From the NCBI RefSeq assembly GCF_009192765.1, contig NZ_VOHQ01000001.1:682001-746000 (forward strand): a stretch of DNA of 64,000 nucleotides, read 5' to 3'. Within the stretch, counting starts at the first letter, position 1. Every line of letters begins with the position of its first letter. The notes below the pieces were generated by a model. It was not told the origin of the DNA. It worked only from the letters and a program-made list of their open reading frames with translations, and searched no databases. The position numbers were made by a program, and so were the translations under genes. This document shows, in pieces, positions 1 to 64,000 of this stretch. This DNA comes from Agriterribacter humi (GTDB lineage: Bacteria > Bacteroidota > Bacteroidia > Chitinophagales > Chitinophagaceae).

Positions 1-212
1 AAATATGCTACGCTTCAGGGTTTGAGAGCATTCCATTTTTTTACAGGCAGTTTAAAAAATTCAAAGATTGTCAACCCAAAACGTATAGGATGAATTATCA
101 GAAAATAGCTGCGTATCAACCGGCATAACTTCCCTGCCATTTATTATCCGTGTTTTAAGAATACGATTGCTTAAAACAATCTGCTACAAAATAAGCTAAC
201 GATTGTACCAAA

Positions 213-232
213 TCAGGTAGAAAATAACCTGA
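213..232. repeat. Small inverted repeat upstream of first gene
   Basis: TCAGGT at 213-218 and ACCTGA at 227-232 form a perfect 6-bp inverted repeat with an 8-nt spacer. It sits just upstream of the -7-like box at 242, so it could be a regulator site or a chance hairpin. Nothing coding is seen in the first 240 bases. Confidence 0.25.
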
Positions 233-241
233 CAATTGTAA

Positions 242-249
242 TAAGTTTG
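242..249 (+). promoter_or_regulatory. Putative -7 promoter box (TAAGTTTG)
   Basis: The sequence matches the Bacteroidota -7 consensus TAnnTTTG. No TTTG is present at the expected -33 position. If used, transcription would begin near 255, downstream of a possible TTG start at 247, which favours the ATG at 283 as the true start of the gene. Confidence 0.4.
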
Positions 250-282
250 TTTGAGTTCAAAAAATCCTTCAAGATTTTACAC

Positions 283-1911
283 ATGAATAAAACAACACTC
301 TTTATTATCAATTGCTTAATCGCAAGTTCCCTGTGCGCACAGCGCCAGTCAAACCGCTACTCAAACAAGCCCGACTCGATAGCTACTCATAAAGTTGTTT
401 TGGATGATCAATTAAAACTAATTTCGTGGATCCGGCCACAATCCCGGGCTTATGATATCTTTCTGAGGCAGCGGTGGAACTTTATAAAAACATCCGTGCC
501 GTATAGTCCCGGACCACCACCGAGATCTCAGTATCCGCAATATTATTTTTACTGCGCTTACAAAGTAGGCAATGGAAAAATTCTGCAGGAACCTGACGCA
601 TGGATGAATGATATTGGTGAAAAAATCCCTAACTGGTTCGAATCGGCCCATCTGTATTACGCGTATACCGGCGATACAACGGTAATGCATATTGTAGAAA
701 AGCTTGCGGAGTATGCGATTGATCATGGCATAACACCTGCTACATTTGCCTGGCCGAATTTTCCATACACTACTACCAACGCCGGCGATATGGAATTTAA
801 AGGCTTTGACGCTGCCAAACGTTTTGTATTACATGAAGTGCAGGTTGACCATGCGGGAGATATGGGGTTAGCATTTTATCGTCTTTATTTATATACAGGT
901 AAGGAAAAATATAAAACAGCAGCGATTGGCATTGCCAATACCCTTGCAAACAAGGCGAGAACAGGAAACGCGGATAGCTCAGTTTGGCCTTATCGCGTGG
1001 TAATGAATACAGGTGAAGTAACGGCTCCATATGGCGCCAACTGGATAGGCGCCTATTCTCTTCTTGAGCACCTGGTAAAAGCAAAAATGGGTAACACAGC
1101 AGCGTACAGCAGCACGATGGATAAAGTGAGGGATTTTATGCTCCGGTTTCCCATGCAAACAGGATACTGGGCCGACGGGCATACGGATACCGATATAAAA
1201 AGCAATGCCTATAAAAGCAATATGGGCAAAAGTAATACGGCATTATATATACTGGATAATCCGTCATTCGATCCGGAATGGAAAACACATGTGCCTCAAA
1301 TGATACAATGGACGGAAACCAATTTTGTAACGCGTTGTGTGGAAGGTGAACCTGCCACGCAATGGGGAGCTAACCTTGTAGGTGAGCAGGATGATTTTTT
1401 GCCAAAGATGGATTATCAAACAGCGCGGTATGCCGCGGAATGTGCCAAATGGTATGCTGTTTCGGGAGATACCGCATATAAGGAAAAAGCCTATCGTTCT
1501 TTAAACTGGGTTACCTATTGCAGCGATTCAACAGGACTTGCATTTGAAAGCCCCGTAAGCAAGGGCGTTTCGAGCTGGTGGTCGGATTGCTATGGAGAAG
1601 GACCCAGAATGTTTTATCATGCTTTAGCTGCTATTCCTGAATGGGCGCCAACACATGAAAACCACATATTGTACTCGCAGGGTATATTAAAAGACGTATT
1701 GTATGAAGCTAAAAAAATTCAATATACTGCAACTGATGAAAATGGCACAGAATTCCTGCGCCTGTCGTTCAAACCCGCAAAGATTTTGCTAAACGGGCAG
1801 CGTATTGCTGATCAAAACAAAAACACTGGTTATTCAATAAGGTCACTTGGAGGTGGAGATTACGCTGTAACGGTCAACAGGGCAAAGGCAGGGCAAATCA
1901 TTATAGAATGA
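283..1911 (+). CDS. Secreted alpha/alpha-barrel glycosidase-like protein
   Basis: A predicted exported protein of 542 residues. I chose the ATG at 283 because it gives a compact signal peptide (MNKTTLFIINCLIASSLCAQ) and because an upstream TTG at 247 lies inside a probable promoter. The body alternates long helices with aromatic-rich turns (NWFESAHLYYAYTGD, DHAGDMGLAFYRLYLYTG, AECAKWYAVSGD), the pattern of six-hairpin glycosidase or polysaccharide-lyase/epimerase folds. The C-terminal 80 residues read as a small beta domain. I do not recognise a specific family or catalytic residues, so the substrate is unknown. It stands alone and converges on the PIG-L gene at 1953. Confidence 0.6.
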   Translation: MNKTTLFIINCLIASSLCAQRQSNRYSNKPDSIATHKVVLDDQLKLISWIRPQSRAYDIFLRQRWNFIKTSVPYSPGPPPRSQYPQYYFYCAYKVGNGKILQEPDAWMNDIGEKIPNWFESAHLYYAYTGDTTVMHIVEKLAEYAIDHGITPATFAWPNFPYTTTNAGDMEFKGFDAAKRFVLHEVQVDHAGDMGLAFYRLYLYTGKEKYKTAAIGIANTLANKARTGNADSSVWPYRVVMNTGEVTAPYGANWIGAYSLLEHLVKAKMGNTAAYSSTMDKVRDFMLRFPMQTGYWADGHTDTDIKSNAYKSNMGKSNTALYILDNPSFDPEWKTHVPQMIQWTETNFVTRCVEGEPATQWGANLVGEQDDFLPKMDYQTARYAAECAKWYAVSGDTAYKEKAYRSLNWVTYCSDSTGLAFESPVSKGVSSWWSDCYGEGPRMFYHALAAIPEWAPTHENHILYSQGILKDVLYEAKKIQYTATDENGTEFLRLSFKPAKILLNGQRIADQNKNTGYSIRSLGGGDYAVTVNRAKAGQIIIE

Positions 1912-1952
1912 TCGTGGCGTTCAGTTATTGGAAATAGGATAGTGTATTTCTG

Positions 1953-2786
1953 TTACTTAAAAATATCATTACTTACGTAACCGGCGTTCGTATAAGGTCT
2001 TAAATAAACAGTATCCTTATTCATATTATTCATCCAAAGTTCATTATCATCTAATTCTTCAGGAGGATACTGAGAGGTGTTGCAACGCATGGCTTCTCTT
2101 GCGATTTTATTTTCATCTTTGCTGCACCATATACGAATAGGCAAATACTTTTTCTCTACTGATTTATAACCCCTGTGATAATCCATTGATATCTGGGACT
2201 TATACGCAGGTTCATCTCTCCAATGTTCTGTTGGAATGGCAGTATAAAATAATTTTTCAAAATGTGAAGACTGGCCGGACTGGAAAATTTCGGTAACCAC
2301 CGCGCCAACCATCCTGTGATCGGGATGACCTGAACCACCCTCGGCTCCCCATGTGATAACGATATCCGGTTTATAGATAGTAAAGACGCTGTCTAATCTT
2401 TCCCTTAAAATGGAAAGCGCATTCCAGTTGGTTAATTTGCCATCTCCCAAACCAAGCATAATGGGTGGATTTATACCCAGCGTTTTGCACGTGCATTCCG
2501 TTTCCCCGGCCCTAACATTGGCAAGCGAATCTCCCGCCGGTATTTTAGCATGTTCCCTAACGCCCCTATCGCCCCTGGTAGCAATCGTTAAATACACTTT
2601 ATGTCCCTGCGATGCAAGCTTTGTAAGCAATGGGCTCACGTCAATCTCATCATCGGGATGCGCAAACACTGCCATCACTGTTTTATGTGTAGCGTTATTT
2701 TCTGTTGTAGTTTCTGAAGAGGATTGTTGTTTGTTGTCACAGCTAAAAAATAGAATACATGCCGCATACAGGAAATAATTTTTCAT
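1953..2786 (-). CDS. PIG-L family deacetylase, lipoprotein
   Basis: A 277-residue zinc-dependent N-deacetylase of the PIG-L/LmbE family. The metal-binding motif AHPDDE is at residues 41-46 and the second motif HPDH at about 153-156, both as expected. The N-terminus is a lipoprotein signal with the cysteine at residue 16 (FFSC), so the enzyme should be anchored in the envelope. Family members remove acetyl groups from GlcNAc-type sugars, and the exported form suggests action on extracellular amino-sugar glycoconjugates. The true substrate cannot be read from the sequence. It is transcribed alone, with no clear promoter found upstream. Confidence 0.88.
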   Translation of the reverse strand: MKNYFLYAACILFFSCDNKQQSSSETTTENNATHKTVMAVFAHPDDEIDVSPLLTKLASQGHKVYLTIATRGDRGVREHAKIPAGDSLANVRAGETECTCKTLGINPPIMLGLGDGKLTNWNALSILRERLDSVFTIYKPDIVITWGAEGGSGHPDHRMVGAVVTEIFQSGQSSHFEKLFYTAIPTEHWRDEPAYKSQISMDYHRGYKSVEKKYLPIRIWCSKDENKIAREAMRCNTSQYPPEELDDNELWMNNMNKDTVYLRPYTNAGYVSNDIFK

Positions 2787-3134
2787 TTGTTTTAGTTATG
2801 AATTGACGAATATTTTTTTATCGCATACACAGCAGGATCGCAGGAACACATAGGTTTATTTTGATTTATAGCGTTAGGCATTGAGGTCGCGAAGGCATCT
2901 CTACATATTTTAGCATAAGTGCAACATAAATTCCTCCAAAGTCGGAATGACAAGCTGTGGTGCTACTATAATCTGTATTGAAGAAGTTCGGCAATATACA
3001 TTACTGAACATTTCTGCCACAGCTCAATCATCCTCCTGTTGCTTGCCACCCCGAGGCACGAGGGGTCTATACGCTGAATTACTGCATGTTTTTATACAGG
3101 TATGTATGTTATTGCAAAATTTCATATTATCCAA
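2787..3134. other. Intergenic stretch without a supported gene
   Basis: About 350 bases between a leftward gene start and the end of another leftward gene. No ORF with coding character, no hairpin with a T-run and no TAnnTTTG box on the minus strand was found. The text around 2830-2860 (cacagcaggatcgcagg, aacacatagg) resembles the intergenic words seen near 10330. Confidence 0.4.
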
Positions 3135-5789
3135 TCACCTGCCGGTATTCATAATACCGGTATAGTAATCTCTCGCCTGCTGATAATGCATCCTCACCTG
3201 GTCAAGTGTTTCAGGAAAAAACTTTTTCCATTTTCCTTCATTAGCAATATTGGCTAATATATGATCTATCCATCTCACAAAATACATCGCATCTTCTTTG
3301 TCCGCCATGATATTTTCGCCACCAATATATACATATACCGGAGAGGTATGCGTATGATATTCGTTTCCGCTTACCCGCCTGGCGGCAATCCAGGAGCTTT
3401 TATCAACCACATAGCTTGTTTTCAGCGCAAAAGGTTTGCCGGGAGTAGCAGCACCACCTGCGGCATTTGCAATAACTTTTCCGTTACATAATATTTCAAT
3501 TTCCCCTTTTGAACCGTTCTCCGTATTCCATGTAACTTCAATATTTATTTTTTGCTTTCCAGGAAACTGAATTGACGCACCGGGTGCTTGATCACCATTC
3601 ACTTTTAAATCGATAAATTCTTTATCACCCAACCTTGATATGACCGTCTTCCCTTCGCGTATCGCTTCAATCCAGTTGTTATAAGTGAGATTGGTATTAA
3701 CATGGGCGTAAGTTCGTACGGTTCCCAGCGGCTCAAAATTATTACATGGAAAATCCGTGCCCGCAGCAAGCCCCAGCTTGATACCGCAGTTGAGCATCCT
3801 GTAGTATACATCGAGAGATTGTTTCCCAAAATATGATCCGCCATTCGGAGAATACGATCCAAAAACATCTGTTGAAACAAAATCAATATTCTTTAATGCC
3901 GCTTCCACCGGCAGGTCAACAGGAATGCAGCAGTTCAGCTCCGCAGGTATATTTTCATTGAGATATTCCAGGTGAGCGAAGCCTCTTACCGCGTTTTGTT
4001 TTTTGGCCCATTCTAATATTGTATAGGGAGATTCCGCCCACATTTGTTCCGCCTGCGTTAACCCAAGCAATACCAGGTGTCCGCCCAATGCCTGTTTAGC
4101 GAAATTCGTATACGTTGCATCCCAGTGCCATTCGGCATCCCAGCGAACAATGGCTTCGGGAGTGGATTGTGCCGCGTCTTTACCTGTAACCAGTTTCAGA
4201 TCTGTTTCGGCGTTGTATACTTCACCATTCCCCATATCTGCAAGCACGGAAATAACCGACAGTCCATTCTTTTTCATAGCAGCGGTTAAAGAATCTACTG
4301 AATATACGGGAGTGCCTCCACCGCAATTCCTGTGCATATGTATGTCGCCCGCATACCATCCTTTCTCTTTTAATTTGTTGTTGAGTGTTCCTGCACCCGA
4401 AGTAGTAGCAGGTTCAGCAACCAGTGTGTATATACAATTTGCCGGAACTACTATTTTTAATTTTCCATTCTTACCAGGCAAATATGTTTTTTGAGTTTTG
4501 AGATTATTAAGACTATCTGTAAAAATGAGCCGCACCGATTCAATACCCGGAAAATTATCCAATGATATTTCAATCTTCGCTGCCTTATTGTATGGATTAA
4601 GCCCAACTATTACAGGTGCATTCCGCGAGGGATTGAAGAAAGCAAGCGCAGGCGCTTTACTATCGCTGCTTTGCAATTCTATCAGCCATGAACCGGGGGT
4701 TACATATTTTGATATTTGGGAGATGGCAAAAAAATGTTTTCTGGGAGTATAGGTTTTATTTTCTTTATTGTATCCCAATATTCCCCAATAGCTAAACAGG
4801 CTGGGCGCGTGATGATCATAATAACTGTCATACCCTTCCCATACCATTGCCGCGGCCGCGCCATTCTTCAGCAGATCCAGCAAATATCCCATGCATTGCG
4901 CCGCGAACTGATAATTATAAGCAGTCATAATGCCGTCATCCAATCCATCTCTCCATGCATTCCATTCGGTAACCCAGAATTTTTTATCAGGAAATTCAGA
5001 GTGCTTTATCAGGGAATCTACAGGAGCATAATAACCGCTATAACTATGAACGGCAAAGCGGCTGATGCGGGACATGATGAGCGAATCCTTCATCATTTCC
5101 GGGATATAGCGGTCAACGCTATTGTTCATTCCGGCCGCATCCGGGCCAACAAAGCGGATATCATTCATCCCGCTTTGCTTTACCCGCATTATAATTTTTC
5201 TCATGATGGCCACATACCTGAATTCATTGAGCCTTGGACCTTCTTTTTGAATATCAGATTCGTTAAAAGGGGCTACCAGTCCAAATTTTAAATGTTGGTT
5301 ATTCCTGGCATACTGTAAAAAAGAAACAAACATTTCTACAAACTCATCTTCCTGCCTGGGATCTACCGTCTCCCCTCCCATCCATGCGGGGAGATATCCC
5401 ATCAGGTTGATCATGATATTATGAGAGATGCCTTTTTTATTGAGGTAGGCGATTGTTTTCCATACGCTGGTAAACTTTGTTGTTGCATAAAGGCTGTCGT
5501 AGTATTTCCAGTTATATACAAACGGGTCGTCATTATCATTAACATCTTCCCATTCTTTTGGTGTTTCTACAATTACACGAAAGATTTTTGCCTGCATGGA
5601 GTCAACCAACAAATCAATAGCAGGCTTCAGCTCATCCTCTTTCCAACTCCGCGAATTGATATTAACGCCTATGCCATCTATAGTCTGCAACCGGTTAAGC
5701 CCATTTACAGCCATTTTAATGTTTTGCTGCGAATAAGTATATGTACTAAAAACAAAACAGGTAATCAGCAAAGTAAACCTTACAGGCAT
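3135..5789 (-). CDS. GH30-like glycosidase fused to CehA/McbA-type PHP domain
   Basis: An 884-residue secreted two-domain protein with a signal peptide ending near residue 20 (TYTYSQQ). Residues about 25-370 look like a clan GH-A (beta/alpha)8 glycosidase close to GH30: the start motif LQTIDGIGVNINSRSW, a probable acid/base Glu177 in APFNESD and a probable nucleophile Glu275 in FWVTEWNAW. A short beta domain follows. From about residue 476 comes a PHP-type metallohydrolase of the CehA/McbA kind, with the metal motif GDIHMH (Asp482, His484, His486) and a later AAGTDFPCN. Each half alone is a known fold. The fusion suggests a glycosidase coupled to a metal-dependent hydrolase, possibly for ester- or phosphate-decorated glycosides. 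The substrate is not inferable. Confidence 0.75.
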   Translation of the reverse strand: MPVRFTLLITCFVFSTYTYSQQNIKMAVNGLNRLQTIDGIGVNINSRSWKEDELKPAIDLLVDSMQAKIFRVIVETPKEWEDVNDNDDPFVYNWKYYDSLYATTKFTSVWKTIAYLNKKGISHNIMINLMGYLPAWMGGETVDPRQEDEFVEMFVSFLQYARNNQHLKFGLVAPFNESDIQKEGPRLNEFRYVAIMRKIIMRVKQSGMNDIRFVGPDAAGMNNSVDRYIPEMMKDSLIMSRISRFAVHSYSGYYAPVDSLIKHSEFPDKKFWVTEWNAWRDGLDDGIMTAYNYQFAAQCMGYLLDLLKNGAAAAMVWEGYDSYYDHHAPSLFSYWGILGYNKENKTYTPRKHFFAISQISKYVTPGSWLIELQSSDSKAPALAFFNPSRNAPVIVGLNPYNKAAKIEISLDNFPGIESVRLIFTDSLNNLKTQKTYLPGKNGKLKIVVPANCIYTLVAEPATTSGAGTLNNKLKEKGWYAGDIHMHRNCGGGTPVYSVDSLTAAMKKNGLSVISVLADMGNGEVYNAETDLKLVTGKDAAQSTPEAIVRWDAEWHWDATYTNFAKQALGGHLVLLGLTQAEQMWAESPYTILEWAKKQNAVRGFAHLEYLNENIPAELNCCIPVDLPVEAALKNIDFVSTDVFGSYSPNGGSYFGKQSLDVYYRMLNCGIKLGLAAGTDFPCNNFEPLGTVRTYAHVNTNLTYNNWIEAIREGKTVISRLGDKEFIDLKVNGDQAPGASIQFPGKQKINIEVTWNTENGSKGEIEILCNGKVIANAAGGAATPGKPFALKTSYVVDKSSWIAARRVSGNEYHTHTSPVYVYIGGENIMADKEDAMYFVRWIDHILANIANEGKWKKFFPETLDQVRMHYQQARDYYTGIMNTGR

Positions 5790-5849
5790 ATAGAAATTGT
5801 TTGATAATGTTTAATTTTCTTCTACTCGTCGTTCCATATTTCACCTAAT

Positions 5850-5857
5850 CAAAATTA
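5850..5857 (-). promoter_or_regulatory. Putative -7 box (TAATTTTG, minus strand)
   Basis: The forward sequence CAAAATTA reads TAATTTTG on the minus strand and matches TAnnTTTG. It lies 61 bases upstream of the GH30-PHP gene. No -33 TTTG is present at the standard distance. Confidence 0.33.
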
Positions 5858-5968
5858 AACGTATCAATATATCAACTGTTAATCAATTTGGACAAAGTAG
5901 TAACCTATTTTGTCTTTACGTTATGAGGGGAAGTATCAATCCAAGCATATTTATTACTATAAGCCAGG

Positions 5969-6039
5969 CAGTATTACTACTATGAAGCCCAATTGCCCGC
6001 CCGGATGACTCTGGTCGGACTGGCGTCGCACTCTTCAAC
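5969..6039. repeat. Dispersed intergenic repeat, copy A
   Basis: The segment starts CAGTATTACTACTATGAAG and ends GTCGCACTCTTCAAC. It matches 8740-8782 at both ends: CAGTATTnCTACTATGARRCCCAATTGC style text, then GTCGCACTCTTCAAC. Copy A carries about 28 extra bases between these two blocks. Confidence 0.6.
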
Positions 6040-6511
6040 GTTCGGCAATGCTATTCGGCAATGCCAGAAGAGTATTCTATTTTCAGCGATTTTTTTATAC
6101 AGAGAAGTCCTTTGCAATAAACATTCATTATTCCTGCGACCGTGGTTTCAGCCATTCCATATAATTGTCGCGGTGAATAACAGCAGTCCCTGATGGCTTA
6201 TACGCTTCTACAAACGACTTCGGAAAACTTGCTTTTTTATCGTTAAGCATAAAATAGAGGCGATGTTTTTATAGTTAACTATAATTTAATCGCATAAATA
6301 TCGAAAACTGCAGAAAGGACGGCTTTTGATGATAATCGCTAACCGGATATGCAATCCGGCGCTGATCTGAATTCCCTGTACAGATATACACATTGGTTGA
6401 GAACCTCGAAAATCTTGCTCAAACAGCTATCCATAGCTCCCATACCGTTTCATCAACAATAAATTATATACTGGGAGGCTCTTTTTTTTAAAGAAATGGC
6501 AACATGAAACC

Positions 6512-6844
6512 TTAGTTTAGCTTTACCACAAGTTCTCTTGCTTCTTCTAATACTTCCTCCTGTGGTATGATAATTTCCTTTTCATATTTGGCAATCAAAC
6601 CACGTTTTGGCATTTTCGTGTTTCTTAATTCGTATATTAGGTAATTATAGAGCCATATATCTTGCCATATAAATGGCTTAGTCCTGAAAAATTCAATATC
6701 AAAATGCTTTTTAATGGTGTCCATGAATATCTTATCACCCATTACCTTTTTCTTGGCAAGTTCATTTTTTAACACTTCGGCTTGATCTTCCGTGAGATAA
6801 TTTTTAACAGCCACGTATATGATCACTTGAGGAGAGAATTTCAT
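6512..6844 (-). CDS. Hypothetical protein (AT-rich islet)
   Basis: A 110-residue protein I do not recognise. It is rich in lysine and glutamate, has no signal peptide or membrane segment, and has a mainly helical look with a charged C-terminus (EEVLEEARELVVKLN). It is the last of a run of small leftward genes in visibly AT-rich DNA, 37 bases after the 80-residue gene at 6882. The arrangement of tiny adjacent genes with unusual base composition is typical of acquired cargo such as immunity or toxin-antitoxin units, but no residue evidence supports that reading. Confidence 0.5.
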   Translation of the reverse strand: MKFSPQVIIYVAVKNYLTEDQAEVLKNELAKKKVMGDKIFMDTIKKHFDIEFFRTKPFIWQDIWLYNYLIYELRNTKMPKRGLIAKYEKEIIIPQEEVLEEARELVVKLN

Positions 6845-6881
6845 TTTTGAACTATTTAAATACTGCTTTTACTATGGGGGG

Positions 6882-7124
6882 TCATAGATGTCCCTTTTTA
6901 CAGTCATTTAATACCGCTAATAATTCAGACTTAGCTGAATCAAAATACCACTCATCAGAAGGGTTTTCACTAAACATTTCTATTTCATCTTCAAACACTT
7001 CCTGTAGTTCTCTCAAACAAAAATCAAGATGTTCTCTGTCATCAAGTTTATATGCGATTTCTCTTGATTTCCTATATATGTTTTTGATTTCTATTATCGA
7101 AGTATTAGTGAATTCCAAGTTCAA
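6882..7124 (-). CDS. Hypothetical small acidic protein
   Basis: An 80-residue, acidic and probably all-helical cytosolic protein (DDREHLDFCLRELQEVFEDE). The start appears to be TTG at 7124-7122. That TTG overlaps the TGA stop of a still smaller upstream frame in the sequence CTTTGA, an arrangement typical of translational coupling. I do not recognise the family. A coupled acidic partner beside a basic protein is compatible with an immunity or antitoxin role, but this is only inference. Confidence 0.45.
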   Translation of the reverse strand: MNLEFTNTSIIEIKNIYRKSREIAYKLDDREHLDFCLRELQEVFEDEIEMFSENPSDEWYFDSAKSELLAVLNDCKKGHL

Positions 7125-7219
7125 AGTTGTGCCTCTAACTCTTGAAATACTTTAGTCACTGTTTCTTTATCCATTGGTTTGTCCATTTTAATATCTTCCA
7201 GTTTAAGTAGCAATTGCAA
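7121..7219 (-). CDS. Possible short coupled leader gene or gene remnant
   Basis: An open frame upstream of and overlapping the 80-residue gene. With the ATG at 7186 it encodes 21 residues (MDKPMDKETVTKVFQELEAQ then L). With the TTG at 7219 it encodes 33. The frame stays open to about 7247 with plausible coding text (KSRRKLQLLLKLEDIKM) but no ATG, and an ATG in the neighbouring frame at about 7250 hints at a frameshifted 5' end. It may be a small protein or the tail of a decayed gene. Confidence 0.3.
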   Translation of the reverse strand: MQLLLKLEDIKMDKPMDKETVTKVFQELEAQL

Positions 7220-7447
7220 TTTTCTTCTGCTCTTAAATGACTGCGTTCATTTAATTAGGGTTTATCATTGTTTAGCTTTTCCCTACTCTTCAGACGAAAG
7301 ATAGAAAAAATACACGCTTAATGGATTTTTATAATCGTGTTTTTCATATCGCGGTTATGCGTTTTATATACTATTTTGAACAAAATAAGATAATGAATAG
7401 CTGAAATAGATGAAAAATCGCGTATGCATTACCTATAAATTTGACCC
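7125..7447. other. AT-rich intergenic stretch
   Basis: Apart from the possible short frame at 7121-7219, the region to 7447 holds no supported gene. It is divergent between the leftward small genes and the rightward M14 gene. A -7-like box lies at 7436-7443. Confidence 0.4.
7436..7443 (+). promoter_or_regulatory. Putative -7 box (TAAATTTG) abutting a start codon
   Basis: It matches TAnnTTTG but ends only 4 bases before the ATG at 7448. If it is a real promoter the mRNA would be leaderless or nearly so. No -33 element is seen, so this may be a chance match. Confidence 0.25.
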
Positions 7448-8677
7448 ATGGAGTTAAGGGTATTTTTTTACATAACGATTATTGTTGCATTTTCGGGTAT
7501 GGGTTGTAAGTCTGCCAAAAGCAGCCATGCTGCCAACTCATCCCCTATTGCAGTAAGCAGCGATTTTGATTCGGGCAGTATTGATACTTTGTGGGAATCA
7601 AAACCGAATTTTCTCTCCGGTTGGCCTATACACTGGAAACAAAAAAGCAGCAGCGATGATCAATACTATTGGTTTTATTTCAAACTCAATAATGTAGTCA
7701 ACAAGGATATTACCATTACATTAGATAGCCTGGCGGGTATTTACAGGGGTGGTCCACACCTTATTTATACCAAAGCCACCCAGCCTGTTTATTCCTATGA
7801 TCAAAAAAACTGGGATAGAATAGCGGATGTGAAATACGATACGAAACTCCATACGCTCACATTCCGTAATCTGTTTACCAGAGATTCCGTTTGGATAGCG
7901 TATGCCCACCCATTTTCTTATGGACAGGAATCAGCGTTGATTGATTCCATTTCCGGCAAACCATTTTTAACCATTGAAACATTAGGCACAACCCAGCAGC
8001 GCAGAAATATTCATTTACTAACGGTTACGGATACCTCGATTCCGGATGCCGGAAAGAAAGTAGTGTTTATTACAACACTGCAACACGCCGGTGAATACTG
8101 TGGCGGATATGTAGTATCAGGACTTCTCAATTTTCTTCTTTCTGATGATGAAAATGCCGCTATTGCAAGAAAGACTACAATTTACAAGATCATCCCTATG
8201 ATGAATCCTGATGGTATTTTTCATGGCATAACAAGGTTCAATGGCAACTATGAAGACCTGAACCAGGAATGGGATGATGACTTTACCGATACCCTTCATC
8301 TGCCTGTTGAACCTGAAGCAGCCTGCGTAAAAAAATGGATACGCGGCTGGCGAAGTTCAGGACGACATATTGACCTGGCTCTCGATATTCACAGCCAGGG
8401 ACAACAAGGCGCTATGAACCTGTTGCATACACCCGAAGGCATGTTAGCTGATCTCACCCCACATTTTAATAAGTATTGGCCTGTAAAATATATTCCTATG
8501 GAATTTTCAGGATCGCTGAACGATTGCCTGGCAAAGGAGTTTCATATCTCTTCAGGTACCTTTGAAATACCACAATCAAGAATTAAAAATGAAGCATATC
8601 TCACGATAGACGATTATTATAATTATGGCAAAGGCATTGGGCTGGGAATTACAGACTATTTTTTAAAAAACAGGTAG
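7448..8677 (+). CDS. M14-family zinc carboxypeptidase, lipoprotein
   Basis: A 409-residue protein with a lipoprotein signal (FSGMGC, cysteine 20). The N-terminal 180 residues form a beta-rich domain such as precedes the catalytic part of cytosolic-carboxypeptidase-like M14 enzymes. The catalytic part shows HAGEYCGG (zinc ligands His and Glu), NPDG, DLNQEWDD, a third zinc histidine in ALDIHSQGQ, and the catalytic glutamate in SGTFEIPQS. It should cleave C-terminal residues from peptides at the cell envelope. It is followed after 3 bases by the DUF4832 protein, so the two may be co-transcribed. Confidence 0.85.
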   Translation: MELRVFFYITIIVAFSGMGCKSAKSSHAANSSPIAVSSDFDSGSIDTLWESKPNFLSGWPIHWKQKSSSDDQYYWFYFKLNNVVNKDITITLDSLAGIYRGGPHLIYTKATQPVYSYDQKNWDRIADVKYDTKLHTLTFRNLFTRDSVWIAYAHPFSYGQESALIDSISGKPFLTIETLGTTQQRRNIHLLTVTDTSIPDAGKKVVFITTLQHAGEYCGGYVVSGLLNFLLSDDENAAIARKTTIYKIIPMMNPDGIFHGITRFNGNYEDLNQEWDDDFTDTLHLPVEPEAACVKKWIRGWRSSGRHIDLALDIHSQGQQGAMNLLHTPEGMLADLTPHFNKYWPVKYIPMEFSGSLNDCLAKEFHISSGTFEIPQSRIKNEAYLTIDDYYNYGKGIGLGITDYFLKNR

Positions 8678-8680
8678 CAT

Positions 8681-10297
8681 ATGTACAATTTTTTTTGCAT
8701 GAACCATCAATCAGAGGATAGTTTTTATGATGAACCTAACAGTATTGCTACTATGAGACCCAATTGCGTCGCACTCTTCAACACGCTGTTCTCTATTGAG
8801 CATAAAAAAAGCATCATAAAAAAAGTTGGTTTTTTCACTTTATTATTATTGCTGTTCAATTCATTTTCTTTCTCACAAGCCCTGGGTACGGATCCTGAAA
8901 AAGGCAGGGGCACTTACAAAAACCGCACATTTTTCAATCTCGAAAGATATTGGGATACGGCTAAAGTTTGTTCGAATCCGCACAAAGGATGGAGCGTTCA
9001 TTATTTCAGTAATAGTATATCAAACTATGGAAACCACCTGGCGCCCAACGATTCCCTGCCCGATTTCCCGGGATTGAATGATATTTATTTCAGGCTGGCA
9101 TGGAGCTATCTCGAACCAAAGGAGGGCGTTTATAACTGGACATTGATAGATACCCTTATTCAAAAATGGGTAAAATGGGGGCATACCGTTTCCTTTCGCA
9201 TTACCTGCAAAGAAACGAATATCGTATACGCCACTCCCGAATGGGTGAGGCTTGCAGGCGCCAAAGGAACCTTCGTCAATCATCCCGATCTCAAAATAAA
9301 AGCCTGGGCGCCGGATTATGATGACCCGGTTTTTATGCAGAAGCTGAACAACTTTCATAAAGCATTTGCTAACCGTTACGATGGCAAACCCTGGGTGGAG
9401 TATGTTGATATTGGCAGCTTAGGCGACTGGGGTGAAGCGCACACTGCATATTCAGGCTGGAAGGATATCCCGGTAGAGATTCTGAAACAACATATTGACA
9501 TGTATAAACGCTGGTATAAGAAAACAACCCTTATCATCAGCGATGATGCAATAGGGCAGCGCGATACGGATGACGGATCGGATTATATCATATTTGACTA
9601 CGCCTTAAAAAACGGTATTGGATTCAGGGATGACAGCGGGAATGTGAAGTGGTATAAAACCCTGGGATTCGGACCATCGTGCATCCGTACGCCGGAACTT
9701 TTTTCTGCTACATACAAAAAACTTCCTGTGGTGCTTGAGTCGGATCATTACGGAGATGTTGTTGAAGGCAATATGTGGAATAATGGTGAAGGTCTGCTGA
9801 AAGCGGTATACGAAACGCATGCTTCGCTTGTGGGGTTTCACTATTATCCCCGGGAATGGCTTAAAGAAAATTACGATTATGCAAAAAAGATAACAAACAT
9901 TGCCGGCTACTGGTATTTCCCCAAATTCGCTATGCTGCCGGATACCTTGCGCAAAAACAGTGAGCATAATTATTTGCGGCTCACATGGGAAAATCATGGC
10001 GTGGCGCCCGCCTATCATAGGTTCATCCTGTCTGTGGCGCTGATCAGTAAATCAGGTGGAAAAAGGTTTGTGCAGAAACTAACGGGTTCGGATTGCCGAA
10101 ACTGGCTGCCGGGGGAAATCATTGCCGAACAGCACCCCCTTACTATAAATAAAAACATGCAACCAGGCATTTACGGTATAGCCATCGGCTTACGGGATGA
10201 ATGTGGCTTTCATAACAAAGCTATTGAGCTGCCCATGAAAGATAGCAGGAAATTGGAGGGAGGATTGTATAAGATAGGAGAAATTGTAATAAACTAA
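8681..10297 (+). CDS. DUF4832 protein with glycosidase-like TIM barrel
   Basis: An exported protein of up to 538 residues. The hydrophobic signal core (VGFFTLLLLLFNSFSFSQA) lies unusually late, at residues 48-66, so the start is uncertain. ATG 8681, 8699 and 8753 are all in frame. The stretch that encodes residues 20-34 is copy B of a dispersed repeat, which may have replaced the original 5' end. After the signal comes a (beta/alpha)8-like domain (RLAWSYLEPKEGVYNW, YVDIGSLGDWGEAH) and then the DUF4832 C-terminal beta domain. Related proteins are probable glycosidases of unknown specificity. It lies 3 bases after the M14 gene. Confidence 0.7.
   Translation: MYNFFCMNHQSEDSFYDEPNSIATMRPNCVALFNTLFSIEHKKSIIKKVGFFTLLLLLFNSFSFSQALGTDPEKGRGTYKNRTFFNLERYWDTAKVCSNPHKGWSVHYFSNSISNYGNHLAPNDSLPDFPGLNDIYFRLAWSYLEPKEGVYNWTLIDTLIQKWVKWGHTVSFRITCKETNIVYATPEWVRLAGAKGTFVNHPDLKIKAWAPDYDDPVFMQKLNNFHKAFANRYDGKPWVEYVDIGSLGDWGEAHTAYSGWKDIPVEILKQHIDMYKRWYKKTTLIISDDAIGQRDTDDGSDYIIFDYALKNGIGFRDDSGNVKWYKTLGFGPSCIRTPELFSATYKKLPVVLESDHYGDVVEGNMWNNGEGLLKAVYETHASLVGFHYYPREWLKENYDYAKKITNIAGYWYFPKFAMLPDTLRKNSEHNYLRLTWENHGVAPAYHRFILSVALISKSGGKRFVQKLTGSDCRNWLPGEIIAEQHPLTINKNMQPGIYGIAIGLRDECGFHNKAIELPMKDSRKLEGGLYKIGEIVIN
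8740..8782. repeat. Dispersed repeat, copy B, inside a 5' coding region
   Basis: CAGTATTGCTACTATGAGA... through GTCGCACTCTTCAAC matches both ends of the copy at 5969-6039 and lacks its central 28 bases. It sits in frame at the start of the DUF4832 gene and supplies one candidate start codon (8753). Confidence 0.6.
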
Positions 10298-10319
10298 TTA
10301 AGCCAGGCCCTACATGTCT

Positions 10320-10440
10320 TTTTTCACCACATAGACACAGTAGGATCATAGAAAAGCATAGGATATTGTTTTGTTCCAAAAACTATGTGTACCTATGTTT
10401 CGATGCTTCTATATTTTTCAAAAAAACCAGGTGAATTATA
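10320..10440. repeat. Intergenic ACATAG-word inverted repeat region
   Basis: CACATAGACACAGTAGG and AAAAGCATAGG on the left are mirrored loosely by CTATGTGTACCTATG and GATGCTTCTAT on the right. The arms are imperfect. Such 'CACATAGACACATAG' text is a common kind of low-complexity Bacteroidota spacer. Confidence 0.35.
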
Positions 10441-10521
10441 AAAAAATGAAGTCAACGGCGTATTTATTTTTGATGTCCGTAAGATAGCTTTAAAAGGAGG
10501 CATCGTACAGAGCTTGATCTT

Positions 10522-10529
10522 TAATTTTG
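10522..10529 (+). promoter_or_regulatory. Putative -7 box (TAATTTTG)
   Basis: It matches TAnnTTTG. Transcription from here would start near 10535, 30 bases before the ATG at 10565, which supports that start over an in-frame codon at 10514. No -33 element was found. Confidence 0.4.
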
Positions 10530-10564
10530 TATGGATATTAACACACAAAAAAAAGATAATCAAA

Positions 10565-11926
10565 ATGACTGAAAATATCCCACCACAAACACTGTCTTCA
10601 GATATACTCCGGGATAACCTGGATTATACCCTGTTTTCATGGAGTAAGCAAAAAGGAATTAATCCTATACTGGTGGAGAAAGGACAAGGTGTTTATTTTT
10701 ATGACTATGAAGGGAAAAAATACCTTGACTTTTCATCCGGGTTAATGAATGTCAATATTGGGCACGGGCACCCGCGGGTTGCGGCTGCCGTGTTGCAGCA
10801 AATGAACCAGGTGAGCTATGTTACACCGTCTTGCGCAACAAAAGTACGTGGAGACCTCGGCAAAAAACTCTCCGAAATTGCACCGCCAGGTATAACCAAA
10901 ACTTTATTTACTACGGGCGGTGCGGAAGCAATTGAAAATGCTATAAAGCTGGCAAGACTCTATACAGGCAAACATAAAATTTTGGCCCGGTACCGCGCCT
11001 TTCATGGCGCTTCTTATGGTGCGATGAGTGCTGGCGGAGATCCAAGAAAGTTACCACACGACAGTCAACAGGTTGGAAACATTGTTCATATAGAAGATCC
11101 TTATTGCTATCGCTGTCCCTGGTCGCAACCCGGACCGGATACCTGCGGCCGTGAATGTGTAAGCCATATCGAACGCGTAATACAATTTGAAGGTACTGAA
11201 ACCGTCGCTGCCATTATTATGGAGGGAGAAAGTGGTACTTCGGGTTGTATCAAATATCCTGAAGGATACCTGAAGCAGGTGAGAGCGCTCTGCGACAAAT
11301 ATGACATCCTGTTTATTGCAGATGAGGTAATGAGTGGCTTTGGAAGAACCGGTCATTGGTTTGCCGTTAACGCTCACGGTGTAATACCTGATATGATTGC
11401 AACAGCAAAGGGAATAACGGCCGGCTATTTGCCACTTGGAGCGCTTATGGTGAGCGATAAAATTGCTGCCCGGTTTGATGACCAGGTATTATGGCTTGGA
11501 TTAACCTATTCCGCGCACCCGGTAAGCTGTGCTGCGGCGCTGGAAGTATTAAAAATTTATGAAGACGAGAACATGATTGCCAACGCGGCGGAGATGGGAA
11601 GGTATATAGACAGGCGTATGAAGGAAATGCAAGCTATTCACCCGTGCATTGGCGATTTTAGGAATACCGGTTTATTGGGTTGTATTGAATTGGTTAAAAA
11701 CCGGGTTACAAAAGAACCAATGGCTCCGTATAATGCTACCGCATCAGAAATGAGTATAATGAATGAAGTAGCCGCCTGCCTGAGAAAACTTGGTATGTAT
11801 ACTTTTGTGCGGTGGAATTATATTTTTATTGCGCCACCACTTTGCATTACCGTTGAACAAATTGAAGAAGGGCTGACTATTATTTCCGAAGCATTAAAGA
11901 TTGCGGATAAGCATTGCTATTTATAA
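10565..11926 (+). CDS. Class III aminotransferase (PLP-dependent)
   Basis: A 453-residue enzyme of the omega-amino-acid/diaminobutyrate aminotransferase class. It contains the family blocks YLDFSSGLMNVNIGHGHP near the N-terminus, TTGGAEAIENAIKLAR, the PLP-anchoring Asp in FIADEVMSGFGRTG, and the Schiff-base lysine in TATAKGITAGYLPLGA. A cysteine cluster (YCYRCPW...CGRECV) sits at residues about 180-200 and also occurs in some relatives. It should transfer an amino group between an omega-amino donor and pyruvate or 2-oxoglutarate. The donor is not inferable. It stands alone, followed by a strong hairpin at 11960. Confidence 0.85.
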   Translation: MTENIPPQTLSSDILRDNLDYTLFSWSKQKGINPILVEKGQGVYFYDYEGKKYLDFSSGLMNVNIGHGHPRVAAAVLQQMNQVSYVTPSCATKVRGDLGKKLSEIAPPGITKTLFTTGGAEAIENAIKLARLYTGKHKILARYRAFHGASYGAMSAGGDPRKLPHDSQQVGNIVHIEDPYCYRCPWSQPGPDTCGRECVSHIERVIQFEGTETVAAIIMEGESGTSGCIKYPEGYLKQVRALCDKYDILFIADEVMSGFGRTGHWFAVNAHGVIPDMIATAKGITAGYLPLGALMVSDKIAARFDDQVLWLGLTYSAHPVSCAAALEVLKIYEDENMIANAAEMGRYIDRRMKEMQAIHPCIGDFRNTGLLGCIELVKNRVTKEPMAPYNATASEMSIMNEVAACLRKLGMYTFVRWNYIFIAPPLCITVEQIEEGLTIISEALKIADKHCYL

Positions 11927-11958
11927 ACGACAGCAGGTATATAAAATACAACAAAAAA

Positions 11959-11979
11959 ACGACCGGCGTACCGCCGGCC
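11959..11979. terminator. Bidirectional hairpin between aminotransferase and Uma2 gene
   Basis: CGACCGGCG and CGCCGGCCG pair with one G-U and a 2-nt loop. An A-run lies on the left (a T-run on the minus strand), so the hairpin is a good terminator for the leftward Uma2 transcript and a weaker one for the aminotransferase. Confidence 0.65.
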
Positions 11980-12000
11980 GTTAAAAAACAATATCCTTTC

Positions 12001-12078
12001 CTATTTGCTGATAATGATCTGCCTTGAACGGGCAGGCTGACTTCCTTCAAGTACCTGTGGTATATACGGGGATTCCAT
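12001..12078 (-). CDS. Possible 25-residue micro-ORF or gene tail
   Basis: It starts at ATG 12078, 23 bases after the Uma2 stop, and ends with TAG at 12001, just before the terminator hairpin. The encoded text (ESPYIPQVLEGSQPARSR then QIIISK) looks more protein-like than chance, and the frame stays open upstream without another start (FRFWRGM). It could be a genuine small protein co-transcribed with Uma2 or the surviving C-terminus of a lost gene. Confidence 0.3.
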   Translation of the reverse strand: MESPYIPQVLEGSQPARSRQIIISK

Positions 12079-12101
12079 CCCTCTCCAAAATCTAAATGAA
12101 G

Positions 12102-12692
12102 CTACAACAGTTTTGTTCCTTCATAAATATCGTGCAGGGGTATGGCAAGATCAACTACAGGAATTGCCAGTACTTCATTTAACGATTTATAGTCCTCCAG
12201 TTCCCAGTGACCGGAGGCGTTTATGCGAAAGGCCTCTATCGCAATACTTTCCGAATCAATCAGGATATATGCTTCAAGAGTAGGAATATCACGGTAAAGT
12301 CTGAACTTTTCACCACGATCGTAGCCCTTGGTGGAAGGCGACAGTATTTCAATGATCACCGTTGGTTCAATGGTATAGTCATCGCTTGTTTCTTCTTCAA
12401 TTACATCCCGGCAAATAATTGAAATATCAGGATAGGTAAACAATGTGTTTTCAGGAATATGAATCCGCAAATCGCTGCCATAAGGCTGGCATTGCTTCCC
12501 CTGCAGCCGCATACCAATACCTATCATTAAATTCTTTGCTATCACATTATGCCTCACGCTGGCTCCTGCCATAGCAAATAGCTCTCCCCTGTAATATTCA
12601 TGCTTTTGGAGGGCAGTGCTTTCCCATTCTAAGTATTCTTCGGGTGTTAATTTATTTTTTCCGTAAGCTACAGTAGGTTCACGTAGTTCCAT
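12102..12692 (-). CDS. Uma2 family (DUF820) endonuclease-like protein
   Basis: A 196-residue protein of the Uma2 family, a PD-(D/E)XK nuclease superfamily branch abundant in cyanobacteria and Bacteroidota. The typical N-terminus TPEEYLEWE...[15 protein letters not shown] is present, followed by the core [45 protein letters not shown]. The family function is not established experimentally as far as I know. Proposals are DNA repair or a mobile-element role. A -7-like box lies 16 bases upstream of the start. Confidence 0.85.
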
Positions 12693-12707
12693 AATGCTAT
12701 CAATTTA

Positions 12708-12715
12708 CAAAATTA
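12708..12715 (-). promoter_or_regulatory. Putative -7 box for the Uma2 gene
   Basis: The forward sequence CAAAATTA gives TAATTTTG on the minus strand. It lies 16 bases upstream of the ATG at 12692. No -33 TTTG was found at the standard spacing. Confidence 0.4.
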
Positions 12716-12796
12716 TTTTTAAAAAAGATAGCATTACGAAGTCGTCCGAAATTTTATAGTTTAGATCAGTATATTTCAATTTGAATCAACCAAAAG

Positions 12797-13066
12797 TTGC
12801 TCCTGTTTTTAAAATATTATACAGACGTCAATAAGTTCAACCTGCTTATATCACTCATTGTATTAATAATCGGTCAAAGTCCATCGGCGAGCATTATCAG
12901 TTTTTGCAGTTTTGGAATGGTGGCTTCGTTTATCATATACCGTTATTATTACAACATCCAATATTACTTTTACGCCAACGCGGGACTTTCCAAAAATAAA
13001 TTAATGGTGCAGGTAGCAGTCGTCAATGCAATACTTTCAATGCTTATATTTTTAATAACCGCATGA
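12797..13066 (+). CDS. Small membrane subunit of an ABC unit
   Basis: An 89-residue protein with about three hydrophobic segments (residues 16-27, 35-48, 69-88). Between the last two lies the motif YYFYANAGLSKNKLMVQ. No ATG is available. The frame opens at 12785 and TTG at 12797 is the best start. The stop overlaps the next gene in ATGA (13063-13066), so the two are translationally coupled. It is probably the membrane partner of the ATPase, but it is far shorter than usual permeases. It may be a natural minimal subunit or a 5'-truncated gene. Confidence 0.55.
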   Translation: MLLFLKYYTDVNKFNLLISLIVLIIGQSPSASIISFCSFGMVASFIIYRYYYNIQYYFYANAGLSKNKLMVQVAVVNAILSMLIFLITA

Positions 13067-13743
13067 CTCATCAGCTAAGCATAAGCGCAATCGGCCATTG
13101 CTTCGGTACAAAAAAGATACTGGAAGACATTAGTTTCGAATGCCGCACAGGTGATATAACAGGACTTTTCGGGCGAAACGGCTGTGGTAAATCTACCCTG
13201 CTGAATATACTGTTTGGAACATTAAAACCTGCATCAGGAAGTATACGGATAAATGATGCGCTTCAGCGGAATAACATCATCCGGAAACTAATAAGTTATA
13301 GCCACCAGGAAATATTCCTGCCTCAAAATATCACTGTAAGAAATGTGATCCCCTTGTATTTCCCCGCCGGGGAAGATCAGAATAAAATATTCTATTCACC
13401 CGGTGTACACCATATGGAAACTACCAAAGTGGGTCATCTTTCATTGGGAGAGCAGCGATACCTGCAATTTTTACTGATCATTCATTTAAATCATCCTTTT
13501 GTTTTATTAGATGAACCTTTCTCCATGGTGCAACCCGCGTACCGGGAGATCATCAAAGAAAAGATACGGGAACTGCAAACAGTAAAAGGGTTTATAATAA
13601 CCGATCACTACTATAAAGATGTACTGGATATTGCCACAAAAAAATTATTGATGAAATCCGGGAAAATAATACCCGTTAATGATGAATATGATCTGTCTGC
13701 TGCAGGCTATCTCCCCGCCAGGCAGTATGGAAATAACATGTAA
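13063..13743 (+). CDS. ABC transporter ATP-binding protein
   Basis: A 226-residue ATPase subunit with Walker A GRNGCGKST at residues 37-45, Q-loop text at SYSHQEIF, signature LSLGEQ at 126-131, Walker B FVLLDE at 146-151 and an H-loop histidine at about 182 (ITDHY). The usual LSGGQ is replaced by LSLGE. The helical subdomain is short. It is coupled by a 4-base overlap to the small membrane protein before it. No substrate-binding protein or full-length permease is adjacent, so the exported or imported substrate is unknown. Confidence 0.85.
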   Translation: MTHQLSISAIGHCFGTKKILEDISFECRTGDITGLFGRNGCGKSTLLNILFGTLKPASGSIRINDALQRNNIIRKLISYSHQEIFLPQNITVRNVIPLYFPAGEDQNKIFYSPGVHHMETTKVGHLSLGEQRYLQFLLIIHLNHPFVLLDEPFSMVQPAYREIIKEKIRELQTVKGFIITDHYYKDVLDIATKKLLMKSGKIIPVNDEYDLSAAGYLPARQYGNNM

Positions 13744-13769
13744 ATTCCATAACTATACACCCGCTGCCT

Positions 13770-15005
13770 TTACCTGAACTGCACCGCCTTGGCTGGCTGT
13801 ATTCTGCGGCTAACCAATGAAGGAATTAATAAAGTAAGTGTACACACCAGCAGTGTACCAGCAACTACAAGCAACACCTGCCACCATATTATTTTAACCG
13901 GTACTACCAGCATGTAATAAGCATTCTCATCCCAGAACGTAAGAAACCCTGTTTTTTGCTGCAATACACAAATTCCCAAACCAATAACCAATCCCAGGAA
14001 AATGCCCACTGCCGTAATGATAACGCCCTGCATTGTAAATATTTTCTGCACCGTCCAGTCTGTTGCGCCTACTGCTTTTAAAACACCGATCATCCTGGTG
14101 CGTTCCAGCACCATAATAATTAAGCAGGTTATGAGGTTTATGATGGCAATAATGATCATTACGCCAAGCACTACATCGCGGTTAACATCCTGCAGTTGCA
14201 GCCAGTCAAAAATATTTGGATAAATATCCCTGATGGTTTTGCTTCCCCATTCACTGGGCAGGGCTTCAAATATTTCATTGTTTACCCGGTCCATTGCATG
14301 GTAATCCTTTAAAAAAATTTCATACCCTCCTATTTCACCACCATCCCAGCCGTTCAGCCTTTGTACCAGCGTCAGATCACCAATGGCATACAACTTGTCG
14401 TATTCCTCCATATTGGTTTTATATAACCCTACAATAGTCAGTTTGTCCGGACGCGGCTTTTGATCCTCACCTTTAAAAAAATAGATCAATACCCTGTCAT
14501 TTACTTTCAGTTGTAACTGCTTTGCCGTATACTCCGATATTACAATTTCGCGGCTGTAAGAACTATCATTGAATTTTACCCACCTTCCGGCAGTAAGGAA
14601 CTGCCGCATGGAGCTGAAATCATATTCATTGCCTACACCTTTAAAAAGAACGCCCTCAATAGATTCCGGGGTTTTAAGAATGGCATACTTGGTGGCAAAA
14701 GACTGCACCTGTTTTACCCCTTCTATTTTATATAATTCACTAACAATCGTATCATTTTTCAGGATAGGCGATTCTTCCGCAATGGCCGCTTTATACTGTT
14801 CATAATGCTGTACCCGCAAGTGCCCCCAAAAGCTAAATATTTTTTGGCTAACCGCTTCCTGGAAACCATTTACAAAAGCCAGTGTCATAATCATCACCGC
14901 CACGCTGATAGCAGTTGCGGCTATTGCCAGCCTGATGATAAAACGCGAAAACGAGCGCTCCCTGTTAAATGCTATCCGCCTTGCTATAAATGAAGCTATA
15001 TTCAA
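13770..15005 (-). CDS. FtsX-like ABC permease (LolC/LolE or MacB type)
   Basis: A 411-residue inner-membrane protein. A first membrane helix at about residues 20-45 (LAIAATAISVAVMIMTLAF) is followed by a large periplasmic domain of about 220 residues. Three C-terminal helices follow, with the FtsX core near VLERTRMIGVLKAVGATDWTVQ. This is the layout of lipoprotein-releasing permeases, which extract lipoproteins for transport to the outer membrane. The nearest ATPase gene (13063) is on the other strand, converges on it and looks unrelated, so the partner ATPase is probably elsewhere. Confidence 0.82.
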   Translation of the reverse strand: MNIASFIARRIAFNRERSFSRFIIRLAIAATAISVAVMIMTLAFVNGFQEAVSQKIFSFWGHLRVQHYEQYKAAIAEESPILKNDTIVSELYKIEGVKQVQSFATKYAILKTPESIEGVLFKGVGNEYDFSSMRQFLTAGRWVKFNDSSYSREIVISEYTAKQLQLKVNDRVLIYFFKGEDQKPRPDKLTIVGLYKTNMEEYDKLYAIGDLTLVQRLNGWDGGEIGGYEIFLKDYHAMDRVNNEIFEALPSEWGSKTIRDIYPNIFDWLQLQDVNRDVVLGVMIIIAIINLITCLIIMVLERTRMIGVLKAVGATDWTVQKIFTMQGVIITAVGIFLGLVIGLGICVLQQKTGFLTFWDENAYYMLVVPVKIIWWQVLLVVAGTLLVCTLTLLIPSLVSRRIQPAKAVQFR

Positions 15006-15048
15006 TCCCTGCGATTTTACTAAATTGTGAAGATAAAAGAATTAGCCG

Positions 15049-16341
15049 ATGTATAAACGTTACTTTGTTGCGTGCTGTGTTTTCTGCCTGCTTTTTTGTA
15101 TAAAATTGTATGCGCAGCGGGAGCCGGATAAGATATTTCAAAAAAATATCAAAACCGTTCAGCTTAACCTGTACGGGGATCAAACGGCTTACCCCATAAT
15201 AAAACTGAACAGCGGCGATATGCTGCAACTGGATTTTGATGACATGGACGGCGATATCAAAAACTATTACTACAATATTGAATTGCGTAATGCGGATTGG
15301 TCGGCCGTGCAAATGGGTTATTTTGATTATGCCAAAGGATATACCAATCAGCGCATATCTACCTACCGCCGTTCGGCGCAGGTGCTTACCAGGTATACCC
15401 ATTACCAGTTGGTATTTCCGGGCAGGGATATTATGCCCACCAAAGCCGGAAATTATGTACTAAAGGTTTTTTTAGATGGCGACACTTCAAAACTGGCATT
15501 CACCAGGCGATTTTTAGTTACCGATGCGGGCATAGCAGTATCGGCGCAGGTTCAGCAGCCCTTTGGTCAGCAGTTTTTCAGAACACACCAGAAAGTACAA
15601 TTTACAGTAAATGCGGGCAGGTTAAATGTAAGCTACCCGCAACAGCAAATAAAAGTGGTGATCCTGCAAAACAACCGTTGGGATAACCGCATACAAAATA
15701 TAAAGCCCAGTATTGTACGTAACAATATGTATGAATACAATACCGAGAAAGATGGTATTATGCCCGCCATGCGGGAATGGCGATGGCTCGACCTTACCAG
15801 TTTTCGTTTGCTTAGTGACAGGGTAAGGCGCCAGGAGAATACCAATACTGCTTATGATCTGTATGTGGTACCCGATCCATCGCGTAATACCCAGCGGTAT
15901 ATTTATTATAAAGATTATAATGGCATATATGCGGCATTGACCAATGAAAACGTAAATCCCTACTGGAATGGCGATTATGCTACGGTGCATTTTACATATA
16001 AAACGCCTACCAATACACCGTATACCAAAGATCTGTATCTTATTGGGCAAATTACCAATTATGGAACGGACGATAGTGCTAAAATGCGCTGGAACCAGCA
16101 ACAAAGCGCCTACGAGACCACGCTGCAACTTAAACAGGGTTACTATGATTATGCTTACGCCCTGGCAGATGGTAAAAGCAATCCTCCCAAATTTATTACA
16201 GATGAAACGGAAGGCAATATATGGGAAACAGAGAACCAATACAGCATATTGGTATATTACCGTGAACTGGGCGGAAGGTATGACCAGTTGATGAATGTAA
16301 CGGTAATCAATTCGATGATGAACCGGCCCGGGCAGTTTTAG
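15049..16341 (+). CDS. Type IX secretion system plug protein (DUF5103)
   Basis: A 430-residue secreted protein with signal peptide CVFCLLFCIKLYAQ. It matches the DUF5103/T9SS plug family: an N-terminal beta domain (IKTVQLNLYGDQTAYPIIKLNSGD), YYYNIELRNADWS, YQLVFPG, and a C-terminal Ig/CBM-like domain (TKDLYLIGQITNYGTDDSAKMRWN). Plug proteins close the periplasmic side of the SprA translocon pore when it is empty, so the organism should have a working T9SS. It is divergent from the LolC/E-like permease by 43 bases. No clear promoter box was seen. Confidence 0.82.
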   Translation: MYKRYFVACCVFCLLFCIKLYAQREPDKIFQKNIKTVQLNLYGDQTAYPIIKLNSGDMLQLDFDDMDGDIKNYYYNIELRNADWSAVQMGYFDYAKGYTNQRISTYRRSAQVLTRYTHYQLVFPGRDIMPTKAGNYVLKVFLDGDTSKLAFTRRFLVTDAGIAVSAQVQQPFGQQFFRTHQKVQFTVNAGRLNVSYPQQQIKVVILQNNRWDNRIQNIKPSIVRNNMYEYNTEKDGIMPAMREWRWLDLTSFRLLSDRVRRQENTNTAYDLYVVPDPSRNTQRYIYYKDYNGIYAALTNENVNPYWNGDYATVHFTYKTPTNTPYTKDLYLIGQITNYGTDDSAKMRWNQQQSAYETTLQLKQGYYDYAYALADGKSNPPKFITDETEGNIWETENQYSILVYYRELGGRYDQLMNVTVINSMMNRPGQF

Positions 16342-16344
16342 GAA

Positions 16345-16380
16345 TCAGAATTTGAAATTTGAAATTTAATATTTGAGATT
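16345..16380. repeat. AAATTTGA-word spacer
   Basis: A short tract of degenerate units (GAATTTGAAATTTGAAATTT, then AATATTTGAGATT). It belongs to the family of word-like intergenic tracts described for the iol operon. Confidence 0.5.
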
Positions 16381-16489
16381 GCATCCTACTCCGGAGTCAT
16401 ACATAAGCAGTAATTGCTGCTCATAGCTGATCTGACAGCCCCTTTGGATTTCGAATTTAGTGATTTCGGATTTTATTCGCTTCTGGGAA

Positions 16490-16520
16490 TTTGTCTTTTG
16501 GTGCTTCCTTCGTATCTTTG
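16490..16520 (+). promoter_or_regulatory. Promoter of SRP RNA
   Basis: A -33 element TTTG at 16490-16493 and a -7 element TATCTTTG at 16513-16520 are separated by 19 bases, an exact match to the Bacteroidota housekeeping promoter (TTTG-N19-TAnnTTTG). Transcription would start at about 16525, exactly at the first paired base of the RNA. Confidence 0.8.
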
Positions 16521-16524
16521 CAGC

Positions 16525-16618
16525 GGCAAGTCTTATACGACCAGCTCCTGCTGAACTCCCCCAGGACCGGAAGGTAGCAAGGGTAGGTGGTTGAGCGGTG
16601 CGATGTAAGTAACTTGCC
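16525..16618 (+). ncRNA. ffs: Signal recognition particle RNA (small bacterial type)
   Basis: A 94-nt RNA. The conserved apical domain is unmistakable: GCTGAACTCCCCCAGGACCG, then GAAGGTAGCAAGGGTAGG, with the GGAA-type tetraloop and the asymmetric internal loops bound by Ffh. The terminal stem is GGCAAG (16525-16530) paired with CTTGCC (16613-16618). A T-run follows directly, so the terminal stem also serves as terminator. It would act with Ffh and FtsY in co-translational membrane targeting. Confidence 0.93.
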
Positions 16619-16625
16619 TTTTTTT
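16613..16625 (+). terminator. Terminator of SRP RNA
   Basis: The 3' arm of the closing stem (CTTGCC) is followed by seven T residues at 16619-16625. Confidence 0.7.
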
Positions 16626-16687
16626 ATTCTTATATTCGTTCTCTTATTTATACAACATTTAAACGAATCAAAGCAAATATTAAGGTT

Positions 16688-17347
16688 ATGAAATTTTTTA
16701 TTGATACAGCCAACCTGGCGCAAATTAAAGAGGCCCACGAATTAGGTATATTAGATGGCGTTACAACCAACCCTTCCTTAATGGCTAAAGAAGGCATTAA
16801 AGGTGATGAAGCTATAAGAAATCACTATAAAACCATTTGTGAACTGGTAGACGGAGGAGATGTGAGCGCGGAAGTAATTTCCACAGACTTTGAAGGTATT
16901 GTTGCCGAAGGAAAGATATTAGCGGCTATTCACCCTAGTATAGTAGTAAAAGTACCTATGATTAAAGATGGTATAAAAGCATTAAAATGGTTTTCCGACA
17001 ATAGCATTAAAACCAATTGCACACTGGTATTTTCTGCCGGGCAGGCTATTCTGGCCGCCAAAGCAGGCGCCAATTATGTGTCTCCGTTTATTGGCAGAAT
17101 AGACGACAGCAGTTGGGATGGCATGGAACTGATTGGGCAAATTGCACAGATATACGCCCTGCAGGGATTTAAAACAGAGATATTAGCGGCTTCCATTCGC
17201 AGCTCATTGCATATTGTAAGAGCAGCCGAATTAGGCGCCAACGTATGTACCTGCCCATTGGAACCCATTTTAGGTTTACTGAAACATCCTTTAACCGATA
17301 TTGGCCTAGCCAAATTTTTAGAAGATGCCAAAAAAATGCAGCATTGA
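16688..17347 (+). CDS. fsa: TalC/FSA-type small transaldolase
   Basis: A 219-residue decameric-type aldolase of the FSA/TalC/MipB family. The sequence [20 protein letters not shown] and the Schiff-base lysine 88 in VVKVPM are typical. At the two positions that separate activities, this protein has Glu62 (SAEV) and Phe134 (VSPFIGR), the pattern of transaldolases. Fructose-6-phosphate aldolases have Gln and Tyr there. It most likely moves dihydroxyacetone units between sedoheptulose-7-phosphate and glyceraldehyde-3-phosphate in the pentose phosphate pathway. It is monocistronic, 70 bases after the SRP RNA, with a terminator at 17396. Confidence 0.9.
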
Positions 17348-17395
17348 TGGGATAAAGGGGAATAGTGAGTAGTGAGCATGTTCAAAAAAAATTAC

Positions 17396-17425
17396 AAGTC
17401 CGGGAGCGCATTCCGGGCTTTTTTT
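17396..17425 (+). terminator. Terminator after transaldolase gene
   Basis: AAGTCCGGGA (17396-17405) and TTCCGGGCTT (17411-17420) pair through all ten positions (two G-U), with loop GCGCA and a following T-run. Confidence 0.75.
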
Positions 17426-17525
17426 ATTGCTGCCGGGGGAATAGCTAAAACCGGGTGGCTGGTTCGCCGGTACAGCAGGCTACCGTTTCACCCCTCCCTC
17501 CTCCTTTCTTTTCACTATTTTACTG

Positions 17526-17533
17526 TAGGTTTG
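17526..17533 (+). promoter_or_regulatory. Putative -7 box (TAGGTTTG) for MATE gene
   Basis: It matches TAnnTTTG and ends 14 bases before the ATG at 17548. A weak TTTC stands near the -33 position. It supports the 17548 start over a GTG/ATG further upstream at 17455. Confidence 0.45.
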
Positions 17534-17547
17534 CGCCCCACATATAT

Positions 17548-18906
17548 ATGTCCGGCAAATCAGACAATATTGATCTCAGGCTAACAGTTTCTTACAGGCA
17601 GATATTAAAGATCGCTTTGCCTATTTCCGCTGCATTACTGGTGCCCCAGGTTAATTTTATTACCAACAATATTTTTTTAGGTGGTTTAGGTGAACGCGAA
17701 TTGGCCGCGGCCGGTATAACAGGCGTTTTCTACCTGATATTTGCAGGCGTTGGCTTTGGACTGAATAATGGTTTGCAAGCTTTAATTTCACGGCGTGCCG
17801 GAGAAAACAGGATAGGCGATATCGGCAAAATCTTTTCACAGGGCGTATTCATTGCTTTGGCCATAGCATGCATTGGCATACTATCCACCTATCTTATTGC
17901 ACCCGTTATTTTCCGGCTTACTATTCATTCAGAAGAAACCTACAACATGTGCATGGGGTTTCTGAAGATACGGATATGGGGACTTCCTTTTTTGTATTTG
18001 TACCAGATGCGAAATGCACTATTAGTGGGCACTAACCATAGCCGTTACCTTATTGCCGGCACCGTAGCAGAAACGATTGCTAACGTGTTTTTTGACTATG
18101 TACTGATATACGGCCAATGGGGATTCCCCCAATTGGGATTTAATGGCGCCGCTATTGCATCTATTATTGCTGAATTTACAGGCATGTTTGTAGTGTTTGC
18201 CGTAATTCACTGGAAAGGATTCCACAAAATCTTTTCCTTATATCAGCACCGGAATTTTGACAAGCCTGTTACAAAATTAATATTGGTGCAGTCTTCCCCC
18301 CTGATCTTCCAGTATGCTATCAGCATTATTAGCTGGCAATTCTTTTATATTCTGATAGAGCACCATGGACAACGCGATCTTGCTATTTCAAACACCATGC
18401 GCAATATATTTGGCTTTTTTGGAGTGTTTACCTGGGCCTTTGCCGCCACCAGCAATACCATGGTGAGCAATATAATCGGGCAGGGGCTTAAAGAAAAAGT
18501 AATTCCCCTTATTCATAAAATCGTTCACGTTAGCATTGCACTGGCCGTAACAACCTGTATCGCATTAAATCTTTTTCCACATTTATTTTTATCGGTTTAT
18601 GGCCAGGGCGAAGATTTTATACAGTCGGCCATGCCCGTATTGCGGATCGTTTCAAGCGCGCTTATCCTGATGTCGTTTGCAACAGTTTGGCTTAATGCAG
18701 TTACCGGCACAGGCAATACAATAATAAATCTTGCTATTGAATTTATCGCTATCGCACTATACAGCATATATGCTTATGTGGTATTGGAAAAATTGCAGAT
18801 GGCTATTACATGGGGATGGGCAGCAGAATGGATATACTGGAGCACCATGTTTCTTTTATCATACCTGTATATTAAAAGCGGGCGCTGGAAGAAGAAAATT
18901 ATTTGA
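17548..18906 (+). CDS. MATE family efflux transporter
   Basis: A 452-residue inner-membrane protein with twelve hydrophobic segments in two homologous halves. The first half opens with QILKIALPISAALLVPQVNFITNNIFLGGLG and contains GVGFGLNNGLQALISRRAGE, typical of MATE (DinF/NorM type) antiporters that expel cationic drugs or metabolites using Na+ or H+. I chose the ATG at 17548 because 31 earlier residues are poor in signal and lie over the promoter box. It is followed by the leftward DUF4142 gene with no clear terminator. Confidence 0.88.
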   Translation: MSGKSDNIDLRLTVSYRQILKIALPISAALLVPQVNFITNNIFLGGLGERELAAAGITGVFYLIFAGVGFGLNNGLQALISRRAGENRIGDIGKIFSQGVFIALAIACIGILSTYLIAPVIFRLTIHSEETYNMCMGFLKIRIWGLPFLYLYQMRNALLVGTNHSRYLIAGTVAETIANVFFDYVLIYGQWGFPQLGFNGAAIASIIAEFTGMFVVFAVIHWKGFHKIFSLYQHRNFDKPVTKLILVQSSPLIFQYAISIISWQFFYILIEHHGQRDLAISNTMRNIFGFFGVFTWAFAATSNTMVSNIIGQGLKEKVIPLIHKIVHVSIALAVTTCIALNLFPHLFLSVYGQGEDFIQSAMPVLRIVSSALILMSFATVWLNAVTGTGNTIINLAIEFIAIALYSIYAYVVLEKLQMAITWGWAAEWIYWSTMFLLSYLYIKSGRWKKKII

Positions 18907-18964
18907 CTTCTGCATCGGTTAGGCCAAAGAGCATATCTGACTTAAACTGTGGTGCTTTGTTGTT

Positions 18965-19543
18965 CTATTTATACATTTTTTTGAGTACCCTGGCAGAATC
19001 GAGGTGTTTATTTAATTGAGGCAAAGCATTGTCAATAAGCGTTTTTACCTCTGCATTATTTACATCCTTTGATGCATGCTCAAATAATTGAATCGTTTTT
19101 TCATGACCCTTAACCATCATATCCAGGAAATCCTTATCAAAATCTTTCGCCTTGTGCTTATTCAGCAATTGTAATTTCGTTTGCATCTCTTCATTCGGTG
19201 GGGGCTTAAGCACAACATGTAATCCTGAAGAGATTGCCTGCAACTGGTCGTTCAGAACGCCGTGATCATTCACTATCATATCTGCGTAGTCCTTTACGTT
19301 CCTGCTTATCGCTTTTTCTTTCGCCAGTTTTGCAAGCTGCATTTCAGTCATGCCTCCACTCACAGCATTCACCAGGAAATCAGCACTTTTTTTATCAACA
19401 GGCGCTGCATCCTGTTTCAGGTTGTCATCATAATTTGCAGTATTCGCTGAATCCGCTTTCTCCGCGATATCCTTCCCCGGATTATTATTGCAGGAAGTGA
19501 ATGCTATTACAATAGTTATGAGTATAGATAATTTGCTTTCCAT
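18965..19543 (-). CDS. DUF4142 lipoprotein
   Basis: A 192-residue lipoprotein (lipobox FTSC, cysteine 18) with a low-complexity linker and then a DUF4142 four-helix, ferritin-like domain (FLVNAVSGGMTEMQLAKLAKEK, ISRNVKDYADMIVNDHGVLNDQL, KGHEKTIQLFEHASKD). Family members are periplasmic and often stress-induced. Their biochemical role is not settled. It is transcribed alone and leftward. Confidence 0.85.
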   Translation of the reverse strand: MESKLSILITIVIAFTSCNNNPGKDIAEKADSANTANYDDNLKQDAAPVDKKSADFLVNAVSGGMTEMQLAKLAKEKAISRNVKDYADMIVNDHGVLNDQLQAISSGLHVVLKPPPNEEMQTKLQLLNKHKAKDFDKDFLDMMVKGHEKTIQLFEHASKDVNNAEVKTLIDNALPQLNKHLDSARVLKKMYK

Positions 19544-19818
19544 AACGTGGATTTAAAAAATCAAAGAGCCCGGTATTGGTATCGAAAATTCCGTGCCATT
19601 GCAACAATGAATACCAATATGCTATTATTGAGATTCCCTGTGTATTATTTCACCGGGCAACTAATAGTCGTCGGATTTTGGGTGAAAGCGGGGAAAATCA
19701 TACACAGTTAGGTGAATTTCACAACTCACTACAGCCTGATAAGCAACTTATTTTATCTGTATGGACGGATGGCTCATTTATTGACACAGTTTGTTATTAT
19801 TCATTAAAACACTATTAT

Positions 19819-20100
19819 ATGAAACATTTCATGCTTAAGCGGCTTATCAATTATATTGGAACCCTGTTGTTATTTTCCATGCTGCCCATGGTGATCTTTG
19901 CTCAGGAACAAGTGCAAATAAATGAACAGGAAGTGAGCTCCTGGTTTGGCAGAAACTGGATGTGGATTGCCGGCGGCACTATTTTGCTGCTACTGATCTT
20001 TCTTTTTAGCGGAAACAGCTCCAGGCGTAAAACAACCACTATTATAAAAGACGACAATGGAAATGTTAAGCAAGTAACCACAACCGAAGTGCGCGAATAG
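19819..20100 (+). CDS. Small membrane protein
   Basis: A 93-residue protein with two hydrophobic segments: residues about 12-28, which may be a signal peptide ending FAQE, and WMWIAGGTILLLLIFLFSG. A charged tail follows (RRKTTTIIKDDNGNVKQVTT). I start it at the ATG 19819 because the upstream open frame to 19576 has no coding character. A strong terminator follows at 20125. Similar short Bacteroidota membrane proteins are of unknown function. Confidence 0.65.
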   Translation: MKHFMLKRLINYIGTLLLFSMLPMVIFAQEQVQINEQEVSSWFGRNWMWIAGGTILLLLIFLFSGNSSRRKTTTIIKDDNGNVKQVTTTEVRE

Positions 20101-20124
20101 ATAAAGCGCGACTATGACATAAGG

Positions 20125-20151
20125 AAAAGTGCATATCGTTGCACTTTTTTT
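20125..20151 (+). terminator. Terminator
   Basis: AAAAGTGCA (20125-20133) and TGCACTTTT (20140-20148) form a perfect 9-bp stem with a 6-nt loop and continue into a T-run. Confidence 0.8.
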
Positions 20152-20228
20152 ATTCAATCGGCGGGATCATTTTCACGCATAAAAGTATTGTTGCCGGATT
20201 GCGAAATTTGGCTGTTGCACTTTATTGG

Positions 20229-20897
20229 TTACTTAGCTCCATAAGCTGTTGTATCTATATTTCCGCGAAGCGTTCCCTTCAACCTTTTCCAGAAACTCTC
20301 CCGCTCTTTAATTGAAATAAAATTGGGTTTAAAGGCTTCCTGGTATTTTATATCAGGATCAATCATTGCCGGCTCTATGACTTTCATAGTATCTATCACC
20401 ATTGGAATGAAGCTCATCTCTGAATTTACTTTTTTGCGAACATAGCGCCGCAATAATTTTGTTTGAAAAGGATCGGAAGCAAGCGCTATATGTTCAAAAC
20501 CCAATTGCTGTGCTTTTTTATATCCATAATAAGCATTCTCGGTACTGTGCTCTGCCTTTGTTTCAGTGTAAATATTTTTTGCGGGAATGCCAATGGCTTT
20601 TGCATACATCGCCATTATTTCCGCTTCATAATAAGCGGTATATACTGCCGAACCGGAGTACATGATATTTTTGGCAATCCCTTTATCAAACAGGTATTTA
20701 GACCAGTAGATTCTTCCCTTCATCGTACGGTTCCATTTGCCGTTTTCAAAAGGAACGCCGGGAACAATAATTACATCAAACGGGCCGCTGCTTTTGGCTT
20801 TTTGTAACAATTGCCGGGTTGCTTTGGCCGAATAACTGCATGACAACGCACCAAGCACAACTGCAGCGGGAAGCATAAATAAAATAATTCTACGCAT
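20229..20897 (-). CDS. YdcF-like (DUF218) ElyC/SanA family lipoprotein
   Basis: A DUF218 protein of 222 residues when started at the ATG 20897. That start gives a clean lipoprotein signal (LGALSC). An earlier ATG at 20963 would add 22 residues and overlap the preceding gene. Core motifs are FDVIIVPGVPFENGKW, MYSGSAVYTAYYEAEIMAMYAKAIG, ETKAEHSTENAYYGYKKAQQ and ALASDPFQTKLLRRY. Relatives such as SanA and ElyC affect envelope integrity and peptidoglycan precursor or antigen handling. It forms a leftward pair with the GH76 gene. Confidence 0.82.
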   Translation of the reverse strand: MRRIILFMLPAAVVLGALSCSYSAKATRQLLQKAKSSGPFDVIIVPGVPFENGKWNRTMKGRIYWSKYLFDKGIAKNIMYSGSAVYTAYYEAEIMAMYAKAIGIPAKNIYTETKAEHSTENAYYGYKKAQQLGFEHIALASDPFQTKLLRRYVRKKVNSEMSFIPMVIDTMKVIEPAMIDPDIKYQEAFKPNFISIKERESFWKRLKGTLRGNIDTTAYGAK

Positions 20898-20940
20898 ACG
20901 AAGAATAACGATTAAAGCACAGCAACAGAAAAACGATACG

Positions 20941-22074
20941 CTACAACGAATATTTCTTTTCAAGCCAGGCTAACCGGGCCAATATCTCCAGCATACCGGC
21001 CTGCCCAACCAAATCAACAACCTTTTTATTTTCCATTAATCCCTGGCTGTTTTTCTTTTGGAGCAAAGCGTAATCAGTGCATTTTTTGAAAGCCCTGATG
21101 TATTTTAGATCTTTAACATGCAAAAGCAAATGCTGGTAAGCCCTGAGCAATACCGCGTTAAACCAATAGCTGTCCCTGAACTTTGCCGAATCTAAAAAAT
21201 AATGCATGGACGAATCTGCTACCGCTATAACTGCTTCAAGATATTGCGGATCATTGGTAAGCTCATATAACCAGAGCCCCGATTGCATCATTGTGCCGGT
21301 GTTGTAAGAATATTTTTTCTCATCTACCTTATAGGTCGTAGCAGATATGTTATCGTAGTATAATCCTGATGGAGCCTGCAAATAACTGTTCACCCAGTTA
21401 TAAAGGAGCAAAGCGGTGTCCTGGTATTTTTTGTTTCCAGTTGCCTTATACAATTGCAGGGCAAGTATAATTCCCGGCCCGTTCGAACATGTGTTTTTAG
21501 AATTTAATTTGCCTTCCTGCCAATATAAACCGCCGCCCGTTGCCGTATCGAAAGCGGTCATCATAAACCGGTATATTTCTTTACTATCCTTAATGTAAGC
21601 AGCTTTGCCTGTACGCTTATATGCATCCATTAATGCAATCCCTATCCATTGATTGTCATCGTAAAACCTGTCCCCACCTCCAAGCACAGGGATATAAGAT
21701 GCATAGCCCGGAGCGGGAGCTGAAGTATCATAATATTTTCGGATAAGCGAAAAAGTGGAATCAAATAAATGCTGACTGGCCGGTATTACTTTATCTATCT
21801 CGTTATAAGCCTGCAATAAAGCGCATAAGGGCCACAGGTAGGAAGCGGGATTCTTATTCTCCTCCGGGTATATGCTTTCGCGGTAGTAACCCGATGCGGA
21901 ATCATAAAAATAGTGCCGGATACTTTGCTGCAATTGCAGCATTTGCTTTTGATAATAACCGGGTTTGTTTCCTGGCTTATTCTGATTGTCCTGCGCAAAT
22001 ATGCCGGCACATGTACCAAAGAGCAATAAAAAGAGAAGCAAAAAACGAACAGGTCTTATGAAGAAACAATACAT
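20941..22074 (-). CDS. GH76 family glycoside hydrolase
   Basis: A 377-residue secreted (alpha/alpha)6-barrel enzyme with a signal peptide ending GIFAQ. The GH76 double aspartate is present in RFYDDNQWIG (Asp139-Asp140), with TGGGLYWQ and SYNTGTMMQSGLWLYELT downstream. GH76 enzymes are endo-alpha-1,6-mannanases that attack fungal mannan or mannan-like bacterial glycans. Without a SusCD pair next to it, it may serve in envelope glycan handling or as an orphan mannanase. It is upstream of the YdcF-like gene on the same strand and downstream of PBP1A. Confidence 0.85.
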   Translation of the reverse strand: MYCFFIRPVRFLLLFLLLFGTCAGIFAQDNQNKPGNKPGYYQKQMLQLQQSIRHYFYDSASGYYRESIYPEENKNPASYLWPLCALLQAYNEIDKVIPASQHLFDSTFSLIRKYYDTSAPAPGYASYIPVLGGGDRFYDDNQWIGIALMDAYKRTGKAAYIKDSKEIYRFMMTAFDTATGGGLYWQEGKLNSKNTCSNGPGIILALQLYKATGNKKYQDTALLLYNWVNSYLQAPSGLYYDNISATTYKVDEKKYSYNTGTMMQSGLWLYELTNDPQYLEAVIAVADSSMHYFLDSAKFRDSYWFNAVLLRAYQHLLLHVKDLKYIRAFKKCTDYALLQKKNSQGLMENKKVVDLVGQAGMLEILARLAWLEKKYSL

Positions 22075-22121
22075 CGTTGCTAAAATTCTAATAATACAGG
22101 AAACGCGAATTTACGGTGTGC

Positions 22122-24515
22122 TTAATCTTTCTTTTTCTTACCTCCAAAAAGCCTCCTGAAGAAACCCTTCTTTTTTTTGTCTGTAGAATCGGGTTGCACT
22201 TTATCGTTCTTCCTGTTCGCGTTCTTTGCCTCTTCCAGAATCTTTCTTTCCTCCTCGTTGAGCTGCGACTCTGTTGTTACTTTTTCCCTGCCATCACTTA
22301 CCGGCACATCAATATACTGACTGCCGTCTCCCCCGGAATTTTCTCCTTCCAGTATAGGAGTGTCAGACATGGAAGGATCTGTCCAGTCGTATATCATTTC
22401 ATTTTTAAAACTTTCGGGTTGTACAAACCTTGCATTACGGTCTACACCCAGCGTTTTGTCTTTATATACTTCCTGGAAAAAATAGGCCCATATGGGCATG
22501 GCCATTTGCGCACCCTGACCCACATAGTTATTGGAGATGCGCAAAATAGGATCATCTGCGCCTACCCACGCACCGCCGAGCAACTGGGGCGTAAACCCAA
22601 TAAACCATCCGTCTGCATTATTGTTTGTGGTACCTGTTTTGCCGGCTACCTCGCTGGTAATGCCGTAGGTTCCCCTAAGCGAACGCCCTGTTCCAAAATC
22701 AACCACGCCCTGCATCATTCTTGTCATTATATAAGCATCCGATTCATTGATCACTTCAGTATGCGAAGTAGTAAAAGATTGAAGCACGTTACCATTGCGG
22801 TCTTCTATCCGTGAAATATAAATGGGTTTGGTATTCATTCCTCCCGCGGGAAACATGCTGTACGCGCTTACCATTTCAATTAATGAAATATCAGCAGAAC
22901 CCAGTGCAATCGAAGGATAAGGAGGAATTTTACTGGTTATACCACATTGTTTTGCAAAATCAACCGTTCTGTTTACACCTATTACATTCATGAGATTTGC
23001 CGCAGCAGGATTGATAGAAGCCGCCAGGCAATAATTCAATGGGCGTGTTCCGGAATATTTGGTATCGCCGATCAATTTGCCGCCCAGGTCAACAGGATCC
23101 ACCGGCACAGGCGTTTCCGGCGTATAACCATTCATAATAGCCAGGGTATACAACAGGGGTTTAAATGTAGAACCAACCTGTCGTTTCGTATTGTAATTAA
23201 CGTGGTCGAATTTATAGGTTTTAAAGTCTATACCACCTACCCATGCTTTCACTTCGCCGGTTAATGGATCGGTTAACAGAAAAGAAGCCTGCAGCATTTG
23301 CTTATGGTATTTGATAGAATCCATAGGCGTCATCGTGGTGTCTTTTTCCCGTTTATTATTCCATGCAAATACCTTCATAGGCACTTTTACATTAAATGAT
23401 TTCCGGATTTCAGCTTCTTTTACGCCGTCATCCGATAAATTGCGCCAGCGTTCACTGTTTTTCATGGCTCTTTCCAGTACAGCCTTTCCATCCTTCGTTT
23501 TCCATACGCTCCCGTCTTTAATATTCTTTTGCCCGTTAAACACTTTTTGCAGATTGGGCATATGCCTCGCCACGGCCATTTCGGCGTATAGCTGCATTCG
23601 CGGATCAATGGTAGTATAAATTTTCAACCCGTCTTTATAGATATTATATGCTTCTCCCGTCTTGGGATTTTTATGATCCTTACACCATTGGCGGATATCA
23701 TTTCGCAATACATCAATGAAATAGGGCGCCAGGTTTGTGTTCTGGTTCATTTTTTCATAGTCGAGCTTTATAGGTACCAGCTTAATTTTATTGGCCTCTG
23801 CCGCAGGTAAATAGTTATTGCGAACCATTTGATCTATTACCGTATTTCTTCTGTCCAATGCCTGTTTGGGATTTACCCGGGGATTATACGTGCCCGTTGC
23901 TTTAAGCATTCCTACCAGCACGGCGGACTCTGCAACATTAAGCCTGAATGCATCTTTCTGAAAAAAAGTACGGGAAGCATTTCGTATGCCATATACGTGA
24001 TCACTATATTCAACAGTATTAAGATACAGCGCGAGGATCTCTTCCTTGGTGAAATTCCGCTCCAGCTTAATAGCCACGATCATCTCCTTTAATTTTTCAA
24101 TGACCCTGGCTATCGTGTTTTTGCTTCCCTGGCCCAGCATGTTCTTTGCCAGTTGCTGTGTGATGGTGCTGGCGCCGCCTTCACTGCCAAAAAAGAAAAT
24201 GGCTCTTCCCAGGCTCCTTGCATCAATACCCGAATGCTTGTAAAACCTTTCATCTTCTGTAGCTACCAATGCATTAATTACATTGGGTGAAATTTCACTA
24301 TAGGGTACGTTGGTTCTGTCTATTATAAGATACTTGCCCATAAGTCTTCCATCGGCAGCAAATACTTCCGAGGCAGAAAGAATGGAAGGATTTTCCAGTT
24401 CGGATAAGGACGGAAGCTTACCAAAAACACCCCATGAAATCAACAGGAGGAATAAAACGGAAAAACCAAGCCCGATAAAGAAAATTCTCCAGAAATACTT
24501 TACTGCCTTTGTCAT
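22122..24515 (-). CDS. Penicillin-binding protein 1A (class A)
   Basis: A 797-residue bifunctional peptidoglycan synthase with an N-terminal membrane anchor (IFFIGLGFSVLFLLLISWG). The GT51 glycosyltransferase has EDERFYKHSGID (catalytic Glu) and GGASTITQQLAKN. The transpeptidase has the SxxK motif in GSTFKP, the SxN motif in SINPAAAN, and KTGTTNN. The C-terminal tail is lysine rich. It polymerises and cross-links peptidoglycan in the periplasm. It may share a leftward transcript with GH76 and the YdcF-like gene. A -7-like box lies 45 bases upstream. Confidence 0.93.
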   Translation of the reverse strand: MTKAVKYFWRIFFIGLGFSVLFLLLISWGVFGKLPSLSELENPSILSASEVFAADGRLMGKYLIIDRTNVPYSEISPNVINALVATEDERFYKHSGIDARSLGRAIFFFGSEGGASTITQQLAKNMLGQGSKNTIARVIEKLKEMIVAIKLERNFTKEEILALYLNTVEYSDHVYGIRNASRTFFQKDAFRLNVAESAVLVGMLKATGTYNPRVNPKQALDRRNTVIDQMVRNNYLPAAEANKIKLVPIKLDYEKMNQNTNLAPYFIDVLRNDIRQWCKDHKNPKTGEAYNIYKDGLKIYTTIDPRMQLYAEMAVARHMPNLQKVFNGQKNIKDGSVWKTKDGKAVLERAMKNSERWRNLSDDGVKEAEIRKSFNVKVPMKVFAWNNKREKDTTMTPMDSIKYHKQMLQASFLLTDPLTGEVKAWVGGIDFKTYKFDHVNYNTKRQVGSTFKPLLYTLAIMNGYTPETPVPVDPVDLGGKLIGDTKYSGTRPLNYCLAASINPAAANLMNVIGVNRTVDFAKQCGITSKIPPYPSIALGSADISLIEMVSAYSMFPAGGMNTKPIYISRIEDRNGNVLQSFTTSHTEVINESDAYIMTRMMQGVVDFGTGRSLRGTYGITSEVAGKTGTTNNNADGWFIGFTPQLLGGAWVGADDPILRISNNYVGQGAQMAMPIWAYFFQEVYKDKTLGVDRNARFVQPESFKNEMIYDWTDPSMSDTPILEGENSGGDGSQYIDVPVSDGREKVTTESQLNEEERKILEEAKNANRKNDKVQPDSTDKKKKGFFRRLFGGKKKKD

Positions 24516-24560
24516 ATTTTACACTTATGATGAATAATGGCCGGAAACAGGTTACTTCAA

Positions 24561-24568
24561 CAAATGTA
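24561..24568 (-). promoter_or_regulatory. Putative -7 box (TACATTTG) for PBP1A
   Basis: The forward sequence CAAATGTA reads TACATTTG on the minus strand, matching TAnnTTTG. It is 45 bases upstream of the PBP1A ATG. No -33 TTTG was seen. Confidence 0.4.
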
Positions 24569-24629
24569 AAAGCAAATTCCATGCTTAACCTGTTAATCCT
24601 TATTGTATATATAATTTTAAGATAATTTC

Positions 24630-27617
24630 TTACAACTGACCCGGGTAATTGGCCTCCACGAACTTTTTATACCCGCTGAGATCCTTATTATTTTTCAGCA
24701 CTTCAAGGTTGCCTGCAGAAATAACAATAAACGAATATTTATCCGCAGCCAACCAGGGCACCACCTGCGCACCCGCAACGGGTTTTGTTTTATTGATATA
24801 GTCCAATGCACCAACTGCATCCGAAAATCCCGACATCAGCATCAGTTTATTTTCATCATCTAAGGGCAATATCGTTATCTCTATGGGCTGGTCATTAAAT
24901 GATTCACGGTTATACCGGTTAAAAGCATTTTTAGCTTCGTTACCATATACAATATCTACTTTATTGAGCACTATGGCCACATAATGCTGTTCGGCAGGAT
25001 TATAGCTGAAGCCGGATTGTGGTGCGGGTTTGGGCTTATTGAACACCGATGAATCTATGGAAGGTCTGATAACAGTTTCTTTTGCAGCAGCTACCTCCGG
25101 CGCTTTAGGTGCGCCGGATGCCTTAACCTGCTCCTGCACGCCCGTTTTGGGTTTAGGTTTGTCTGCAACAACAGCAGCAGAATCTTCTTTTGCTCTTTCT
25201 ATATTTAAGTTGGAGAGATATTTTTCTATTTCGTCGCGCCGCTTCAATACATTGATAATGTTCTCCGCTTTTTTGGAGATACCCGCTTCCCTGTCAATAT
25301 GAATAAGATTTTGAAGTGCATTAATGGCCGAATTATCATCTTTTTGTTTAATGTAGTATATAGATTCTATATATAACAACTGCTGCGTCCAGTAAATATT
25401 TCCATAAATGCTGTCGGCTTTTGCCTTCTGTATAATGGCCTCCTCAAATTTGCCTTCCAGGAAAAGATCATATATTTTTTCATAATTCCGGGTAGCATCG
25501 TCTTTTAATTTGGTTTTGCGTTTCTCAACAGCCCCGGGATCGTCAATATATTCAATGTATTTACTTTGAGGAGCAATTTTAGCAAGTATTTCCCTGTATT
25601 GTTTTGCCTTAACAGGCAGGTTCAGTTTGGTATAACAATAATGCAGGTCAAAAACGGCTTCTTCCCGGTAGCGGGTATCGGGAAAACGGTTCAGCAGTGC
25701 TTCATAATTTTTTATCGCTTCGGCATAATCTTCAACCTGATCTTTAAATGCCCTGCCCAACCCAAATAAGGCCGACTGAATGCTATCGTTTGAAACCTGT
25801 ACCGCCCCGGGGGTAAGCGGGAGATTTTTCATGAGCCCCTCATAACTGATATCCTCAGGATTTTCTATGTCGCTCACTCTTCCATCTGCGCCGGCTTCGT
25901 TAACTTTTCCCGGTTCTGGTACTTTAAACTGTGCCGTAATATCCGCCATACGTCTCCAGTTGTCTGCATTTGGCCGCGATCCCCAATTATTGCGAAAAGC
26001 TGTAAACCCTTTTGACTTCAATGAATTGTTATCAAAATACCAATCTCCCTTTCCTTCATTTCCCGAAAAAATATCTGTAGTTGTTTTGTTGGCAAAAGGA
26101 TTGTTCGTATTCGTGTTAAGTGAATCTGTTTCCTTTAATCCTCTTTCTTTGCGCAAACGCCTGGCGGCAGCTTTTACATATTTCTCCCGGTCGGCCTCCG
26201 GCATAGCGGCTACCTTTTGCAGGCTGTCTTCCACCCTGATGGTTTGTAATTTGGCAACCACCCCGCTTAATGCATCCTTCCGATGTGAAATAGCTACGGC
26301 ATCTTTCACTACCGGGCTGTTAATATCAAGGCTGTCGTAAGCGCTGTATGCCAGTTCGTATTCCTTTTTTTCAAAAGCCAGATCAGCCAGGTATAAAAAT
26401 GAGCGGTTGCGCTGATCAACATTATCATTATTGTACTTAACACTTTTTAACAAATATGTTTTAGCCGCTGCAAAATTATTACGCTGCATTTCCATTTGTG
26501 CAGCCATATAATAAATAATATTGCGATAGTTGTAATACTTATCGCGCCTTGCCATTTTAAGCAATTGCTTCACATTTTCATCAATGATCTTTTCTTCGTT
26601 GTCGCCACGGGCCAGTTTTATTTTATTCAGCCTTGCATATACTTCCATTACCGGGTCAATGGTATGCTTAATGCACTGATCAAAATAAGCGTCTGCCTCA
26701 GTTGGTTTTTTACCCAATGCATACAACTGTCCTATCAGGTATTCCCACCTGGCCTTTTCCCCAATATTTTCAGCATTATCCAATGCAGGTATCAAATGGT
26801 GAGCAGCACTATCCCACATTTTATTTTTATAAAACAGGTAAGCCTGCATTTCTTCCAGCGCAGGTTTTAACCTGCGGGGAAACAGTTCATCACGTTTCAG
26901 CGTTTGTATCATTGCTGAAGCCTCGTTATAAGTGCTGTCTTCAATATAATTTCTCAATTGCCATACAAGGGCATCATTGCGGCGTGGCGGTTCACTGAAC
27001 ATTTTAGAAGTAATGCTCGTCTTCTCTTTGGTAGAAACAGAATATATATTGCCTTCATCATTAAGATTACTGCCTATGTATTTTTTAAATCCCAGCTCTT
27101 CTTCGGTTTTAGGTTGAAAATAATAATTGAGATATTGAAAAGCTATACCGGCGGAATCGAATTGCTTTTTGAAGAGATATGCCCTGCCCATCAAAAAATA
27201 CATATCATCAATCCACTCATTTCTCAGGTCGTGCAGTAAAATGCCTGCATTGCACTTTTGAAGTACGGAATCCAGCTCTGTTTTTTGCGATGCCGTAGCC
27301 TCAAGCGTATAATTGTAAAAAGGCAATAATTCGGTATAATCATCTGTAAAACCCTGTTTAGCGCCAGCAACCACTTCTGTTAGTTTGACATCTGCATTAA
27401 AGAAAAAATTATAATGTGTACTCATGCCCTGCATGATCCTGCGTGGTATCGTGTATTTGGTGGTAAAGGTTTTATCTGATCCCAGTATGCGGTTTTCGTA
27501 TTTCTCCGGCTTCTTTACATCAAGGGTTGCGTCTTTTTGTGCCATTACAGATGAATAATGACAACAATAAAATAAAATAGTGAGTATAACCGTTAAAAGG
27601 AATTTACTATAAGACAT
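24630..27617 (-). CDS. PorW/SprE-like TPR protein (type IX secretion)
   Basis: A 995-residue envelope protein with an N-terminal signal (ILFYCCHYSSVMAQ) that may be a lipoprotein signal. Helical TPR-like repeats run through residues about 60-800, starting with RRIMQGMSTHYNFFFNADVKL, a motif typical of PorW/SprE N-termini. A proline- and alanine-rich linker and a conserved C-terminal domain (HYVAIVLNKVDIVYGNEAKN, KYSFIVISAGNLEVLKNNKD) follow. In T9SS organisms this protein links the outer-membrane translocon to the PorK/N ring and motor. It agrees with the plug protein gene at 15049. The family call rests on architecture and motif memory. Confidence 0.75.
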   Translation of the reverse strand: MSYSKFLLTVILTILFYCCHYSSVMAQKDATLDVKKPEKYENRILGSDKTFTTKYTIPRRIMQGMSTHYNFFFNADVKLTEVVAGAKQGFTDDYTELLPFYNYTLEATASQKTELDSVLQKCNAGILLHDLRNEWIDDMYFLMGRAYLFKKQFDSAGIAFQYLNYYFQPKTEEELGFKKYIGSNLNDEGNIYSVSTKEKTSITSKMFSEPPRRNDALVWQLRNYIEDSTYNEASAMIQTLKRDELFPRRLKPALEEMQAYLFYKNKMWDSAAHHLIPALDNAENIGEKARWEYLIGQLYALGKKPTEADAYFDQCIKHTIDPVMEVYARLNKIKLARGDNEEKIIDENVKQLLKMARRDKYYNYRNIIYYMAAQMEMQRNNFAAAKTYLLKSVKYNNDNVDQRNRSFLYLADLAFEKKEYELAYSAYDSLDINSPVVKDAVAISHRKDALSGVVAKLQTIRVEDSLQKVAAMPEADREKYVKAAARRLRKERGLKETDSLNTNTNNPFANKTTTDIFSGNEGKGDWYFDNNSLKSKGFTAFRNNWGSRPNADNWRRMADITAQFKVPEPGKVNEAGADGRVSDIENPEDISYEGLMKNLPLTPGAVQVSNDSIQSALFGLGRAFKDQVEDYAEAIKNYEALLNRFPDTRYREEAVFDLHYCYTKLNLPVKAKQYREILAKIAPQSKYIEYIDDPGAVEKRKTKLKDDATRNYEKIYDLFLEGKFEEAIIQKAKADSIYGNIYWTQQLLYIESIYYIKQKDDNSAINALQNLIHIDREAGISKKAENIINVLKRRDEIEKYLSNLNIERAKEDSAAVVADKPKPKTGVQEQVKASGAPKAPEVAAAKETVIRPSIDSSVFNKPKPAPQSGFSYNPAEQHYVAIVLNKVDIVYGNEAKNAFNRYNRESFNDQPIEITILPLDDENKLMLMSGFSDAVGALDYINKTKPVAGAQVVPWLAADKYSFIVISAGNLEVLKNNKDLSGYKKFVEANYPGQL

Positions 27618-27742
27618 GCATGTGTAGTTCGTTCGGTATAATAAACTAAATTTCAGCGAAATTATTTTTAATTGTACATTTTTTCAAGCTTTAGTTCCCA
27701 CAACCAGGCCAAAGTGGTTATTTTTAACACAAATAACTGATA

Positions 27743-28141
27743 ATGGCAAAGATATTTGATACGGATGGAACCCTGCAACACCTGCGCAACCGATACCGGC
27801 TGGTGGTAATGAATGACGACACCTACGAGGAAGTAGTTACATTCCGGCTGTCGCGGCTCAGTGTTTACATCACGTTATGCACCATATTTGTAGCTCTGGT
27901 AGGCGTAACGGTGGCTTTGCTGGTGTTTACGCCGTTGCGTTATTATGTACCGGGTTATGGAACCGCATCAGACAGAAGAGAAATGATAACACTGAAAATG
28001 CAGGTTGATTCACTGGAACAGCAAATGAATTACCGTGATAAATACATGGAAAATATACAAAATGTGCTGAAAGGAAATACAACGGCGGTTATGGATACAA
28101 CCCAGTTAAATATTCCCGCAGAAGAAAAAAGCGAAGATTAA
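27743..28141 (+). CDS. Short membrane/coiled-coil partner of bactofilin
   Basis: A 132-residue protein with a cytosolic N-terminus (RNRYRLVVMNDDTYEEVVTFRLS), one membrane helix at about residues 40-62 (VYITLCTIFVALVGVTVALLVF), and a periplasmic coiled coil (KMQVDSLEQQMNYRDKYMENIQ). In many Bacteroidota the gene before the bactofilin is a longer M23 endopeptidase with just this N-terminal half. Here the peptidase domain is absent and no remnant follows. The bactofilin starts 20 bases later, so the two are an operon. A role in anchoring the bactofilin filament to the membrane is inferred. Confidence 0.65.
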   Translation: MAKIFDTDGTLQHLRNRYRLVVMNDDTYEEVVTFRLSRLSVYITLCTIFVALVGVTVALLVFTPLRYYVPGYGTASDRREMITLKMQVDSLEQQMNYRDKYMENIQNVLKGNTTAVMDTTQLNIPAEEKSED

Positions 28142-28160
28142 TCATTTAAAACCAATAACT

Positions 28161-28580
28161 ATGTTTTCATCAAAATCCAAATCTGAAATCGAGATACCCG
28201 CTTCTTCATCCGGCACAAGCCTGATTGGCGCCGGTACAATTATTAAAGGCGATGTGATAAGCAGCGGAGATATTCGTATAGACGGAACGCTGAAAGGAAA
28301 CATTTCCGGTTCTGCAAAAGTGCTGATAGGCGCCGAAGGTGTTGTTGAAGGCGACATTGAAGGACAACAGGCCGATATACTTGGAAAAGTTAGCGGTAAA
28401 ATCATCATCAAGGAATTATTGAACCTCAGGGGTAAAGCTGCTATAAAAGGCAATATCAGCGCGGGTAAATTACAGGTCGAGCCTACTGTGAGCTTTAATG
28501 GCCAATGCCATGTTGGTGAAGGCAGTGTGGCCAATGTTGTAGAAATGCCTGCTGATGAGGAACACGCCATCGCACAATAA
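28161..28580 (+). CDS. Bactofilin (polymer-forming cytoskeletal protein)
   Basis: A 139-residue bactofilin (DUF583). The beta-helix core runs from about residue 25 to 125 with the usual six-residue periodicity (TSLIGAGTIIKGDVISSGDIRIDGTLKGNISG, given here in part by GTIIKGDVISSGDIRIDG). Flanking tails are short and disordered. Bactofilins self-assemble without nucleotide into membrane-associated filaments that guide cell-wall enzymes. It is in an operon with the short membrane protein before it and is closed by a strong terminator. Confidence 0.92.
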   Translation: MFSSKSKSEIEIPASSSGTSLIGAGTIIKGDVISSGDIRIDGTLKGNISGSAKVLIGAEGVVEGDIEGQQADILGKVSGKIIIKELLNLRGKAAIKGNISAGKLQVEPTVSFNGQCHVGEGSVANVVEMPADEEHAIAQ

Positions 28581-28612
28581 TTTTTCCCATTAAACGGAAA
28601 ATGTTTTATTTG

Positions 28613-28650
28613 CCCTGCACGACTCATACGAACCGTGCAGGGATTTTATT
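28613..28650 (+). terminator. Terminator after bactofilin
   Basis: CCCTGCACG (28613-28621) and CGTGCAGGG (28634-28642) make a perfect 9-bp stem, followed by ATTTTATTG. Confidence 0.75.
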
Positions 28651-28742
28651 GTCTATTTCAATAAAATACTGATGCATTTGCTATACAAAAACAATTTACT
28701 TTTAGGTTTTTAATATCAAAAGGATTTCCGGCGACAGCAAAT

Positions 28743-29834
28743 ATGCAAAAACCCGACAGGTGTAGTATACTATCCGTTATCATTCTTATATGCATAGCAT
28801 TGGGCATACGTTTATATGCTTCCAGCCCCGAAATTGTTGAATCATCATATACCTCGGGCATTTATCCTTATATCAGCTCTTTTTTAAGAAGACTGTTTGG
28901 TCCGCTTCCTTTTAGTGCAGGTGATGTGCTTTACGGTTTTCTTTTTTTATTTGCTTGGTGGAAGGCGGCGCAATGGCTAAGAAGATTACGAAAGGAAAAG
29001 CTATCGGGGTTTCCTCCCAAAATAGCCTGGCTAAAAACCTTTAGCTTTTTTTTGCTGCTCTATATTATTTTTAATTTAATGTGGGGGTTGAATTATGACC
29101 GCAAAGGAATTCATTATCAAATGAACTTCCAGCGTGAAGAATATTCAAAAGAAGAAGTAATAAACATAAACAATGTATTGCTGCAACAGGTAAATGCCTG
29201 CAAGGAAGCTTTGCTCCGTCAGCGCATATCTTATCCTTCAACCAAAGATCTGTTTATAAAAACAAATCAAGCTTTTGCAGAGGCAGCAAAAAAATATCCT
29301 TTTCTCGGGTATTCACATCCTTCAGTAAAGCCATCTTTTTTTAATTTCATAGGAAATTATTTTGGATTTTCGGGTTACTACAATCCTTTTACAGGCGAAG
29401 CGCAGGTTAATACCGATGTTCCGCCATTTCTTCAGCCCTATATTAACTGTCATGAGATTTCGCACCAGTTAGGTTACGCAAAAGAAAATGAAGCCAACTT
29501 TGCCGGTTATATAGTGGCTACGGCTTCAGGGGATTCTCTTTTTATGTATTCGGCCTATTTCGATCTTTTTTTGTACGCCAACCGCAATTTATACAGAACA
29601 GACTCTGTTACTGCGAATCATTTTTTAGCATTACTGCATCCGGGCGTTAAAAAAGATATAGAAACGCTTAAGGCCTATTATAAAAAATATGAAAATCCTG
29701 CAGAACCGGTATTCAGATGGATATATGGGAAATATTTGGAGGCCAATGATCAGCCATTGGGCATGACTACATACAGTGAAGTAGTGGCCGATGTAATTGC
29801 CTGGCATAAAAAATACGGGCAACCGGGAGGCTAA
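28743..29834 (+). CDS. DUF3810 membrane protein with HExxH motif
   Basis: A 363-residue protein with three N-terminal membrane helices (residues about 10-26, 58-72, 98-115) and then a soluble C-terminal domain. That domain contains HEISH (His237, Glu238, His241) followed by a further acidic residue in KENEANFAGY, so it reads as a gluzincin-like metallopeptidase. DUF3810 is widespread in Bacteroidota and uncharacterised as far as I know. It is monocistronic, between a terminator at 28613 and the sigma-factor locus. Confidence 0.85.
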   Translation: MQKPDRCSILSVIILICIALGIRLYASSPEIVESSYTSGIYPYISSFLRRLFGPLPFSAGDVLYGFLFLFAWWKAAQWLRRLRKEKLSGFPPKIAWLKTFSFFLLLYIIFNLMWGLNYDRKGIHYQMNFQREEYSKEEVININNVLLQQVNACKEALLRQRISYPSTKDLFIKTNQAFAEAAKKYPFLGYSHPSVKPSFFNFIGNYFGFSGYYNPFTGEAQVNTDVPPFLQPYINCHEISHQLGYAKENEANFAGYIVATASGDSLFMYSAYFDLFLYANRNLYRTDSVTANHFLALLHPGVKKDIETLKAYYKKYENPAEPVFRWIYGKYLEANDQPLGMTTYSEVVADVIAWHKKYGQPGG

Positions 29835-30047
29835 AAAATTGTAAGTAAGCTATTGATCAAAACTTATTTTAAAGATAACGCAGGCGAAAATATTTTACCG
29901 GAAACTGTATGTAGTTTTACTATGTCATATAACTATCTGCAGCTATTTAGAATATAAAAAAGTGTTTATACTACAATGCCAGATGAATTATGTATATACA
30001 AATGAATCAGAAACTATTGTTTAACTTGCATACAATAGAATTATTGC

Positions 30048-30641
30048 TTGCCATTACCAACTGCACATACCGATAAGACCCTGCTTTTCCAAATTGCTGC
30101 AGGAAACGAAGCGGCTTTTAAAACCTTATTCGACAGGTATCGCCAGCGCTTATTTTATTATGTCTCCCGTTTTATAAAGTCTGACCAGGTTGCTGAAGAA
30201 TTGGTGATGGACACATTCATGAAAATATGGACCGGCAGGGACATTATTTTACAGATTAATAATTTTGATGCATTCCTTTTTCGCATTGCCCACAACAAAT
30301 CCATAGACTTTCTCCGCTCAGCCGCGAATGACGCGCATTTGAAAACATTTTTATGGGAAGAGATCCAGGTTGCTTCCGGCGAAAGGGCAGATACTGCTGT
30401 ACTTTTGGAAGAATATGAAGAAAAACTAAGGCAGGCCATCGCTTTACTTTCACCACAACGGCGCAGGATCTATCATTTACGCCGTGAGCAGGATTTTACC
30501 CATGACCAGATTGCCGCCCAATTAGGCATTTCCAAGGCTACAGTAAACAATCACATAGTGGAAGCACAGCGTTTTATCCGCACCTATCTTGTTAAAAACA
30601 TGGAACTAACCATGTTTATTCTTTTTGCATCCCTCGTTTAA
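30048..30641 (+). CDS. ECF-type RNA polymerase sigma factor
   Basis: A 197-residue extracytoplasmic-function sigma factor. Region 2 spans residues about 22-90 (EAAFKTLFDRYRQRLFYYVSRFI, EELVMDTFMKIW) and region 4 residues about 135-185 (LSPQRRRIYHLRREQDFTHDQIAAQLGISKATVNNHI). No ATG precedes region 2. The TTG at 30048 is the first usable start after an in-frame stop at 30036. It is followed by FecR, SusC, SusD and a phosphatase in the same direction, so it should activate that locus when the receptor signals the anti-sigma factor. Confidence 0.9.
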   Translation: MPLPTAHTDKTLLFQIAAGNEAAFKTLFDRYRQRLFYYVSRFIKSDQVAEELVMDTFMKIWTGRDIILQINNFDAFLFRIAHNKSIDFLRSAANDAHLKTFLWEEIQVASGERADTAVLLEEYEEKLRQAIALLSPQRRRIYHLRREQDFTHDQIAAQLGISKATVNNHIVEAQRFIRTYLVKNMELTMFILFASLV

Positions 30642-30738
30642 CCTGTTTATTTTATTTTTTTCTTTCAGCATAGTTATCCCTGTTTACTATTTCGTCTTAA
30701 TATAAGCGGCCCCGTTTCATACCAACGATTTATTATAA

Positions 30739-31968
30739 ATGACAAATAAAAACACATGGCAATACTTAGTAGATCAATATCTGGCAAATACTATTTCTAA
30801 AGAAGAACTGGATCTATTGCTTCAAAAAGCAAGTGAAGAAGAAGATATAGATGCATTAATGCCGGTACTGCAAAGCCATTGGCAAAAAGCAAAAGAAAAA
30901 ACCGGTAGCAGCGGTAACGACTGGGATGCCAGGTTTGAAGCAATGATGAAAGAAGCCAGGCGGGGCAACCCGGTTCTTGGTATAGAAAAGAAGCGCGTAT
31001 CACCCCGGATATACCGCAGCATTGCAGCGGCAGTTCTTGTTGCCCTGCTTGGCGGCGGCTACTTCATATTTTTCCAAAAAAACAATCATCAAGCAGGTAT
31101 CACACAAACACCGGTTCACCAAAACACCAATGATTTAACCCCCGGCATTAACGGAGCAGTATTAACCCTGGCAAATGGAGAACAAATTATATTAGATAGT
31201 GCAGGCAATGGAATATTGGCTATACAGGGCAAAGCAAAAGTAATGAGCAGGAGCGGGCAAATTGTATATGATGCGGAAGACAAAGCCAAACAGGAATTCT
31301 TACTGAATACGATGTCAACCCCCAGGGGAAGACAATATCAACTGGTATTATCTGATGGCACTAAGGTATGGCTGAATGCATCCTCTTCTATCCGCTATCC
31401 CGCAGCGTTTCCAGACAAGGAAAGAAAAGTGGAAATAAGCGGCGAGGCCTATTTTGAAGTAGCACCACTGATCATGAAAAAAGAAAAAGTTCCTTTCACC
31501 GTAAAAATAGTATCCGGTGAAGGCAAAGACAGGGGTGAAATACAGGTATTGGGCACCCATTTTAATGTAAACAGCTACGAAGACGAAACAACAATTAAAA
31601 CCACTCTGTTGGAAGGTTCGGTTAAAGTAGTAAAAGGCGCCAGTTTTCGTATGCTTTCGCCCGGGCAGCAGGCGCAGATCAAAAACCGCCTTCCGGAGGA
31701 TATTCTGATCATCAACAAAGTAGATGTGGATGCTGTAATGGCCTGGAAGAACGGGTATTTCTCTTTCGGCAATACTGACCTGGCAGCCATTTTCCGGCAA
31801 ATATCAAGATGGTATGATGTGGATATTGAATACAGGGGTGAAATTCCGGACCGCAGATTTGGCGGCGAAATATCAAGAAATACCAACGCATCGCAGGTAC
31901 TTAAAATTCTTGAAAAAAGTAAAGTGCACTGTACTATAGAAGGGAAAAAAATAATTGTAATGCCCTGA
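30739..31968 (+). CDS. FecR family anti-sigma factor
   Basis: A 409-residue membrane protein. The cytosolic N-terminus (about 90 residues) binds the sigma factor. One membrane helix (YRSIAAAVLVALLGGGYFIFF) follows, then a periplasmic FecR domain (MSTPRGRQYQLVLSDGTKVWLNASSSIRYP, given here by its typical LSDGTKVWLNASSS), then a C-terminal DUF4974 domain (FSFGNTDLAAIFRQISRWYDVDIEY). It relays substrate binding by the TonB-dependent receptor to the ECF factor encoded before it. The gene ends in a hairpin that overlaps its stop codon. Confidence 0.93.
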   Translation: MTNKNTWQYLVDQYLANTISKEELDLLLQKASEEEDIDALMPVLQSHWQKAKEKTGSSGNDWDARFEAMMKEARRGNPVLGIEKKRVSPRIYRSIAAAVLVALLGGGYFIFFQKNNHQAGITQTPVHQNTNDLTPGINGAVLTLANGEQIILDSAGNGILAIQGKAKVMSRSGQIVYDAEDKAKQEFLLNTMSTPRGRQYQLVLSDGTKVWLNASSSIRYPAAFPDKERKVEISGEAYFEVAPLIMKKEKVPFTVKIVSGEGKDRGEIQVLGTHFNVNSYEDETTIKTTLLEGSVKVVKGASFRMLSPGQQAQIKNRLPEDILIINKVDVDAVMAWKNGYFSFGNTDLAAIFRQISRWYDVDIEYRGEIPDRRFGGEISRNTNASQVLKILEKSKVHCTIEGKKIIVMP

Positions 31969-31991
31969 CCCGTAAAATAGTCCGGGCATTA
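31958..31991 (+). terminator. Hairpin over the FecR stop codon (possible attenuator)
   Basis: TAATGCCC (31958-31965) and GGGCATTA (31984-31991) form a perfect 8-bp stem with an 18-nt loop that contains the stop codon. There is only a weak T-run (TTATTATAA). It could lower read-through from the regulatory genes into susC. Confidence 0.45.
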
Positions 31992-32019
31992 TTATAAGAT
32001 AGTGGATGATCCAAACGAA

Positions 32020-32082
32020 AGCCGCCCTGAATTGAGGTCAGAGCGGCGGAAGTTCAGGTTATCAACCCCGATTGGCATCGGG
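32020..32082 (+). promoter_or_regulatory. Structured leader upstream of susC
   Basis: Two further hairpins lie between fecR and susC: CCGCC (near 32022) with GGCGG (near 32045), extendable by CTGAA/TTCAG-type pairing, and CCCGAT at 32067-32072 with ATCGGG at 32077-32082 over a TGGC loop. Together with the hairpin at 31958 this is a folded leader of about 125 nt before the receptor start. Confidence 0.4.
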
Positions 32083-32136
32083 ATAGCAATTGTTTCGACG
32101 AACTGCTCATTGTTTAACCAAAAACTGTTCAAAACT

Positions 32137-35100
32137 ATGCAAAAAGTTCCGTGTATCCACTACAGGATACCAATCAAAACCTGCCTGCCGGGGAGGCAGG
32201 CGCTGTTGTTTATGAAGCTTACAGCCATCCTTATTCTGGCAGCCGCTCTTCAGGTTAGTGCCAAAGGGTTTTCACAGAAAGTAACCCTTTCAGAAAAGAA
32301 TACAACACTTACAAAAGTATTCAGGGAGATCAAAAAACAAACCGGCTACGGGTTCTTTTTTGATGAATCATGGATACAATTGTCGGTTAAAGTAACCATT
32401 CAGGTAAAAGAAGTACCATTGGAGAAAGCATTAGACATGTGTTTCAGGAATCAGCCGCTCACTTATTCCATTGTTGGTAATACCGTGGTGGTGCAGTTGA
32501 AACAGCAAACTACTGCAGCACCTGCTGTTGAAACACAGCCTTCTCCTCCGCCACCCGTTGATATCAGGGGCAGGATAACCGATGCAGAAGGCAATCCGTT
32601 GAATGGGGCTTCTGTAAAATTGAAAGGAACTGAGCGTGGTACCACTACAGACGGAAATGGCAATTTTACATTGCAAATTCCGGATGATGGGGGAATACTG
32701 GTAGTGTCTTTCATAGGCTATCAAACCCAGGAAATAAAAGCTACAGCAACGGGTGCTATGCATATTGTTCTGGTAGCTGCCCAGGCTCAATTAGATGATG
32801 TAGTGATCGTAGGTTATGGCACACAGAAAAAATCAAATTTAACAGGAGCGGTTGCCCAGATAGATTCAAAGATACTGGAAGACCGGCCCATAAGTAATGT
32901 AGGACAGGCCTTGCAGGGTGTGGTGCCTAACCTGAATGTTAATTTTAGCGATGGACGCCCGGGAGGTAACGCAAAGTTCAATATCAGGGGATTTACTTCC
33001 ATTGCCGGAGGCAACCCATTGATACTTATTGATGGCGTTCCGGGTGATCTTAACCTCCTTAACCCTTTGGATGTAGCCACTATTTCTGTTTTAAAAGATG
33101 CTTCTTCAGCCGCTATCTATGGCGCCCGTGCTGCTTATGGTGTAATATTGGTTACCACCAAACAGGGCAAACAGGGTAAACTACAGGTAACATACAGTAA
33201 TAATTTTTCTGTGGCTAAACCCACTACCAGTCATGAATTTATGACGGATGGCTATGAAACAGGTAAATTGATTGATGAGGCTTTTCAGGTTACCACCGGA
33301 AACGATTATACGGGATATACAGATGATGATTACGCAGAATTGAAAAAAAGACAAACAGACCATTCTTTACCGTCTGTTGTTATACAGAATCGTAACGGAC
33401 GTGATCAATATGTTGGATATGCCAATACAGATTGGTGGCATTATTTTTTCCGTGAAGAAATGCCTTCCATGAGTCATTCGCTCCAGGTTTCCGGGGGATC
33501 AGAAAAAATAGATTTTGCGATCTCAGGCCGTTATTACCAGCAACTTGGTATGATGCGGATGAACAGGGATAAATACAGCGCCTATAACCTGCGTGCCAAA
33601 ATAAATGCACGGCTTACGCCCTGGTTAACCATCAGCAACAACATACAGTTCGCCGCAAATAATTATGATTACCCGGGCTCCGGCTCACGCGGCGACATCA
33701 ATACTTCTTTCGTTTACCTGGGTGTACATGCCCTGCCTTCTTATTCGCCTGTAAACCCGGATGGCACTTTTACATTCAGAAGCCAGCTTAATAATTACGG
33801 TATTGCAGATGGCAGAAATCTTGAGCTGCAATATGGGAAAGCCAAATCGCAGGAGCAGGAATATAACCTGACCAATACCGTTAGTGTTACACTCCGGCCC
33901 GTTAGGGATATCAGCATCGTGGGCAGTTACAGTTACGACCTGCATCCTTATTCTAATTTTCATCGCAGCACTGTTAATCCCTGGTCTGTTTACCCGGGAC
34001 AAATTGATTACAATGGCAATGATTATTATACCGAATCGTCCAGCACCGATCAGTATCATGTAATTAATGCATATGCAACCTACACCAAAGACCTGGGCAA
34101 TCATTCCTTAAAAATAATGGGCGGATACAACCAGGAACTGAAGAAATATTATAACATAAACGGACGCGCCAATAATTTACTGTCTGAAGATCTGAATGCG
34201 CTTGATCTCGGAACCAGCGATCAACAGGTGGGAAGCGACAGGGTGGAATGGGCGTTGCGAGGCATTTTTGGAAGAATAAATTACAGTTACGCCAATAAAT
34301 ACCTGCTGGAATTAAACGGAAGGTATGATGGCAGCTCTCATTTCCCGGAAGGAAGCCGCTTTGGATTTTTTCCTTCGGTATCAGCCGGATGGCGCATAAG
34401 CGAAGAAGGGTTTTTTACACCATTGAGGAATGTAATTTCCGAATTAAAAATACGCGGCTCCTACGGTTCATTGGGTAATCAATCACTCAGCACAAACCTC
34501 CGTGGCTCTAACTATCCTTATATCCCCGTAATGAACACAGGTTTATCGCCCTGGCTAATGAACGGAAATAATTCGCAATACCTGAGAGTGGGAAGTCCGG
34601 TTTCTCCCAAACTAACCTGGGAAAGAACAACCTCTGTAGATTTTGGTGCGGACCTCGGATTCATTAACAATCAACTAAACGTAACATTTGACTGGTACGA
34701 GCGTAAAACACTCGACATGCTTATTGCAGGCAAAACCCTTCCCGGAGTATTTGGAGCAAGCTCACCACGGGAAAATGCAGGCGATCTTGAAACCAAAGGA
34801 TTTGATTTATCTGTTCAATGGAAAGATCGCACAAACGTAGGCGGAAAACCTTTTACTTATAATGCAGGCATCGTTTTGTCTGATTCGAAATCGTACATCA
34901 CGAAGTTCGACAACCCATCCAAACTACTCAATAATTATTATGTAGGAGAACGGATAGGCCAACTTTGGGGATATACCGTAGATGGATATTTTCTCTCAGA
35001 TGATGAAGCTGCTAACTATAAGGTAAACCAGGATTATGTTAACAGAACCAGGTTGCGTTCGCCAGGCGATGCCAGTAAGCTGCAGGCCGGAGATTTGAAA

Positions 35101-35724
35101 TTTGTTGACATAGATGGCAATAACATAATTAATGATGGCAAAAATACGCTTGATGATCACGGAGACCTAAGTGTAATAGGTAATAGTTTACCACGATACT
35201 CTTTTGGCATTACAGGAGGAGCAAACTGGAATGGGTTTGATTTGTCGGTATTTTTCCAGGGCGTAGGCCACCAGGACTGGTATCCGGGAAGTGAAACCTA
35301 TTTTTATTGGGGAGTATATGGCCGCCCATATTATTCCTTTATACCAAAAAATTTCAGGGAACAGATTTGGACTCCCGATAATCCGGATGCTTATTTTCCA
35401 AAACTGAGAGGTTATGCTGCAAGGGATGGCAATGCGGCGCTAAGGGTAGTGAATACAAAATACATGCAAAACATAGCCTATATCCGGATGAAAAACCTGA
35501 CAGTAGGGTACAGCCTGCCATCATCTCTGCTTCAAAAATGGAATATAGATAAAGTGAGGGTATACTTTAGTGGAGAGAATATTTTTATTTCAACTCCATT
35601 TGAATCCAAATATGTAGACCCCGAACAGGTGTCTGCCGATCCAACGGGGGGAAGAGGTGATAACGATGCCCGGAATTATCCGTTTTTCAAGAATTATTCC
35701 TTCGGACTGGGTATCACTTTTTAG
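32137..35724 (+). CDS. SusC/RagA family TonB-dependent receptor
   Basis: An outer-membrane nutrient importer of 1195 residues from the ATG at 32137. The hydrophobic signal (MKLTAILILAAALQVSAKGF) begins only at residue 26, after a leader carrying a palindrome-encoded CLPGRQA segment. An STN domain (residues about 45-105) marks it as a transducing receptor for the sigma/FecR pair. Then come a CarboxypepD_reg domain (DIRGRITDAEGNPLNGASV), the Ton-box region DDVVIVGYG, the plug (QALQGVVPNL, FNIRGFTSIAGGNPLILIDG, AIYGARAAYGVILVTTK) and the 22-strand barrel with a normal aromatic C-terminus (FGLGITF). The substrate is unknown. Confidence 0.94.
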   Translation: MQKVPCIHYRIPIKTCLPGRQALLFMKLTAILILAAALQVSAKGFSQKVTLSEKNTTLTKVFREIKKQTGYGFFFDESWIQLSVKVTIQVKEVPLEKALDMCFRNQPLTYSIVGNTVVVQLKQQTTAAPAVETQPSPPPPVDIRGRITDAEGNPLNGASVKLKGTERGTTTDGNGNFTLQIPDDGGILVVSFIGYQTQEIKATATGAMHIVLVAAQAQLDDVVIVGYGTQKKSNLTGAVAQIDSKILEDRPISNVGQALQGVVPNLNVNFSDGRPGGNAKFNIRGFTSIAGGNPLILIDGVPGDLNLLNPLDVATISVLKDASSAAIYGARAAYGVILVTTKQGKQGKLQVTYSNNFSVAKPTTSHEFMTDGYETGKLIDEAFQVTTGNDYTGYTDDDYAELKKRQTDHSLPSVVIQNRNGRDQYVGYANTDWWHYFFREEMPSMSHSLQVSGGSEKIDFAISGRYYQQLGMMRMNRDKYSAYNLRAKINARLTPWLTISNNIQFAANNYDYPGSGSRGDINTSFVYLGVHALPSYSPVNPDGTFTFRSQLNNYGIADGRNLELQYGKAKSQEQEYNLTNTVSVTLRPVRDISIVGSYSYDLHPYSNFHRSTVNPWSVYPGQIDYNGNDYYTESSSTDQYHVINAYATYTKDLGNHSLKIMGGYNQELKKYYNINGRANNLLSEDLNALDLGTSDQQVGSDRVEWALRGIFGRINYSYANKYLLELNGRYDGSSHFPEGSRFGFFPSVSAGWRISEEGFFTPLRNVISELKIRGSYGSLGNQSLSTNLRGSNYPYIPVMNTGLSPWLMNGNNSQYLRVGSPVSPKLTWERTTSVDFGADLGFINNQLNVTFDWYERKTLDMLIAGKTLPGVFGASSPRENAGDLETKGFDLSVQWKDRTNVGGKPFTYNAGIVLSDSKSYITKFDNPSKLLNNYYVGERIGQLWGYTVDGYFLSDDEAANYKVNQDYVNRTRLRSPGDASKLQAGDLKFVDIDGNNIINDGKNTLDDHGDLSVIGNSLPRYSFGITGGANWNGFDLSVFFQGVGHQDWYPGSETYFYWGVYGRPYYSFIPKNFREQIWTPDNPDAYFPKLRGYAARDGNAALRVVNTKYMQNIAYIRMKNLTVGYSLPSSLLQKWNIDKVRVYFSGENIFISTPFESKYVDPEQVSADPTGGRGDNDARNYPFFKNYSFGLGITF
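32183..32201. repeat. Small palindrome inserted in susC leader
   Basis: GCCTGCC (32183-32189) and GGCAGGC (32195-32201) with spacer GGGGA. It encodes CLPGRQA in frame, just before the SusC hydrophobic signal core. The same arm sequence occurs in the palindromes at 57338 and 58197. Confidence 0.6.
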
Positions 35725-35746
35725 TGTTCATTTAAAAGCATATTAC

Positions 35747-37513
35747 ATGAAAAAAATAATTTTTATAATGTCACTTATATCAGGAATGCTTGTTTCCTGC
35801 AATAAAGATTTTTTACAAAGGGAACCCCTTTCCCAGCTATCGCCCAACAGCAGCTTTAGCAGCGAAAACCAGTTAAAACTTTATACCAACTCTTTTTATA
35901 ATGATATATTTCCCACAGCCGTTAGCTTGTACGATGAAACCGTGGATAACATTATTACAAGCACCCTTACAGATGAATTAAAGGGTACCAGGAATATTCC
36001 GGTAAATGGCGGTGGCTGGAGTTGGGGAGATTTAAGAAACATCAACTTCTTTCTGCAGAATTATCAGAAAGGCAATTTAGCAGATAATATAACAGCCCCG
36101 TACGTGGGACTGGCAAAGTTTTTTAGAGCCTATTTTTATTTTGATAAGGTAGTCCGGTTTGGAGACTCACCCTGGTTTTCAACAGCAATAGAAGCTGATG
36201 ACTCTACACTGCTTCAAAAACCACGCGATTCAAGAATGCTTGTTATGGACTCTGTGATCGCCGACCTGGATTACGCCATCGCTAACCTGCCAACTGGTAA
36301 ATCAACCGACCAGGTAACCAAATGGACAGCGTTGGCATATAAATCAAGAGTATGTCTTTTTGAAGGCACCTGGAGAAAATACCATGCTAATGATGCATTT
36401 GGAAAAGACAGCTATGGCACTGCGCTTACCGGCGCAACAGAGCTGCTGCAGCAAAGCGCCGATGCGGCAGATGAATTGATAACCAGCGGGAATTACAGCA
36501 TTTACAATAGCTCACCCGATAAAGCATACCAGGACTTATTTACTTCCCCAACTCCCATTTCAAGTGAAATTATTTTGGCCAGAACATTCAGTACTGATCT
36601 TCAGGTCGTTCATAATGTAAACTATTATACGGTATCACCATCTTATGGAAAACCAGGATTGGAAAAAAAACTGGTGAATAGCTACCTTATGAAAGATGGC
36701 TCAAGGTTTACTGATTTGCCCGGCTATAATGCCATCCAATTTTTTGAGGAAGTACAAAACCGCGATCCACGCCTTTCTTCAACCATTCGTACGCCTGGCT
36801 ATACCCGGATGGGCCGCAGCGTGCCACTGGCGCCCGACCTGGGTGCTACGGTAACAGGATATCAACCTATAAAATTTGTATCAGATCCTTCCAGTGATAA
36901 GATCAACGGTTCCTTTGTCCCCCTGCCTATTTTTCGTTATGCGGAAGTGCTGTTGAATTATGCAGAAGCAAAAGCGGAGTTAGGTACAATAACGCAGGAT
37001 GATATTGACAGATCTATTAAGCTGTTGCGCGATCGGGTAGCAATGCCCAATCTTGATATAGTTGCGGCAAATGCAAATCCTGACCCTTATCTTGCTGCAC
37101 AATACGCACAGGTAAGCGGCGACAATAAAGGCGTGATACTGGAAATAAGAAGAGAAAGAAGAATAGAATTGGTGATGGAGGGTTTTAGATGGAATGATTT
37201 GATGCGTTGGAAAGAAGGCCACTTGCTGGCGGAACAATATTACGGAGAATATTTTCCCGGGGCCGGTTCGTACGACCTTGACGGAGATTCAGATACAGAC
37301 GTGGTGCTTTATACAGATACCAAGCCACCTACCCAACCGGGTGTTCAATATCTTAAACTGGGTAGTGACATTTCTTTAAAGAATGGTTCGGGAGAAGTGA
37401 TTATTAACGGGAACATAGTAAAAGTATTCGATGAAGCAAAAGATTACCTGTTTCCGCTTCCCACCCAGGAAATGTTATTAAACCCGGAGCTTAGTCAAAA
37501 CCCAGGCTGGTAA
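35747..37513 (+). CDS. SusD/RagB family outer-membrane lipoprotein
   Basis: A 588-residue surface lipoprotein (lipobox VSC, cysteine 18 after the ATG at 35747). Typical features are FLQREPLSQLSPNSSFSSENQ at the N-terminus, TPR-like helices in the first half, FRAYFYFDKVVRFGDSPWFS, and the C-terminal RYAEVLLNYAEAKAELG and RRERRIELVMEGFRWNDLMRW. It forms the lid over the SusC pore and binds substrate. Its start lies 22 bases after the susC stop. An earlier in-frame codon would overlap susC and lacks a signal. Confidence 0.94.
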   Translation: MKKIIFIMSLISGMLVSCNKDFLQREPLSQLSPNSSFSSENQLKLYTNSFYNDIFPTAVSLYDETVDNIITSTLTDELKGTRNIPVNGGGWSWGDLRNINFFLQNYQKGNLADNITAPYVGLAKFFRAYFYFDKVVRFGDSPWFSTAIEADDSTLLQKPRDSRMLVMDSVIADLDYAIANLPTGKSTDQVTKWTALAYKSRVCLFEGTWRKYHANDAFGKDSYGTALTGATELLQQSADAADELITSGNYSIYNSSPDKAYQDLFTSPTPISSEIILARTFSTDLQVVHNVNYYTVSPSYGKPGLEKKLVNSYLMKDGSRFTDLPGYNAIQFFEEVQNRDPRLSSTIRTPGYTRMGRSVPLAPDLGATVTGYQPIKFVSDPSSDKINGSFVPLPIFRYAEVLLNYAEAKAELGTITQDDIDRSIKLLRDRVAMPNLDIVAANANPDPYLAAQYAQVSGDNKGVILEIRRERRIELVMEGFRWNDLMRWKEGHLLAEQYYGEYFPGAGSYDLDGDSDTDVVLYTDTKPPTQPGVQYLKLGSDISLKNGSGEVIINGNIVKVFDEAKDYLFPLPTQEMLLNPELSQNPGW

Positions 37514-37523
37514 AAAATAAAAA

Positions 37524-38363
37524 ATGGAAATGAGATCAATCATAATATATGCATGTTGGGTGGTAATATTACTGCCCAACATTTCAGCTTGTCGTAATAG
37601 TAAAATCGCCGCTTCCGCAACAGGCGATCCCTCCGGTGTGATCCGCGTGATGAGTTATAATATTCATCATGCTAACCCGCCCTCTAAAGCAAAAGACAGT
37701 ACGATTGATATGCAGGCGATTGCGGATGTTATTATTAAAGCAAATCCCGACCTGGTAGCGCTCCAGGAAGTAGATAACCGCACCACGCGTTCGGGCGTAA
37801 ATTTAAACCAGGCACAGGAATTGGGAAGGTTAACAGGTATGCATTATTATTTTTCACGTTCCATGGATTACAGGGGCGGGCAGTATGGCAATGCGGTATT
37901 ATCACGTTTTCCTATTTTGGATACCATGCATTTTGAACTACTGCCGCAAAACGGCTTTAGCGGAGAAGTGAGATCAGTAGGCATAATAAAAGTAAAACTG
38001 CCCGGTAAGAAGGATATCCATTTTGCATCCACGCATCTTGATGCAACAAAAGATGAGACCAATCGGTTATGGCAGGCAAAAAAAATTATTGAGGTAGTTG
38101 AATCCCTTCAGCTACCCTTTATTATTGCGGGAGATTTTAATGCACGTCCGGATAGTAAAACCATCGCCTTACTTGATCAATACTTTACCAGGAGCTGTAT
38201 TACGGATTGTCCGCTCACTATTCCGGTGGTTAACCCCAGAAGCACTATTGATTATATCATGTACAGACCCGCCGGAAGCTTTGAAACCTTGAATGTACAA
38301 ACCATTAATGAAACCTATGCATCGGATCATTTACCTGTTATAGCAGAATTTAAGATTAAATGA
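37524..38363 (+). CDS. Endonuclease/exonuclease/phosphatase family lipoprotein
   Basis: A 279-residue enzyme with a lipoprotein signal (LLPNISAC). The EEP fold motifs are all present: MSYNIHH near the start, LVALQEVDNRT with the metal-binding glutamate, FASTHLDA, IIAGDFNARPDS, and the final ASDHLPVIAEF. Secreted EEP proteins in SusCD loci are phosphodiesterases or phosphatases, not nucleases, so the imported substrate may be phosphorylated (for example a phosphosugar or glycerophosphoryl compound). It lies 10 bases after susD and ends the locus. Confidence 0.85.
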   Translation: MEMRSIIIYACWVVILLPNISACRNSKIAASATGDPSGVIRVMSYNIHHANPPSKAKDSTIDMQAIADVIIKANPDLVALQEVDNRTTRSGVNLNQAQELGRLTGMHYYFSRSMDYRGGQYGNAVLSRFPILDTMHFELLPQNGFSGEVRSVGIIKVKLPGKKDIHFASTHLDATKDETNRLWQAKKIIEVVESLQLPFIIAGDFNARPDSKTIALLDQYFTRSCITDCPLTIPVVNPRSTIDYIMYRPAGSFETLNVQTINETYASDHLPVIAEFKIK

Positions 38364-38365
38364 TG

Positions 38366-38389
38366 GAATGAAGTAATTATGCTTCATTC
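38366..38389 (+). terminator. Weak hairpin at end of SusCD locus
   Basis: GAATGAAG (38366-38373) and CTTCATTC (38382-38389) form an 8-bp perfect stem with an 8-nt loop. No T-run follows, so terminator function is uncertain. Confidence 0.4.
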
Positions 38390-39043
38390 ATTACAATGCT
38401 TTCTCAAACAATTTATGCAATATTTTTAAGTCATAGAATGTTTTCCATGTATTGCTACCGGCAGCTTGTCCCCAACCCTTATTCCTCTCCGTTTTTGAAA
38501 CTTCAAGTCCTTTGGAGTCGCTCAAAACTTTTCACCTTTTGTTATAGACCTTGTATCCTTTCAGGATAGGAATAAAAGGACATTCCGAAAGCGGTCTGAT
38601 CTTCCTGCATTGGGTGTTCGCCACTTTATGTATAAGGTTTTGTATTGACCCTGTAAGGGTCTAAACGTTTATAACTACACGATAAAAAGCATAGTTTACA
38701 AGCAGTTGAAAAAGAACCAACAACATGATGTACCGTTGGCAGCCTGCGGCCGTGGGGAACGAACCATCTGTATTGCCTCTCCGCAATTTATGGTTTGCTC
38801 GCAGCGACAGATTCTTCTCCCACTTTAAGCGGGAAATCCCGGCCCGCCTTCTTTATTGCATTGAAAGACGAAGCGCCTGTTATGATTTATATTTTATGCA
38901 ATACCTTTAAGCTATAAAATATTACCTGTTACTATAGACCGGCGAAGTGCCCTGAGCACCGAACCACCTCCTAACCTCGAAATACATTCTGAACTCTGCT
39001 TATCATTTCTGAAAGATCCAAGGCCAACCTCAATTATTGCATT
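38390..39043. repeat. Non-coding gap with two imperfect direct repeats
   Basis: About 650 bases with no supported gene. Text at about 38409-38462 (TTTATGCAATATTTTTAAG, then TCATAGAATGTTTTCC, ending CCGG) recurs in degenerate form at about 38894-38942 (TTTATGCAATACCTTTAAG, then CTATAAAATATTACC, ending CCGG). A small palindrome GACCCTGTAAGGGTC lies near 38648. The region may be the relic of a mobile element whose ends survive. Confidence 0.4.
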
Positions 39044-41665
39044 ATGAAAGAAAATAAAAACCGCCGTCTATTTCTTAAAAACGTTACACTAAGCGGTTTG
39101 GGTGCCTCCATACTCCCGGGCATTGCCATTGGCAAAACAGTTATACAGCAAAAAATTCCTGTTGCTGCTACCGATCCAGAAGAAGGAGATCATGCTTTTA
39201 ATCAGTCCTACTCCGGCACCAATCTCCGCCGCATTGCCTTTCCCATAGGCGGCATAGGCGCCGGTATGTTTTGCATCGAAGGATCGGGGGCTATATCTCA
39301 CCTGTCGGTACGCCATCGGCCACAGCTATTTAATGAGCCTACTATGTTTGCCGCCCTGTATGTAAAAGGAAAAACGGCCAGGATCATAGAGGGACCTGTA
39401 CCCGAATGGAAAATATTCGGACGTCCGAATACAGGCAATGGCGCACCTATGACCACCTACGGTTTACCCCGCCTGGATGAAGCTACATTTTTGCCCCGCT
39501 TTCCTTTCAGCACCATACAATTTAAAAGCGATGATATCCCTTTGCAGGTTGAACTAACGGGCTGGAGTCCTTTTATACCAGGCGATGCGGACAATTCAAG
39601 TTTACCCGCAGGCGCATTGGAATACCAGTTTATCAATCATTCAACGCAAACAACAGAAGCGGTTTTTTCCTACAACTCCCGGAACTTCATGCTTACGGAG
39701 GATCAAAAAGGTGCTATCAAACAAATACAGAACGGCTTTATACTTTCTCAGAATGGCTCTGCCGGAAAGCCACAACTGCAGGGCGATTTTGCCATTTATA
39801 CAGACGATAATAACACAGTAACAGATCATTGCTGGTTCCGTGGCGGATGGTGGGATCCCTTAACGATGATATGGAACACCATTAAAAACGGTGAAATAAA
39901 AAGCACCCCGCCGGTAGAAGCTGATGCCCCGGGAGCATCATTGTTTGTACCGTTTACATTACAGCCCGGTGAAAAGAAAACGATCAGGGTTATGATGGCA
40001 TGGTATGTACCACTTTCGGATACGCATATAGGTGATGTAAATAAAGACAAGGCACAAAATTGTGCAGCTCCGGATTGTTGCAATACTTCTGCAGAACTGG
40101 GTGTAAGCGCTAATAATGATCAAACCGTGTACCGTCCCTGGTATAGCAGCCGTTTTAAAAACATACACGAAGTAGCGGCTTACTGGAAAGATGAATACAA
40201 TGACTTATACAAAAAGACATCGCTTTTCACCAAAGCATTCTTCAACAGTACGCTTCCTCCTGAAGCAATGGAAGCCATAGCTGCCAATCTTACTATTCTT
40301 AAAACCCCAACGGTTATGCGCCAGTACGATGGCAGGCTGTGGAATTTTGAAGGTTGTGGTGATGAAGGCGGATGTTGCCACGGCTCCTGCACGCATGTAT
40401 GGAATTACGCCCAGGCTATTGCCCATCTCTTTCCTTCGCTGGAACGCACGTTGCGTCATACAGAGTTTTGCGAGAGCCAGAATGCAGAAGGCCACCAGAA
40501 TTTCCGTTCCAATATACCCATCAGTCCTGCTACTCACCAATTTTATGCTGCAGCCGACGGGCAACTGGGTGGCATTATGAAAATATACCGTGAATGGCGG
40601 ATCTATGGAAACAATGAATGGCTGAAAAAAATGTTTCCGCTCGTTAAATCAAGCATGGATTATTGCATCCGCACCTGGGATCCGCGACAAAAGGGCATTG
40701 TGGAAGAGCCACACCACAACACCTATGATATTGAATTCTGGGGACCGGATGGCATGTGCACCAGTTTTTATCTCGGAGCGCTGGAAGCATTCATCAAAAT
40801 GGGCAAACACCTCAAACAGAATATTACCGCTTATCAAAAACTGTTTGAAAAAGGAAAGCAATTCATGGAGAATGAATTGTACAACGGCGAATATTTTATA
40901 CAAAAGATCCGGTATAAGGGGTTGAATGCACCCGACCCCGTTAAAGCATCAAAAGAAACCTTTGGCGGGGAATACTCAGCCGAAGCCATTGCGCTCCTGG
41001 AAAAGGAAGGACCGAAATACCAGTACGGGACGGGCTGTCTTTCCGATGGCATACTGGGTGGGTGGATTGCGCGAATGTGCGGACTGGATAATCCTGTGGA
41101 TGCAGAAAAGATAAGAAATCATTTGCTCGCCGTTCATCAATACAACCTTAAAAAAGACCTGAGTGAACATGCCAATCCGCAACGTCCTTCCTATGCCGTA
41201 GGCAATGAGGGTGGATTGCTACTATGCAGTTGGCCGAAGGGCGGAAAACTATCACTTCCTTTTGTATACAGTGATGAAGTATGGACGGGTATAGAATACC
41301 AGGTGGCGTCGCACCTTATGCTGATGGGACAGGTAAAAGAAGGGCTCGACATTGTACGCACCTGCCGACAGCGGTATGATGGTCAAATCCGAAATCCCTT
41401 TAACGAATACGAATGCGGAAGCTGGTATGGACGAGCGCTATCCAGTTATGGTTTATTGCAGGGGCTCACTGGTGTACGCTTTGATGCAGTTGACCGTACA
41501 TTATATATTGATTCAAAAATCGGCGATTTTACTTCCTTCCTTTCCACAGAAACGGGTTTTGGAAATGTATCGCTGAAAAATGGAACGCCTTCCATAAAAG
41601 TACTGCATGGCACCATTCCTGCTGAAAAAATAATGGTCTCGGGAAAACTGGCAAAAACTGCATAA
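39044..41665 (+). CDS. GH116-family glycosidase (GBA2-like), Tat-exported
   Basis: An 873-residue enzyme with a twin-arginine signal (NRRLFLKNVTLSGLGASILPG). The N-terminal beta-sandwich (GBA2_N/DUF608) begins AFPIGGIGAGMFCIEGSGAI. The catalytic (alpha/alpha)6 domain begins near residue 400. Catalytic residues are probably the glutamate in NTYDIEFWGPD and the aspartate in YSDEVWTGIEY. A cysteine cluster (GCGDEGGCCHGSC) sits near residue 445. GH116 enzymes cleave beta-glucosides, beta-xylosides, glucosylceramides or GlcNAc glycosides. It opens a rightward set of four exported proteins. Confidence 0.87.
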   Translation: MKENKNRRLFLKNVTLSGLGASILPGIAIGKTVIQQKIPVAATDPEEGDHAFNQSYSGTNLRRIAFPIGGIGAGMFCIEGSGAISHLSVRHRPQLFNEPTMFAALYVKGKTARIIEGPVPEWKIFGRPNTGNGAPMTTYGLPRLDEATFLPRFPFSTIQFKSDDIPLQVELTGWSPFIPGDADNSSLPAGALEYQFINHSTQTTEAVFSYNSRNFMLTEDQKGAIKQIQNGFILSQNGSAGKPQLQGDFAIYTDDNNTVTDHCWFRGGWWDPLTMIWNTIKNGEIKSTPPVEADAPGASLFVPFTLQPGEKKTIRVMMAWYVPLSDTHIGDVNKDKAQNCAAPDCCNTSAELGVSANNDQTVYRPWYSSRFKNIHEVAAYWKDEYNDLYKKTSLFTKAFFNSTLPPEAMEAIAANLTILKTPTVMRQYDGRLWNFEGCGDEGGCCHGSCTHVWNYAQAIAHLFPSLERTLRHTEFCESQNAEGHQNFRSNIPISPATHQFYAAADGQLGGIMKIYREWRIYGNNEWLKKMFPLVKSSMDYCIRTWDPRQKGIVEEPHHNTYDIEFWGPDGMCTSFYLGALEAFIKMGKHLKQNITAYQKLFEKGKQFMENELYNGEYFIQKIRYKGLNAPDPVKASKETFGGEYSAEAIALLEKEGPKYQYGTGCLSDGILGGWIARMCGLDNPVDAEKIRNHLLAVHQYNLKKDLSEHANPQRPSYAVGNEGGLLLCSWPKGGKLSLPFVYSDEVWTGIEYQVASHLMLMGQVKEGLDIVRTCRQRYDGQIRNPFNEYECGSWYGRALSSYGLLQGLTGVRFDAVDRTLYIDSKIGDFTSFLSTETGFGNVSLKNGTPSIKVLHGTIPAEKIMVSGKLAKTA

Positions 41666-41743
41666 ATGATATACGAAAGGAATGCGTCTTTTAGGCTGTA
41701 ATGCCCGCAAAAAAATTATTTTAAAACTTCAATCTGATCTGTC

Positions 41744-42910
41744 ATGAAAAAACTGCTTTATTGTTTGTCTGTCTTTCTTTTTGCTGCCATTATCAGCCCT
41801 GCTCAAAACAATAAATTCGATGGGCTGAATATGAATATGGGCAACCTCTTTCGCCTGTCGGATGCGAAAACGCGTTCCATAAGTCCGGAAAACCTTACAG
41901 GCCAAAAAGGAAAGGGCGGCATGGCCAATCCCTCTGATAAAGACAAGCGCAACACCGCCAACGCACATAATGCTGCCCGCGATCTTGGACAGGGCTGGAA
42001 GGTAAATCCATACATCATCATCAATGCGGGCGAAACCATTACCATTGCCGAAATGGAGGGCCCCGGTGCTATACAACATATCTGGATGACACCCACCGGT
42101 GTATGGCGCAATTCTATTCTGCGCATTTACTGGGACGATGAAAAAGAAGCATCTGTTGAATGTCCTGCGGGAGACTTCTTTGGCATGGGCTGGGGTGAGT
42201 ATGCGCCGTTAAGGTCGCTTGCCGTATGCGTAAACCCGGGCAGCGCATTTAATTGCTACTGGGCAATGCCTTTCCGGAAGAAATGCAAAATTACCATGGA
42301 GAATATCAATACAGAAAATATGGTATTGTATTACCAGGTAGATTATACGCTTACCGAAGTACCTGAAGACGCAGGTTATTTTCATGCACAGTTTCGCCGT
42401 GCCAACACCAACAACACATCCGATTACACTATTGTGGATGGCATTAAAGGAAAAGGACAATATGTTGGCGTATATATGGCCTGGGGAGTGAATAATAATG
42501 GATGGTGGGGCGAAGGCGAAATAAAATTTTTTATGGATGGCGATACTAAATTCCCTACCATATGCGGCACAGGCACGGAAGATTATTTTTGCGGTTCCTA
42601 TAATTTTGAGAACAAGGTTAAGCACGAATATGAAGCATTTACCACGCCTTACTCCGGTTTATCGCAGGTAATAAAACCCAATGGGCTATATAAGTCGCAA
42701 CAGCGCTTTGGTTTGTACCGCTGGCATATAATGGATCCTGTACGTTTTGAAAAGGATCTGAAAGTAACCATACAGGACCTGGGCTGGCGCAGTGGCGGAC
42801 GCTATTTGCCACAACACTCCGATATTGCTTCGGTAGCATTCTGGTACCAGCGCGAACCACATGCACATTTTCCGGCACTTCCTTCAAAAAATGAACTGGA
42901 AGTGAATTAG
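41744..42910 (+). CDS. GH172 (DUF2961) family glycosidase
   Basis: A 388-residue secreted protein with signal ending ISPAQN. It matches DUF2961, now family GH172, whose members act on alpha-fructofuranosyl, arabinofuranosyl or related furanoside linkages. Motifs are GPGAIQHIWMTP, RIYWDDEKEASVECPAGDFFG, YWAMPFRKKCKITMEN and GTGTEDYFCGSYNF. The glutamates in GTGTED and the beta-jelly-roll layout are typical. It is 78 bases after the GH116 gene, so both may work on one glycoside. Confidence 0.87.
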   Translation: MKKLLYCLSVFLFAAIISPAQNNKFDGLNMNMGNLFRLSDAKTRSISPENLTGQKGKGGMANPSDKDKRNTANAHNAARDLGQGWKVNPYIIINAGETITIAEMEGPGAIQHIWMTPTGVWRNSILRIYWDDEKEASVECPAGDFFGMGWGEYAPLRSLAVCVNPGSAFNCYWAMPFRKKCKITMENINTENMVLYYQVDYTLTEVPEDAGYFHAQFRRANTNNTSDYTIVDGIKGKGQYVGVYMAWGVNNNGWWGEGEIKFFMDGDTKFPTICGTGTEDYFCGSYNFENKVKHEYEAFTTPYSGLSQVIKPNGLYKSQQRFGLYRWHIMDPVRFEKDLKVTIQDLGWRSGGRYLPQHSDIASVAFWYQREPHAHFPALPSKNELEVN

Positions 42911-43001
42911 CTAAGAGCTACCAGCCATGAGCTGAGGTATTTTGCTAATGGCTGACTTCTTTACTGACAATTGACAACTCACATCTCACTAAAAAAAATT
43001 C
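42911..43001. repeat. Word-like degenerate spacer
   Basis: The spacer holds AGAGCTACCAGCCATGAGCTGA, then TGACAATTGACAACTCAC-type words. It resembles the spacers at 49050, 51759 and 63327. Confidence 0.5.
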
Positions 43002-44099
43002 ATGAAAACTGTACGTTATCTTTTCTGCTGGATATGTCTGCTTGCATCGGCATACCTTAATGCTCAGCCTGTTCGTGTAGCCGTTGCCGGCATCTCGCAT
43101 GGTCATTCCGGCTGGATACTGGGACGAAAGCCGCAAAGCGATATTACGCTTGTGGGCGTTTATGAGCCCAATAAACAATTGCTGCAACAATCTGCAAAGA
43201 AATTCGGACTGGACAATAACATGCTGTTTAATGACCTGGGTAAAATGTTAGATGCGGTAAAACCTGAAGCGGTAGTTGCTTTCGGCTCTATTTATGATCA
43301 TCTTGCTGTAGTGCAGGCCTGTGCGCCAAGAGGCATCCATGTGATGGTGGAAAAACCATTGGCGGTGAGCGTGGAGCATGCCTTGCAAATGGATTCACTT
43401 GCCCGTAAGTATAATATTCACCTCCTCACCAATTATGAAACCTCGTGGTATCCTGCTACGGCAAAAGCATACCAGTTGGTAAACGACAGCAATTATACAG
43501 GCGGTTTAAAAAAAGCAGTGTTTCATCACGGGCATGAGGGTCCGAAGGAAATTGGCGTAAGCAGGGAATTTTTAGATTGGCTTACCGATCCCATACAAAA
43601 CGGGGGCGGCGCTATTATAGATTTTGGATGCTATGGCGCCAACCTGATGACATGGCTCATGAAAGGACAACAACCCTTATCGGTAACCGCTGTTACCCGG
43701 CAGTTTAAACCCGATGTATATCCTAAGGTAGATGACGAAGCAACCATCATCGTAACATATCCCACAGCACAGGCTATCATTCAGGCTTCATGGAACTGGC
43801 CTTTTGGCCGGAAAGACATGGAACTGTATGGCAATACAGGATATGTAATTACAGCAAACAACAGTGATATCCGCATCAAACAAAAGAATGACAAAGTGGA
43901 ACAAAGCCGCAAATACACAGCAAAAGATATCCCTGTATATGAAAATCCGTTTACTTACCTGTCAGATGTAGTGAGAAAGAAAATTACGGTAACAGACGAC
44001 GGACTCTACGCGCTACCCAATAATGTTACTGTGGTGCGTATACTGGAAGCTGCCCGAACCTCTGCTCAAACAGGAAAAACGGTATTTTTGAACAACTAA
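43002..44099 (+). CDS. Secreted Gfo/Idh/MocA family oxidoreductase
   Basis: A 365-residue NAD(P)-dependent dehydrogenase of the Gfo/Idh/MocA family with a Sec signal peptide (CLLASAYLNAQ), unusual for a cofactor enzyme unless it binds its cofactor tightly. The Rossmann start VRVAVAGISHGHSGW departs from GxGxxG, with histidines in the glycine loop. EKPLAVSVEHA carries the conserved lysine, and DFGCYGANLMTW the C-terminal core. Exported relatives next to DUF1080 proteins oxidise the C3 hydroxyl of sugars, which primes 3-keto-glycoside cleavage. The DUF1080 gene follows after 12 bases, supporting that role. Confidence 0.82.
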   Translation: MKTVRYLFCWICLLASAYLNAQPVRVAVAGISHGHSGWILGRKPQSDITLVGVYEPNKQLLQQSAKKFGLDNNMLFNDLGKMLDAVKPEAVVAFGSIYDHLAVVQACAPRGIHVMVEKPLAVSVEHALQMDSLARKYNIHLLTNYETSWYPATAKAYQLVNDSNYTGGLKKAVFHHGHEGPKEIGVSREFLDWLTDPIQNGGGAIIDFGCYGANLMTWLMKGQQPLSVTAVTRQFKPDVYPKVDDEATIIVTYPTAQAIIQASWNWPFGRKDMELYGNTGYVITANNSDIRIKQKNDKVEQSRKYTAKDIPVYENPFTYLSDVVRKKITVTDDGLYALPNNVTVVRILEAARTSAQTGKTVFLNN

Positions 44100-44111
44100 A
44101 ATATATAATCA

Positions 44112-44873
44112 ATGAAAAGTAAAATGTACCGGCTGGTATTCATAGGCATCACTGCAACAGTAATCGCCTGCGGAGGAAATGCCGGCAGCGAAAATGATAG
44201 TTCTGCAGCGGTTAGCCCTGATACAGCTGCCACAACCAGTCAAACAAAAACATCAGGAGAGTGGGTAAGCCTCTTCGATGGCAGAACACTGGGCGGCTGG
44301 CATGGCTATAATAAAACTGGCGAAGTAAAGAACTGGACCGTGCAGGACAGTGCATTGGTTTGCCTGGGCGCAGCAAAAGATGCGCATGGCGGTGACCTGG
44401 TTACTGATAAAACATATGGGAATTTTGAGCTTACCTGGGATTGGAAAGTAGACAAAGGCAGCAACAGCGGCGTAATGTACCATGTAATAGAAGATGCCAA
44501 ATACAAAGCGCCTTATGAAACGGGGCCCGAATACCAGGTAATTGACGATATTGGCTTTCCGGAAAAGCTGGAAGACTGGCAGAAAGCGGGTGCTGATTAT
44601 GCCATGACACCTGCCAATGATAAAAAACAATTAAAACCAGTTGGGCAATGGAACAGCAGCAGCATCCTTTACAATAACGGGCATGTGGAACATTGGCTGA
44701 ATGGAGAGAAAGTTGTGGAATTTGAAGCGGGCAGTGATGACTGGAATAAAAAAAGAACGGAAGGAAAATGGAAAGATTACCCTGACTATGCAAAAGCAAA
44801 AACAGGAAAGATCGCTTTACAGGATCATGGTAATAAAGCGTATTACAGGAATATTAAAATAAGGGAATTATAA
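44112..44873 (+). CDS. DUF1080 (3-keto-disaccharide hydrolase domain) lipoprotein
   Basis: A 253-residue lipoprotein (lipobox VIAC) with a serine/threonine-rich linker and one DUF1080 concanavalin-like domain: WVSLFDGRTLGGWHGYN, FELTWDWKVDKGSNSGVMYHV, GPEYQVIDD, WNSSSILYNNGHVEHWLNGEKV and a final IALQDHGNKAYYRNIKIREL. The family is annotated as cleaving 3-keto-glycosides. It is 12 bases after the secreted oxidoreductase and is closed by a strong hairpin at 44953. Confidence 0.87.
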   Translation: MKSKMYRLVFIGITATVIACGGNAGSENDSSAAVSPDTAATTSQTKTSGEWVSLFDGRTLGGWHGYNKTGEVKNWTVQDSALVCLGAAKDAHGGDLVTDKTYGNFELTWDWKVDKGSNSGVMYHVIEDAKYKAPYETGPEYQVIDDIGFPEKLEDWQKAGADYAMTPANDKKQLKPVGQWNSSSILYNNGHVEHWLNGEKVVEFEAGSDDWNKKRTEGKWKDYPDYAKAKTGKIALQDHGNKAYYRNIKIREL

Positions 44874-45361
44874 TCGCATTAACGCATATAAAGAAAACCT
44901 GCTATTTGTTTTTTTGCACAAGCAGGCGATGGATTCATTTTTCAAAATTAAAAAAGGCTGTATCAAAAGTTTGATACGGCCTTTAAAGGATTAGGGATGT
45001 TTTCTCATGTTATTTTATACTGGTCGGCATTTACTTCATAATACCGGTAGAAATAACTATGCTTTTCAATCACCGTTATTCACTACCGTAAGGGAGTGAC
45101 ATTCTGCATTACTGAATACTTTTGCCATTTACCTACAGCCGTATCACTGTTTTTCCATACGCAGATCAGCGTTTATATTCAGCAGCAAAACTAAAATACT
45201 AACCCTTCTAAGAAAATGATAAAGATCAGGCTGCAGCACAATTAATATCAGGTTATAGGAAATTGACTTTTCTTTAAAACCCCTTAACCATTATTATTTT
45301 ACAGCATTTTGAACAATAAAAAACACGCTTTACGGGTTTATTTCAGCATAAAAACAATCCT
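44874..45361. other. Intergenic gap, no gene seen
   Basis: About 490 bases. The only recognisable structure is the terminator hairpin at 44953-44984. The rest has no coding frame, repeat or clear promoter. A TTTTG near 45306 might be a -33 element for the lipoprotein at 45362, but no matching -7 box was found. Confidence 0.45.
44953..44984. terminator. Strong bidirectional terminator hairpin
   Basis: AAAGGCTGTATCAA (44953-44966) pairs over 14 positions (one G-U) with TTGATACGGCCTTT (44971-44984) across an AAGT loop. Its T-run is stronger on the minus strand. Confidence 0.75.
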
Positions 45362-45799
45362 ATGATGAATCAGTTAAAACCAGTTTCTCTTATCTTATTT
45401 GCTGCTCTATTTTTTACTGCCTGTAAGAAAGAGAAAACCTCCACGGAAATTACAAAAGAAAATATTTCCGGAACCTATGTACTTAAGGCCGCTACAGCCA
45501 CGACAGCTTTGACCGGGTCACAAACGCTTAACTTGTATGACATGATGCTGCCTTGTGAAAAAGACGACCAGGTTACATTAAAAACAGATTTTACAGTGCT
45601 ATATACCGATGCAGGAACAAAATGCGAGGAACCGGGTGATGACACCGGCACATGGAACTTAGCGGGAAACATAATAACCCTTGATGGCGAGACTGCAACT
45701 ATTGAAAAATTTGACGGCACTACGCTCGTCATTACTTCAGAAGGCGTCGAAAATGGAATCTCATTTAAATATACTTCTACTTTTACCAAACAACGCTAA
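45362..45799 (+). CDS. Lipocalin-like lipoprotein
   Basis: A 145-residue lipoprotein (lipobox FTAC, then KKEK) with a compact beta domain (NISGTYVLKAATATT, CEKDDQVTLKTDFTVLYTD, TGTWNLAGNIITLDGETATIEKF). This is the pattern of short Bacteroidota lipocalin-like proteins. Ligand and role are unknown. Two adjacent ATG codons (45362, 45365) could start it. It converges on the LacI gene through a shared hairpin terminator. Confidence 0.75.
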   Translation: MMNQLKPVSLILFAALFFTACKKEKTSTEITKENISGTYVLKAATATTALTGSQTLNLYDMMLPCEKDDQVTLKTDFTVLYTDAGTKCEEPGDDTGTWNLAGNIITLDGETATIEKFDGTTLVITSEGVENGISFKYTSTFTKQR

Positions 45800-45803
45800 A
45801 ACA

Positions 45804-45845
45804 AAATGAATACCACAATGCTTAACCGCTTTGCGGTATTCATTT
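45804..45845. terminator. Convergent-gene terminator hairpin
   Basis: AAATGAATACCACAA and TTGCGGTATTCATTT pair over 15 positions with one A-C mismatch and a 12-nt loop. It lies between the lipocalin gene and the end of the LacI gene and can serve both. Confidence 0.65.
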
Positions 45846-45854
45846 ATAACATCT

Positions 45855-46883
45855 TCAAATTCCCCGGGAAGAATCTCTCACGATCAGTTCCGAAGGCAAA
45901 ACAATATGTACCGGCACATCTTTTTTAGTTGTGGCGTCTAAGTAATTCAAAAAAATCCTGGCGGCTTCTTCTCCAATCTGTCTTCCGGGCCTGCCTACCG
46001 AGGTAAGCGAAGGCGAAATATAGGCTGAGATAGGAGAGTTATCAAAACCTACAACGGCAATATCTTCCGGAACCCTCCAGCCTTTTTCTCTTATTACTTT
46101 CATAGCCCCTATTGCTACCTGGTCGTTTACGCCAAAAATAGCGTCTGGCCGATGATCCAGTTCAAGCAATTGAGCGGTGGGTTCCAATGCGCTTTCTACT
46201 TTAAAATTGGTATTGATGATCAGTCTTTCCTCCACAGGTAATCCATGTTTTGTAAGGCATTCGGTATATCCCCTGAACCGCTGTTCGGTAACAGCCATTC
46301 CATTGGGACCTTTCAAATGAGCAATACGCTTGCGCCCGGTACTGATCAGGTGTTCCACCGCCGCAAAAGCACCATGATAATCATCTATGGTTACACTTCC
46401 TGCAGAAAATCCTTCATAGTCGCGGTCAATAAAAATCAATGGTAAATTTCTTTTACCCACGTTTTCCAGGTGCTCATAATGCCCCGAATCATAGGTCTCC
46501 TGCGAAACAGAAAGGAAAATACCTTCCACCCGGTTCGACAATAGTTTTGTTACATACTCCGATTCCAGCAGGTATCGCTCATTGGTTACACATATATTCA
46601 GCGTATAACCCAATGGATGCAACACTGCATCAATACCTTCAATAATGGCCGATTCATAATAATTATTGATGGTAGGAACGATAACACCAATGCTTGCTGT
46701 TTTGGTATTGAGCAGGTTTAATGAAACCTGGTTACGCTGGTAACCTACTTTTTGTGCATACTCCTGCAGGTTGCGTCTTGTATCCTCATTAATAGAAGGA
46801 TGATTGTTCAGCGCTCTCGACACTGTTGAAGGCGAGCACCTGAATTTTCTGGCAATGTCTTTTATAGTAACGGGCTTATTCAT
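45855..46883 (-). CDS. LacI family transcriptional regulator of the iol operon
   Basis: A 342-residue regulator. The DNA-binding N-terminus (VTIKDIARKFRCSPSTVSRALN) is typical, with the hinge region following to about residue 60, then a periplasmic-binding-protein-like effector domain (ASIGVIVPTINNYYESAIIEGID, DAIFGVNDQVAIGAMKVI, VPEDIAVVGFDNSPISAYISPSLTSV). It is divergent from iolB by 130 bases, and two palindromes lie between them. It should sense inositol or an intermediate and control the iol operon. Most bacterial iol operons use other regulator families (IolR of DeoR or RpiR type), so a LacI type is a local solution. Confidence 0.88.
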   Translation of the reverse strand: MNKPVTIKDIARKFRCSPSTVSRALNNHPSINEDTRRNLQEYAQKVGYQRNQVSLNLLNTKTASIGVIVPTINNYYESAIIEGIDAVLHPLGYTLNICVTNERYLLESEYVTKLLSNRVEGIFLSVSQETYDSGHYEHLENVGKRNLPLIFIDRDYEGFSAGSVTIDDYHGAFAAVEHLISTGRKRIAHLKGPNGMAVTEQRFRGYTECLTKHGLPVEERLIINTNFKVESALEPTAQLLELDHRPDAIFGVNDQVAIGAMKVIREKGWRVPEDIAVVGFDNSPISAYISPSLTSVGRPGRQIGEEAARIFLNYLDATTKKDVPVHIVLPSELIVRDSSRGI

Positions 46884-46940
46884 ATTTTAGTTGACCTAAT
46901 CACAGCCCAAGTTCCGTTTTTTTCTTAACTCAAAAAATTT

Positions 46941-46950
46941 CAAACGTTTG
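46941..46950. promoter_or_regulatory. Operator-like palindrome 1 (CAAACGTTTG)
   Basis: A perfect 10-bp palindrome with the central AACGTT typical of LacI-family operators. It lies 58 bases upstream of the regulator gene start and 63 bases upstream of iolB. Confidence 0.55.
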
Positions 46951-46958
46951 CGAACCAC

Positions 46959-46971
46959 TTAAACCGTTTAA
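46959..46971. promoter_or_regulatory. Operator-like palindrome 2 (TTAAACCGTTTAA)
   Basis: TTAAAC and GTTTAA flank a central C, a 13-bp palindrome of LacI-family type. It would overlap the -33 position of a promoter with its -7 box at 46987. Confidence 0.5.
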
Positions 46972-46986
46972 ATAGAATTATAATGG

Positions 46987-46994
46987 TAAGTTTA
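46987..46994 (+). promoter_or_regulatory. Putative -7 box of the iol operon (TAAGTTTA)
   Basis: It matches seven of eight positions of TAnnTTTG and lies 19 bases before the iolB ATG. The second palindrome sits at the -33 distance, consistent with repression by occlusion. Confidence 0.4.
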
Positions 46995-47013
46995 CCGGAG
47001 TAAAAAATTACTG

Positions 47014-47889
47014 ATGCCACATCAAAATTTGCTTGTCAGGCCCGATCCGGGAAACCGGAGGTATCATCATTTCACTGCACAGGATGCAGGCTGGAACTAC
47101 CTTAACTTTGAAACAAGGCTCTTAGATAACAATGAGACATTCTCAGAAGACACAGGCGACTATGAATATTGCATTGTTTTACTGGGCGGTAATTTTAAAG
47201 TAAGTTCCAATAAAGGCGAATGGGAAACCCGTAATGGCAGAAAAAACGTATTCAGTGGCATTGCCCATACCTTATACCTCTCCCGCAACACCAATTTTAC
47301 GCTTACCGCGCAAACCGCTAATACGGATATAGCTATATGCCGGGTAGCTACCAATGAAGATCATCCTCCTTATTTAAAGCGGCCCGAAGAGGCAACGATT
47401 GAGTTCAGGGGAGGCGATAATGCCAACCGTCAAATCAATAGTTTGCTTCAACCGGGGTTCAACTGTCATAAAATTGTATGCGTGGAGGTTTATACACCAT
47501 CAGGCAACTGGAGTTCTTACCCTGCGCATAAACACGATGAGCGCAAGGTAGATTCCAATGGCAACCTGTTGGAAGCGGAACTGGAAGAGATTTATTTTTA
47601 TAAAATAGATAAGCCAAACGGCTTTGCCATTCAGCAGGTATATACAGATGACCGCTCATTAGATGAGGTAATAAAGGTGCACAATAACGAAGCGGTGCTG
47701 GTGCCAAAGGGTTATCATCCGGTTGTTGCAGGGCATGGATATAATGTATATTATCTAAACTTTCTTGCGGGCAGCGATCAGTCTTTAGCAAATACCCCCG
47801 ACCCCCAGCAGGAATGGATTTTTGGCACATGGAAGGGACAGGACCCACGGCTTCCGATGGTAACAGCGGAAATGAACAATACCATTTGA
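47014..47889 (+). CDS. iolB: 5-deoxy-glucuronate isomerase
   Basis: A 291-residue bicupin isomerase that converts 5-deoxy-glucuronate to 2-deoxy-5-keto-gluconate in inositol breakdown. Family blocks are GWNYLNFETRLL, CIVLLGGNFKV, NWSSYPAHKHDE (metal-binding histidines), EEIYFYKIDKPNGFAIQQVY, VLVPKGYHPVVAGHGYNVYYLNFLAG and a final EWIFGTWKGQDPRLP. It is first in the operon, directly after the operator region, and iolC starts 10 bases later. Confidence 0.93.
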   Translation: MPHQNLLVRPDPGNRRYHHFTAQDAGWNYLNFETRLLDNNETFSEDTGDYEYCIVLLGGNFKVSSNKGEWETRNGRKNVFSGIAHTLYLSRNTNFTLTAQTANTDIAICRVATNEDHPPYLKRPEEATIEFRGGDNANRQINSLLQPGFNCHKIVCVEVYTPSGNWSSYPAHKHDERKVDSNGNLLEAELEEIYFYKIDKPNGFAIQQVYTDDRSLDEVIKVHNNEAVLVPKGYHPVVAGHGYNVYYLNFLAGSDQSLANTPDPQQEWIFGTWKGQDPRLPMVTAEMNNTI

Positions 47890-47899
47890 GATTATAATT

Positions 47900-48916
47900 A
47901 TGAATGCGACAAAAAAATACGATCTGCTTACTATTGGAAGGTCTTCTATTGATCTGTATTCCGCTAATGTGGGCAGGCCCTTCACTGATATTTCGGCATT
48001 TAATGCATTTGTGGGTGGATGCCCAACCAATATAGCGGTAGGGGCAACAAGACTTGGATTAAAAACCGCCCTGCTTACCGGCATTGGTAACGACCAGGTA
48101 GGAGCTTTCATTAAACACTTTTTACAAAAAGAAAATGTAATCACGGATTTTATACCCACGATAGAGGGTACCCGAAGTTCGGCTGTTATACTTGGCATTG
48201 AACCCCCGGATAAATTTCCACTGGTATATTACCGCGACAACTGCGCAGATATACATTTGGATATTGAGCATATGGACAAAATTCCTTTCAGCGATTTTAA
48301 AGCGGCCATTTTTTCAGGAACGGCTTTAAGCAAGGATCCCAGCCGTACCGCTATGTTTTATGCCCTGGAACTGGCAAAGAAAAATGCTGTTATAAAACTA
48401 TTGGACCTTGATTTCAGGGCCGACCAATGGCACGACCCACGTGCTTTTGGTATAGTTATCCGCACGATCTTACCACAGTTTAATATAGTAATAGGTACTG
48501 AAGAAGAAATACTGGCTGCCTATCTTACCGATATCAGCCAGGTATCCATCAAACACCAGCAAATATCTGCTCCTGAAATCAAAGGCAATATTAACAAAGC
48601 CATACAAAATATCATAGATACCGGCGTTGATACCCTTATCGTGAAAAGAGGAAAAGACGGCGCTTCCGTATTTGAAAAAGGAAAAGCAGAAGTGAAGGTT
48701 CCCGGCTTTCCGGTAGAAGTATTGAATGTGCTTGGCGCGGGAGATGCCTTTGCAGGAGGATTTTCATATGGTTACCTGAGTGGATGGGATCTGTATAAAA
48801 GTGTGCGCATAGGCAATGCCTGCGGCGCCATTATTGTTACGCGGGAAGGTTGCGCTAACTTTATGCCAACGCTGGAAGAGGTTATGCAATTTACAGATGA
48901 ACGGGGTGGGCTGTGA
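47900..48916 (+). CDS. iolC: 5-dehydro-2-deoxygluconokinase
   Basis: A 338-residue PfkB-type sugar kinase that phosphorylates 2-deoxy-5-keto-gluconate. It has YDLLTIGRSSIDLYSANVG at the N-terminus, AFVGGCPTNIAVGATRLGLKTALLTGIG, and the catalytic GAGDAFAGGFSYG near residue 277. The C-terminal DUF2090 domain found fused to IolC in some proteobacteria is absent, consistent with a separate aldolase gene in this operon (53561). A 183-base word-like spacer follows. Confidence 0.93.
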   Translation: MNATKKYDLLTIGRSSIDLYSANVGRPFTDISAFNAFVGGCPTNIAVGATRLGLKTALLTGIGNDQVGAFIKHFLQKENVITDFIPTIEGTRSSAVILGIEPPDKFPLVYYRDNCADIHLDIEHMDKIPFSDFKAAIFSGTALSKDPSRTAMFYALELAKKNAVIKLLDLDFRADQWHDPRAFGIVIRTILPQFNIVIGTEEEILAAYLTDISQVSIKHQQISAPEIKGNINKAIQNIIDTGVDTLIVKRGKDGASVFEKGKAEVKVPGFPVEVLNVLGAGDAFAGGFSYGYLSGWDLYKSVRIGNACGAIIVTREGCANFMPTLEEVMQFTDERGGL

Positions 48917-48961
48917 AAATGCTGTGGTCGGTACGCGATGAAGAAGCGTCAGACCGCGGGG

Positions 48962-49080
48962 GATTGTTGCAGGGTGCAGGTTACAAGTTGCAGGTTTCAG
49001 GGGGAAAAAGCATTCCGAAGTAAGTGAAAGGGTAACAGGGTTCAATGCCGCTGATAGCTGATTGCCGATAGCTGATAGCT
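48962..49080. repeat. Word-like degenerate spacer between iolC and iolA
   Basis: It contains GGGTGCAGGTTACAAGTTGC and, near 49050-49080, repeated units of GCTGATAGCTGATTGCCGAT type. It has no coding frame. Confidence 0.55.
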
Positions 49081-49099
49081 AAAAAAACATAAAATCAAT

Positions 49100-50566
49100 A
49101 TGGAAAAATTAAGAAATTATATCAACGGACAATGGGTAAGCAGCAGTGCAACCACGTATGTGAATGTAGTAAATCCTGCCAGCCAGGAGGTGCTTGCCCA
49201 GGTTCCTTCGGGTACTCCCGCCGATGTGGATGCGGCAGTTCAGTCATCTGAAAATGCTTTTGCCACATGGAAACGTTTGCCGGCAGGAAAGCGCATCCAG
49301 TACCTTTTTCATTTAAAAAGATTACTGGAAGAAAATATTGATGAGCTTTCCAAAACCATTACGCTGGAATCGGGAAAAACATATGCCGAATCTAAAGCAG
49401 AATGGGTTCGCGCTATTGAAAATGTAGAAAATGCATGCGGCATACCCGCATTGATGCAGGGCGATTTTTCGGAAGATATTTCTTTGGGCATTGATGAATA
49501 TATGATCCGCCAGCCTCTTGGTGTTTGTGCCTGCATTTCGCCCTTCAATTTCCCCGGCATGATACCTTTCTGGTTTCTGCCTTATGCCATCGCCTGCGGA
49601 AATACGTTCATCATCAAACCTTCTGAAAAAGTGCCGCTTACCATGACGAAAGTAATGGAACTGGTAGCGAAATTAGATTTACCGGCCGGAGTAATCAATA
49701 TGATACATGGCGGCAAATCCGTTGTAGACGGCATGCTCGAACATCCTGGTATTAAGGCGGTGAGTTTTGTGGGTTCGTCTGCTATAGCCCGTTATGTATA
49801 TGCCAAAGGCGCCGCTAACGGCAAGCGCGTACAGGCGCAGGGTGGTGCAAAAAATCCGGTGATCATTTTATCCGATGCCGATTTAGACATGACTACGCAA
49901 ATTGTGGTAGACAGCGTATATGGCTGTGCAGGGCAACGTTGCCTGGCTGCATCAACGATTATAACGGTTGGAGAACATGCCAATTTTACCGAAAGCCTGG
50001 TAGAACTGAGCCGCAAACGCAGTACCGGATTTGGACTGGACGAAAGCGTACAAATGGGGCCGGTAATTACGGCCGATAGCAAAACGCGTGTGAACAGTCT
50101 TATAGAAAAAGGCATACAGGAAGGAGGCAGATTATTATTAGATGGCCGAGATGCTAAAATTTCCGGCTACGAAAAAGGTAATTTTATACAGCCCACTATT
50201 ATAGAAGATATCCCTCTTCATGGTGAAATAGCGGGCACCGAAATATTTGGGCCGGTAATGAGCTTAGTGCATATCAATACTATTGAAGAAGCCATTGCTT
50301 ATGTAAACGGAAATAAATATGGCAATATGGCCTGCATATTTACCAGCAGCGGGTTGCACGCCCGCAGATTCAGAAATGAAGCAGACGCAGGTAATATAGG
50401 TATTAATATAGGCGTTGCGGCGCCGGTAGCGCAGTTTCCCTTCAGTGGATGGAAAGAAAGTTTTTTTGGCGACCTGCACGGGCAGGGTAAACATGCCATT
50501 GAATTTTTTACACAAACCAAAGTGGTGATCGAAAGATGGCTGAAGGAATGGACCAGGAAGTTTTAG
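49100..50566 (+). CDS. iolA: CoA-acylating methylmalonate-semialdehyde dehydrogenase
   Basis: A 488-residue ALDH-superfamily enzyme that oxidises malonate semialdehyde (the last inositol product) or methylmalonate semialdehyde with CoA and NAD to acetyl-CoA or propionyl-CoA. The family start [13 protein letters not shown], the NAD-binding text [12 protein letters not shown] and the catalytic cysteine 281 in [11 protein letters not shown] are present. The glutamate of ordinary ALDHs is not used in this family. It is inside the iol operon, flanked by spacers of 183 and 172 bases. Confidence 0.92.
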
Positions 50567-50655
50567 TGGGAAGTCGTAAGTGGTAAGGCATCAATGTCTC
50601 CGTTGCGTACTTTGCTTCCTTTGTGCCCTTTCCCCCCGTCCAAGTGGTGTCATCC

Positions 50656-50736
50656 CCGCCTGAATGGATCAGTCGGGCAGGCGGGTGTGAAATAGCAAAA
50701 AGGCATCAAATTTCAAATGTTAAATCTCAAATTATA
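50656..50736. repeat. Palindrome and AAATTTGA-word spacer before iolG
   Basis: CCCGCCTG (near 50656) and CAGGCGGG (near 50677) form an imperfect palindrome of the GCCTG class. It is followed at 50706-50736 by the tract CAAATTTCAAATGTTAAATC, the complement of the word family seen at 16345. Confidence 0.5.
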
Positions 50737-50738
50737 AC

Positions 50739-51758
50739 ATGTCAAAAAAATTAAAAACCGGCGTAATCGGGCTCGGACGTATCGGGCAGATACATCTTTC
50801 CAACCTGCTGTACAATACACAAAATGCGGAAGTGATCATTGCATCTGATGTTTCCCCCGGTGCGCATGAATATGCCAAACGCCTGGGCGTACCACAGGTA
50901 ACTACCCGCGCAGAAGAAGTGATTGATCATCCGGATGTGGAGGCGGTTATTATTTGTGCTCCTACACCGCAGCACGTGCCTTATACTATCGCTGCCGCAC
51001 AGGCGAAAAAACATGTATTTTGCGAGAAGCCATTGGATGTTACGCTTCCGGCTATTCTTTCTGCCCAACAAGCGGTAAAGGAAAACGGCGTAAAACTCAT
51101 GCTGGGCTTTAACCGCAGGTTCGATCCGAATTTTGCCAGGATTGGGTCACTCGTAAAGAATGACGCCATTGGTGAACCACATATTTTGCGGATCACCAGC
51201 CGCGACCCGGCACCTCCGCCATTGGAATATGTAAAAATTTCGGGCGGTCTTTTTCTTGATATGACCATCCACGATTTTGATATGGCCCGTTTTATTACGG
51301 GCAGTGAAGTAAAAGAAGTATTTGTAAAGGGAGATGCACTGATAGATCCCCGTATTAAACAGTATGATGATATAGATACAGCCGTAATCGTACTTACATT
51401 TGAGAACGGCGCTATTGGTGTAATTGATAACAGCCGTAAAACGGTGTACGGATACGATCAAAGGCTCGAGATATTTGGTTCAAAAGGAATGGCAAAAGCA
51501 GAAAATAATACGCCGGATAATGTAATGCAATACGGAAATGAAGGCGGGCAAACTGCATTACCACTCTACTTTTTCCTGGAACGTTATGAAAAAGCTTACC
51601 GCACCTGCATGCAGTCGTTTATAGATTGTGTGCTAAACGATACAGCTTCGCCTGTAGATGCGCACGATGGGCTTATGGCAACCGCCATAGGACTTGCCGC
51701 AGGTTTGTCTTTAAAAGAAAACAGGGCTGTGAGGATGGATGAAATAATAAAAATATAA
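50739..51758 (+). CDS. iolG: Inositol 2-dehydrogenase
   Basis: A 339-residue cytosolic Gfo/Idh/MocA oxidoreductase. It starts KTGVIGLGRIGQIHLSNL (Rossmann GxGxxG), has the catalytic EKPLDVTLPA with lysine, and the inositol-dehydrogenase blocks LGFNRRFDPNFARIG, GGLFLDMTIHDFDMARF and FENGAIGVIDNSRKTVYGYDQR. It oxidises myo-inositol to scyllo-inosose with NAD, the first step of the pathway. It lacks a signal peptide, unlike the two exported family members in this window. Confidence 0.92.
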   Translation: MSKKLKTGVIGLGRIGQIHLSNLLYNTQNAEVIIASDVSPGAHEYAKRLGVPQVTTRAEEVIDHPDVEAVIICAPTPQHVPYTIAAAQAKKHVFCEKPLDVTLPAILSAQQAVKENGVKLMLGFNRRFDPNFARIGSLVKNDAIGEPHILRITSRDPAPPPLEYVKISGGLFLDMTIHDFDMARFITGSEVKEVFVKGDALIDPRIKQYDDIDTAVIVLTFENGAIGVIDNSRKTVYGYDQRLEIFGSKGMAKAENNTPDNVMQYGNEGGQTALPLYFFLERYEKAYRTCMQSFIDCVLNDTASPVDAHDGLMATAIGLAAGLSLKENRAVRMDEIIKI

Positions 51759-51872
51759 TGATAATGTGTGAAGTGAAAGATGAAAGAACTCGCCATTTAC
51801 CATTCACAACTCACAACTCACTATTCACAATTCACCACTGACTACTCACCACTCACTTAATAATCCCTAACG
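51759..51872. repeat. CTCACNA-word spacer before the symporter
   Basis: A tract of degenerate short units: CATTCACAACTCACAACTCA, then CTATTCACAATTCACCACTG, then ACTACTCACCACTCACTTAA. It has no coding frame. The transcript strand is rich in C, A and T and should be single-stranded. Confidence 0.65.
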
Positions 51873-53483
51873 ATGAACCAAACTGGCTTGCACACATTAG
51901 ATTACCTGGTTTTTTTTCTGTACCTCGCCATCATTGGTGGTTACGGATATTGGATATATAAAAAGAAAACCAACAAATCCAATACCGCTTCGGGGTTTTT
52001 CCTTGCTGAAGGTTCGCTTACCTACTGGGCTATTGGCGCATCACTGATCGCTTCCAATATTTCGGCCGAACATTTCATAGGTATGTCGGGCTCCGGTTTT
52101 GCTATTGGTTTGGCCATTTCATCGTACGAGTGGATGGCAGCGGCTGCATTGATCGTAGTTGCCGTTTTCTTTTTGCCCGTATATCTTAAGAACAAGATAT
52201 ATACTATGCCCCAGTTTTTGCGGCAGCGCTATAACCCTGTTGTAGCCACTACAATGGCGGTATTCTGGTTATTATTGTACATATTCGTTAACCTCACTTC
52301 CATCATTTACCTCGGCGCACTGGCCTTAGAAGTAACCGCCGGCATCAATTTTAATGTAGCAGTTGTGGCTTTAGCGCTTTTCGCCATTTTAATTACCATT
52401 GGCGGCATGAAGGTGATCGGGTATACGGATGTAGTGCAGGTAATAGTGCTTATTATTGGCGGACTGATCACTACTTATTTAGCGCTTGACCTGGTGGCAA
52501 AAGAATTTGGCAAACCGGATATACTGAGTGCTTTCGGAACATTAAAAACACAGGCCGATACGCATTTCCACATGATACTGAAACAGGATAATCCGTACTA
52601 CAAGGATTTACCGGGTTTAACTGTTATCATTGGCGCTATGTGGATCAACAACCTGAACTACTGGGGCTGCAATCAATATATTATACAACGCACACTGGGC
52701 GCCGACTTAGAAACAGCGAGAAAAGGAATTTTGTTCGCTGCTTTTTTAAAACTGCTCGTTCCATTGATCGTTGTTATACCAGGGATAGCCGCTTTTGTAC
52801 TGCATCAAAATGGCATGTTCCAGCAGGAAATGGTTGATGCCGCAGGAACGGTAAAACCAGACCATGCTTATCCCGTATTGCTGAACTTATTGCCCATGGG
52901 TTTAAAAGGAGTAGCCTTTGCTGCACTAACCGCCGCCATCGTAGCATCACTTGCAGGCAAGGCCAATAGCATCTCCACCATTTTTACTTTAGACATTTAT
53001 AAACTATACATCAAACCTGGCGCTTCCGAAAAACACCTGATCCGTGTGGGCCGTCTCGCCGTTTGGGTGTCCATGCTCATCGCGGTTTTGATTGCCCCAC
53101 AGCTAAAAGTGCTGGAACAGGCATACCAGTTCATACAGGAATATTCAAGCTTTATTACCCCGGGTGTATTTGCAATATTCTTTTTCGGTATGTTCTGGAA
53201 AAGGGCTACCTCCGCTGCGGCATTAACTACCGCCTTGCTAACCATACCGCTATCCACCGCATTCAAATTCTGGTTACCGGAAATACCCTTCTTAAACAGG
53301 ATGGGTATCGCTTTCCTGATCTTATCGGCGGTAATGGTCATTATTAGCCTCACTTCAAAAACCAAAAACAACCAGGGACAGATTGAGATAGAAATGCCTT
53401 CGTTTAACCTGAGCCGTTCGTTTATTGTTGGCGCTACTATCATATGCGGTATCCTGGCAGCTTTGTATACGGCGTTCTGGTAA
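51873..53483 (+). CDS. Sodium/solute symporter (SSS), probable inositol importer
   Basis: A 536-residue inner-membrane protein with about fourteen helices and the SSS/SGLT blocks: YWAIGASLIASNISAEHFIGMSGSG near residue 50 (Na+ site region), MPQFLRQRYNP, GGMKVIGYTDVVQVIVLIIGG and AFAALTAAIVASLAGKANSISTIFTLDIYK. SGLT-like members import sugars or inositol with sodium. Its position inside the iol operon makes myo-inositol the likely substrate. Confidence 0.88.
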   Translation: MNQTGLHTLDYLVFFLYLAIIGGYGYWIYKKKTNKSNTASGFFLAEGSLTYWAIGASLIASNISAEHFIGMSGSGFAIGLAISSYEWMAAAALIVVAVFFLPVYLKNKIYTMPQFLRQRYNPVVATTMAVFWLLLYIFVNLTSIIYLGALALEVTAGINFNVAVVALALFAILITIGGMKVIGYTDVVQVIVLIIGGLITTYLALDLVAKEFGKPDILSAFGTLKTQADTHFHMILKQDNPYYKDLPGLTVIIGAMWINNLNYWGCNQYIIQRTLGADLETARKGILFAAFLKLLVPLIVVIPGIAAFVLHQNGMFQQEMVDAAGTVKPDHAYPVLLNLLPMGLKGVAFAALTAAIVASLAGKANSISTIFTLDIYKLYIKPGASEKHLIRVGRLAVWVSMLIAVLIAPQLKVLEQAYQFIQEYSSFITPGVFAIFFFGMFWKRATSAAALTTALLTIPLSTAFKFWLPEIPFLNRMGIAFLILSAVMVIISLTSKTKNNQGQIEIEMPSFNLSRSFIVGATIICGILAALYTAFW

Positions 53484-53560
53484 ACAAATTTGAAAGTTTA
53501 TAGTTTAGGGTTTATAGTTAGGTAACCACAAACTATAAACCATAAATCACAAATAAAACA
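53484..53560. repeat. TATAGTTT-word spacer with hairpin
   Basis: Words of the TTTATAGTTTAGGGTTTATAG type occur here. GGTTTATAGTT (53509-53519) and AACTATAAACC (53531-53541) form a perfect 11-bp inverted repeat with an 11-nt loop. Confidence 0.55.
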
Positions 53561-54511
53561 ATGTTACTAACTACAAAAGAAATATTCAGCAAATGTTACG
53601 GGCAATATGCTGTGCCGGCGGTGAATGTCTTTTTTATGGAAGAGATACATGGATTGTTTGCCGCGGCTCAGGAAGCCAAAGCGCCTTTTATTGTGCAAAC
53701 CACACCTTTTGCCCGCGACTATGCGAATGCACACATGCTACTGGCAATGATACAGGCGGCAGCGAAAATATATCCGCAAACCGTATATGCTGTCCATCTT
53801 GATCATGGATATGAAGCGCATATATGGGATGCTATTGAAAGCGGAGGTTATACTTCTGTAATGATTGACGCTTCGCACGATGATCTGGAAAAGAATATTG
53901 GCCGCACTAAAGCCGTTGTAGAAAAAGCCCACGCCAAAAATATAAGTGTGGAAGCGGAACTGGGTGTGCTGGCGGGCGTGGAAGATGATCTGACGGTGGA
54001 GGCAGCCCATTCTTTTTATACCAATCCAAAAGATGTAGAAACTTTTGTAAACCAAACCGGCTGCGATAGTTTGGCCATCGCTGTAGGTACCAGTCATGGC
54101 GCTTATAAATTTTCCGGCGGACAGGGCTTACAATTGCAAATACTCAAAGAAATTCAACAACGCCTTTCTGGTTTTCCTTTGGTATTACATGGCGGATCCA
54201 ATGTAAATGAGGAAGTAGTGCGAAGGATAAACGCTGCCGGTGGCAAATTAAAAACAGATGCTAAAGGTGTGCAGGAAGATGAGCTGAAAAAAGCGATAGC
54301 GCTCGGTATCTGTAAAGTAAATATTGCTACCGATACCCGATTGTTATGGACAATGGTAAACCGCGAATTTTTCCGCGACCGCCCGGATGAATTTGCACCC
54401 ACAACACCTGGCAAAATATTTATGGAAACGTATAAAGCGTTTATGCTGAAGAAGTTTGAATTGATGGAAGCGGTGGGAAAGAGTTTAGAGTTTGTGATTT
54501 GTGATTTATAG
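53561..54511 (+). CDS. iolJ: Class II aldolase, probable 5-dehydro-2-deoxyphosphogluconate aldolase
   Basis: A 316-residue zinc-dependent class II aldolase of the fructose-bisphosphate aldolase family. Zinc and catalytic residues are visible in VHLDHGYEA, VEAELG, GTSHGAYKF and LHGGSN, and the phosphate loop lies in KVNIATDTRL. In the operon it should split 2-deoxy-5-keto-gluconate-6-phosphate to dihydroxyacetone phosphate and malonate semialdehyde (the IolJ step). The last codons (LEFVICDL) are written in the same TTTGTGATTT words as the neighbouring spacers, so its C-terminus may have been altered by a spacer repeat. Confidence 0.82.
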   Translation: MLLTTKEIFSKCYGQYAVPAVNVFFMEEIHGLFAAAQEAKAPFIVQTTPFARDYANAHMLLAMIQAAAKIYPQTVYAVHLDHGYEAHIWDAIESGGYTSVMIDASHDDLEKNIGRTKAVVEKAHAKNISVEAELGVLAGVEDDLTVEAAHSFYTNPKDVETFVNQTGCDSLAIAVGTSHGAYKFSGGQGLQLQILKEIQQRLSGFPLVLHGGSNVNEEVVRRINAAGGKLKTDAKGVQEDELKKAIALGICKVNIATDTRLLWTMVNREFFRDRPDEFAPTTPGKIFMETYKAFMLKKFELMEAVGKSLEFVICDL

Positions 54512-54540
54512 TTTAAAATCATTAAGAGATAAAAATTTCG
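54487..54540. repeat. Word-like tract overlapping the 3' end of the aldolase gene
   Basis: GTTTAGAGTTTGTGATTTGT then GATTTATAGTTT repeats the vocabulary of 53490-53555 (there on the other strand as AACTATAAACC, AAATCACAAA). The first half encodes the last eight residues of the aldolase, and the stop codon is within the tract. Confidence 0.5.
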
Positions 54541-54543
54541 ATC

Positions 54544-56406
54544 ATGAAAAAAAGATTAACCGTTGCGCAGGCAACCATCGCATTTTTAAAAAACCAGTAC
54601 ACAGAGCGCGATGGCGTTGAACAGCCTTTTTTTGCAGGGTGTTTCGGCATATTCGGGCATGGTAACGTGGCCGGGTTGGGGCAGGCCTTACAGGAAAACC
54701 CCGACTTCAGGTATTACCAGTGCCGCAACGAGCAATCCATGGTACATACTGCTGTTGCCTATGCGAAAGTAAAGAACAGGCTAAGCGCTTTTGCCTGTAC
54801 TACGTCCATTGGCCCGGGCGCTACCAATATGTTAACCGGCGCTGCACTGGCAACCATCAACCGCATCCCTGTATTATTATTACCGGGAGATATTTTTGCC
54901 ACCCGCGAACCTGCTCCTGTATTGCAGCAATTAGAAAGCGCTGTTACGCAGGATATATCGGTGAACGATTGTTTTAAACCGGTTTCCAAATACTGGGACA
55001 GGATCAACCGCCCCGAACAATTGATCTATGCATTGCCTGAAGTGATGCGGGTGCTTACTTCTCCATCCGAAACAGGAGCCGTTACCCTTTCCATGCCACA
55101 GGATGTACAAACACATGCCTATGATTTTCCCGCTTCGCTTTTTGAAAAAAGAGTGTGGCATATCCCCCGCTCCAGGCCGGACAGCAGCCTGTTGAAAAAA
55201 GCAGCGGAGTGGATCAGCAAGTCCAAAAATCCTGTTATCGTTGCAGGCGGAGGAACCATATACAGCGGGGCAAGTGATGTGCTGCACCAGTTTGCCACAC
55301 AAACTGGTATACCGGTGGGTGAAACATTTGCAGGCAAAGGTTCGGTAATGTATGATGCGCCGTATTGTGTTGGCGGCCTGGGCGCTACTGGCACTAAATA
55401 CGCCATTGAAATTGCCAATGAAGCAGATGTAGTAATAGGCATTGGCACGCGTTACAGTGATTTCACCACGGCTTCCAAATCCATTTTTAAAAGCCCTGAT
55501 GTTAAATTCATCAACATCAATGTAAGTGAATTTGACGCCCATAAACACAATGCCCTCCCGCTAACCGGCGATGCAAAAGTTACACTGGAAGAATTGCTTT
55601 CTTCACTTGGGAATTACAAGGCAGATGATACCTACCGGAAAAGGATATCCGAAATGAGTAAAGCATGGGATGATGAAGTAACGCAGATTTACGCGGAAGG
55701 TAACGGAACCGTTCCTCCTATTGACCAGGCGGTAGTGATTGGTACGCTCAACAGCTTTATGAACAGGGAAGATATTATGATCAATGCTTCGGGCAGTGCA
55801 CCCGGCGACCTGCATAAATTATGGAGAGCAACAAGCCCTAAAAGTTTCCACCTCGAATATGGATACTCCACCATGGGTTATGAAATTGCGGCCGGACTTG
55901 GGGCAAAGATGGCGGCGCCTGAACGCGAAGTATATGTTATTTGCGGTGATGGCGGCTACCTGATGAACAACCACGAGATCATTACATCCATACAGGAAGG
56001 CGTACGCTTTACCATTTTACTGCTGAACAATAACGGGTATGCCAGTATCGGCGGATTGTCGGAAAGTATAGGCAGCGAAAGATTCGGAACCAAATACAGG
56101 TACAGGGAGGATCAGTCGGGGCAGCTAAGCGGTGAAATATTACCCGTGGACCTTGCTAAAAATGCGGAAAGTCTGGGCGCTGTGGTAATAAAGGCTACGG
56201 ATGCAGCTTCACTGAAAGCCGCGTTAGCATCGGCAACCCAACAGCAACGCACAACCGTAATTTATATTGAAACGCATTTGCACCGTACCGTAAAAGGATA
56301 CAATGCCTGGTGGGAAGTACCGGTTGCTGAAGTATCCACATCGCCTTCGGTACAAAAGGCCTATGAAACCTATAAAGAAAACAAAAAACAACAACGCATA
56401 TTCTGA
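54544..56406 (+). CDS. iolD: 3D-(3,5/4)-trihydroxycyclohexane-1,2-dione hydrolase
   Basis: A 620-residue thiamine-diphosphate enzyme that opens the inositol-derived ring to 5-deoxy-glucuronate. It has RLTVAQATIAFLKNQYTERDG at the N-terminus, QCRNEQSMVHTAVAYAK with the ThDP-activating glutamate, ACTTSIGPGATNMLTGAALA, and the ThDP/Mg motif CGDGGYLMNNHEI...NNNGYASIGG near residue 465. It is 32 bases after the aldolase and 4 bases before iolE. Confidence 0.94.
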   Translation: MKKRLTVAQATIAFLKNQYTERDGVEQPFFAGCFGIFGHGNVAGLGQALQENPDFRYYQCRNEQSMVHTAVAYAKVKNRLSAFACTTSIGPGATNMLTGAALATINRIPVLLLPGDIFATREPAPVLQQLESAVTQDISVNDCFKPVSKYWDRINRPEQLIYALPEVMRVLTSPSETGAVTLSMPQDVQTHAYDFPASLFEKRVWHIPRSRPDSSLLKKAAEWISKSKNPVIVAGGGTIYSGASDVLHQFATQTGIPVGETFAGKGSVMYDAPYCVGGLGATGTKYAIEIANEADVVIGIGTRYSDFTTASKSIFKSPDVKFININVSEFDAHKHNALPLTGDAKVTLEELLSSLGNYKADDTYRKRISEMSKAWDDEVTQIYAEGNGTVPPIDQAVVIGTLNSFMNREDIMINASGSAPGDLHKLWRATSPKSFHLEYGYSTMGYEIAAGLGAKMAAPEREVYVICGDGGYLMNNHEIITSIQEGVRFTILLLNNNGYASIGGLSESIGSERFGTKYRYREDQSGQLSGEILPVDLAKNAESLGAVVIKATDAASLKAALASATQQQRTTVIYIETHLHRTVKGYNAWWEVPVAEVSTSPSVQKAYETYKENKKQQRIF

Positions 56407-56410
56407 TCAT

Positions 56411-57313
56411 ATGAACTTTGAGAACATACAGTTGGGCATAGCCCCCATTAACTGGACCAACGATGATATGCCCGAACTGGGCGCTGAAAATACCTTTGAG
56501 CAATGCATCAGCGAAATGGCGCTGACGGGCTTTACCGGTTGTGAGGTAGGCAACAAATTTCCACGCGATATTGCCACTTTAAAAAAAGCGCTCAGCCTGA
56601 GAGGTTTGCAAATTTGCAACCAGTGGAACAGTTATGAGCTAACAACTAAGTCGCTGGAAGAGAACAAAAAAAGCTTTACGCAATTGCTTGATTTCTTAGA
56701 AACGATGGGCGCCAAAGTAATTGGTGGCGGAGAAACCGGCAATAGCTGCCAGGGAAAGAAAGATGTTCCGGTGCTGGAAGGCAAGGGCATGCTGAACAGC
56801 AACGAAGAATGGAAGAACTTTACTTATGGCTTAAACGAATTGGGCAAAATAGCCCGTGACCGGGGTATTAAATTAGCCTTTCACCATCACATGGGCACCT
56901 GCATACAAACGCGTGAGGAAACGGAAAGGATGCTGAATGAAACCGGCCCTGAAAATGTTTACCTGAATTACGATTGCGGCCATTTTTATTTTGCGGGCGA
57001 AGATCCTGTTGCCTGTCTTGAACAGTTTATATCACGCACCGCGCATATACATTTGAAAGACATCCGCCCAAAAGTTTTACAGCAGGTAAAAGATAAGCGT
57101 ATGAGTTTTTTAGATGCCGTGAAAGATGGTGTATTTACCGTGCCCGGCGATGAGGAAGGTTGTATTGATTTTCCGGCATTAGCTGCTGCTATCAAAAAAA
57201 GCGATTACAAAGGCTGGATGGTGGTGGAAGCCGAGCAGGACCCCGCCAAAGCTAACCCGCTGGAGTATGCGTTGATAGCGAGGCAGTATATAAGAAAAGT
57301 AACAGGCTTGTAA
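56411..57313 (+). CDS. iolE: Myo-inosose-2 dehydratase
   Basis: A 300-residue TIM-barrel enzyme that dehydrates scyllo-inosose. I start it at the ATG 56411, 4 bases after iolD, because it gives the usual N-terminus (QLGIAPINWTNDDMPELG). Other family blocks are GGGETGNSCQGK, KLAFHHHMGTCIQTREETERM, YLNYDCGHFYFAGEDP, RTAHIHLKDIRPKV, and VPGDEEGCIDFPAL. Metal ligands are expected in the HHH, DCGH and HIHLKD motifs. It ends the operon, before a 48-bp perfect palindrome. Confidence 0.93.
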   Translation: MNFENIQLGIAPINWTNDDMPELGAENTFEQCISEMALTGFTGCEVGNKFPRDIATLKKALSLRGLQICNQWNSYELTTKSLEENKKSFTQLLDFLETMGAKVIGGGETGNSCQGKKDVPVLEGKGMLNSNEEWKNFTYGLNELGKIARDRGIKLAFHHHMGTCIQTREETERMLNETGPENVYLNYDCGHFYFAGEDPVACLEQFISRTAHIHLKDIRPKVLQQVKDKRMSFLDAVKDGVFTVPGDEEGCIDFPALAAAIKKSDYKGWMVVEAEQDPAKANPLEYALIARQYIRKVTGL

Positions 57314-57337
57314 AACATATCTCATTACAATTTAGCT

Positions 57338-57385
57338 ATGGGTGGCGAGCCTGCCTGACGGCCGTCAGGCAGGCTCGCCACCCAT
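57338..57385. repeat. 48-bp perfect palindrome after iolE (possible terminator)
   Basis: Two 24-base arms, left ending GCCTGCCTGACGG at 57361 and right starting CCGTCAGGCAGGC at 57362, match perfectly with no spacer. It could form an extended hairpin or cruciform, and TTATTAT follows. It probably terminates the iol transcript and also contains the GCCTGCC/GGCAGGC arm motif seen at 32183 and 58197. Confidence 0.75.
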
Positions 57386-57428
57386 TTATTATCGCCTCCT
57401 GCGATCCGGTAAATTGTATTACCGGGAC
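57356..57428 (+). repeat. Direct repeat copy 1 flanking a lipoprotein gene
   Basis: It starts TGACGGCCGTCAGGCAGG, continues with GATCCGGTAAATTGTATTAC and ends CGGGACA. It matches 58197-58275 closely. A weaker match continues to about 57476. The interval to 57618 shows nothing else. Confidence 0.7.
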
Positions 57429-57618
57429 ACCATTTCGTAAGAATATCGCGGCTACGAAGTCTGAAACTTACATCGCGTTGGATATACTGTAGTCCACCTG
57501 GCATTGAATGATTGAACCTTTTACATACAAAAAGGCTGGTTTCATTTATATTGGGCTATAATCCTATTGTAACACTAAATACTTATTGGCTTTATCCTCT
57601 GCTACCTTAACCCTAAAC

Positions 57619-58164
57619 ATGATCGATGTGAAAAAAAATTGTACAACATTCCTATGCGTCGGGCTAATCATTATTCTTTTCAGTGGATGTACAACTGCTT
57701 CGATAGAATCCGGTGAAAGCAATAATGTAAAGGGTCCTTATAACAGGATGTTTATCCTGATTAACGGTTCCCCGAGAGCCGATAAATTTATTGAAGGTTT
57801 TGCCGAAAAAATAAAACAAGCCATTACAGAAAGAGGCACAAACACTGAAGTACATGTGGAAGGAAGGCTTTCATTGGAAACACAAAAAGAAATAGATGAT
57901 AAAATCAACGCCCATAAAGCCGATGTTGTATTGGTCATAAAGCAAACAGAAGCATTGGTTGACGGCAGACTTGGATTTGGAACCGGGAAAGGCTCTATGG
58001 CAGGCGCTTTTGATTTGAAATTATTTGACAAAAAAGAAAAGCGTCCCATATGGAGGGCCAACATGAAAGCATATGGAGAATATGGTATTTCCATGGCTAT
58101 AGAAAAAACAACAAAAAAATTTATCGCTTTACTTGAGCAGGATAAAATTATCAGGTATAAATAG
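57619..58164 (+). CDS. Hypothetical lipoprotein flanked by direct repeats
   Basis: A 181-residue lipoprotein. The ATG at 57619 gives a signal with lipobox FSGC. The body has alternating charged helices and strands (RMFILINGSPRADKFIEGFAEKI, VHVEGRLSLETQKEIDDKINAHKADVVLVIKQTEAL, FDLKLFDKKEKRPIWRANMKAYGEYG), a plan similar to small DUF4136-type or penicillin-binding-protein-activator-type lipoproteins, but I cannot name a family. It lies between two direct repeats about 840 bases apart, so it may be a movable or duplicated cassette. Confidence 0.65.
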   Translation: MIDVKKNCTTFLCVGLIIILFSGCTTASIESGESNNVKGPYNRMFILINGSPRADKFIEGFAEKIKQAITERGTNTEVHVEGRLSLETQKEIDDKINAHKADVVLVIKQTEALVDGRLGFGTGKGSMAGAFDLKLFDKKEKRPIWRANMKAYGEYGISMAIEKTTKKFIALLEQDKIIRYK

Positions 58165-58196
58165 TTAATGCAGCTATTGCGATGCATGGCATCCTC

Positions 58197-58275
58197 TGAC
58201 TGCCGTCAGGCAGGCTCGCCACGCATTTATTTATTATTGCCTACGGCGATCCGGGAAAATTGTATTACCGGGACA
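58197..58275 (+). repeat. Direct repeat copy 2
   Basis: TGACTGCCGTCAGGCAGGCT at the left end, GATCCGGGAAAATTGTATTA later, ending CGGGACA. The left arm of the palindrome present in copy 1 is missing here. Similarity continues weakly to about 58321. Confidence 0.7.
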
Positions 58276-58393
58276 AAGTCCAGGAAGAACATAGAAGTAA
58301 CGAAGCCGGAGACATCGTACAGCGGCGCTTTTTTACGTTGCCCGTAAATTTCAAAAAATCTCTTTGAACCGGATCTGCTTTACACCCGCTTTT

Positions 58394-58417
58394 CATTTGC
58401 CATATAAGAGGCAAATG
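58394..58417. repeat. Perfect 8-bp inverted repeat
   Basis: CATTTGCC (58394-58401) and GGCAAATG (58410-58417) with an 8-nt spacer. It is too far upstream (about 390 bases) of the next gene to assign a role. Confidence 0.35.
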
Positions 58418-58805
58418 GTTAGGTATAATAACAAAAGCGTTAATGATTGCACGATTTTTTTGTACAATGAAGCATGTTCCGTGGGACTCTGTAGTCTCGT
58501 GGGATAAAAATGTTGTGAGTCACCTATGTCTCCGAGTCATCCGATACAAGCGGCTATGGCTTATTTATTTTATTTTGGGTTTCGTCGGGGTTTTGCTCTG
58601 ACGCCACGCATACAGCTTAGCCAGACCTGCACATAGCTTACAATATCCCTTTATAAAGCACCATCTCTGCAAATTTTTCATGCGTGTAAAATTATCCTCA
58701 ACCCTATAACCGGGTGACTTATTCAAAATGACGGAAACAACTAAAGAAAAAACGATAAAGCTTGTTATCTTTAAGCTATTGCATTTTAATTCTAATATTT
58801 CTTAT

Positions 58806-60179
58806 ATGAGCCAGCACAATTTTAACCGCCGTCAGTTTATTCGCGGCACTTCTGCAGCCCTTGCCCTCGCTTCTCTTCAGGCCAATGGCATGGATTTTTT
58901 AGTGTCCCCTTCAGCAAAACCCCGGCGTGTAGCCCTGATCGGTACCGGGTGGTATGGTAAGAGTGACCTGTTCCGGCTGATGCAGGTTGCGCCCGTTGAA
59001 GTAGTAGGATTGTGCGACCCGGATAAACACCAATTAGAGAAAGCCGCAGAAATGGTGAGCCAGCGGCAATCCAATCATAAAAAGCCGGCTACGTACGGTG
59101 ATTACCGTAAGCTGCTGGCTGAACAAAAGCCAGAGATCGTATTGATCGGATCCCCCGATCACTGGCATGCCCTGCAGGCCATTGAGGCCATACAATCCGG
59201 CGCCCACGTGTATGTTCAAAAGCCCATAAGCGTAGATGTTATGGAAGGAGAAGCCATGGTGGCTGCAGCGCGTAAACACAACCGCGTTGTGCAGGTGGGC
59301 ACACAGCGCAAAAGCACACCGCATTTGATTGATGCAAAGAAAAATATAGTAGACACCGGCTTACTGGGAAAAATATCGCATGTAGAAATGTGCTGCTATT
59401 ACCACATGCGTAATAATGGCAATCCTCCCGTGCAACCGGTGCCTGACTTTTTTGATTACGAAATGTGGACAGGCCCCGCCCCCATGCGTCCTTACGACGG
59501 ATTGCCGCATGTACGTTGGTGGCGCACCTTCATGGAATATGGAAACGGCATTATGGGCGACATGTGTATTCACATGTTCGACACCGTTAGGTGGATGCTG
59601 AAATTAGGCTGGCCCAACCGCATTAGTTCAACCGGGGGCATATATGTTGATAAAACCGGTAAAAGCAATATTGCCGATACCCAGTCGGCTATTTTTGAAT
59701 ACAATGAGCTTAACTGCGTGTGGCAGCACCGGAGCTGGGGCACGCCTGCTGATCCGGAATATCCCTGGTCGTTTAAGCTGTACGGCGAAAAAGGCACTTT
59801 GTGTGCCAGTACCATGCAATATGATTTTATACCACAGGGCAAGGGCGAAAAAATTCATAAGGATGTGGTATACGAAAAGGAAAAATATCCTGAAGACCTT
59901 ACAGAACCCGATATTGAACTGAATGCGGCTCCGGCTACACGTTTGCACATGCTGGATTTTCTAAAAGCCATTGACAACAAAACCAGACCCATAGCCGATA
60001 TTGAACAAGGCCATATTTCTACGGCAAGTTGCATCATCGCCAACCTTTCCATGAAGCTCGGACGCCCCCTCATTTACGATCCTGTAAAAAAGCTGATTGT
60101 GGGCGATGCGGAAGCTACTAAACTATTACAAAGGCCATACCGGGAGCCGTGGATACATCCTTCACCGGGAAAAGTATAG
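58806..60179 (+). CDS. Tat-exported Gfo/Idh/MocA family oxidoreductase
   Basis: A 457-residue dehydrogenase with a twin-arginine signal (NRRQFIRGTSAALALASLQA), which lets it fold with its cofactor before export. The start is the ATG at 58806, because an earlier one (58728) would bury the signal. It has RRVALIGTGWYGKSDLFRLM (Rossmann), QKPISVDVMEGEAMVAAARK with the conserved lysine, GTQRKSTPHLIDAKK and GNGIMGDMCIHMFDTVRWML. Exported relatives oxidise sugars or N-acetylgalactosamine glycosides by an NAD-dependent redox mechanism. It is monocistronic. Confidence 0.85.
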   Translation: MSQHNFNRRQFIRGTSAALALASLQANGMDFLVSPSAKPRRVALIGTGWYGKSDLFRLMQVAPVEVVGLCDPDKHQLEKAAEMVSQRQSNHKKPATYGDYRKLLAEQKPEIVLIGSPDHWHALQAIEAIQSGAHVYVQKPISVDVMEGEAMVAAARKHNRVVQVGTQRKSTPHLIDAKKNIVDTGLLGKISHVEMCCYYHMRNNGNPPVQPVPDFFDYEMWTGPAPMRPYDGLPHVRWWRTFMEYGNGIMGDMCIHMFDTVRWMLKLGWPNRISSTGGIYVDKTGKSNIADTQSAIFEYNELNCVWQHRSWGTPADPEYPWSFKLYGEKGTLCASTMQYDFIPQGKGEKIHKDVVYEKEKYPEDLTEPDIELNAAPATRLHMLDFLKAIDNKTRPIADIEQGHISTASCIIANLSMKLGRPLIYDPVKKLIVGDAEATKLLQRPYREPWIHPSPGKV

Positions 60180-60222
60180 CAGCAGTGCAGGAAAATTATT
60201 GCGTCATGCTGGTTTTGAAAGA

Positions 60223-60861
60223 TCAGCGTTGCCGCTCAAAAGCCATATCAACCTTTTCCTTTTTAGTGATATAATAAATTGTACCGTCTTCCTCATAGGA
60301 GGAATCACGTAGTGAAGTAGTGGCTATTAATAATGAATTGTCAAATCGTCTTATACTTCCGCCCTGGGGTAAATTCATTGATGTTGTTTCATCCCCGTTA
60401 ATATCAGGCAACTGCATGATAATTCCGTTGGGGAAGTAAACAGAATCCTCTCCTATACGCTGAAATAATTTCTGGCACTGGTAGGCAGAATCCATATAAT
60501 TAGTGAATGGTGTTTCTACACTATCTTCCTCATTGTCCTCCCCAAGATAAAATGAAAAATAAGCAGTTGTTATTACATCAAACCTGAGATCAGTGCCCGT
60601 TATATTGCCTTCCGTTATAATTACATTCCCGTTATTGTTGTAGGTAATATAATCAGCAGTTAATTTATTTTTATACACAATGCTGTCAACGGTATATGTT
60701 GTAATGGTTTCGGTTGAGACCGTGTTCGACATAAATATCCATTCACCGGTTATTTCGCGGTCGGGCTGAACAGGCTGGTCAATTTCCTTGTTACAGGAAA
60801 ACGACAAAAGAATAAACAGGAAGGCATGGCTTTTCAAAATGCAGCGTAAACCCAATCGCAT
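60223..60861 (-). CDS. Hypothetical lipoprotein
   Basis: A 212-residue lipoprotein (lipobox SFSC after a hydrophobic FLFILLSF core). The mature part is acidic, rich in Thr, Asn and Asp and probably all beta (TGEWIFMSNTVSTETITTYTVD, FDVITTAYFSFYLGEDNEED, GTIYYITKKEKVDMAF). It has the size and look of lipocalin-like proteins but lacks clear motifs. It converges on the oxidoreductase gene and stands alone. Confidence 0.6.
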   Translation of the reverse strand: MRLGLRCILKSHAFLFILLSFSCNKEIDQPVQPDREITGEWIFMSNTVSTETITTYTVDSIVYKNKLTADYITYNNNGNVIITEGNITGTDLRFDVITTAYFSFYLGEDNEEDSVETPFTNYMDSAYQCQKLFQRIGEDSVYFPNGIIMQLPDINGDETTSMNLPQGGSIRRFDNSLLIATTSLRDSSYEEDGTIYYITKKEKVDMAFERQR

Positions 60862-61155
60862 ATGAACGCAGTTTGTGATTTAATGTAAAAGCAAATTATA
60901 GAGGATGGTTCCTGTTTGTTGTGACGAATTGTTTCAGAGTATTCAAAAACTAAGCCAAATCGTTTTTATATATAATATGAATATACATTATTGCTAAAGC
61001 ATATGCATTAAACGATTAAAAATATTCAGTTTGTAAGAGCAAATACTTATTGCAGTGTGCAAAATTCTATACAGTCTTTTCGTTCTTCTAATATTATGTA
61101 TACGAATCTTTTCGGGAAAAGGTTTGGGCAAACAATTAAAGTAAACAACGCACTT

Positions 61156-61890
61156 TTATTTCTTTTCATACAGCAGGAAATGCTGTATAGGCAGAAAATT
61201 ACCGTTATAATATAAGCTGAAACCATTGGCCGCCAATTCTTTGTTAAGCTGCGCAACAGTGGTTTTATGCAGGGGCTTAATGCGTACCGCGGGATCTTCG
61301 CCGCGATATTCGATCAGTAAAATTTTGCCATCTTTTTTTAATGCCTTTTTTATGGATTGCAACATTTCATACGGATATTCCAGTTCGTGGTATACATCTA
61401 CCATAATGGCAAGATCTACCGAATGATCGGGCAGGTTAGGCGACATCACGCTTCCCTTTATTATTTCTACATTACGGTTACGCAAGGCCGCTTTTCGCTT
61501 TTCAAGCGCGGCAATCATTTCGTCCTGGATCTCCACGGCATATACTTTACCCTGCGGTAATTTCTCACACAATTTAAAACTATAATAACCGGTGCCGGCG
61601 CCTATATCGGCAACTATTGCTGAAGGAGATAAATCCATTTTTGCAATAGCCAGCGCTGTATTTTCTTCCTGCTGCCGGTCTTCTCTTTCCAGCCATGCCG
61701 AACCTGCAGCACCCATCACATGAGCTATCTCCCGGCTTAAGTAATATTTTCCTATACCGTCTGCAGTAGTATCACCATAAGTGTATACCGCATCATTTAC
61801 TGGTTTTGCCTCCGCCCGTTTTTGCTGGGACCTGCAACCTGTTGTACAAAACAAATTGAAAACGGTTAATAACAGCCATATTAATTTCAT
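61156..61890 (-). CDS. SAM-dependent methyltransferase with lipoprotein signal
   Basis: A 244-residue class I methyltransferase. SAM motif I is VADIGAGTGYYSF (residues 93-105), followed by YAVEIQDEMIAALEKRK, VDLAIMVDVYHEL and DGKILLIEYRGEDP. The N-terminus (LIWLLLTVFNLFCTTGC, cysteine 19) is a convincing lipoprotein signal, so the enzyme is predicted to be outside the cytoplasm, where SAM is not expected. Similar signal-bearing methyltransferases are known from genome annotations, but the substrate and SAM source are unclear. It is monocistronic. Confidence 0.8.
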   Translation of the reverse strand: MKLIWLLLTVFNLFCTTGCRSQQKRAEAKPVNDAVYTYGDTTADGIGKYYLSREIAHVMGAAGSAWLEREDRQQEENTALAIAKMDLSPSAIVADIGAGTGYYSFKLCEKLPQGKVYAVEIQDEMIAALEKRKAALRNRNVEIIKGSVMSPNLPDHSVDLAIMVDVYHELEYPYEMLQSIKKALKKDGKILLIEYRGEDPAVRIKPLHKTTVAQLNKELAANGFSLYYNGNFLPIQHFLLYEKK

Positions 61891-62152
61891 ACATGGTAGT
61901 TGAAGGTTAAAGTTCCGTATTGTAAACAGAACGAGCTAAAATTATCTGAAAGCCTGCTTTTTCACAGGCAGTTACCTTTTATTTACAGCATAGCGTGTAA
62001 AATTGGTAAGTTAAGTAAACAACAGGACAGCATCCTTAATTCTATCATTGTTACCGCCCACTATAATGACCTGCTTCAAAATATTTTTCCCAAAAAAAGG
62101 ATTAATTTCAGGGCTCATACATTAATAATGTAATATAGAGCGAAAGATATAA

Positions 62153-62965
62153 ATGCAGATTTTGCAGATGAATGATACATCACCACAATTAAGAACGGTT
62201 AATGTTACCCGTTATGTTACACCCTTAAGGGAAGGCGGCTCCTTACCTGCTATTGCCGAAGCGGATGACGGGTTTTTGTATGTGCTGAAGTTTCGTGGAG
62301 CTGGACAGGGTATTAAGGCGCTTATAGCCGAACTGCTTGGCGGTGAAATTGCGCGTGCATTGGGATTAAAAGTGCCTGAAATTGTCTTTGCAAATGTTGA
62401 TGAAGCTTTTGGCCGCACAGAACCCGATGAAGAGATACAGGACCTGCTGAAATTCAGCGAGGGGCTTAATCTTGCCCTTCATTATCTTTCGGGCGCTATC
62501 GCCTTTGATCCGGCTGTTACAAAAATTGATGCAACACTTGCCTCACAAATTGTTTGGTTAGACAGCCTCATAACAAATGTAGACCGCACCTCCCGCAATA
62601 CCAATATGCTGATGTGGTATAAAGAATTATGGCTGATTGACCATGGGGCTGCTCTTTATTTCCATCATTCATGGGATAATTGGGAGGAACAGGCTGTTCG
62701 GCCATTTACACAGGTCAAAGATCATGTATTACTGCCGTGGGCAAGCGAACTGGAATCTGTAAATGAAATATTCCGCTCCATGCTAACCCCTGAACGGATC
62801 CGTTCTATTGTTGAGCTTATTCCGGATGAATGGCTGATAACAGGAGCTTCACCCGGATCCGCGGTCGAAAAAAAACAGGTATACATTCAATTTTTAACAA
62901 CACGACTTCATCATTCAGAAATATTTGTAAAAGAAGCGCAGCATGCAAGACAATCACTTATTTGA
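62153..62965 (+). CDS. HipA-like kinase family protein
   Basis: A 270-residue kinase of the HipA/phosphoinositide-kinase fold. A probable ATP lysine lies at residue 46 (YVLKFRG), a catalytic-loop-like NVDRTSRNTN at about 142-151, and a metal-binding LIDHG at 161-165. Compared with HipA toxins it lacks the N-terminal Couple_hipA domain and has no HipB-like partner. A DUF3037 gene overlaps its end by 23 bases, a pairing seen in other bacteria. The start may be the ATG at 62153 or 62168. Target and role are unknown. Confidence 0.75.
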   Translation: MQILQMNDTSPQLRTVNVTRYVTPLREGGSLPAIAEADDGFLYVLKFRGAGQGIKALIAELLGGEIARALGLKVPEIVFANVDEAFGRTEPDEEIQDLLKFSEGLNLALHYLSGAIAFDPAVTKIDATLASQIVWLDSLITNVDRTSRNTNMLMWYKELWLIDHGAALYFHHSWDNWEEQAVRPFTQVKDHVLLPWASELESVNEIFRSMLTPERIRSIVELIPDEWLITGASPGSAVEKKQVYIQFLTTRLHHSEIFVKEAQHARQSLI

Positions 62966-63326
62966 GTACGCCGTTATTCGAATCGTGCCCAGGGTGGAGC
63001 GTGAAGAATTTTTGAACGTGGGCGTTATTCTGTACGCTTCCAAACAAAAATTTTTACAAAGCATGTTCCATCTGAACGAGGAACGCCTGCGTGCTTTATC
63101 CGGCAAAACAGATATCGAAGAGGTGGAAGCACATCTCCGTTCTTTTGAAAGGATTTGTATGGGTGCTGCCGATGGCGGACCTATCGCAGGATTAGATATG
63201 GCTTCCCGCTTTCGCTGGCTTACGGCAACAAGAAGCACTATTGTACAAAGCTCTAAAGTTCATCCCGGTTTTTGCACAAACCCCAAAGAAGCGCTTGAAA
63301 GATTATTTAACCAATTGGTGTTGTAA
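62943..63326 (+). CDS. DUF3037 domain protein
   Basis: A 127-residue cytosolic protein with the DUF3037 pattern: EYAVIRIVPRVEREEFLNVGVILYASKQKFL, then a helical middle and a C-terminal RFRWLTATRSTIVQSSKVHPGF. It starts inside the end of the HipA-like kinase gene (23-base overlap), so translation is coupled and the proteins probably interact. Nothing in the sequence tells whether it is a substrate, an inhibitor or an adaptor of the kinase. It ends before a long word-like spacer. Confidence 0.8.
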   Translation: MQDNHLFEYAVIRIVPRVEREEFLNVGVILYASKQKFLQSMFHLNEERLRALSGKTDIEEVEAHLRSFERICMGAADGGPIAGLDMASRFRWLTATRSTIVQSSKVHPGFCTNPKEALERLFNQLVL

Positions 63327-63636
63327 CTCATCTCATATGTCTCCTGAGCAGTCAGCTTTCAGCCGTCAGCTATCGGCTAAAGCATACTAACGATGAGCTA
63401 AATCCTTCTTCCGCGTTTTACCTCTTCTCACTTACCTAAACCACAAATTGTAAACTACAATCTAACATTGAAACGGATTTTCCTGCAACCTGTAACATGC
63501 AACCTATCCACTTACCTCTCACTTTTCACATCTCACAATTCACTACTCACCACTCACTATAAACCACAGATCGTAAAGTATAAACCCAACATTGAAACGG
63601 GTTTTCCCTGCAACCTGTAACATGCAACCTATCCTC
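63327..63636. repeat. Word-like spacer with two 72-74 bp direct repeats
   Basis: Copy A at 63438-63509 and copy B at 63561-63634 share AAACCACAnATnGTAAA-type text and then CATTGAAACGG..TTTTCC and GCAACCTGTAACATGCAACC. CTCACNA words (TCTCACAATTCACTACTCAC) fill the interval, and CAGCTTTCAGCCGTCAGCTA lies at the left. There is no coding frame. Copy B ends 2 bases before the stop codon of the next gene. Confidence 0.7.
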
Positions 63637-64000
63637 TCACCGCTCTACCACTACCCCATCGTCCTGCAGTTTTTTCACAGCTTCTTCCGTAAATTGCGTT
63701 TGCCAGAGATTGATCTTTTGCAAGCCTGTCATTTGCTTAAACACAGCAATACTTTTATCTGTAATGGCGTTTTGCCCGATGTTTAAAGAAACCAGTTGTT
63801 GCAGAGCCTTCAGTGGTGCTGCAGTCTCATCTGTGAGATTGTTTTTTTGTAATTCTAATTTATTAAGATTTGGAAGACCGGAAATCATTTTCATTTCTTC
63901 ATTGCCAAGTGCGCAATTGCTTACATCAAGGCGATACACCTGTTCCTTTACGGATAAAAGTTTTTGTAAGATTTTCTTTTTTTGTTCAGGGCTGCTTTTC
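63637..64000 (-). CDS. C-terminal part of leucine-rich-repeat protein (partial)
   Basis: The frame is open to the end of the window, so the gene's start lies outside. About 121 codons are visible. They read KSSPEQKKKILQKLLSVKEQ, then repeats of the ribonuclease-inhibitor type: ISGLPNLNKLELQKNNLTDE, LQQLVSLNIGQNAITDKSI, MTGLQKINLWQTQFTEEAV. This tail (LWQT...VKKLQ) is like the end of envelope proteins that carry a cytochrome-c (planctomycete type) or DUF2231 domain followed by LRRs. That assignment cannot be checked here because the N-terminal part is absent. Confidence 0.6.
   Translation of the reverse strand, partial: KSSPEQKKKILQKLLSVKEQVYRLDVSNCALGNEEMKMISGLPNLNKLELQKNNLTDETAAPLKALQQLVSLNIGQNAITDKSIAVFKQMTGLQKINLWQTQFTEEAVKKLQDDGVVVER

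Follow-up and report, generated by a model that had tools for sequence, protein, structure and literature searches.

The question raised by this locus is what the recurring short words in the spacers of an iol-like gene cluster are, and what process writes them. The cluster lies in a 64,000-nt stretch of Agriterribacter humi DNA (the window), where an earlier note had described four gene-free spacers made from a small vocabulary of degenerate units. On re-reading the sequence, the four spacers do hold these units between named ORFs, and all units of the vocabulary are degenerate tandem repeats with a 7-nt period (TRF and period scan). Period 7 gave 249 scan positions at which a 42-nt segment reached at least 24 matches, while any other period from 2 to 30 (multiples of 7 excluded) gave at most 23. 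The 7-nt period itself is an addition to that earlier description, together with a fifth word, GTTGCAG (48968-49001), and an array overlapping the end of the aldolase gene (54480-54515). The features of the cluster are as follows.

47014-47889, + strand: KduI/IolB-family gene (Pfam KduI 4e-78), an upstream gene of the cluster.
47900-48916, + strand: PfkB-family kinase gene (Pfam PfkB 1.6e-49), an upstream gene of the cluster.
48926..48955, no strand: REP-like palindrome GGTCGGTACGCGATGAAGAAGCGTCAGACC in the first spacer, read from the sequence; similar palindromes occur again in further spacers.
48968..49001, + strand: word A array, G-type (GTTGCAG / GTTACAA / GTTTCAG), with a counterpart in relative G153 of changed unit order and length.
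49050..49080, + strand: word E array (GCTGATA), 19 nt 5' of the ATG at 49100; also in L001 and G153.
49100..50566, + strand: aldehyde dehydrogenase, IolA/MmsA-like (Pfam Aldedh 2e-137).
50565..50587, + strand: word B array, G-type (AGTGGGA/AGTCGTA/AGTGGTA), overlapping the aldehyde dehydrogenase stop codon; this site has a G-type array likewise in L001, L066 and L004.
50654..50685, no strand: REP-like palindrome CCCCGCCTG...CAGGCGGG in the central part of the second spacer, read from the sequence.
50706..50732, + strand: word C array (CAAATTT), 6 nt 5' of the ATG at 50739; one substitution away from G153.
50739..51758, + strand: GFO/IDH/MocA oxidoreductase, IolG-like (Pfam GFO_IDH_MocA 2.3e-24, GFO_IDH_MocA_C3 6.6e-29).
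51793..51856, + strand: word B array, C-type (CTCACNA / TTCACNA), about 9 units, 16 nt 5' of the ATG at 51873.
51873..53483, + strand: sodium:solute symporter (Pfam SSF 1.2e-62).
53486..53519, + strand: word D array, G-type (GTTTATA), starting 2 nt past the symporter stop codon; the orthologous spacer holds word C instead of D in L001/G153.
53524..53554, + strand: word D array, C-type (TAAACYA), 6 nt 5' of the ATG at 53561; inverted partner of 53486..53519.
53561..54511, + strand: class II aldolase (Pfam F_bP_aldolase 5e-80), whose last codons are heptads and whose C-termini vary among relatives.
54480..54515, + strand: word D array, G-type, overlapping the aldolase 3' end and stop codon.
54544..56406, + strand: thiamine-pyrophosphate enzyme, IolD-like (Pfam TPP_enzyme_M 2e-37), the query used for finding relatives.

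Similar tracts had also been claimed elsewhere in the window. The claim holds clearly for one of them (16349-16380) and moderately for two (42965-42989 and 63347-63379), the latter lying close to a better array at 63508-63557, whereas near 17360 there are just two units.

16349..16380, + strand: word C array, G-type (AATTTGA), after an ORF ending at 16341.
17363..17376, + strand: word B, G-type, two units (TAGTGAG), shortly after an ORF ending at 17347 (place G000:C1:699363-699376 of the genome search).
42965..42989, + strand: short array TGACAAT/TGACAAC/TCACATC, an in-register passage of words from TTGACAA to CTCACAT.
63347..63379, + strand: word E array, other strand (TCAGCYN).
63508..63557, + strand: word B array, C-type (CTCACNA).

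Within the window the arrays flank metabolic genes (Pfam). An Rfam search of the whole window gave one match, a small SRP RNA, and none at the iol spacers.

The words are commoner than in shuffled sequence and denser in intergenic than in coding DNA, surviving the refutation that the earlier note had set for them, and this is best seen with dimers. Two consecutive AACCTGN units match 30 times in intergenic and 10 times in coding sequence (shuffles 0.0; reversed word 0), and two YTCACHA units 28 and 4 times (shuffles 0.0; reversed word 4 and 3); over the six dimers tried, the intergenic to coding ratio per base goes from 16 to 114. Single words are enriched as well, but modestly: CTCACNA was found 97 times against 34.8 in shuffles, AAATTTSA 88 against 59.1, TATAGTTT 28 against 11.1, and AGCTGAT 25 against 14.0, the last with an intergenic density hardly higher than the coding one (ratio 1.2). 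Across 1.264 Mb of the window's genome, with genes called by a longest-ORF rule, there are 125 intergenic period-7 arrays compared to 1.8 in shuffles, and other periods from 4 to 13 give just 2 to 15. These 125 arrays lie within 142 kb of intergenic DNA, compared to 26 in 1122 kb of called ORFs. In having a 7-nt unit clearly above chance and a strong non-coding preference, they resemble the intergenic heptanucleotide repeats of the STRR, LSSR, TAACTGA and GGGAATC kinds. Six word families cover 127 of 151 arrays, and the remaining 24 fit none.

Degeneracy within the units is locked to phase. In word A (AACCTGN) three phases are nearly fixed, with 0-2% of units varying (non-consensus in 1/51 at phase 2, 0/48 at phase 4 and 1/49 at phase 5), and the remaining phases vary in 11-65%, with 65% at phase 6. 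For the f22 word CCCAGTN, non-consensus units number 1/253 and 15/42 at the contrasted phases, and in the Dyadobacter word the invariant positions are not a single contiguous block. These values come from a free-phase assay, for which word E is uninformative and which replaced a bracketed-unit assay whose fixed phases were conditioned on the flanks. Unit likeness drops with distance along an array, the excess over a column shuffle being +0.125, +0.037, -0.039 and -0.068 at lags 1-4 (95 columns). Arrays do have unit alleles in common, despite the lack of any long common unit order: the array pairs with a common 3-unit string number 5, 0 and 0 for words A, B and D, and shuffling across arrays gives means of 5.3, 0.7 and 0.3. 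Strings of two word B units are somewhat over-shared (28 against 20.9 shuffled, a value reached by 14 of 200 shuffles), so that some exchange between arrays is possible.

The iol spacers of seven relatives carry other words and other lengths at the same places; the L001 aldolase rows were left out of these comparisons, since the gene call there ran past the stop. Among 34 syntenic spacers compared between the A. humi genome and G153, arrays are found in both at 10, in A. humi alone at one and in G153 alone at three, and where both hold arrays their lengths and words have changed. Aligned orthologous arrays changed at 18 of 171 core and 26 of 159 linker positions (p = 0.14), and just two of the 18 gap runs have lengths divisible by 7, in a species-level comparison where alignments break at diverged arrays. 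Word B was found in 36 of 147 family genomes and 32 of 100 genera, present or absent between members of one genus, although the reversed-pattern control for this survey falls short of a true null, with 18+1 in G187, 13+1 in G301 and 15+9 in G228, as the reversed word is itself similar to a different array word. Word A is found in a distant family too. Intergenic period-7 matches number 42 in 389 kb for G153 and, in stretches picked from contigs with word matches, 11 in 114 kb for G113, one in 100 kb each for G136 and G164, and 3 in 80 kb, mostly T-runs, for G021. The named loci outside the close and Dyadobacter groups gave 9 in 498 kb, and three other Chitinophagales loci gave no period-7 intergenic array in 50 kb.

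The different words also behave alike in their relation to genes. Arrays are scarce in divergent spacers, with 5 of 118 compared to 29 of 101 convergent ones in a count with array type assigned by word family, and 8 of 118 divergent in a second count, typed by base counts. At stop codons the sense strand has G > C in 55 of 57 cases, by base counts and with arrays of equal G and C dropped, as in the other border and arm-pair counts. Part of this bias could come from the ORF caller, and such an artefact does exist, as randomising array orientation still gives 31.5:19.2; however, when all arrays were inverted and the genes re-called the bias flipped to 9:36, and the caller was rejected as its source. 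Stop codons inside the words were likewise rejected as the cause, given that word A has none and yet 20 of 20 word A stop arrays are G-type. In this set, typed by word family and limited to arrays that start no more than 40 nt before or 12 nt past the stop codon, the C-type exceptions among the 70 arrays listed are two of word B and one of word D. Words C (AATTTGA) and D (GTTTATA) follow the rule 12:1.

Near start codons there is a weaker excess of C (G:C 6:12 on the sense strand, by base counts). Typing by family makes the direction of word E depend on its position before starts and is partly circular for that word, which accounts for 20 of 127 arrays; a base count makes GCTGATA G-type when it precedes a start. 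Near gene borders all 22 arm pairs of the A. humi genome, and 55 of 57 in five sets, have the G arm first and the C arm second. Away from genes there is no orientation rule, with 6 GC and 5 CG pairs in A. humi where both arms are more than 20 nt off, and 10:7 in the five sets. The arm-pair counts, together with the complementarity and wobble counts given below, are typed by base counts and omit L001, which matches G153, and L004, which shares arrays with L006. In convergent spacers, also typed by base counts, the 37 nt past the stop of tractless spacers are G-richer at 58 ends and C-richer at 47, and Dyadobacter spacers oppose the rule (left half G1:C6, right half C2:G5), in arrays that the data suggest are partly one orthologous place.

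The best account of these patterns, to which we would give a little less than an even chance, is that arrays grow in 7-nt steps by replication slippage or template switching, with the short word core as primer and with selection acting as a filter at gene borders. As a strand is extended in replication, it would slip or switch template by one unit and re-anneal via the 2- to 4-nt core of the word (e.g., C.TG in AACCTGN or T.AC in CTCACNA). Units mutated in the core could not be re-primed and would be lost, linker positions would be free because no match is needed there, and the same words would spread since each unit already present can serve as primer for another. Selection would purge arrays from coding sequence and promoters, and beside genes would mostly tolerate sense G > C after a stop and, more weakly, C > G before a start. 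The arrays would thus be mostly by-products setting spacer length, with an occasional secondary use possible. In favour of slippage are the period-7 excess, the concentrated variable phases, the similarity falling with lag, the lack of a long unit order, the gain and loss of arrays at spacers syntenic with G153, and an orientation rule that is strong at stops and vanishes away from genes. The repeat-generating process of the earlier note is supported by the single 7-nt step, the likeness of nearest units and the differing length and wording of orthologous spacers. Slippage alone leaves unexplained the patchy occurrence across genera of one word with unchanged free phases, and three observations stand against it: the core evolves only slightly and non-significantly slower than the linker, few gap runs are multiples of 7, and the invariant positions in Dyadobacter are non-contiguous.

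One rival explanation invokes a trans-acting factor. Under this possible but distinctly less probable explanation the arrays are binding sites, and an RNA- or DNA-binding reader or a dedicated enzyme acting as writer specifies the word, contacting the invariant positions and leaving the others free, with lineages gaining and losing words together with the factor. The PWM-like degeneracy at the same phases in arrays without a common long unit order, the patchiness of word B and the array-poor divergent spacers are consistent with it; yet core positions are hardly more conserved in aligned orthologous arrays, several unrelated words occur side by side and take each other's place at a given spacer, and no candidate factor was found, with RVT_1 absent from A. 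humi, G153, G155 and G156, four of the five most word-A-rich genomes (the fifth, G150, has one match), and Ku absent from the word-A-rich G113 and G136. The RNA-level role suggested by the earlier note, as unstructured protein-binding spacers, is possible: the position-specific degeneracy and the patchy recurrence of the same word in many genera would fit a sequence-specific binder, but the core is only slightly and not significantly more conserved than the linker (p = 0.14), and the G-U wobble test for RNA pairing is not significant either (p = 0.098). A fuller version, a lineage-tuned heptad grammar in which a patchy reader or writer sets the fixed and free positions and spacers assemble stop-oriented arrays independently, seems to us slightly less probable again; if true, word B with the same free positions would mark the factor in those 36 family genomes.

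Selected intercistronic RNA hairpins, with the G-type array past a stop pairing with the C-type array before the next start and the spacer looped out, would account for the G-then-C arm pairs near borders. Same-spacer arms are indeed more complementary than permuted ones in L002/L066/L003/L005-L008 (0.754 vs 0.611, 11 pairs) and in the Dyadobacter group (0.829 vs 0.667, 19 pairs), with 0 of 2000 permutations in both, although the loci of each set are orthologous and not independent. Such hairpins are nevertheless unlikely as the cause, as A. humi arms reach 0.620 vs 0.607 (25 pairs; 571 of 2000 permutations reach it) and G153 arms 0.536 vs 0.533 (6 pairs), the arms of one spacer are often different words (same family 9/23, expected 5.1, typed by family), and G-U wobbles number 34 in sense and 19 in antisense (p = 0.098). 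A transposase-mobilised MITE-like or REP-like element ending in heptad repeats is very improbable: inverted arms surround middles of 0 to ~170 bp, some with REP-like palindromes, and Y1 transposases occur in 12 of 12 genus genomes, but also in 32 of 38 genomes whatever their words, while pair orientation is not intrinsic away from borders and arrays have no long unit order in common. Least credible is double-strand-break repair, with 3' ends extended by heptads and fused by telomere-like healing or end joining, G-type inward on both sides. The head-to-head geometry near borders and the Ku of the A. humi genome speak for it, and phase-locked variation recalls templated synthesis, by analogy with ciliate telomeres. 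The lack of an orientation rule away from borders and the genomes without RVT_1 matches led us to reject reverse-transcriptase or telomere-like synthesis, the latter observation also favouring slippage, and Ku-dependent end joining was rejected because Ku is found in 20 of 148 genomes and, among 15 word A genomes, in 6 and not in 9, G113 and G136 among the latter. Neither reverse transcriptase nor Ku seems to be required for the arrays.

Similar seven-base repeats are known in other bacteria, and we know of no account of these combined rules. The STRR of cyanobacteria and the long simple sequence repeats described by Mrazek in 2007 are said to favour heptanucleotides, with polymerase slippage reportedly proposed; these are, as we understand, near-perfect, whereas many arrays here are more degenerate. 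Nearest to the present arrays are the TAACTGA and GGGAATC heptamers, of which the GGGAATC kind also has their geometry. The TAACTGA type, described as direct repeats from Beggiatoaceae, Cyanobacteria and five Bacteroidetes, is intergenic. In the Beggiatoaceae genome it lies mostly just 5' of start codons in one orientation, a reversed set in Flexibacter follows a stop codon, the indels that separate two Cyanothece strains come mostly in 7-nt increments, and one-base variants, TAGCTGA included, are rare or absent as repeats (MacGregor, 2015; PMC4679880). Our arrays resemble them as intergenic heptamers, word E (TAGCTGA) being one base away, and differ in being degenerate and multi-word across the genome rather than near-exact copies of one word. 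The heptameric GGGAATC / GGGGA(C/T)T repeats of Xanthomonas and Nostoc are mostly intergenic with heterogeneous units (GGGANTN) of one G-rich word proposed as a G-quadruplex; their G-rich strand is the sense strand where a stop codon lies within 50 bp and the antisense strand 5' of ORFs, convergent pairs number 70 and 75 in two xanthomonads, few lie between divergent ORFs, and length and sequence vary between close species (Rehm et al., 2015; PMC4692102). The 7-nt unit, the heterogeneous units, the intergenic bias, the stop and start geometry, the divergent scarcity and the species variation are all found here too. Unlike that single G-rich word, there are at least six words here, with C and D lacking G runs. 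None of the six consensuses holds GGG, C and D being the least G-run-like, and GGG-equivalent runs are found in roughly one in five word A units (ACCCTGN) and in the f22 word CCCAGTN. Because words C and D obey the stop rule without G runs, G-quadruplexes cannot explain the geometry in general. New with respect to that account are the degeneracy measured per phase and the replacement of words between species.

Earlier descriptions of heptanucleotide arrays, from cyanobacteria, xanthomonads, giant sulfur bacteria and a few Bacteroidetes, were scattered, and each dealt with one or a few words and gave its own explanation. Here several words in one genome obey one set of rules: they advance by seven nucleotides, their degeneracy is locked to phase, they are scarce in promoter spacers and they have one orientation at stops. 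A geometry common to words without G runs weakens the G-quadruplex idea as a general cause. Why the step is seven, why some letters are free and why stops orient the arrays are directly testable questions in cultivable relatives such as Dyadobacter.

The four intergenic spacers of the iol-like cluster (48962-49080, 50656-50736, 51759-51872 and 53484-53560) and the outlying tracts, which the earlier note had read as a small vocabulary of recurring words, were found where it had placed them; the words stand, but a period scan reduces all of them to one pattern, tandem units of 7 nt. When periods 2-30 were scanned in the window, 7 and its multiples stood out, and the 7-nt units given by TRF there were GTTGCAG, GCTGATA, AGTGGTA, TCAAATT, TCACAAC, AGTTTAT, AACCATA and TTTGTGA. 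Enrichment was borne out in 1.264 Mb of the 5.69-Mb Agriterribacter humi genome, window included, with genes called by an approximate greedy longest-ORF rule: 125 intergenic period-7 arrays were found vs 1.8 from a dinucleotide model of intergenic DNA, a further 26 lay within called ORFs, and 91 of the 615 intergenic regions of at least 60 bp carried an array. The observation is confirmed and extended.

Periods besides 7 occur too, since a degenerate period-9 array (TCCTTTGCG) lies at window 50599-50631, in the same spacer as heptad arrays. In Dyadobacter-group loci, 15 intergenic arrays have period 8 and 24 have period 10. In the A. humi genome (G000), C1 ~39,000-78,000 (with some on C23) and C1 ~119,000-121,000 hold a dispersed intergenic repeat, CGCCAGGGTC...GACCCCGGCGCG, and period-8 arrays of GACCGTAA type. 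Four non-self hits in other fetched spacers cover a 197-nt intergenic stretch of the window (~38,496-38,692), and a Bacteroidales small SRP RNA (16517-16623, plus strand; Rfam RF04183, 89.4 bits) lies shortly 3' of a word C array (16349-16380).

Six word families take 127 of the 151 arrays of the A. humi genome, and 24 arrays fit none. The strand on which the family words are written is called C-type and its complement G-type; words A-D have few G on the C-type strand, and word E is labelled C-type from its place before start codons, not from base counts.

Word families of the heptad arrays
Word A, AACCTGN, C-type strand
Word B, YTCACHW, C-type strand
Word C, CAAATYT, C-type strand
Word D, YAAACYA, C-type strand
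Word E, TAGCTGA, C-type strand by position before start codons
Word F, RAAATCC, C-type strand

Degeneracy is confined to fixed phases of the words. In the pooled arrays of the A. humi genome, the searched genome G153 and eight related loci, one phase was freed at a time, the remaining fixed phases having to match in three consecutive units. For word A, variants were nearly absent at phases 2 (1/51 units), 4 (0/48) and 5 (1/49), vs 11% at phase 0, 22% at phase 1, 26% at phase 3 and 65% at phase 6. The same trend was seen in word B (where units are few, 6 to 32 per phase), word C (24 to 72) and word D (8 to 73), and the assay was uninformative for word E. In genome G113, which belongs to the distant family f22, the six fixed phases of word CCCAGTN varied in 1 of 253 units and the free phase in 15 of 42. 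The free position of words A-D is seldom G on the C-type strand.

At variable phases, adjacent units agree above column-shuffle expectation, an excess that shrinks with distance (+0.125, +0.037, -0.039 and -0.068 at lags 1 to 4). Unit alleles are common to different arrays and long unit order is not: array pairs with a common 3-unit string numbered 5 for word A and none for words B and D, vs 5.3, 0.7 and 0.3 in across-array shuffles, with two-unit strings of word B shared slightly above shuffle (28 vs 20.9). Together this points to arrays assembled locally from a common unit set rather than by recent copying of whole arrays.

Word A was present in all 12 searched genomes of the genus (1 to 110 matches each, reversed control 0), in one among 26 other relatives, and in 15 of 148 genomes across the phylum, including two rich ones of family f22. 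Word B was found in 36 of 147 family genomes and 32 of 100 genera, congeners differing, with the caveat that in some genomes the reversed control picks up another array word. The Dyadobacter loci held 65 intergenic arrays in 827 kb, mainly of TTAGCTN type among the arrays listed, and arrays were few in stretches of other genomes. A 59-nt GCTGAGT array (4493-4551) was also seen in locus L075, titled Anaerolineae and thus outside Bacteroidota.

IolD-like loci were taken from named genomes for comparison, the nearest (L001, an uncultured Sphingobacteriales MAG) having 95% IolD identity, followed by other Chitinophagaceae and Dyadobacter. Seven relatives share the gene order, and one more, L003, shares just the last three genes; in the matching spacers of the seven, arrays differ in word, length and middle, or are absent. 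In the symporter-aldolase spacer, the window and L005 have word D, five relatives (L001, L002, L066, L004 and L006, the last two being identical) have word C, and L008 has 16 nt and no array. Between A. humi and G153 (89% match in the symporter gene), 34 syntenic spacers had arrays in both (10), in A. humi only (1), in G153 only (3) or in neither (20). In alignments that omit the most diverged arrays, identity was 84.6% at array positions, 85.6% in other intergenic DNA and 83.9% in coding sequence, with 18/171 core and 26/159 linker sites changed (p = 0.14). The IolD-like gene overlaps the next by 104 nt in the window (56303-56406) and L001; in L004, L005 and L006 that neighbour apparently begins past the IolD-like stop, where array-like DNA lies, the starts being extrapolated from partial matches.

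Family-fitting arrays were present in 74 of 415 codirectional, 29 of 101 convergent and 5 of 118 divergent (promoter) spacers; a count that did not demand a family fit gave 72, 30 and 8 spacers. Of 57 arrays starting from 10 nt before to 9 nt after the stop-codon end, 55 had G > C on the sense strand, vs a G-rich:C-rich ratio of 25:29 at 10 to 60 nt. When array orientation was randomised in six in silico runs and genes were called anew, the ratio was 31.5:19.2, and 9:36 with all arrays inverted, so ORF calling adds to the stop-codon bias and does not create it. Near stops, all 20 word A arrays obey the rule although the word holds no stop codon, and words C and D keep:break it 5:0 and 7:1. C-type is preferred more weakly near start codons (12:6, control 5.7:9.7), and array-less leaders in divergent spacers are likewise G-poor (121 vs 65). 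Opposite-array pairs with one member at most 20 nt from a gene run G then C in 22/22 cases in A. humi, vs 6:5 when both are farther away (10:7 when five sets are combined). Of the lone arrays distant from borders, 15 obeyed the rule and 17 broke it. Being lost away from genes, the orientation rule seems to be a property of the gene border, not of the array. EWTRKF is the C-terminus of the MmsA-like protein in the window and in each of seven relatives, and C-poor sequence follows from the first base past the stop in six of these eight genes (not in L002 and L008), with a detected array in four. The aldolase C-terminus varies where repeat-like DNA spans the stop (EFENLKI in L008 and L066, EFVICDL in the window, array 54480-54515), a difference suggesting that arrays may rewrite protein ends.

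Our preferred reading, held tentatively, is that arrays would arise by mutation, through 7-nt slippage or template switching with the core as primer, and that selection at gene borders would then act on them. The strongest rival is a trans-acting reader or writer that sets the word; no reverse transcriptase match was obtained in four of the five genomes richest in word A, nor any Ku match in G113 and G136. Selected RNA hairpins from paired arms of one spacer would fit L002, L066, L003, L005-L008 and the Dyadobacter group, where same-spacer arms beat permuted complementarity (0/2000 permutations each, loci not independent), but complementarity was not above permutation in A. humi (571/2000) or G153 (1008/2000), and the sense G-U wobble excess was non-significant (34 vs 19, p = 0.098). 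These mixed arm and wobble tests, with the missing reverse transcriptase and Ku matches, lead us to favour the mutational origin.

No description of degenerate multi-word heptad arrays in Chitinophagaceae was found in the titles and opening abstracts listed by searches of the open-access literature, the closest known being TAACTGA repeats (PMC4679880) and the GGGAATC repeats of Xanthomonas, which have the geometry seen here and for which G-quadruplexes were proposed (PMC4692102). Words such as AATTTGA and GTTTATA share that geometry without G runs, and therefore quadruplexes cannot be its common cause. We take the phenomenon to be a variant of the known heptamer repeats; its cause and any function are inferences.
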